Shown: positions 1-20,350 of the stretch, piece after piece
Layout: each line of letters opens with the position of its first letter
Numbering within the stretch: position 1 is the first letter of the stretch
From: a virus
Strand: one strand, 5' to 3'
DNA length: 20,350 nucleotides
Virus record (IMG/VR): IMGVR_UViG_3300002835_001393
Coordinates: 1-20,350 of that record
The notes under the pieces: model-generated
Seen by the model: the letters and a program-made list of their open reading frames with translations, nothing else
Told to the model about the DNA's origin: nothing
Database searches by the model: none
Translations under genes and position numbers: made by a program

Positions 1-51
1 TCTTCGATCATCGCGTTCTGGTTCGGAACTCAGGCGTTCAACAAGAAGTGA
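1..51 (+). CDS. C-terminal end of a probable holin (partial)
   Basis: An open frame enters from the left edge and ends at TGA 49-51, giving only 16 residues, SSIIAFWFGTQAFNKK. A hydrophobic stretch ending in FWFGxxxxNK followed by lysines resembles the C-terminus of three-helix phage holins, which often end in an FWFGSR-like tail. The stop overlaps the GTG start of the endolysin in the four bases GTGA, so the two are translationally coupled as holin-endolysin pairs usually are. Seen: the frame, the hydrophobic-to-basic end and the overlap. Known: holins oligomerise in the inner membrane and release cytoplasmic endolysin. Inferred: the holin identity, because almost all of the gene lies outside the window. 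Confidence 0.5.
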   Translation, partial: SSIIAFWFGTQAFNKK

Positions 52-554
52 AGATAAGTACCAAAGCACTGGCCATGATCAAGCATCATGAGGGGGTAAG
101 GAATAAACCTTACCTCTGCCCTGCTGGTCTTTGGACTGTCGGTGTTGGCCACGTTCTTTATCCAGAGCAGGCTAGGCTTCCTTTCGTTCGCGTTGCCGGG
201 CAGCAAGTTCCGATGATCAGAAAGGAATTCGGCTTGAAGACGGAGGATGCGCGTGTCTGGACTGCTGCTGAAGTTGATGATCTCCTTGCTAAAGACCTTG
301 CGAGATTTGAGCGTGGCGTGGCCAGATATTGCCCTAATGCTCTTGATAGCCAAGGCCGCTTCGACAGCCTCGTTTCCTTCTCTTTCAACGTGGGCTTGGG
401 GAATCTTCAGCGGTCTGGTCTCCGCATGAAGAACAATCGTGGCGAGTTTGAAGAGGCGGCAGAGGAGTTCATGAAGTGGACTAAGGGCGGCGGGAGAGTG
501 CTTCCCGGCCTTGTGTCTCGACGTCGCGACGAACGCGCATTGTACTTATCGTAA
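48..554 (+). CDS. Phage endolysin, GH24 (T4-type) lysozyme
   Basis: This 168-residue protein is a glycoside hydrolase family 24 lysozyme that cleaves the MurNAc-GlcNAc bond of peptidoglycan at lysis. The catalytic motif E-x8-(D/C)-x5-T is complete: Glu15, Cys24 and Thr30, followed by VGVGH. Cys in the second position is an accepted variant. Residues 36-80 form a longer insert than in T4 lysozyme, and FNVGLGN near 125 plus GLVSRRRDE near the C-terminus are typical of phage members. The GTG start at 48 is preferred because it gives the usual N-terminus (MKxS...IKxxEG); the next ATG at 75 would remove the first helix. There is no signal peptide or SAR anchor, so export should depend on the overlapping upstream holin. 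No Rz/Rz1 spanin gene follows it. Confidence 0.93.
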   Translation: MKISTKALAMIKHHEGVRNKPYLCPAGLWTVGVGHVLYPEQARLPFVRVAGQQVPMIRKEFGLKTEDARVWTAAEVDDLLAKDLARFERGVARYCPNALDSQGRFDSLVSFSFNVGLGNLQRSGLRMKNNRGEFEEAAEEFMKWTKGGGRVLPGLVSRRRDERALYLS

Positions 555-569
555 CCCGCTCAGGCGGGT
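554..569 (+). repeat. Small hairpin after the endolysin gene
   Basis: A perfect 6-bp inverted repeat, ACCCGC and GCGGGT, flanks the tetraloop TCAG immediately after the endolysin stop codon and 20 bases before the next start. There is no T-run, so it does not look like an intrinsic terminator. It could protect or process mRNA between the lysis gene and the tail genes. The role is a guess. Confidence 0.3.
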
Positions 570-588
570 GAGTGAGATTGGGTGAAAC

Positions 589-2193
589 ATGGCTGTATTC
601 AAAATCCAATTCTTTAGCGGCAAGATCACGAAGATCTCGCCCCGTCTCATTCCTGAGGACTCCGCTCAGGTAGCAAGCAATTTGAATCTTGAGTCAGGCC
701 AGATTCAGCCGCTCAAGGGCAACCTTGCAACCGGAACGATGATCTCCGGCCCGGTGCAGACCATCTTCAAGTACGCCAGCAACATCTGGTTCCAGTTCAA
801 CGCGATCGTTGACATTGTTAAAAGCCCGATACCGGAGGACATTCACGGTCGCGTGTACATCACTGGGTCAACTTACCCGCGCATGACAAACAATGTTGGC
901 GCAACCGCTGGCCCCCCGTATCCGGGTACGCTTTATCGACTTGGGCTGCCGAAGCCAGCAAAGCCTGTCGCTACGATCTCTGGAACTGAGACGGCTGGCT
1001 CTACGGCGCAGGACATCGCATATGTTCTGACTCTTGTTACTGCATTCGGCGAGGAGTCCCCGCCGTCAGAAGTAACCACATCTGACATCGTGAGTTGGAA
1101 GCCGGGTCAAACGCGAACTGTCGCGATTCCCGCATTCCCCACCGGTGACTACTACACGACCGGCAGGAAGTTCCGCCTCTACAGAACCGACTCTGCTGGC
1201 TCGTTCCGCTTTGTGACGGATATCAATACGCCCTCCTCTAACTATGAGGACAGCGTTCCAGACTCATCTCTTGGTGAGGTGATTCCGTCTCAGACTTGGG
1301 AAGCGCCGCCTGACGAAGTGTCCGGACAACATCCGGACGGCCAGTTGCTTGGCCTGACTCAATTGCCAAACGGCATTCTCGCTGGATATACGGGCAACAC
1401 GGTCTGCTTCTCTGAGGCTTACCTGCCACACGCATGGCCGACTGAGTATCAGGTATCAGTGGCAAGCCCGGTCGTAGCAATGGCCTCCATCGCCCCCGGT
1501 CTTTTCGTGGCGACATCCGGGAAGCCAGTCCTTATTCAGGGCAACAGCCCTGCTGGAATGTCTGTTCAGGAACTGGATGCGAACTTCCCGTGCGTGTCGA
1601 AGCGTTCAATGGTCGATATGGGCGAGTACGCTATCTACGCCTCGCCATCTGGGCTTGTGGCCGCAGGTGCGGACGGCATTCGTGTCGTGACCCAAGAGAT
1701 CCTCTCAAGAGATCAGTGGGCGGCTTATAACCCGTCAACGATTCACGCCTATCAGCACAACGGAAAGTACGTTGCCTTTAACGGAACTTCCGGCTTCGTC
1801 TTCGATCCAAGGGGCGAGAAGAATGCGTGGATCGATCTCGACTTCACGGCGACCGCTGGCTTCTACGCCCGTGAAGAAGACACTCTGTATCTGTGGATAT
1901 CAGGTCAGTTGTATAAGTTCGACTCAGGTACGCCACTGACGTACACTTGGAAGTCGAAGCAGTTCTATTCTCCTCGCGCATTCTGCCCTCAAGCGGCTAG
2001 AGTTGACGCAGGCTCTTATCCTCTTACGTTTAAGTTGTATGCTGACGGCGCGTTGAAACATACGCAAACGGTCGCTAACTCTCTCTCGTTTACGCTTCCA
2101 TCTGGCTACACGGCCAACCAGTTTGAGGTTGAGGTCTCTGGAACCTCGACGATCAACTATGTTGGAGTGGCGGACAACAGACAAGAACTATGA
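589..2193 (+). CDS. Tail/virion structural protein, nozzle-like candidate
   Basis: This 534-residue protein begins with a motif I recognise from podovirus tail proteins: a basic Pro-Arg-Leu stretch (SPRLIPED), then QVASNLNLESGQIQPLKG at 29-46. Residues 120-220 look like an all-beta, fibronectin-like domain. The rest is rich in short beta strands with recurring hydrophobic-Gly-Asp turns (for example GFVFDPRGEKNAWIDLD and DTLYLWISGQLYKFDSG), as in a beta-propeller. Near the C-terminus is TWKSKQFYSPRAF, a pattern I have seen in tail proteins of this type. It lies between the lysis genes and the fibre gene, and its stop overlaps the fibre start (ATGA). Upstream GGGTGAAAC precedes the ATG. Virion identity is well supported by composition and context; the nozzle role is inference. 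Confidence 0.65.
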   Translation: MAVFKIQFFSGKITKISPRLIPEDSAQVASNLNLESGQIQPLKGNLATGTMISGPVQTIFKYASNIWFQFNAIVDIVKSPIPEDIHGRVYITGSTYPRMTNNVGATAGPPYPGTLYRLGLPKPAKPVATISGTETAGSTAQDIAYVLTLVTAFGEESPPSEVTTSDIVSWKPGQTRTVAIPAFPTGDYYTTGRKFRLYRTDSAGSFRFVTDINTPSSNYEDSVPDSSLGEVIPSQTWEAPPDEVSGQHPDGQLLGLTQLPNGILAGYTGNTVCFSEAYLPHAWPTEYQVSVASPVVAMASIAPGLFVATSGKPVLIQGNSPAGMSVQELDANFPCVSKRSMVDMGEYAIYASPSGLVAAGADGIRVVTQEILSRDQWAAYNPSTIHAYQHNGKYVAFNGTSGFVFDPRGEKNAWIDLDFTATAGFYAREEDTLYLWISGQLYKFDSGTPLTYTWKSKQFYSPRAFCPQAARVDAGSYPLTFKLYADGALKHTQTVANSLSFTLPSGYTANQFEVEVSGTSTINYVGVADNRQEL

Positions 2194-5100
2194 AGATAGG
2201 CGTACCAAGCGGCGTTTTCCGCCCGATTGACTCCATCGAAAGGCAGAGGGAGTTAGTCGAGACGTTGACGGGGCAGCGAGGTGATCCGCTTGACCGAGCG
2301 GTCACCTATCGCGATCTTGTCGATGAGGGATTTGCGACGCTTTCTGGTACTGGAATTTTAAGTGGCGGCACTGGAACGCTTAAACCGAAGCCGCAGCCCC
2401 CGGGCGGTCTGCCTGCGCCACCCGTCCCTGTAAATCTTCAGGCATCTGGAGGATTTGCTGCGATCCTGCTTAACTGGCAGTACGAGGCATACACCGGCCA
2501 CTCCCATACAGAGATATGGAGAGCGTCAACAAACAATCTTGGCAATGCACTTATTGTCGGCACGACTGCCGCAAAGGTTTACACTGATTACGTCACACAG
2601 ACTGGAACCACTTACTATTACTGGGTAAGAAACGTCAGCGTATCCGGTGAAGTGTCTGCGTATAACTCTACGAATGGCACACCGGCAACGCTTTCCACAG
2701 ACCCGGGTTTGCTAATAGATCTTCTTACGGGCGAGATCTCAAGCTCAATGCTTGATGCCGCCCTTGGCTCTCGACTGACAAACATCGAGAGTACTAATAC
2801 ATCTATTCAAACGCAGATCACCGATCTTTACACCACATTTGGTAACTCGCAGTCTTCTGCTGATAACCTTGCTGCCGCTCAGGCTGCTGCTGCTGCCGCG
2901 ACGGCGGCGAAGGTCGATGCAATCGGCGCAAAAGATGCGGCGATTCAGGCGAAGGTTGACGCCATTGCCGCGAAAGACGGCTCGATTGTTGCAAAAGATT
3001 CTGCTGTTGCGGCGCAAACTGCCGCGAACACATCTGCAAATAACGCGGCATCTTCTGCAACGACCGCTTCAACTCATGCATCAACTTCTGCCACTAATGC
3101 GGCAACGGCATCTACTGCCGCCACTGCCGCAAATGCATCAAAGGTTGCCGCAGAGAGTGCAAACACTCAGGCGCAGACCGCATCTAACGCTGCCGCCACA
3201 TCCGCGACAAACGCCGCAACTTATGCGACAAATTCGCAGACAGCGGCGACCGCATCTAATACGGCAAAGGTAGCTGCGGAGTCTGCAAAGGCTGATGCGC
3301 AGACGGCGGCTACTGCTGCGGCTACAAGTTCAACGACGGCATCAACTGCCGCGACTAACGCAGCGTCAGCATCTACCGCCGCGACCAATGCGAAGATCGC
3401 TGCTGAGGCCGCTAAGACTGATGCGCAGACCTCGGCTACCGCAGCAGCAACTTCCGCGACCACCGCTCTAGGGTACTCAGACGCCGCTGGCGCGGCATCG
3501 GCAGCATCTACTCAGGCGAAACTTGATTCTCAGGCAGCGAGAGATAATGCTGCGGCATCGGCAACTTCCGCAGCAACAAGTGCGACATCTGCCGCGACAA
3601 GTGCGACAAACGCATCCTCCTCTGCATCCGCTGCAAACACTTCTAAGTTAGCGGCTGAGACCGCGAACACCAATGCGAATACCGCGAAGGATGCAGCCGT
3701 TGCCGCGAAGAATGCTGCGGAGGTCGCAAAGACAGATGCGGTGTCTGCGAAGAATGACGCGCAATCCGCTCAGGCTGCCGCAGCCATCAGCCAGACCGCT
3801 GCCGCTAACAGCGCAATAGCCGCTGGAAACTCCGCAGACGCAGCCGCAGGAAGTGCCTCGACCGCATCGACAAAGGCAACTGAGTCATCAAACTCTGCGA
3901 CTGCTGCTAATACTGCAAGAGTTGCTGCGCAGAGTGCTAGAGACGCTGCCCAGACATCTGCTGACGCTGCGGCTGGAAGCGCGTCCACTGCGACAACTAA
4001 GGCTAACGATGCTCAGGCATTCGCTAACTCGGCCTCAACTTCAGCGACAACCGCCACTGCGGCAAAAGATGCGGCAGAGGGATTTAAGAACACTGCTCAG
4101 TCTCAGGCAACTGCGGCAACCACCGCCAAGGATGCGGCATCGGCTTCTGCCACGGCAGCATCTAACTCTGCTACTGCCGCCTCTAACTCGGCCACCAGCG
4201 CGGCAAGTAGTGCGGCCAACGCCCTGACATATAGGAATCAGGCGGCCACATCTGAAAGCAATGCAGCGGGATATGCAGCGGCATCCGCGCAAGACTACTC
4301 AACTATAAACGCAAGGCTGAATAATTTCGGCGGAAGCGGAGTAACAGTTGAGCAGAACGCGACCGCAACGGCCAACAACGTAACCGGACTTAGCGGCCAA
4401 TACACCGTAAAGATCGACAACAACGGGTACGTCAGCGGATTCGGTCTTGCATCGACTGCCGCCGTCAACGGCACTCCGACATCAGAGTTCAGAATCAGGG
4501 CGGATCGATTTAGCATCGGCTCGCCCGGGCAAACTACTGTCACTCCATTTATCGTTCAGGCAACAGCCACAACGATAAACGGCGTAGCAGTTCCTGCCGG
4601 TGTCTACATCAACGATGCATACATCAGGAACGGAACGATAACGTCGGCGAAAATTGCTGACGCGACGATCGATAACGCAAAGATCATCAGCCTCAGCGCA
4701 GACAAGATCAATGCTGGAACAATTGACGCCGCGAGAATCTCGATCAATACGAACGTCCTTACCTCGGTATTCAACCCGGGTACTGGGCGTAACATGCTTC
4801 AGATTTCTGGCGGCGCAATCACAAACGACCTAATCGCCACTAATGCCAACATCGATGGCGCGAAGATTGGGTCTCTAAACGTAGAGAAGCTGACCGGAGA
4901 CGTTGCGAAGTTTGTCAGCGGATATTCCGCCCCGTCAGGTGCGATACCCGCTACGTTCCAAACTTACGTTACGATGATCCTGCCAAAGTCAACGCACTCT
5001 CAAGGTCACAAGCCTTTTGTGCAAGTTGGCATTATTGATTCAAATCCGTATCAGGTCGGCGGGTATGTCCAGATATGGGCGACTCCCATCGGAGACGGGG

Positions 5101-5558
5101 TTGTGACTCCAGCCCTTGGCCCAATTGCCCCATCAGCCCAGAGTTATTGGACTCAAAACTTAGAGGGCTTCCAAGAACAGCTGGGATGGATTTTGACGTT
5201 TACCGGATATGTTGATATCGCAATAGGCGATGTCATGACATCAAACGCCAACGACAGCGGAACAGTTGTTGGCGTGACTTACAATGGAAGTCAGACTGTC
5301 GTTAGCGTCGAGGCTTACTACCAGCCCCTTGGTTCTTCGTACACGCGAACCAGACCTACTATTCCAAATGGTCAGGAGGGAACCCCTCAGATGCTGCTGG
5401 ATAGTTACTGGGATGCCTACGACATGACTAGCGTCGCGGTGTTTTGCAGCCTTCCCCAGACCACGTTGTCTTGGAAGTTTGAGATCAAGGTTCGTGCGCA
5501 GTGGGCGGGGGCTTTGTATATATCCCGTATAGATACGATAGCAATGGGGCTTCGCTAA
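2190..5558 (+). CDS. Tail fibre/adhesin with FN3, long Ala coiled coil and gpJ-like C-terminal module
   Basis: This 1122-residue protein is the likely receptor-binding fibre. Residues 1-70 are a short head region, presumably the tail attachment. Residues 72-170 form a fibronectin type III domain (VPVNLQASGG start, TEIWRAST, YYYWVRNVS). Residues 240-701 are an unbroken series of heptads made of Ala, Ser, Thr and Asn, predicted to be a long trimeric coiled-coil shaft. Residues about 735-860 resemble the DUF1983 region of lambda-type host-specificity protein J: NGYVSGFGLAS, SEFRIRADRF, YINDAYIRNGTITSAKIADA, then repeated AKI/ADKI/AARI turns. Residues 880-1122 are a Tyr/Gly/Thr-rich distal domain I do not recognise, probably receptor binding. 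The ATG overlaps the upstream stop, and the stop overlaps the next start (TAATG). Confidence 0.88.
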   Translation: MKIGVPSGVFRPIDSIERQRELVETLTGQRGDPLDRAVTYRDLVDEGFATLSGTGILSGGTGTLKPKPQPPGGLPAPPVPVNLQASGGFAAILLNWQYEAYTGHSHTEIWRASTNNLGNALIVGTTAAKVYTDYVTQTGTTYYYWVRNVSVSGEVSAYNSTNGTPATLSTDPGLLIDLLTGEISSSMLDAALGSRLTNIESTNTSIQTQITDLYTTFGNSQSSADNLAAAQAAAAAATAAKVDAIGAKDAAIQAKVDAIAAKDGSIVAKDSAVAAQTAANTSANNAASSATTASTHASTSATNAATASTAATAANASKVAAESANTQAQTASNAAATSATNAATYATNSQTAATASNTAKVAAESAKADAQTAATAAATSSTTASTAATNAASASTAATNAKIAAEAAKTDAQTSATAAATSATTALGYSDAAGAASAASTQAKLDSQAARDNAAASATSAATSATSAATSATNASSSASAANTSKLAAETANTNANTAKDAAVAAKNAAEVAKTDAVSAKNDAQSAQAAAAISQTAAANSAIAAGNSADAAAGSASTASTKATESSNSATAANTARVAAQSARDAAQTSADAAAGSASTATTKANDAQAFANSASTSATTATAAKDAAEGFKNTAQSQATAATTAKDAASASATAASNSATAASNSATSAASSAANALTYRNQAATSESNAAGYAAASAQDYSTINARLNNFGGSGVTVEQNATATANNVTGLSGQYTVKIDNNGYVSGFGLASTAAVNGTPTSEFRIRADRFSIGSPGQTTVTPFIVQATATTINGVAVPAGVYINDAYIRNGTITSAKIADATIDNAKIISLSADKINAGTIDAARISINTNVLTSVFNPGTGRNMLQISGGAITNDLIATNANIDGAKIGSLNVEKLTGDVAKFVSGYSAPSGAIPATFQTYVTMILPKSTHSQGHKPFVQVGIIDSNPYQVGGYVQIWATPIGDGVVTPALGPIAPSAQSYWTQNLEGFQEQLGWILTFTGYVDIAIGDVMTSNANDSGTVVGVTYNGSQTVVSVEAYYQPLGSSYTRTRPTIPNGQEGTPQMLLDSYWDAYDMTSVAVFCSLPQTTLSWKFEIKVRAQWAGALYISRIDTIAMGLR
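2907..4292 (+). repeat. 66 consecutive Ala-rich heptads in the fibre shaft, with a 126-base super-repeat
   Basis: From residue 240 to 701 the translation divides into exactly 66 heptads without one inserted or missing residue. Most have Ala at positions 2 and 5, as in SATSAAT, SATNAAT and AKDAAVA. A higher-order period of six heptads (42 residues, 126 bases) is visible. SKVAAES, AKVAAES, AKIAAEA, AKLDSQA and SKLAAET fall at heptads 12, 18, 24, 30 and 36, and the block SADAAAG-SASTA recurs six heptads apart (45 and 51). The DNA copies have diverged, so the array is old or held by selection at the protein level. Confidence 0.85.
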
Positions 5559-5881
5559 TGTTCATTAAGTGGGGGCCGAATGGCCCAGAGTCATCCGTTC
5601 AAAGCATCCCCGGGGATGATGGCGGGGAGTGGCTTCCGGTCATCTCGACCCCAAGCCTGAAAGACAGAAACCCGGTGACCCAGACCGTTCGTTACGAACG
5701 GGTTGATGATGTTGTTTTCGAGCGGGTAGAGGGCTTGCGGGATATGGTCTGGTGGCAAAGCCGCGTCAGGAACTATCCCCGTATCTCCGACCAGCTAGAC
5801 GCCATCTGGAAGGGTGGCGAAGAGATGGAAGCCATGCGTCAGAGGGTGCTGGCAGTTAAGGAAAAGTGGCCCAAGCCGTAA
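5558..5881 (+). CDS. Small fibre-associated protein, XkdW/tail-assembly-like
   Basis: This 107-residue protein follows the fibre gene with a TAATG overlap, which fixes the start at 5558 (MFIKWGPN) rather than further upstream inside the fibre gene. The N-terminal half has short beta segments. The C-terminal half carries NYPRISDQLDAIWKGGEEM followed by a helix ending AVKEKWPKP. A YPxIxDQLDxxWxG motif followed by AVKxKYPKP is common in small phage proteins encoded beside tail fibres (XkdW and tail-fibre assembly-type proteins). It may help fibre folding or attachment. The family likeness is from memory of the motif; the function is not proven. Confidence 0.6.
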   Translation: MFIKWGPNGPESSVQSIPGDDGGEWLPVISTPSLKDRNPVTQTVRYERVDDVVFERVEGLRDMVWWQSRVRNYPRISDQLDAIWKGGEEMEAMRQRVLAVKEKWPKP

Positions 5882-5928
5882 TGGACTTACGGTGTACAAA
5901 GGCTTACGATTGACACAGAGGGAAAACC

Positions 5929-6324
5929 GTGATTCACAAGGCAGATATTAGGGACGTTTGGGATTACGTTAGGCACGGCATCCAAGAGATATGGGATGTC
6001 TCAGTGCCTGACTGGAGACCTGAAGACCTTTATGCCTGCTGCTTGTACGGTCACGCTGATGTGTATCTTCTTGGAGACACTGGTGGGTTCGTAATCGTTC
6101 AGGAGAGACCCATGCCCTTCAAGAACCAGAAGACCCTGCTTCTGTGGGTTGGATACGACAAGACTGGTGATGCCTTTAGAAGGCACATTTCGGACTTCGA
6201 AGATCTTGCGGCAAAGCGTGGATGCTCTGCTGTTGAGTTCTGGTCATCCCGGAAAGGGATGGAGAAGTTAAGCAAGCGATACGGCTATTCCCCGTACGCA
6301 ACGATTTACACAAAGGTGCTTTGA
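5929..6324 (+). CDS. GNAT-fold-like virion-region protein (T7 gp13-position)
   Basis: This 131-residue protein has the secondary-structure order of a small GNAT acetyltransferase: an N-terminal helix (KADIRDVWDYVRHGI), strands around GGFVIVQERP and TLLLWVGYD, a long helix (DAFRRHISDFEDLAAKRG), then VEFWSSRKGMEKLSKRYGYSPYATIYTKVL. The Q/RxxGxG/A acetyl-CoA loop is not visible, so enzymatic activity is doubtful. T7-like phages place a similar degenerate GNAT-like protein (gp13, needed for virion assembly) just before their ejection proteins, and the position here is the same. The GTG start at 5929 has a Shine-Dalgarno GAGGG six bases upstream. The next gene begins one base after its stop. Confidence 0.55.
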   Translation: MIHKADIRDVWDYVRHGIQEIWDVSVPDWRPEDLYACCLYGHADVYLLGDTGGFVIVQERPMPFKNQKTLLLWVGYDKTGDAFRRHISDFEDLAAKRGCSAVEFWSSRKGMEKLSKRYGYSPYATIYTKVL

Positions 6325-6325
6325 C

Positions 6326-6931
6326 ATGAGCAAAGGCGGCAAAGGTAAAGTCGATACAGCTGACGCGATTGAGGCGAAGCGTATCGCCATCGAAGAGTGG
6401 AACGACCGGATGCAGTTTGGCGCACCGGCTGAGAAGTTCTTCATGGAGCAGGTTGACCGTATGCGCACCCCTGCTGAGTACCAGAGGGCAGCCGGTCTGG
6501 CCGGAGCGGCTATGCAGCCTGAACTTGAGGCCGCCAGAGCAAAGGCGCAAGAAGAGGCTATTAGTCGTGGCGTTGCGCCGGGGAGCGGAGGGTTTGGCTC
6601 TCCCGCTCTGACCAAGGGGTTGGCGCGATCTAAGGCTCTCGGCCTCGCTGAATCTCAAGACGCGCAGACTACTCGCTACTTTGCTGGCCAGCAGACGGTG
6701 ACCGGGATTGGTCGTGGTCAGGCTGGTCAGGGGCTTCAGGGTCTTGGTCAGTTGGCCGAGGTTTCAGGCCGTCGGGCGGCAAGCGAGGCTCGTTCTGCTT
6801 ACGAATCCTCGGCAGCCATGCGAAACCTTGCTGGAACTGTAAGCGGAGTTGGTGCTGGTTTTTACACCAACTATACCTACCCCAAAAGCGGATCAACCGA
6901 GGGCTTTGGCATGGGTGGAGGTAAAGGCTAA
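6326..6931 (+). CDS. Small Ala/Gly/Gln-rich protein, probable internal virion (ejection) protein
   Basis: This 201-residue protein starts MSKGGKGK. It has a charged helical N-terminal third (residues 10-60), an Ala/Arg/Glu helix around QPELEAARAKAQEEAIS, a Gly-rich stretch (APGSGGFGSPALTKGL) and a second helical stretch ending in a Gly-rich tail (GFGMGGGKG). There is no signal peptide or known enzyme motif. It starts one base after the GNAT-like gene, with AAGGTG seven bases before the ATG, and its stop overlaps the next start (TAATG). Small Ala/Gly/Gln-rich proteins between the tail genes and the giant protein are typically ejected with the DNA in podoviruses. The role is inferred from position and composition. 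Confidence 0.5.
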   Translation: MSKGGKGKVDTADAIEAKRIAIEEWNDRMQFGAPAEKFFMEQVDRMRTPAEYQRAAGLAGAAMQPELEAARAKAQEEAISRGVAPGSGGFGSPALTKGLARSKALGLAESQDAQTTRYFAGQQTVTGIGRGQAGQGLQGLGQLAEVSGRRAASEARSAYESSAAMRNLAGTVSGVGAGFYTNYTYPKSGSTEGFGMGGGKG

Positions 6932-7503
6932 TGGATTATCTCAGCGCATTGCAGGGCTTAAATCCAGACCTTGACCGTTACATTCGAAACGGCGGGTCTT
7001 TTGTTTCCGCGCCGCAACAGCAGCAGATGCCAACCGGCCCATATCCCGGTTATGCTCAGGTTCTATCTGGCTACGGGATGAATGTCCCGCAGCAACTTCA
7101 GCCGAACTACAGTTCTTACACGCTTAACCCTCAAGCCGATTACGGCAAGAACACGGCTGAGTATCTCGCCCGAGATCTTCTTCGTGCGCAGCGTCGTTAC
7201 TACGAGGATGTTTATCGTCCTCGCGAACTGAAATTATTTAACGAGATCCTTCAGGACTACGACAAGATTGTCGAGGAAGATCTTGGCCGAACTAAGGAGA
7301 TGGTCTCTGGTGCGTTCGGTGCGGAGGCTGGAGCCGCCGCTAGGCAGGCCGGTCGATACGGCTTAACGCCGACTACGCCGGACTTGGGTTTGGCAGAAAC
7401 ATCAGCAATGGTTGGCGGTCTCAACAGGACTCGCCTGACAGCGGAAGATCGTCGCATGGCATTGCTTGGCGGCGGACTTGACGCTCTTCGCGGAGGTGAC
7501 TAA
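6931..7503 (+). CDS. Virion-associated protein of unknown function, ejection cluster
   Basis: I do not recognise this 190-residue protein. The first 65 residues are low in charge and rich in Gln, Pro, Tyr and Gly (PQQQQMPTGPYPGYAQVLSGYG) and look disordered. Residues 70-130 are strongly helical and charged (AEYLARDLLRAQRRYYEDVYRPRELKLFNEILQDYDKIVEEDL). The end is Ala/Gly-rich (GAEAGAAARQAGRYGLTP). A GGAGG lies nine bases before the ATG, and both ends overlap neighbours through TAATG, so it is made with the two flanking small proteins. A T7 gp14/gp15-like accessory role in the ejection machine is possible but not shown. Confidence 0.5.
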   Translation: MDYLSALQGLNPDLDRYIRNGGSFVSAPQQQQMPTGPYPGYAQVLSGYGMNVPQQLQPNYSSYTLNPQADYGKNTAEYLARDLLRAQRRYYEDVYRPRELKLFNEILQDYDKIVEEDLGRTKEMVSGAFGAEAGAAARQAGRYGLTPTTPDLGLAETSAMVGGLNRTRLTAEDRRMALLGGGLDALRGGD

Positions 7504-8000
7504 TGGCTGGCGGTCTTATTGGGATGAACATTGAGCGGGGGCGTCAGGCGCAGCAGACGCTGCTCGGCCTCGCCGCTCAAGAGCAAAGCATGAACGCTGC
7601 CAATGCGCAGATCAGGGCTGCTGAAAAAGCAGAGAAGATGGGAATGCTCGGCACTGGTGCTGGCATTGGCGCGAAGCTTGGCATCGAAGCCACCAAGGCA
7701 GCAGCAGCTAAAGGCGCAACCACGGCTGGAACCACGGCCTTAACAGCGGCCCCCACAACTACCGGCCTAGAACTTGCGTCAACGTATGGTGTTGGGTCTG
7801 GCGGCGGAACTGCCGCAGCAGCATTGGAGACCGGCGCAGCAGCGGCAGGAACTACAGCCGCAGCAACAGGCGCTGAAGCCGCAGCGGCATCTACCGCAGC
7901 AGCCGGCGCGTCCGGCGGCGGAAGCGCGGCACTCGCAGCAGCGCCTTGGGTTCTCGGCGGCATGGCCGTTGCGTATCTTCTTTCAGAACTTTTTGACTGA
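7503..8000 (+). CDS. Ala/Gly-rich membrane-active ejection protein candidate
   Basis: This 165-residue protein has an N-terminal amphipathic helix (residues 8-50, rich in Gln, Ala and Glu: QAQQTLLGLAAQEQSMNAA). A long Ala/Gly/Thr stretch follows at 50-145, with small-residue GxxxG-like packing (GTGAGIGAKLG). The C-terminal hydrophobic segment WVLGGMAVAYLLSELF could cross a membrane. This resembles the class of T7 gp14, which enters the outer membrane when DNA is ejected, but the likeness is one of composition and location only. A strong Shine-Dalgarno GGAGG lies six bases before the ATG, which overlaps the upstream stop. Bases 7670-7960 are a GCA/GCC-rich run from the Ala codons. Confidence 0.5.
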   Translation: MAGGLIGMNIERGRQAQQTLLGLAAQEQSMNAANAQIRAAEKAEKMGMLGTGAGIGAKLGIEATKAAAAKGATTAGTTALTAAPTTTGLELASTYGVGSGGGTAAAALETGAAAAGTTAAATGAEAAAASTAAAGASGGGSAALAAAPWVLGGMAVAYLLSELFD

Positions 8001-8008
8001 GGTCTAAT

Positions 8009-9958
8009 ATGGCTCAGGGATTTGCACAGGGCTTTACGTCCGGGTTCGGCCTCGTCAGCGACGTCTTTCGAGAGAAGCGTCAGGCCGAGGCGCAAGAAAA
8101 GCAGATGGCTTTTCAGCGCGAGCAGTTTGAAGAGCAGAAGCGAAGGTCTGCGGAACAAGAAACTCGCATGGCTGCTGCTGAAGAGCGTGCGAAATCTGCC
8201 GAAGAAAGGGCTGTGGCTGCAGCAGAGCGTGCAGACTTGGAGTTTTCTCGCCAGATTGACAGAGAAGATACCGTAAAGGCTTTGCAGACAGGAAACGCCG
8301 AGTTCATCTTAGCCCACAGGAAACTAGGCCCGGAACTTCAAGCGAGTCTTGATCCCAAGTATCGAGAGATGTATGAACGCCTGAGCCGGGGCGAGTTGTC
8401 TATAGATCAACTTGATACCCAGACAATAAATATTCTTCTTGCCCCAGAACTTCGTCGGAATGTTGGCGAGAAAACTCGCGTCAACATGAACCCGGCTGAA
8501 AAAGATCCGGCCAAGATTCAGTATAAAAACATTACCGTTCTCAACAAGGGCATCGAAAGTGTTAGCCCTGTTGAAGGCAGGCCAGATGTTCTTTCGCTCA
8601 ACATCCTCGTTGAGGGTGTTGATGAGAAGGGACAGAGAATTATCTTTACAGAAAAGATGACGGCTGGAAGAAAGATCGGCGGAGAGGAAAAGACGATTGG
8701 CGTTCGTCAAGCCGTTGATTACATCACGGTTGGGAAACGAGCCGCTTACGACCTTTTCAACAACACCCCAGCATTTAGAAACATCGCGAAAGCCTACGGC
8801 GTAGGGATCACCCCTGAGCAGGAGGTTCGCATTACCGACCTCGCAAGGGCCAACTATTCGCGTATTCAGGATGCAAATCTAAAGCGGCTTGAGTCGTTAA
8901 AGGAGTCTAACGAAGAAGCCTTTACAAGGATTTATGGAAATAAGACTCCATACGAGGCTGCGGAAGACGTCACCAAGAGATACTTCGGCGGAATGGACGT
9001 CGAGCAGCACATCTCCTCTACCATGCAGAGACTCAAGTCCGGGAATGACCCGTCTCAAATCGCAAGAATCCCAGATCTTGAAGAGACGAAATCAACGTAC
9101 TCACAGTTTGGCCTTCAGATCAAGAACAACGACGAAGCGATTCGCATGAGAAATGACGAGTTCGCTATGCAGTCTATGTTTGGAGATGAGTCCGGAACTG
9201 TAATCCCGTCGATGATAAAAAGACTTTCAACAGAACTGAATCGCCCTGTCACGTTTGACGAGTACAGACAGCTCCAGAGAGAAATCAGGGGCGTCATGGA
9301 AAAGTCAAAGACAAAGGAACTCAGCGAAGGAGTGATCGGCGAGGCGATCAACAAGATGGTTCGTGGCGAGACGCCTTCCGGCACAACTAACAGGCTCGCT
9401 GGGGAAAGGCTTGGGCCATTAGGCTCTGCCGCATTCACGCCATCTGGAAGCATAGTTAACCTCCCCGGGTATGGAGTCTCAGGATCTAGTCAGGCTGAAA
9501 AAAAAACTGATCAGCCAGTAGTAGATCCGAATGTAGCGAAGATTGCTCCGCCGAAGTACGCCACAAGCATTACGAATGCCGCAAAGAAAGAGAACATCGA
9601 TCCTGTAGTGCTTGCTAAGATTGCAAAAACAGAAAGCAACTTCAGAGATGACGTTGTAAGCGGGAAGACCGTGTCAAGCGCTGGCGCCGTTGGAATCGTT
9701 CAGATGGTTCCGAAGTGGCACAGTGACGTTGATTTCGAGCGTGTAAAGAAAGACCCGGATTACGCCCTAGGTGAGGGGGCTAGGTACTTTAGGGAACTGC
9801 TTGACATGTATAACGGCGACTATCAGAAGGCTGCTGCGGCGTACAACTGGGGGCCGACAAGACTTACGAATCTCCTTAAAAATAAGGATAAGGCTGCTAA
9901 CTGGAAGGAGCATTTGCCGAAGGAGACAAAGCAATATCTTAAGTCCGTATTCGGCTAA
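8009..9958 (+). CDS. Ejection protein with C-terminal SLT lytic transglycosylase
   Basis: This 649-residue protein opens with a long charged coiled coil (residues 18-95, with QREQFEEQKRRSAEQETRM). It continues with a helical middle of about 400 residues that I do not recognise. From about 525 it is a GH23 soluble-lytic-transglycosylase domain: catalytic Glu542 in KTESNF, GxxGxxQ at 559-565 (GAVGIVQ) and AYNWG at 611-615. Such domains cut the glycan strand to form a 1,6-anhydro end. On virion proteins they open the peptidoglycan locally for DNA entry. In T7 the domain sits at the N-terminus of gp16; here it ends the protein just before the giant gene. GAGGT lies five bases upstream of the ATG. 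The enzyme call is firm; the virion location is inferred from context. Confidence 0.85.
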   Translation: MAQGFAQGFTSGFGLVSDVFREKRQAEAQEKQMAFQREQFEEQKRRSAEQETRMAAAEERAKSAEERAVAAAERADLEFSRQIDREDTVKALQTGNAEFILAHRKLGPELQASLDPKYREMYERLSRGELSIDQLDTQTINILLAPELRRNVGEKTRVNMNPAEKDPAKIQYKNITVLNKGIESVSPVEGRPDVLSLNILVEGVDEKGQRIIFTEKMTAGRKIGGEEKTIGVRQAVDYITVGKRAAYDLFNNTPAFRNIAKAYGVGITPEQEVRITDLARANYSRIQDANLKRLESLKESNEEAFTRIYGNKTPYEAAEDVTKRYFGGMDVEQHISSTMQRLKSGNDPSQIARIPDLEETKSTYSQFGLQIKNNDEAIRMRNDEFAMQSMFGDESGTVIPSMIKRLSTELNRPVTFDEYRQLQREIRGVMEKSKTKELSEGVIGEAINKMVRGETPSGTTNRLAGERLGPLGSAAFTPSGSIVNLPGYGVSGSSQAEKKTDQPVVDPNVAKIAPPKYATSITNAAKKENIDPVVLAKIAKTESNFRDDVVSGKTVSSAGAVGIVQMVPKWHSDVDFERVKKDPDYALGEGARYFRELLDMYNGDYQKAAAAYNWGPTRLTNLLKNKDKAANWKEHLPKETKQYLKSVFG

Positions 9959-9961
9959 TAC

Positions 9962-10012
9962 ATGGAGCAAAGTGATGGAAGCAACCAACCACACACGGTG
10001 AGACATGGCTGA
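9962..10012 (+). CDS. Possible 16-residue leader peptide before the giant gene
   Basis: The 46 bases between the transglycosylase gene and the giant gene hold a short open frame, ATG 9962 to TGA 10012 (MEQSDGSNQPHTVRHG). It starts just after one stop and overlaps the next start in ATGGCTGA. It could couple translation into the giant gene, whose own ribosome site (GGTGAGAC) is only moderate. It may equally be chance. Confidence 0.15.
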   Translation: MEQSDGSNQPHTVRHG

Positions 10013-13000
10013 CATTACAGATCTTTGGGGTGATATCGTTGATCCTGAGAGCGTTCGCTCTCTTGGCGCGTCGCTCGGCAAGCAAGCCGAGGCCGGTAAA
10101 GAGCCTTCAATCTCAAAGGCTTTCGGCGCAGGCGTCGATGTTATGCAGGCTGGGGTGCAAAGAACCTTTCAGCGTGCGGCAGAGGCGCTTGGAGACCAAG
10201 GTCTTGCAACAACGCTTGGAGTTGCGGCAGAGCAAAACGTAGCTGAAGCATCCCCATATCTGTATCAGCCTGCTTATGGCGACACGGGATTGTCCGGTGC
10301 GCTGAACATCACAGATCCAAACTTTTGGCGGCAGGCGATCCCGAATATGCTCGGGTCGTCTACTGGTTTTCTCGCTGGCGCAGGCGCTGGTGCAATCGCG
10401 GGTTCTGCCATAGGCCCGGTTGGAACCGCTGTTGGCGCGATCATTGGCGGTGCTTTGGGTGGCGGCACCGCATCTTTCATCCAGAGTTATGGTGATAACT
10501 ACTACAGTTACATCGAAAGAAACCCCGGAGACTTTGAAGGCGCTGATGATTACGCGGCCAAAGCCTCTGGTCTCGGCGCCGCCATTGATGCTGCATCTGT
10601 TGCTATCGCGCCGATTGGCCCAGCCGTAACCGGCATATCGTCTGCCCTGAGAAAGACCGCCCTTCAGACTCTCCTGCAAGGCTCTGCTGAAGGCGGGAAT
10701 CAATACGCGCAAAACCTGATGCAGCGTCGCTACATTGATAGCGGCATCGATCCAACAACTGGCGTCGCGACCGCCGCAATCGGTGGCGGTCTTCTTGAGG
10801 CCGCTATTCTCCCGGCTGAGATTGCTGCTGCGCGTCGCATTGGCGGTGGCCCGATGCCAGCCCAGCCGACCCCTCCTGTTACAGGGGGTGAGGCTGGCAT
10901 AACCGGCGATCAGATTGTTCCGCCTCCGCCGCCTGCCCCTCCGGCTCCTCAGCCTCCAGCGTTTGCGGTTCAGCGACTCTCGGAGCTTGAGTCTGTTCAG
11001 CAACCGAGCCTTGAGCAAAGCATTGAGACGGCTTTTCTCAGGGAGTCTCTCGCTGACCCTGCAAAGTTTGAAGCGATCGACAATGCTTACGACATCAAGG
11101 ATGTCGAGGGCGTTGCCACGCCTGTATTCCGCAGAGCCGCTGAGATTCAACCCGGCGCGATAGCCGCAAGTGTTGGCGAGTCTGTTCGCGAGACCGCAAG
11201 CGGTCGTGATGTTCTTGCTGCACTCACAGAAGATGTGCGCAAGGTTATGTCCGGTGAGTATCTTGATACCACCGTCGTAAAGATTGCTGACGTTTACCGT
11301 CCGCGCATTACCCCTGATGAGCGTACCCAGATCGAAGCGGAGCGTTCTGCTCTGCGCGACCGAGTCACGAACCTCAATGAGCGTCTCGATGCGCGTCGCT
11401 TGCAACTTGATCGCACTGCGCCGTCCCAGACGAAACAGGCAAAGACACTTCGCAATCTCATCAAGAACGAAGAGGCGCAGTTAAGCGATGGGCTGGCCAA
11501 GTTAGCGGCCATCGAATACTTGTTCCCGACGTTTAGAACTCAGGTTGCGCCTGAGATGGCTGGCGTTGTTTCGCGATTCCCGCAGACTGCTATCTCGGCT
11601 GGCATCGAGCCGGTTCAGCAGCCATTCTTTGGTCAGGCTCCGCAGACCACCCTTGAAAGGGTCATGGGTCAATTTGGTCGCCGACCTGAGCCGCGTCGCG
11701 GCACAGTAAGCGGAGAGGTTATCCCGCCCCCGGCTCGCGACCTGACTGGCGTTGAGCCTCCGGCAATGACCTTGGCGCGTCCTTCGCTTGGCGAAGGCGC
11801 TGGGTCTCCGGTAACTCGGCCTGCCGATAATCGCCTTGAGGCTGTGGCGCGTAGCGCCACAAACATCGTTCCGCAGCCGGAGACAGTCCAGCAGCCAATG
11901 AGCCGACTGGAGGCTTTGGCATACAGCGCGAGACCCGGCGAGTCGTTTATGCGTCCGGCTCCTGCTGTGACGGCGGAACCCGTATCGGCGGTGGAGCCTG
12001 TTGCTGAGGTTCAGACGGCTGTCGAACCTGCCCCTGCCCCAGCACCGGCCCCCGCTCCCGCTCCTGCTCCTGCACCTACCCCGGCTCCGAGGGCTGGCCG
12101 TCGGCGCGAACGCGCTGCGGCGGCTGGTCGTATGCCGAACGCTCAGGCCCGTAAGCGGCTTGAGGACATGATTGCCACCATGCCAGCTGGGCCGGAGAGG
12201 GACTCTCTCCAGACGGCTGTAAACGCATTGGCTGCGGAAGACCTTCGTAGTCTTGAGCGTGGCCAACGGGCAGCCCGGCCTAGGGCCGAGGCGGCTGCCC
12301 CCGCACCTGCGCCTGCCCCGGCTGTTGCGGAGGCTATTACGCCTCCTGCGGAGCCTCCTGCGCAGCGTTCCCGTATGGCGGAAAACATCCCCGCCTTTGG
12401 CAGGGAGGTTGGCGATACGGCAACTCTGTTGCAGTCACCGACTGCCGCGACGATCACCTATGGCACTGGACTAACCTTCCGGGCTAACCCGAACACAGTC
12501 AGTGCCGTGGCAGAAGGCGACTTCAGGGATGAGGTCACCGCCGCATTTGTTGATCTTGTGGATAACTTCGGCTTGCCCCGTAGTCTTGTTGAGGGGGTCG
12601 AGGTCTATAAGAACACCAACGAGTTGGAGACTAAGGGTCTCTTCTTTAGGGATCGAAAGATCATTTCCCTCTCGGAGGACTTCTTTAACGCTGCAAATTT
12701 TGCCGACCCGAAGTTCCGCGAACTTCTGCGCGTAACGATCGCGCACGAACTCGGCCACAACCTGCACAGCCGCAATGGCTACGACACCCCGCGAGAGACT
12801 CGCATCTCAAATCAGGTGTTGACCATCAACAACGGCTCAGTAACCGACGTCTCAGGTGCAGCGCCTCCGATGATCCGAGAGATCTTCGGGCTTCTCGCCA
12901 ACGAGATGCGAACGGTTATCGTTCCGAATGCTACCCGCCTCATGGAGGGCGGCATGAACCCGGACGAGGCTATCGCTCAGGCTACTGCCGAGGCTGGCAC

Positions 13001-16000
13001 GGCGGCACAGTTCGCCTACCCGTTCTTCTACATCGGCGACCGTCAGTTCAATGGCCCGTATGGCAAGGACTGGACGGCGATTCAGTCCGAGATTATTGGC
13101 CAGATCTTCGCCATCCATATAGTCAATCCGAAGTGGCTGGAGGACAATGCGCCTCTGGCCTCTGCTTTCATTAAGAGGGAGATTGCAAGGAATGAACCTG
13201 CTGCAGCAAGACGCGAGTTACCTTCAGGAGTACGAGAAGAAGTTCGGCCACCCAGTCCCGGCGTCGGTGCTGCGGAGCCGCCTGTTCGGGGCGGGATTCC
13301 TCGCGAAGGAATGGCTGGACAAGAACCAGCCGAACCCGGAGTGGGCGGAGAGGGCGAAGTTCGTCGAGTCCGCGAAGGGCAAAGAAGCACAGTTCTAGGC
13401 GGCGTACGAGATGTCGCGCCGACTTTCTACAGTGCTGTTAAGAGTGCTGTTGAAAGCCTGAAGATGGTCAAGGCTCCTGCGGAGCAGTGGCTCAATACGC
13501 TCAAGAACATTCCCGGAACTAAGGCCGAGGAGCTTGAGTATTACGATCTCCCGAACTGGCTTCGCTCCCAAACTGGGAGCATCACCAAGCAGCAGCTTCT
13601 GGACGAAATCCAGCAGCGTCAGATCGACGTTGTCGATGCTGTTGGCAAGGGCAACTTTGAGTTCTATACGTTCCCCGGCGGAACTGGGTACAAAGAGCTA
13701 TTGCTCACCCTGCCGAACTTCAAGGGTAAGCCGTTCGTCAGCGAGATGCACGACTTCGGTGACGTCAAAAATATCTTGGCGCATGTCCGCCTCAAGGAGC
13801 GGGTCGATACCGATGGTAATCGCGTCCTACTAATTGAGGAGATTCAGAGCGACTGGCATCAGGCTGGTCGCCGCGAGGGCTACACCGAAGAGTCCGGCAT
13901 TCCGGACGCCCCGTTCAAGACGACTTGGCCTGACCTTGCCCTGCGCCGCATCGTTCGCTTTGCCGCAGAGAATGGCTATGACCGAGTCGCTTGGACGACT
14001 GGCGCAGACCAAAAGGCTCGTTACGATGTGCGTCGCACATTTAGCGAGGTTCTTTACAAGAAGAACGCGAACGGCACTTACCACATTCGTCCTATTGACC
14101 GTGGCGGAAATGTCACCGGAGAGAGCAGGTCTGTAAAAGAGAATGAACTAGGTAAGTTTATTCCGAAGACTGTTGCTGAAAGGATGCTGAACAACGAGGG
14201 CGTTAAGTCCTCCGGCATGAACAGAGATTTCATGTCTCTGTCTGGAGATCTCCTCGACTCTGGCGATGGTATGATGGCCTTCTATGATCGTGAACTCGTG
14301 AACAGGTCAAAGAACCTGTTTGGAAAGTTTGGCGGTCGCATGACTGTTGGCAAGATCGAGGTCACACCTCAGCGCGGAGAGGACAGCGGGTTTGCAACCG
14401 ACAGCGTCCGATCAGCAAAGAGGGCGATCACAGAAGGCGGAGAGGTTCATGTCCACTCCGATCTCCAATACATTGGAACCGCAAACTCCGCAGCTGAGCT
14501 TGATGAGTTTGTTCGCAGTAACGAAGATCAGCCGCTAGAGTTTTCGATTCAGTTCCCAGAGATCAAGGCCGAGGCCAGGGACTTCCACGTTCTTCAGATC
14601 CCGGAGCCTCTGAAAGAGATTGCGGTCTACAAGGGCTTCCCGCTGTTCATGAATCAGCGCAACGGAGCAATCGTTTCCGCTGTAAATAGCGGCGCGTTTG
14701 GAAGCATCGGCCATGCTGTTGACTCTCTGCAAACAATTGTCAACTCATCGCTTGAACAGACTAGGCCGACAAGCATTTACAACGGCGCAGACGAGACGCT
14801 GCGCGACACGCTGACGCGAACATTCGTCAACTCCTTCTACCGCCTTGAGCAGTTCCAGAAGGAGATGGCGAAGAAGATTGGCATGTCTCGTATCAGCGAC
14901 GAGATGGATGCGGCTGGTCAGATCGAGCGTTTCAGCGGTCAGGTTACCGAGGACGAGCGAAAGATTCAGCGTCAGTATCTTGAGCCGATGATGAAGTACG
15001 TCTTCGACAACGGCCTCGACTACAACGAGCTAAATCTTTTTGCTTACGTTCGCCATGCCCCTGAACGCAATGCCGAGATCGCAAAGAAGAATGCCGTTAA
15101 ATACGACGAACTTCGTCAGCAGTTGTCTGATAAGTACGACGGAGATCTCACAAAGGCAACGGCAGAGGAAAGCCGAAACCTAGAGCGATACCTGACCATG
15201 AAGGAAAGGTATGCTGATGGTGGCTCTGGCATAAACACAAAGGATGCTATATCCATCACGAATCGATTCCGAGATGAAGGCAAGTACGACAAGTACTCTG
15301 CCGCCATGAAGTTCGTTGACGACTTGGTCAGGTCAACGCAGCAGCGTATGGTTTCTTCAGGACTCATCGAGGAAGAGGTCGTTGGCGCTTGGAATGACAA
15401 GTACAAGTCTTATGTTCCGCTAACAGGATGGGCTATCGACGAGTTCGACTCGCCGCAAAACAGCCCGATGCGCGTCGGTCGCGGCTTTTCAATTGGCGGC
15501 AAGGAGTCGCTCGCCGCTCTCGGTCGCCAGACTATGGCATTCCCGCCTGTGACAAACGCGATTAAGCAGGCGTATGAGAAGACAATCCGTGCGCGAAAGG
15601 CCGAAGTTGGCCGCCGTTTCTTGAACCTCGTAAGGACGTTCAAGGATGACTCGATGTGGGAGGTCATTGACAAGGACAACCCGGTCTACACGCGGTACAT
15701 GGATTCGAAGAAAGATGCCGTTCTTTTGCGCAGGCAGTCTAGCCGCAGACCGGGGGAAGACTTCTTTGAGGTTAAAGAGGATGGGCAGACCATTCTCATT
15801 GATATCAAGGACGACAACCTTCGACGCGCCATGCTTAACCTTGGCGCAGCGGATATGGGTAGCCTCGTCAATGCCGTACAGAATACGTTCGGCAGGGCGT
15901 CATCATTCCTAGCTGGCATGACAACGCGATGGAACCCTGCTTGGTCTATCGTCAACGTGCCGCGTGACTTTATGGCCGGTATGATGAACCTTGTCGCCGA

Positions 16001-17594
16001 GGCTGATCTTCATGACGGACTCTTGAAGGGGGCTGGAAAGGTTGATGGCAAGACCGTTGTGCAGGCTGCGGTATCAGACTATGTCAGCCTTAAGTATCAC
16101 AAGGCTCTCAGTCGATATCTCAACAACAAGGCCGGTGATGCCGCAGAAGATAACTTCGTAAAGGAGTTTTTCGAAGACGGAGGAGCCACTGGGTACGTTA
16201 GAAATCTTGACGCTCGCGAACTGCATCGAGAGCTTCAAAGCAGTATAGATTTGATTAGCGAGTCTGGATCGCTTGAGGGCGGATCTGCTCTGACAAAGGT
16301 TAAGCGAGGACTCAATGGCGTAAAGAATGCGATTGAGCATTTCAACGACATGACCGAGAACGCGGTTCGCGTTGTCGCTTACGTCAATGCGCGTAAGGCT
16401 GGCGTCAGCCGAGACAAAGCGGCTCTGCTTGCAAAGAATGTGACGGTGAACTTTAACCGTCGCGGCGAGGCGGGGCCGCTTATGAACTCGTTCTACATGT
16501 TCTGGCAGGCGAGCATCAACGGTAACTTGCAGTTCTTCAGAACGATGACTTCTGCCGAGGCTCGCAAGTTGATGTACTACGCAGCAGGTGCTGCGGCAGC
16601 TGTCACCGCAATGAGTCTTGCCGCAAGCGAAGAAGAGGAGAATGGGAAGACAGAGTGGGAGAACCTCCCTGACTACGTTAAGGAGAATGGCTTGCCGGTT
16701 AAGTTCCCGGGAATGCCTATCCTTGTGATCCCGCTGCCTTACGGCTACAGCATCCTGACTTACGGAGCCATCAAAGCGACAGAGGCAATGCTTGGCATTG
16801 AGTCTGCTGGAGGATTCGCAGGCAAGACGCTTGGAAAGATTGCCAACGACATGTCACCGCTCCGCGTTCCGGAGTCTACGAGTGCCGCTGGTAGCACAAT
16901 CAGGGGCATTACCCCGACCGCTATTCGCCCACTTGTCGATATCGCAATGAACGAGGACTTTGCTGGCAATCCGATCTACAAGGAGAACCCTGAGTTCGCC
17001 AAGGTCAAGATGCCGGACGCTTCGCTGCACCGTCGAGGAACAACGGACACGGCAATCGCGTTCTCAAACTTCTTGAACAAGGCGACTGGCGGCACGGACT
17101 TCCAGCCGGGCTTGATCGATGTCAGCCCTGACGCAGCTGAATATCTCATTGGAGAGATCTTCGGCGGCGCAGGACGCACATTGATGCAGGCTTATGGCGT
17201 TGCCGAGAAGGTTATCACCGGGAAAGACATCGAAGTCCGTCAGGTTCCTATCGTCAACAAGGTCATAAAGACGACCTCTTGGACGATGAACCCCGGCGAC
17301 TTCTACGACCGCATGGACTCTGTGTATCGAGTCGAGGCGGAAGCCAAGACACTCAAGGGTGGCGAGAGGGAAGAGTTCGTTGGCGATAACAGGGTTGACT
17401 ACCTTGCTCTGCCGTTCGCCAAGAATGCGCAGCGTCGGTTGAGCAAACTCTATGAACGCCGCAAGAGCATTCAGAACTCCTCATCTGCTGAAGCCCTGAA
17501 GGAGGAACAGATCGAGAAGATCGAACTGGAAATCCAAAAGGTGTACGACGAGTTCAACTCGCGGTACGAGAAGATCAAGGACAGAGAGGGCTAA
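10005..17594 (+). CDS. Giant multidomain (polyvalent-type) ejection protein with zincin motif and LPD38-like C-terminus
   Basis: This 2529-residue protein fills the place of the large ejection protein. Regions in order are: a helical N-terminus; a Gly/Ala zipper at 116-158 likely to enter or span a membrane; helical segments; a Pro-Ala linker at 675-695; a zinc metallopeptidase motif HELGH at 914-918, with Glu1029 in SEIIGQ a possible third ligand; and a Gly/Pro/Arg/Glu linker at about 1063-1131. Next is a conserved module at about 1140-1560 carrying EEIQSDWHQ (1278-1286), AENGYDRVAWTTG and a closing YKGFPLFMN, which I remember from other giant phage proteins but cannot assign a reaction. Helical regions follow, then an LPD38-like part with WNPAWSIVNVPRDF near 1976 and FWQASINGNLQFFR near 2165. 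Large polyvalent phage proteins are thought to enter the host with the DNA. Confidence 0.8.
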   Translation: MADITDLWGDIVDPESVRSLGASLGKQAEAGKEPSISKAFGAGVDVMQAGVQRTFQRAAEALGDQGLATTLGVAAEQNVAEASPYLYQPAYGDTGLSGALNITDPNFWRQAIPNMLGSSTGFLAGAGAGAIAGSAIGPVGTAVGAIIGGALGGGTASFIQSYGDNYYSYIERNPGDFEGADDYAAKASGLGAAIDAASVAIAPIGPAVTGISSALRKTALQTLLQGSAEGGNQYAQNLMQRRYIDSGIDPTTGVATAAIGGGLLEAAILPAEIAAARRIGGGPMPAQPTPPVTGGEAGITGDQIVPPPPPAPPAPQPPAFAVQRLSELESVQQPSLEQSIETAFLRESLADPAKFEAIDNAYDIKDVEGVATPVFRRAAEIQPGAIAASVGESVRETASGRDVLAALTEDVRKVMSGEYLDTTVVKIADVYRPRITPDERTQIEAERSALRDRVTNLNERLDARRLQLDRTAPSQTKQAKTLRNLIKNEEAQLSDGLAKLAAIEYLFPTFRTQVAPEMAGVVSRFPQTAISAGIEPVQQPFFGQAPQTTLERVMGQFGRRPEPRRGTVSGEVIPPPARDLTGVEPPAMTLARPSLGEGAGSPVTRPADNRLEAVARSATNIVPQPETVQQPMSRLEALAYSARPGESFMRPAPAVTAEPVSAVEPVAEVQTAVEPAPAPAPAPAPAPAPAPTPAPRAGRRRERAAAAGRMPNAQARKRLEDMIATMPAGPERDSLQTAVNALAAEDLRSLERGQRAARPRAEAAAPAPAPAPAVAEAITPPAEPPAQRSRMAENIPAFGREVGDTATLLQSPTAATITYGTGLTFRANPNTVSAVAEGDFRDEVTAAFVDLVDNFGLPRSLVEGVEVYKNTNELETKGLFFRDRKIISLSEDFFNAANFADPKFRELLRVTIAHELGHNLHSRNGYDTPRETRISNQVLTINNGSVTDVSGAAPPMIREIFGLLANEMRTVIVPNATRLMEGGMNPDEAIAQATAEAGTAAQFAYPFFYIGDRQFNGPYGKDWTAIQSEIIGQIFAIHIVNPKWLEDNAPLASAFIKREIARNEPAAARRELPSGVREEVRPPSPGVGAAEPPVRGGIPREGMAGQEPAEPGVGGEGEVRRVREGQRSTVLGGVRDVAPTFYSAVKSAVESLKMVKAPAEQWLNTLKNIPGTKAEELEYYDLPNWLRSQTGSITKQQLLDEIQQRQIDVVDAVGKGNFEFYTFPGGTGYKELLLTLPNFKGKPFVSEMHDFGDVKNILAHVRLKERVDTDGNRVLLIEEIQSDWHQAGRREGYTEESGIPDAPFKTTWPDLALRRIVRFAAENGYDRVAWTTGADQKARYDVRRTFSEVLYKKNANGTYHIRPIDRGGNVTGESRSVKENELGKFIPKTVAERMLNNEGVKSSGMNRDFMSLSGDLLDSGDGMMAFYDRELVNRSKNLFGKFGGRMTVGKIEVTPQRGEDSGFATDSVRSAKRAITEGGEVHVHSDLQYIGTANSAAELDEFVRSNEDQPLEFSIQFPEIKAEARDFHVLQIPEPLKEIAVYKGFPLFMNQRNGAIVSAVNSGAFGSIGHAVDSLQTIVNSSLEQTRPTSIYNGADETLRDTLTRTFVNSFYRLEQFQKEMAKKIGMSRISDEMDAAGQIERFSGQVTEDERKIQRQYLEPMMKYVFDNGLDYNELNLFAYVRHAPERNAEIAKKNAVKYDELRQQLSDKYDGDLTKATAEESRNLERYLTMKERYADGGSGINTKDAISITNRFRDEGKYDKYSAAMKFVDDLVRSTQQRMVSSGLIEEEVVGAWNDKYKSYVPLTGWAIDEFDSPQNSPMRVGRGFSIGGKESLAALGRQTMAFPPVTNAIKQAYEKTIRARKAEVGRRFLNLVRTFKDDSMWEVIDKDNPVYTRYMDSKKDAVLLRRQSSRRPGEDFFEVKEDGQTILIDIKDDNLRRAMLNLGAADMGSLVNAVQNTFGRASSFLAGMTTRWNPAWSIVNVPRDFMAGMMNLVAEADLHDGLLKGAGKVDGKTVVQAAVSDYVSLKYHKALSRYLNNKAGDAAEDNFVKEFFEDGGATGYVRNLDARELHRELQSSIDLISESGSLEGGSALTKVKRGLNGVKNAIEHFNDMTENAVRVVAYVNARKAGVSRDKAALLAKNVTVNFNRRGEAGPLMNSFYMFWQASINGNLQFFRTMTSAEARKLMYYAAGAAAAVTAMSLAASEEEENGKTEWENLPDYVKENGLPVKFPGMPILVIPLPYGYSILTYGAIKATEAMLGIESAGGFAGKTLGKIANDMSPLRVPESTSAAGSTIRGITPTAIRPLVDIAMNEDFAGNPIYKENPEFAKVKMPDASLHRRGTTDTAIAFSNFLNKATGGTDFQPGLIDVSPDAAEYLIGEIFGGAGRTLMQAYGVAEKVITGKDIEVRQVPIVNKVIKTTSWTMNPGDFYDRMDSVYRVEAEAKTLKGGEREEFVGDNRVDYLALPFAKNAQRRLSKLYERRKSIQNSSSAEALKEEQIEKIELEIQKVYDEFNSRYEKIKDREG
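12027..12089 (+). repeat. Pro-Ala linker in the giant protein
   Basis: Residues 675-695 alternate Pro and Ala with one Thr substitution, an extended stiff linker of the kind that spaces domains. A second shorter Pro-Ala run occurs around 12295-12330. Both lie between the helical N-terminal part and the metallopeptidase region, and the DNA is a CCN-GCN repeat prone to slippage. Confidence 0.8.
13192..13398 (+). CDS. Candidate overlapping gene in the +1 frame of the giant gene
   Basis: A 67-residue open frame (start MNLLQQDASYLQEYEKKFG, end AKGKEAQF, stop TAG) lies wholly inside the giant gene, one base out of frame. It has a normal protein composition: an amphipathic helix, FGHPVPASVLRSRL, then FLAKEWLDKNQPNPEWAE. 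By my count 58 of 67 sense codons end in G or C, while most codons of the giant frame here end in A or T and encode a Gly/Pro/Arg/Glu linker. GAGGG ends 12 bases before the ATG and AAGGA abuts it, so the ribosome site is poor. The frame extends to an earlier ATG at 13147, but the added residues look unlike protein. It could be expressed, or be the relic of a small gene trapped by gene fusion. No family was recognised. Confidence 0.4.
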   Translation: MNLLQQDASYLQEYEKKFGHPVPASVLRSRLFGAGFLAKEWLDKNQPNPEWAERAKFVESAKGKEAQF

Positions 17595-17806
17595 CCGTCA
17601 AAGTCGCCGTCTAGTAAATGCAGTTTGAACATCTCGATAAGGAAAAGTAATTTCGCCTTATCGTTGGTGTTCGAACTGCACACTAGACTGCCGTCCTGAT
17701 CCAAGTAGAGGATCAGCAGATCACGCTTTGCAGGGTAGCCCTTGTGCGCGTCAAGGATCTCGTCGTCAGACGGGTATATCGAGACTACTTTTCCTTCCCG
17801 CTTCAT
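17591..17806 (-). CDS. Small protein of unknown function next to the integrase
   Basis: This 71-residue protein starts MKREGKVVSIYPSDDEIL and ends FKLHLLDGDFDG. A central strand pair (DLLILYLDQDGSLVCSS) is followed by a helix (DKAKLLFLIEMFKLHLL). I chose ATG 17806 because GAGGTG lies seven bases upstream; the frame is open back to a TTG at 17824 without a good ribosome site. It overlaps the 3' end of the integrase gene by 41 bases. Its stop codon overlaps the stop of the giant gene on the other strand. Phages often carry small strand-helix proteins of this sort, but I cannot name a function. A link to the integrase, for example as an accessory or excision factor, is only suggested by position. 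Confidence 0.6.
   Translation of the reverse strand: MKREGKVVSIYPSDDEILDAHKGYPAKRDLLILYLDQDGSLVCSSNTNDKAKLLFLIEMFKLHLLDGDFDG
17621..17678. repeat. 58-bp imperfect inverted repeat next to the integrase gene
   Basis: Outer arms CAGTTTGAAC (17621-17630) and GTTCGAACTG (17669-17678) pair at 9 of 10 positions. Inner arms CGATAAGG (17635-17642) and CCTTATCG (17656-17663) pair perfectly around a 13-base AT-rich centre. It lies inside the 71-codon gene, just past the convergent stops. Possible roles are a two-way transcription barrier or a recombinase core site. There is no clear T-run on either side, so classic intrinsic termination is doubtful. Confidence 0.55.
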
Positions 17807-18677
17807 TGAAGAACACCTCATCAACTATGCTTGCCTTGGATCTGAGGTGGTCTAGGTCTGGCTGAACGTACTGCGCAGCCATGCTTGGCGTCGCCCATCC
17901 GCCAAGCGTCATCAGCGTCTTCAAGTCAGAACGCTTGCCGACTTCCGTGGCCCACCCTCGTCTAGTCGAGTGTACGCCATATCCGGTCAGTCCAGCAGCC
18001 TTGACTGCCCGTCTCCATGTATCCGAATAGATACGCTTAAACGGCTCACCGCGTTCATTTACGAAGACAAATTCTGGGTGACACTTGGTGTTACGGATGA
18101 AGAGCAGTATCCGCATGGCGGATGCGGACAGCGGGATGGTCAACTCTTTGCGCGACTTCATGCTGGTCGCGTCGATCTTGATAGAACGGGAATCGAAATC
18201 GACGTTAGACCACTTGAGTCGGCAGATGTTCACGCCGCGCAAGCCGGTCGCTACCGCAAACTCGATAGCCCTACCGTGAGATGGCGGCAGTTCTTCAATG
18301 AGTTGCTTGGCTTGATCTGGCCGGAGTACGGGGCGATTCGGAGTCTCCTCCGGCAGCGGGTCAACCTTTGGTAAGCGGTCAATCCATTCCCTCTCTAGTG
18401 CGAATGAGAAGACCTGCATCAACTTCTTGGTCGCGTCGTTGATGGATGACGCTTTCATCTGGGACTTCGACTTCACGATGTCCCGTGCGCGTATGACCTG
18501 TGCCTTGCCTATTGCCCTGATCGGGTGGCTCTTGAAGTACTGACCGTAGACTTCGATAGCCCACTTGATCTTGTACCTAGACTGCTCCGTGATTGGAGTC
18601 GAGTTCTTGTATTGCCAAAAAGATTCGACAGCCTGATCCCAAGTCAGTTCCTGCTTTCCAAAGATTCCTGATTCCAT
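17766..18677 (-). CDS. int: Tyrosine recombinase / phage integrase
   Basis: This 303-residue protein catalyses site-specific integration and excision between attP and attB. An N-terminal core-binding domain (about 10-105: TWDQAVESFWQY, VIRARDIVK) precedes the catalytic domain, which has all expected residues: Arg147 in ATGLRGVNI, Lys174 in the SMKSRKE turn, His236-x-x-Arg239 in VHSTRR, Trp261 in LGGWATPSM and nucleophile Tyr270 in AAQYVQPD. The start is ATG 18677 because AAGGAG sits five bases upstream; the open frame runs to a TTG at 18695 without support. The gene overlaps the end of the putative nuclease gene and the start of the 71-residue gene, so it is cotranscribed near the end of a leftward operon. 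It marks the element as temperate or formerly temperate. Confidence 0.95.
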   Translation of the reverse strand: MESGIFGKQELTWDQAVESFWQYKNSTPITEQSRYKIKWAIEVYGQYFKSHPIRAIGKAQVIRARDIVKSKSQMKASSINDATKKLMQVFSFALEREWIDRLPKVDPLPEETPNRPVLRPDQAKQLIEELPPSHGRAIEFAVATGLRGVNICRLKWSNVDFDSRSIKIDATSMKSRKELTIPLSASAMRILLFIRNTKCHPEFVFVNERGEPFKRIYSDTWRRAVKAAGLTGYGVHSTRRGWATEVGKRSDLKTLMTLGGWATPSMAAQYVQPDLDHLRSKASIVDEVFFNEAGRKSSLDIPV

Positions 18678-19177
18678 GTTGTCTCCTTGATCCAACTGTG
18701 TCCAACATCCAATAAAGATTTCGGGTCAACAAGTTCGCCCTGAGTCGCGGCGTACACATTGTTGTTCCCGACGAACCGGAGCCTCTCTTCTTTGATCAAC
18801 TCCGTCGCCAACATCCATCCAGCAATTCTATACTCAGGCATCGTTCCGATGACGAGGGCGAAGATATCAACCTTCGGCCTCTTCCACGGAACGGTTATCA
18901 GCATTCCTTCTGGGCGAGAAGTCCACTTCACATCTACCGTATGGCCTGATGATAGTGTGCAATCAACAACCTTCTTCTCGCCAACATCAAGATCTGGATA
19001 GATGTTGAAAGCCTTGCAGAAAGCAATCTCTGCCGCCGCGCCTTCTTTGTCTATCAGATCCGCTGGCTTATCGCCGCGCCTTAAATCTTTGATCCCCTGT
19101 TCTCTTGAAGAGAGATGCCTAGCCTTTCCAATGAAGGACGCCAGTCGCTGCTCCGCTTCACTGAGAACGACGATCAT
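18644..19177 (-). CDS. Putative PD-(D/E)XK-fold nuclease
   Basis: This 177-residue protein shows the layout of a restriction-endonuclease-like fold: a helix with Glu50 (GAAAEIAFCKAFN), a strand with Asp72 (KKVVDCTL) and the strand TVDVKWT carrying Asp82-x-Lys84. Later come VPWKR and the strand-turn DIFALVIGTMPEYRIAGWMLATEL. I recall similar phage proteins with GAELAFCKLFNVYPDL and TVDVKxT, usually without a known role. Possible tasks are DNA repair, recombination-intermediate cutting or host DNA degradation. The ATG directly follows the TAG of the upstream 65-residue gene, with no clear Shine-Dalgarno, so translation is probably coupled. Its 3' end overlaps the start of int. The fold call is moderate; the biological role is unknown. 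Confidence 0.6.
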   Translation of the reverse strand: MIVVLSEAEQRLASFIGKARHLSSREQGIKDLRRGDKPADLIDKEGAAAEIAFCKAFNIYPDLDVGEKKVVDCTLSSGHTVDVKWTSRPEGMLITVPWKRPKVDIFALVIGTMPEYRIAGWMLATELIKEERLRFVGNNNVYAATQGELVDPKSLLDVGHSWIKETTWNQESLESRN

Positions 19178-19375
19178 CTACGCAAGAACGTCGTCTATTC
19201 GCGCAAGCAATGCCCTCGCTTGAGGGCTTCTGTTCGCCGCTATAAGCGGACGAGCAGCAAGTAAAAGCCAGTTCATGTGAATGATCTCTTGGCTTGCTTG
19301 CGTGAGAAGATTTCGATCTCTCTCACTAATGTCTGGGCTTTCCGCCGCAAGACGAATGTCGTCTACCGCTGCCAT
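19178..19375 (-). CDS. Small helical protein of unknown function
   Basis: This 65-residue protein (start MAAVDDIRLAAESPDIS) appears all-helical, with three segments: the N-terminal amphipathic stretch, RNLLTQASQEIIHMNWLLLAARPLI and PQARALLARIDDVL. It has no Cys or metal site. The central helix is hydrophobic but carries too many polar residues for a sure membrane helix. It starts six bases after the dUTPase stop and ends directly against the ATG of the nuclease-like gene, so the tight packing argues that it is real. There is no family I recognise. Confidence 0.55.
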   Translation of the reverse strand: MAAVDDIRLAAESPDISERDRNLLTQASQEIIHMNWLLLAARPLIAANRSPQARALLARIDDVLA

Positions 19376-19381
19376 AAACTT

Positions 19382-19831
19382 TCATTGAGTACCTGTTGAG
19401 CCGAAACCCTCGGCTCCCCTGACTGTATCAGAAAGATTCTGCTCGGCAACTAGTATGAGTTCGGGAACGCGAACAACCATTAGTTGGGCAATTCGCATTC
19501 CTTTAGTGACGACAAAGTCGTCGTGCCTATTGACATTGTGAAGGATAACGCCTATCTCGCCCCGGTAATCGGAGTCGATCAGGCCGGGACTGTTCAACAC
19601 AGTCACGCCATGTTTAGCGGCTAAACCCGATCTCGGAAGAATGAGACCGGCGTATCCTTTTGGGATCTCTACGAATGTCCCAGTCTGGACGATCTTCCAC
19701 CGTCCCGGCTGAATGGTTACTGGAAAGTCAGAAAGGACTTCTGCTACCAAATCATATCCGGCTGCGCCGGATGTTCCCTGATGCGGTCTGTTCCCTACAA
19801 ACTTTACATAGACATCGCTGTCAATCGTCAT
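19382..19831 (-). CDS. dut: dUTPase (deoxyuridine triphosphate nucleotidohydrolase)
   Basis: This trimeric-type dUTPase hydrolyses dUTP to dUMP and pyrophosphate, keeping uracil out of phage DNA and feeding dTMP synthesis. All five family motifs are present in the 149-residue form: AGYDL (24-28), PRSG (66-69), GLIDSDYRGE (83-92) with catalytic Asp86, RIAQLM (113-118) and RGAEGFGSTG (138-147). I start at ATG 19831, which gives the usual short lead-in to the first strand and overlaps the upstream stop (ATGACGATTGA). The frame also has an ATG at 19852 and a TTG at 19864 that has AAGGAG seven bases upstream, so a slightly longer product is possible. It is cotranscribed with the CsrA-like gene and the small genes downstream. 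Confidence 0.95.
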   Translation of the reverse strand: MTIDSDVYVKFVGNRPHQGTSGAAGYDLVAEVLSDFPVTIQPGRWKIVQTGTFVEIPKGYAGLILPRSGLAAKHGVTVLNSPGLIDSDYRGEIGVILHNVNRHDDFVVTKGMRIAQLMVVRVPELILVAEQNLSDTVRGAEGFGSTGTQ

Positions 19832-20174
19832 CCCTTGTTTTCCTGAGAGCATTTTCCCTGACAATCTTTATCTCCTTCGGAGCGTCGAACCCGAAATAGA
19901 TGACCGGCTCTTCAGTCGATCCCCACATAACGTGCTTGACACTCAGAACCCTGACCGTTGTTTCATCCAGTTTAATGGACGGGCTTTGTGGGGAGAACTG
20001 GACTAGTCTCCAGTCCTCCTTATCCCATACGTCCGCGTAAACTCTGGGCCGATCAAAGCTATCGATTACCGAGGTAGCCTTGATGGCCCAGTCACACGAA
20101 CCGACGAGATCATCTGGCCGAATATTTCGACCAATGTAAACCACATCATTTAATCGTCGGTTCAGTACAAGCAT
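19821..20174 (-). CDS. CsrA/RsmA-like RNA-binding protein with a large internal insertion
   Basis: This 117-residue protein begins MLVLNRRLNDVVYIG and ends VRVLSVK...YFGFDAPKEIKIVRENALRK. These match the start and the second half of bacterial CsrA (MLILTRR...MIG; VTVLGVK...IGVNAPKEVSVHREE). Leu4, Arg6 and Arg106 correspond to the CsrA RNA contacts Leu4, Arg6 and Arg44. CsrA is about 61 residues long; here about 55 residues (16-70) are inserted between strands 1 and 2, plus about 7 in the later turn (HVMWGSTEEP). CsrA dimers bind GGA in mRNA leaders and change translation or stability. The ATG is two bases after the SSB-like stop, and the 3' end overlaps dut. The homology is read by eye from both ends; what the insertion does is unknown. 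Confidence 0.7.
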   Translation of the reverse strand: MLVLNRRLNDVVYIGRNIRPDDLVGSCDWAIKATSVIDSFDRPRVYADVWDKEDWRLVQFSPQSPSIKLDETTVRVLSVKHVMWGSTEEPVIYFGFDAPKEIKIVRENALRKTRDDD

Positions 20175-20176
20175 GA

Positions 20177-20350
20177 TTAGAACGGAAGCGGATCGTCGAA
20201 ATCGGGATCAGCAGAAGGAGCAGGCTTACCACCCTTCGGAGCGGCCTTGCCATCTGGCTTGAAAGGATCAGAGATCATGCCAGAAAGTTTCGGCGCTTTC
20301 TCATTGTCGCTTTGGTTTACCCAGAGTGCAATAGAGATCTTCTCACCCGC
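20177..20350 (-). CDS. C-terminal end of a ssDNA-binding-like protein (partial)
   Basis: The last 57 codons of a leftward gene run in from the right edge. A short globular end (EKISIALWVNQSD, PKLSGMISDPF) is followed by a Pro/Lys/Gly/Ala linker and the acidic tip DFDDPLPF. An acidic tail ending in Pro-Phe is the protein-docking tip of bacterial and phage SSBs. The folded part is reminiscent of small phage OB-like proteins, though too little is present to be sure. It is the first visible gene of the leftward operon and lies two bases before the CsrA-like gene. Other small phage replication proteins can carry similar tails. Confidence 0.5.
   Translation of the reverse strand, partial: AGEKISIALWVNQSDNEKAPKLSGMISDPFKPDGKAAPKGGKPAPSADPDFDDPLPF

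Follow-up and report, generated by a model that had tools for sequence, protein, structure and literature searches.

How does a gene set among podoviral neighbors come to carry the outer half of a lambda-type tail tip, and what would its product do? The question is raised by a 20,350-nucleotide stretch of viral DNA (IMG/VR record IMGVR_UViG_3300002835_001393, a 20-kb fragment; here, the window). An earlier note, made from the sequence alone, had described a podovirus-like fiber bearing modules of protein J of long-tailed phages and suggested that only the distal adhesin half was exchanged between tail types. We propose, with fairly high confidence, that the gene encodes a trimeric, J-like receptor-binding fiber of the phrog_496 kind from a probably temperate podophage, docked on the nozzle, with a tip that is exchangeable together with the next gene. 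The proposal draws on domains, gene order, a family match, and incongruent histories of nozzle and tip. Two genes define the setting:

589 to 2193, plus strand: nozzle gene (534 aa), directly upstream of the fiber gene (phrog_511, 1.4e-142; PDB 8jov_A, 5.4e-74)
2190 to 5558, plus strand: J-like podophage tail fiber (1,122 aa; open reading frame call and PHROG profiles)

PDB entry 8jov_A, a six-chain "Virion-associated phage protein" whose best stretch with the window nozzle is 2-514, is a solved podophage nozzle, and the product of 589 to 2193 is, on these matches, the tail nozzle protein. There is a 4-base overlap between the fiber ATG and the nozzle stop, so the true start is at 2190, 210 bases (70 codons) upstream of the start at 2400 given earlier. 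The podoviral character of the neighbors was confirmed by the nozzle, an SLT protein, and a giant LPD38 open reading frame (ORF) identified around the fiber. The giant ORF matches phrog_616, which, from domains, order, and length, probably corresponds to the 2,793-aa ORF80 of Sp5. No siphoviral tail gene, let alone a full siphovirus tail module, was named in the 30 scanned ORFs, which are part of the ORFs of three related records, and lambda I was absent from nozzle-type loci by BLAST. A tape-measure profile is matched weakly and in part (140 aa, 2e-5) by the large ORF at 10005-17594.

Within and behind the fiber gene lie the following:

2190 to 2408, plus strand: N-terminal anchor region, aa 1-73, partly conserved among 20-22 aligned fibers
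2409 to 2702, plus strand: FN3 domain, aa 74-171 (structural alignment of the AlphaFold2 model; phrog_31)
2820 to 4289, plus strand: Ala/Ser/Thr-rich spacer, aa 211-700, about 490 aa (composition, heptad period)
4347 to 4742, plus strand: DUF1983 (Phage_Tail_Tip, PF09327; 47.6 bits, 1.8e-12, cut-off 22)
4872 to 4913, plus strand: junction SLNVEKLTGDVAKF, aa 895-908, preceding the tip (alignment A2, 7 of 7 rows)
4896 to 5555, plus strand: probable receptor-binding tip, aa ~903-1122, a predicted TNF/C1q-like jelly roll
5558 to 5881, plus strand: 107-aa ORF overlapping the fiber stop (phrog_9114, 4.6e-7 over aa 60-107)

The anchor region, which would dock on the nozzle, has low model confidence (pLDDT blocks of 35-53 over aa 1-70); the structure models are of monomers, and the underlying alignments comprise 15 and 20 sequences. 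The FN3 and DUF1983-like regions recognized earlier were both borne out. Although Pfam returned only a sub-threshold Ig_J_second match for the FN3 domain (20.3 bits versus a cut-off of 27), phrog_31 (central tail fiber J) covers aa 75-171 at 4e-12, and the model of aa 74-171 aligns with FN3-type structures, best with 5z06_B (Z 14.7, 92 residues, 1.3 Å). It also aligns with the phage T1 tail tip 9l9p_S (Z 13.1) and with DEV 9ze4_N (Z 12.8), the latter a partial superposition only, given an rmsd of 12.3 over 133. The spacer, of which 40% is Ala, shows a 3.5-residue period of Ala/Ile/Leu/Val/Met that none of 500 shuffles matched; it is probably a coiled coil, variable in length among relatives (about 0 to 812 aa between FN3 and DUF1983 across loci). 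A spacer match to the T7 gp17 coiled coil (4e-4) was rejected as compositional.

DUF1983 was missed by a whole-protein Pfam scan and found, over the cut-off, when the piece was scanned alone; PF09327 was also recovered in the genome search (2.1e-12). The piece, which contains NGYVSGFGLAS at aa 745 and NDAYIRNGTITSAKI at aa 808, matches SU10 7z4b_EA (2.8e-6) and phrog_496 (4.9e-6), and this part of the structure model is poor. The baseplate parts of J, noted earlier as missing, were not found: matches to phrog_31 are confined to positions 966-1065 and 1155-1304 of 1,565.

The C-terminal 240 residues, previously called unrecognized, have kept that status: the last ~250 aa lack a Pfam or PHROG family match and gave nothing significant against 50,697 phage records (best E, 0.7). 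Structure prediction, with pLDDT block means of 81-96 from model residue 201, yields a predicted TNF/C1q-like jelly roll. Foldseek with the 422-aa model against PDB and BFVD gave low TM-scores, and VIA-align was used instead. At Z 9.9-10.6 (112-132 residues, 2.9-3.9 Å), the tip aligned with Pgp3 and the BC2L-C and PLTL lectins; unrelated jelly rolls, IBDV VP2 among them, also score near Z 10. With the cyanopodophage needle Pan3, it aligned at Z 9.0. The suggestion that this end is the receptor-binding tip is likely to be right. Confirmed relatives of the tip occur at 8 loci in viral contigs, including the window's own sequence (locus L002) and one locus, L135, that was left out of later analyses; in bacterial genomes, none of 20 pattern matches was confirmed. 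The junction SLNVEKLTGDVAKF is typical of the window's tip family and not of every tip. The candidate LTGDVxKF was rejected as a general socket behind DUF1983, being found at only 7/44 nozzle-type, 3/27 J-type, and 3/28 other loci; LTGDV-like motifs occur in 7 of the 44 nozzle-type loci, and no one junction motif is common to all.

The small ORF at 5558-5881, considered as a possible fiber assembly chaperone, has no Pfam match, and its PHROG matches are all of unknown function. Its N-terminal part follows the tip type, its C-terminal part being more widespread. It is followed by a 131-aa ORF with a weak match to acetyltransferase phrog_1249 (0.0019).

The pairing of a podophage fiber with a lambda J-like outer half is already known in other short-tailed phages. 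Published J-type podophage fibers include DEV gp56 (PMC12892993) and the Traversvirus-type fibers of tv24B (YP_009168168; PMC12309495) and Sp5 (ORF71; PMC5155283). The window fiber matches phrog_19394 (1.3e-37), phrog_37064 (1.7e-33), phrog_496 (1.5e-32 over aa 17-268), and phrog_31 (1.4e-11), while phrog_496 is matched by DEV gp56 at 4.5e-159, by the Traversvirus phi315 fiber at 8.5e-185, and by SU10 gp18 at 1.1e-11. On these profiles, the window fiber falls in the phrog_496 family with the DEV gp56 and Traversvirus fibers, and it has the FN3, helical part, DUF1983 order of that family.

DEV gp56, a Schitoviridae short tail fiber described as sealing the tail and carrying gp55/gp54 (PMC12892993), belongs to a podophage, and its gene likewise overlaps the next by stop and start codons. 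By profile comparison, the window's relatives align with it in FN3 at E 4e-11 and in DUF1983 at 5e-8. However, DEV gp56 has 429 aa and a receptor-binding protein (RBP) encoded separately (gp54 via gp55), whereas the window fiber carries a 490-aa spacer and a fused tip, and its gene immediately follows that of the nozzle. No separate adaptor and RBP genes lie behind the window fiber; their presence varies within the group. The Traversvirus phi315 fiber (L110, 7123-8388) also directly follows a nozzle gene and matches phrog_496 and phrog_31; it differs in its length of 422 aa, in lacking a long spacer or fused tip, and in being followed by 92-aa and 205-aa genes. From domains, order, and length, Sp5 ORF71 is probably the same gene.

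The family is diverse. DUF1983 fibers linked to a nozzle gene, usually with FN3, occur at 44 loci after copy removal (113 loci reduced to 99, with near-copies such as L008 and L009 remaining), and nozzle identity falls to 32% among the listed pairs. One locus set was chosen for resemblance to the window, which biases any frequency within it. A search with only the nozzle yielded seven genome contigs; a gene with the FN3/anchor profile lies directly downstream in 7/7 (weakly in L143 and L144), with DUF1983 in 5/7. Related loci from that nozzle search include those of Janthinobacterium sp. CG3 and Polaromonas sp. CG9_12. In Itty13 and Pavtok, neither the FN3/anchor profile nor DUF1983 was found, so a J-like fiber behind this nozzle is common but not universal.

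Did the J-like half come from a long-tailed phage? By profile comparison, the window's relatives match lambda gpJ at 9e-9 through DUF1983 and the junction and are collinear with it to residue ~1001. The FN3-like part, DUF1983, junction, and jelly-roll-like end come in the same order, the end aligning with gpJ 8xcj_F 995-1123 at Z 7.9 (110 residues, 2.9 Å), a score range that the tool calls common. The window differs in having no detected hub half and a long spacer between FN3 and DUF1983. This homology could reflect a recent acquisition, by this podophage lineage, of the distal half of a siphovirus J gene, and the DUF1983 tree, which requires at least five changes between nozzle type and J type, might be read likewise. 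Genes next to the fiber are in places common to both types (L038 and L063, 52% over 142 aa), and some J genes, too, are followed by sequences related to the C-terminal part of ORF 5558-5881. Yet we consider recent import very improbable. Among 118 DUF1983 matches in the fetched loci, copies and truncated loci included, 58 have an upstream nozzle gene, 29 lie in loci with the gpJ N-terminal half, and none combines the two; the first 600 aa of lambda J likewise found no BLAST match in loci with an upstream nozzle gene. Tips are scarcely shared: nozzle-type and J-type loci (44 versus 27) gave three weak matches of 30-37 bits, the best between L109 and L119.

The DUF1983 tree (118 rows reduced to 102 distinct, to 101 without one 65-aa row, and to 93 without eight near-copies) places the window in a 13-row group, beside 11 other nozzle-type rows and one truncated row and not with J proteins; SH-aLRT for the group is 84, below the tool's star, the domain being short. 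Clustering as it does among podophage copies, the window's DUF1983 lends no support to a recent siphovirus import. Of the adhesin-half exchange first envisaged, what stands is a podophage fiber with the distal DUF1983 half of gpJ and without its hub half. Its exchange into this phage from another tail type is not supported; a deep exchange is possible, given the five or more changes that the tree requires between nozzle type and J type.

Where would the protein sit? The tailspikes of P22 are side fibers, present in six copies on the nozzle. A comparable sixfold placement, limited to first reversible contact, would suit the long spacer of about 490 aa and the six chains of the nozzle homologue's entry; it is improbable, since the relatives DEV gp56 and SU10 gp18 are not sixfold side fibers. 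Only slightly less doubtful is a central needle, in which the protein itself would be the trimeric nozzle plug. SU10 gp18, reported as a tail needle plugging the nozzle (PMC9509320), likewise comes from a podophage, has a DUF1983-like segment, and is encoded after the nozzle gene. The window's DUF1983 matches 7z4b_EA, taken as SU10 gp18 from its 322 aa and three chains, and the tip resembles the needle Pan3. Nevertheless, SU10 gp18 is shorter, its match to phrog_496 is far weaker than that of DEV gp56, its FN3 part is unmatched, and DEV gp56 was located beside the plug, not in it (PMC12892993).

For the preferred receptor-binding fiber, the N-terminal region would dock on or beside the hexameric nozzle, and a shaft built from the FN3 domain, the long Ala-heptad coiled coil, and DUF1983 would hold the fused jelly-roll tip. 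By analogy with DEV gp56, binding of the tip to the host surface may then be relayed to the nozzle or plug and trigger ejection.

The tip and the small next gene would form one exchangeable unit behind DUF1983. L003 and L006 share 79% identity in the tip, 67% in the next gene, and 36% in the nozzle. Their DNA matches in a block of 1,008 columns at 77% that runs from the junction (fiber residue 895) to the end of the next ORF, give or take a few bases. The nozzle tree pairs L002 with L003 and L006 with L016 (both 100/100), whereas the tip tree pairs L003 with L006 (100/98) and L002 with L004 (100/100). AU tests, with groups picked after the identities were seen, rejected a nozzle tree that groups L003+L006 (p 9.7e-66) and a tip tree that groups L002+L003+L004 (p 0.009). 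The data do show that the unit exchanged is the tip plus the next ORF, passing between podophages, and the last 220 residues look like a tip swapped among short-tailed phages.

L008 and L014 are 83% identical in the nozzle and 87% in DUF1983, while their tips have no BLAST match; here, identity stops earlier, at fiber residue 831. In place of the tip, L014 has two genes, one of 93 aa matching phrog_2427 (1.2e-19) and the other of 233 aa matching phrog_4062 (5.8e-14), neither profile being matched by the 107-aa and 131-aa ORFs behind the window fiber. DEV gp55 also matches phrog_2427 (3.5e-5); DEV gp54 has no match to phrog_4062 at E 0.01, matching phrog_3370 instead, and the 233-aa gene, searched against next genes, found only itself. 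The RBP-like gene of L014 thus resembles the DEV system only via the gp55-like gene, position, and size, and a short fiber end plus two genes resembling the gp55-gp54 arrangement would replace the tip unit.

The same two states, an RBP locus behind a J-like gene or a C-terminal extension instead, are described for the Drexlerviridae in the BASEL report (PMC8594841). Those are siphoviruses; here, both are found in podophages whose nozzles are 83% identical, and no podophage report of this choice was found in the literature searched.

FN3 and DUF1983, taken earlier as marks of long-tailed phages, are thus not theirs alone but standing parts of a podophage fiber family, and the fused-or-separate receptor-binding choice described for siphoviruses (PMC8594841) is extended to podophages. 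We tentatively suggest that podophages of the window's group may switch receptors by exchanging entire tips behind DUF1983, either a fused jelly roll accompanied by its own small partner gene or a short end together with a separate adaptor-RBP pair. Because DUF1983 is a platform also used by siphovirus gpJ, it is conceivable that such units could work across tail types. L008/L014 and L003/L006 are natural pairs whose tip history is unlike their nozzle history, which makes the exchange directly testable.

The fibre gene of the window starts with an ATG that shares four bases with the stop of the preceding gene (589-2193), and its product contains several distinguishable parts.

2190-5558, + strand: fibre gene, 1122 aa
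Fibre aa 74-171: FN3 domain (AlphaFold2 model, pLDDT mostly 90-96)
Fibre aa 211-700: spacer, 40% Ala; 3.5-residue period, not attained in any of 500 shuffles
4347-4742, in the fibre gene: DUF1983, 47.6 bits against a cut-off of 22

The earlier note's observation of FN3 and DUF1983 in this gene was sound. The FN3 domain was not revealed by Pfam alone; its model matched FN3-type structures (Z up to 14.7), the phage T1 tail tip (Z 13.1), and one chain of the tail gating complex of phage DEV (Z 12.8, over a longer stretch and at high rmsd). The end of the fibre, described previously as unrecognised, indeed had no family match over its last ~250 aa.

The upstream gene matched PDB chain 8jov_A (six chains) across nearly the whole length (5e-74); we take 8jov to be podophage GP4. 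Entry 8JOU is named as GP4 in an excerpt of PMC13243795. An SLT protein and a giant ORF are encoded downstream of the fibre.

10005-17594, + strand: giant ORF, 2529 aa, with LPD38, matching phrog_14770 and phrog_616
17766-18695, - strand: tyrosine integrase (PF00589)
19382-19864, - strand: dUTPase (PF00692)
19821-20174, - strand: 117-aa ORF with a CsrA match (PF02599, 30.9 bits against a cut-off of 27, best near the C-terminus)

From its profile length (2793), phrog_616 probably represents the family of giant tail-assembly proteins in Stx podophages. The integrase and dUTPase indicate that the phage is probably temperate. csrA is also described for the Bcep22-like podophage JC1 in part of PMC9144972. 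The window is a fragment of 20 kb that includes an integrase, so the absence of siphovirus tail genes was judged from relatives. In the contig of a 73%-identical relative, genes for terminase, a portal-like protein, and structural proteins lie upstream, and there is a tail-fibre-like ORF; the contig of L002, which is 100% identical and continues the window, has genes for replication and recombination farther along; and a 57-kb relative encodes terminase, portal, major head protein, nozzle, and fibre. The 30 ORFs scanned in these three contigs, part of those present, included none named as a siphovirus tail gene.

The window fibre belongs to an established family rather than being a newly made chimera. 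Profile phrog_496 covers it together with DEV gp56, the Traversvirus fibre, and, weakly, SU10 gp18. Among 118 DUF1983 hits in fetched loci (copies included), 58 were preceded by a nozzle gene on their own strand (nozzle-type), 29 lay in loci with the N-terminal half of lambda J (J-type), and 31 had neither, a number of these being truncated; in 0/118 did both occur in one locus. In the DUF1983 tree, the window's row (L002) falls in a 13-row group (SH-aLRT 84, not starred) of 12 nozzle-type rows and one truncated row, and so the proposal that a J-like half was exchanged across tail types is not borne out for this phage. The whole tree requires five or more switches between nozzle-type and J-type, and with a short domain and 40/90 inner branches open, it has little hold on deep history. 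Across loci, the spacer between FN3 and DUF1983 varies in length between about 0 and 812 aa, which makes it the elastic part of the fibre. Multiple DUF1983 matches occur in single fibre ORFs of two loci (L142, ORF from 8560, four; L141, ORF from 2143), and the L011 fibre (5472-7058) has an inserted second DUF1983-like stretch.

Behind DUF1983, model residues 201-422 (aa 901-1122), the tip, have block pLDDT values of 81-96. Its best-aligned structures are TNF-like (Pgp3, Z 10.6; BC2L-C lectin, 10.1; PLTL lectin, 10.0), alongside the capsid protein IBDV VP2 (10.0), and next comes the cyanopodophage Pan3 needle (9.0); lambda gpJ 995-1123 scores 7.9. A needle role, as for SU10 gp18, is one of two main rivals to a trimeric, nozzle-attached fibre. 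A common fold does not mean a common receptor. Profile comparison found the DUF1983 segment and junction collinear with lambda gpJ to about residue 1001; since the alignment runs through the junction, the tip and the lambda gpJ end appear to occupy the same position. Tip relatives were found in eight viral contigs, with none in genome contigs and none at a significant E-value in phage records.

Tips are exchanged among podophages. In 946 pairs drawn from 44 nozzle-type loci, identity in the tip was often at odds with identity in the nozzle. L003 and L006 share 36% in the nozzle, 58% in DUF1983, 79% in the tip, and 67% in the next gene; the window (L002) and L003 share 82%, 85%, and 62% in nozzle, DUF1983, and tip. 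Strongly supported branches of the nozzle and tip trees are in conflict, and the swapped groupings were rejected by AU tests. The DNA block common to L003 and L006 opens in TLNVAKLTGDVTKF (fibre residue 895) and closes within a few bases of where the next ORF ends. Tips had no match between L006 and L016 (nozzle 83%) or between L008 and L014 (nozzle 83%, DUF1983 87%). The L008 fibre has a 227-aa end followed by a 118-aa ORF, and that of L014 a 15-aa end followed by 93-aa (phrog_2427) and 233-aa (phrog_4062) genes; their DNA identity stops at L008 residue 831, earlier than the L003-L006 breakpoint. As these breakpoints differ, no one motif marks the break, which is at the end of DUF1983 or beyond it; 7/44 nozzle-type loci have LTGDV-like motifs. 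Relatives of the 93-aa gene stand behind the DUF1983 gene in CF418P1, XC38, Presley, and At2; DEV gp55 also matches phrog_2427 (3.5e-5), and the phi315 92-aa gene does so marginally (0.005). By phrog_4062, downstream relatives of the 233-aa gene occur in CF418P1 (9e-9), XC38 (7e-6), phi315 (3e-5), and At2 (2e-4).

Related arrangements appear in excerpts of published work. ORF71 of Sp5, a Stx2 phage with a short tail, contains DUF1983 and COG4733 and is needed for tail formation (PMC5155283); Traversvirus tv24B has a gpJ-like spike followed by small outer-membrane-like and membrane-associated genes (PMC12309495); and the gpJ-like DEV gp56 is the tail seal and carrier of gp55 and gp54, the latter a proposed LptD-binding protein (PMC12892993). 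In Drexlerviridae, the RBP locus lies behind gpJ, with a C-terminal extension instead in TolC-binding phages, as told in a section of the BASEL paper (PMC8594841); this fused-or-split choice, so described, is the same as that in the window's podophage relatives. Searches of the open-licence literature listed no case of podophages alternating between fused and split tips.

The N-terminal part of the next ORF (5558-5881) had matches solely in loci that match the window's tip along its length. The C-terminal part of this ORF is more widespread, also behind J genes. We can only guess that this ORF is a tip partner or chaperone. A 61-70-aa second gene akin to its C-terminal part follows J in 10 J-type loci (L044, L057, L058, L065, L066, L068, L077, L078, L120, and L121), and by this likeness, the ORF resembles two small J-associated genes joined into one. 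In the gene that follows the fibre, L038 (nozzle-type) and L063 (J-type) have 52% identity over 142 aa, which hints at sharing across tail types.

The second main rival is a sixfold side-fibre role. Most likely, the window protein is a trimeric fibre attached to the nozzle with a fused receptor-binding jelly roll, the trimer and its docking being presumed. The tip would engage a receptor, and by analogy with the proposal for DEV, this engagement may signal the start of ejection.
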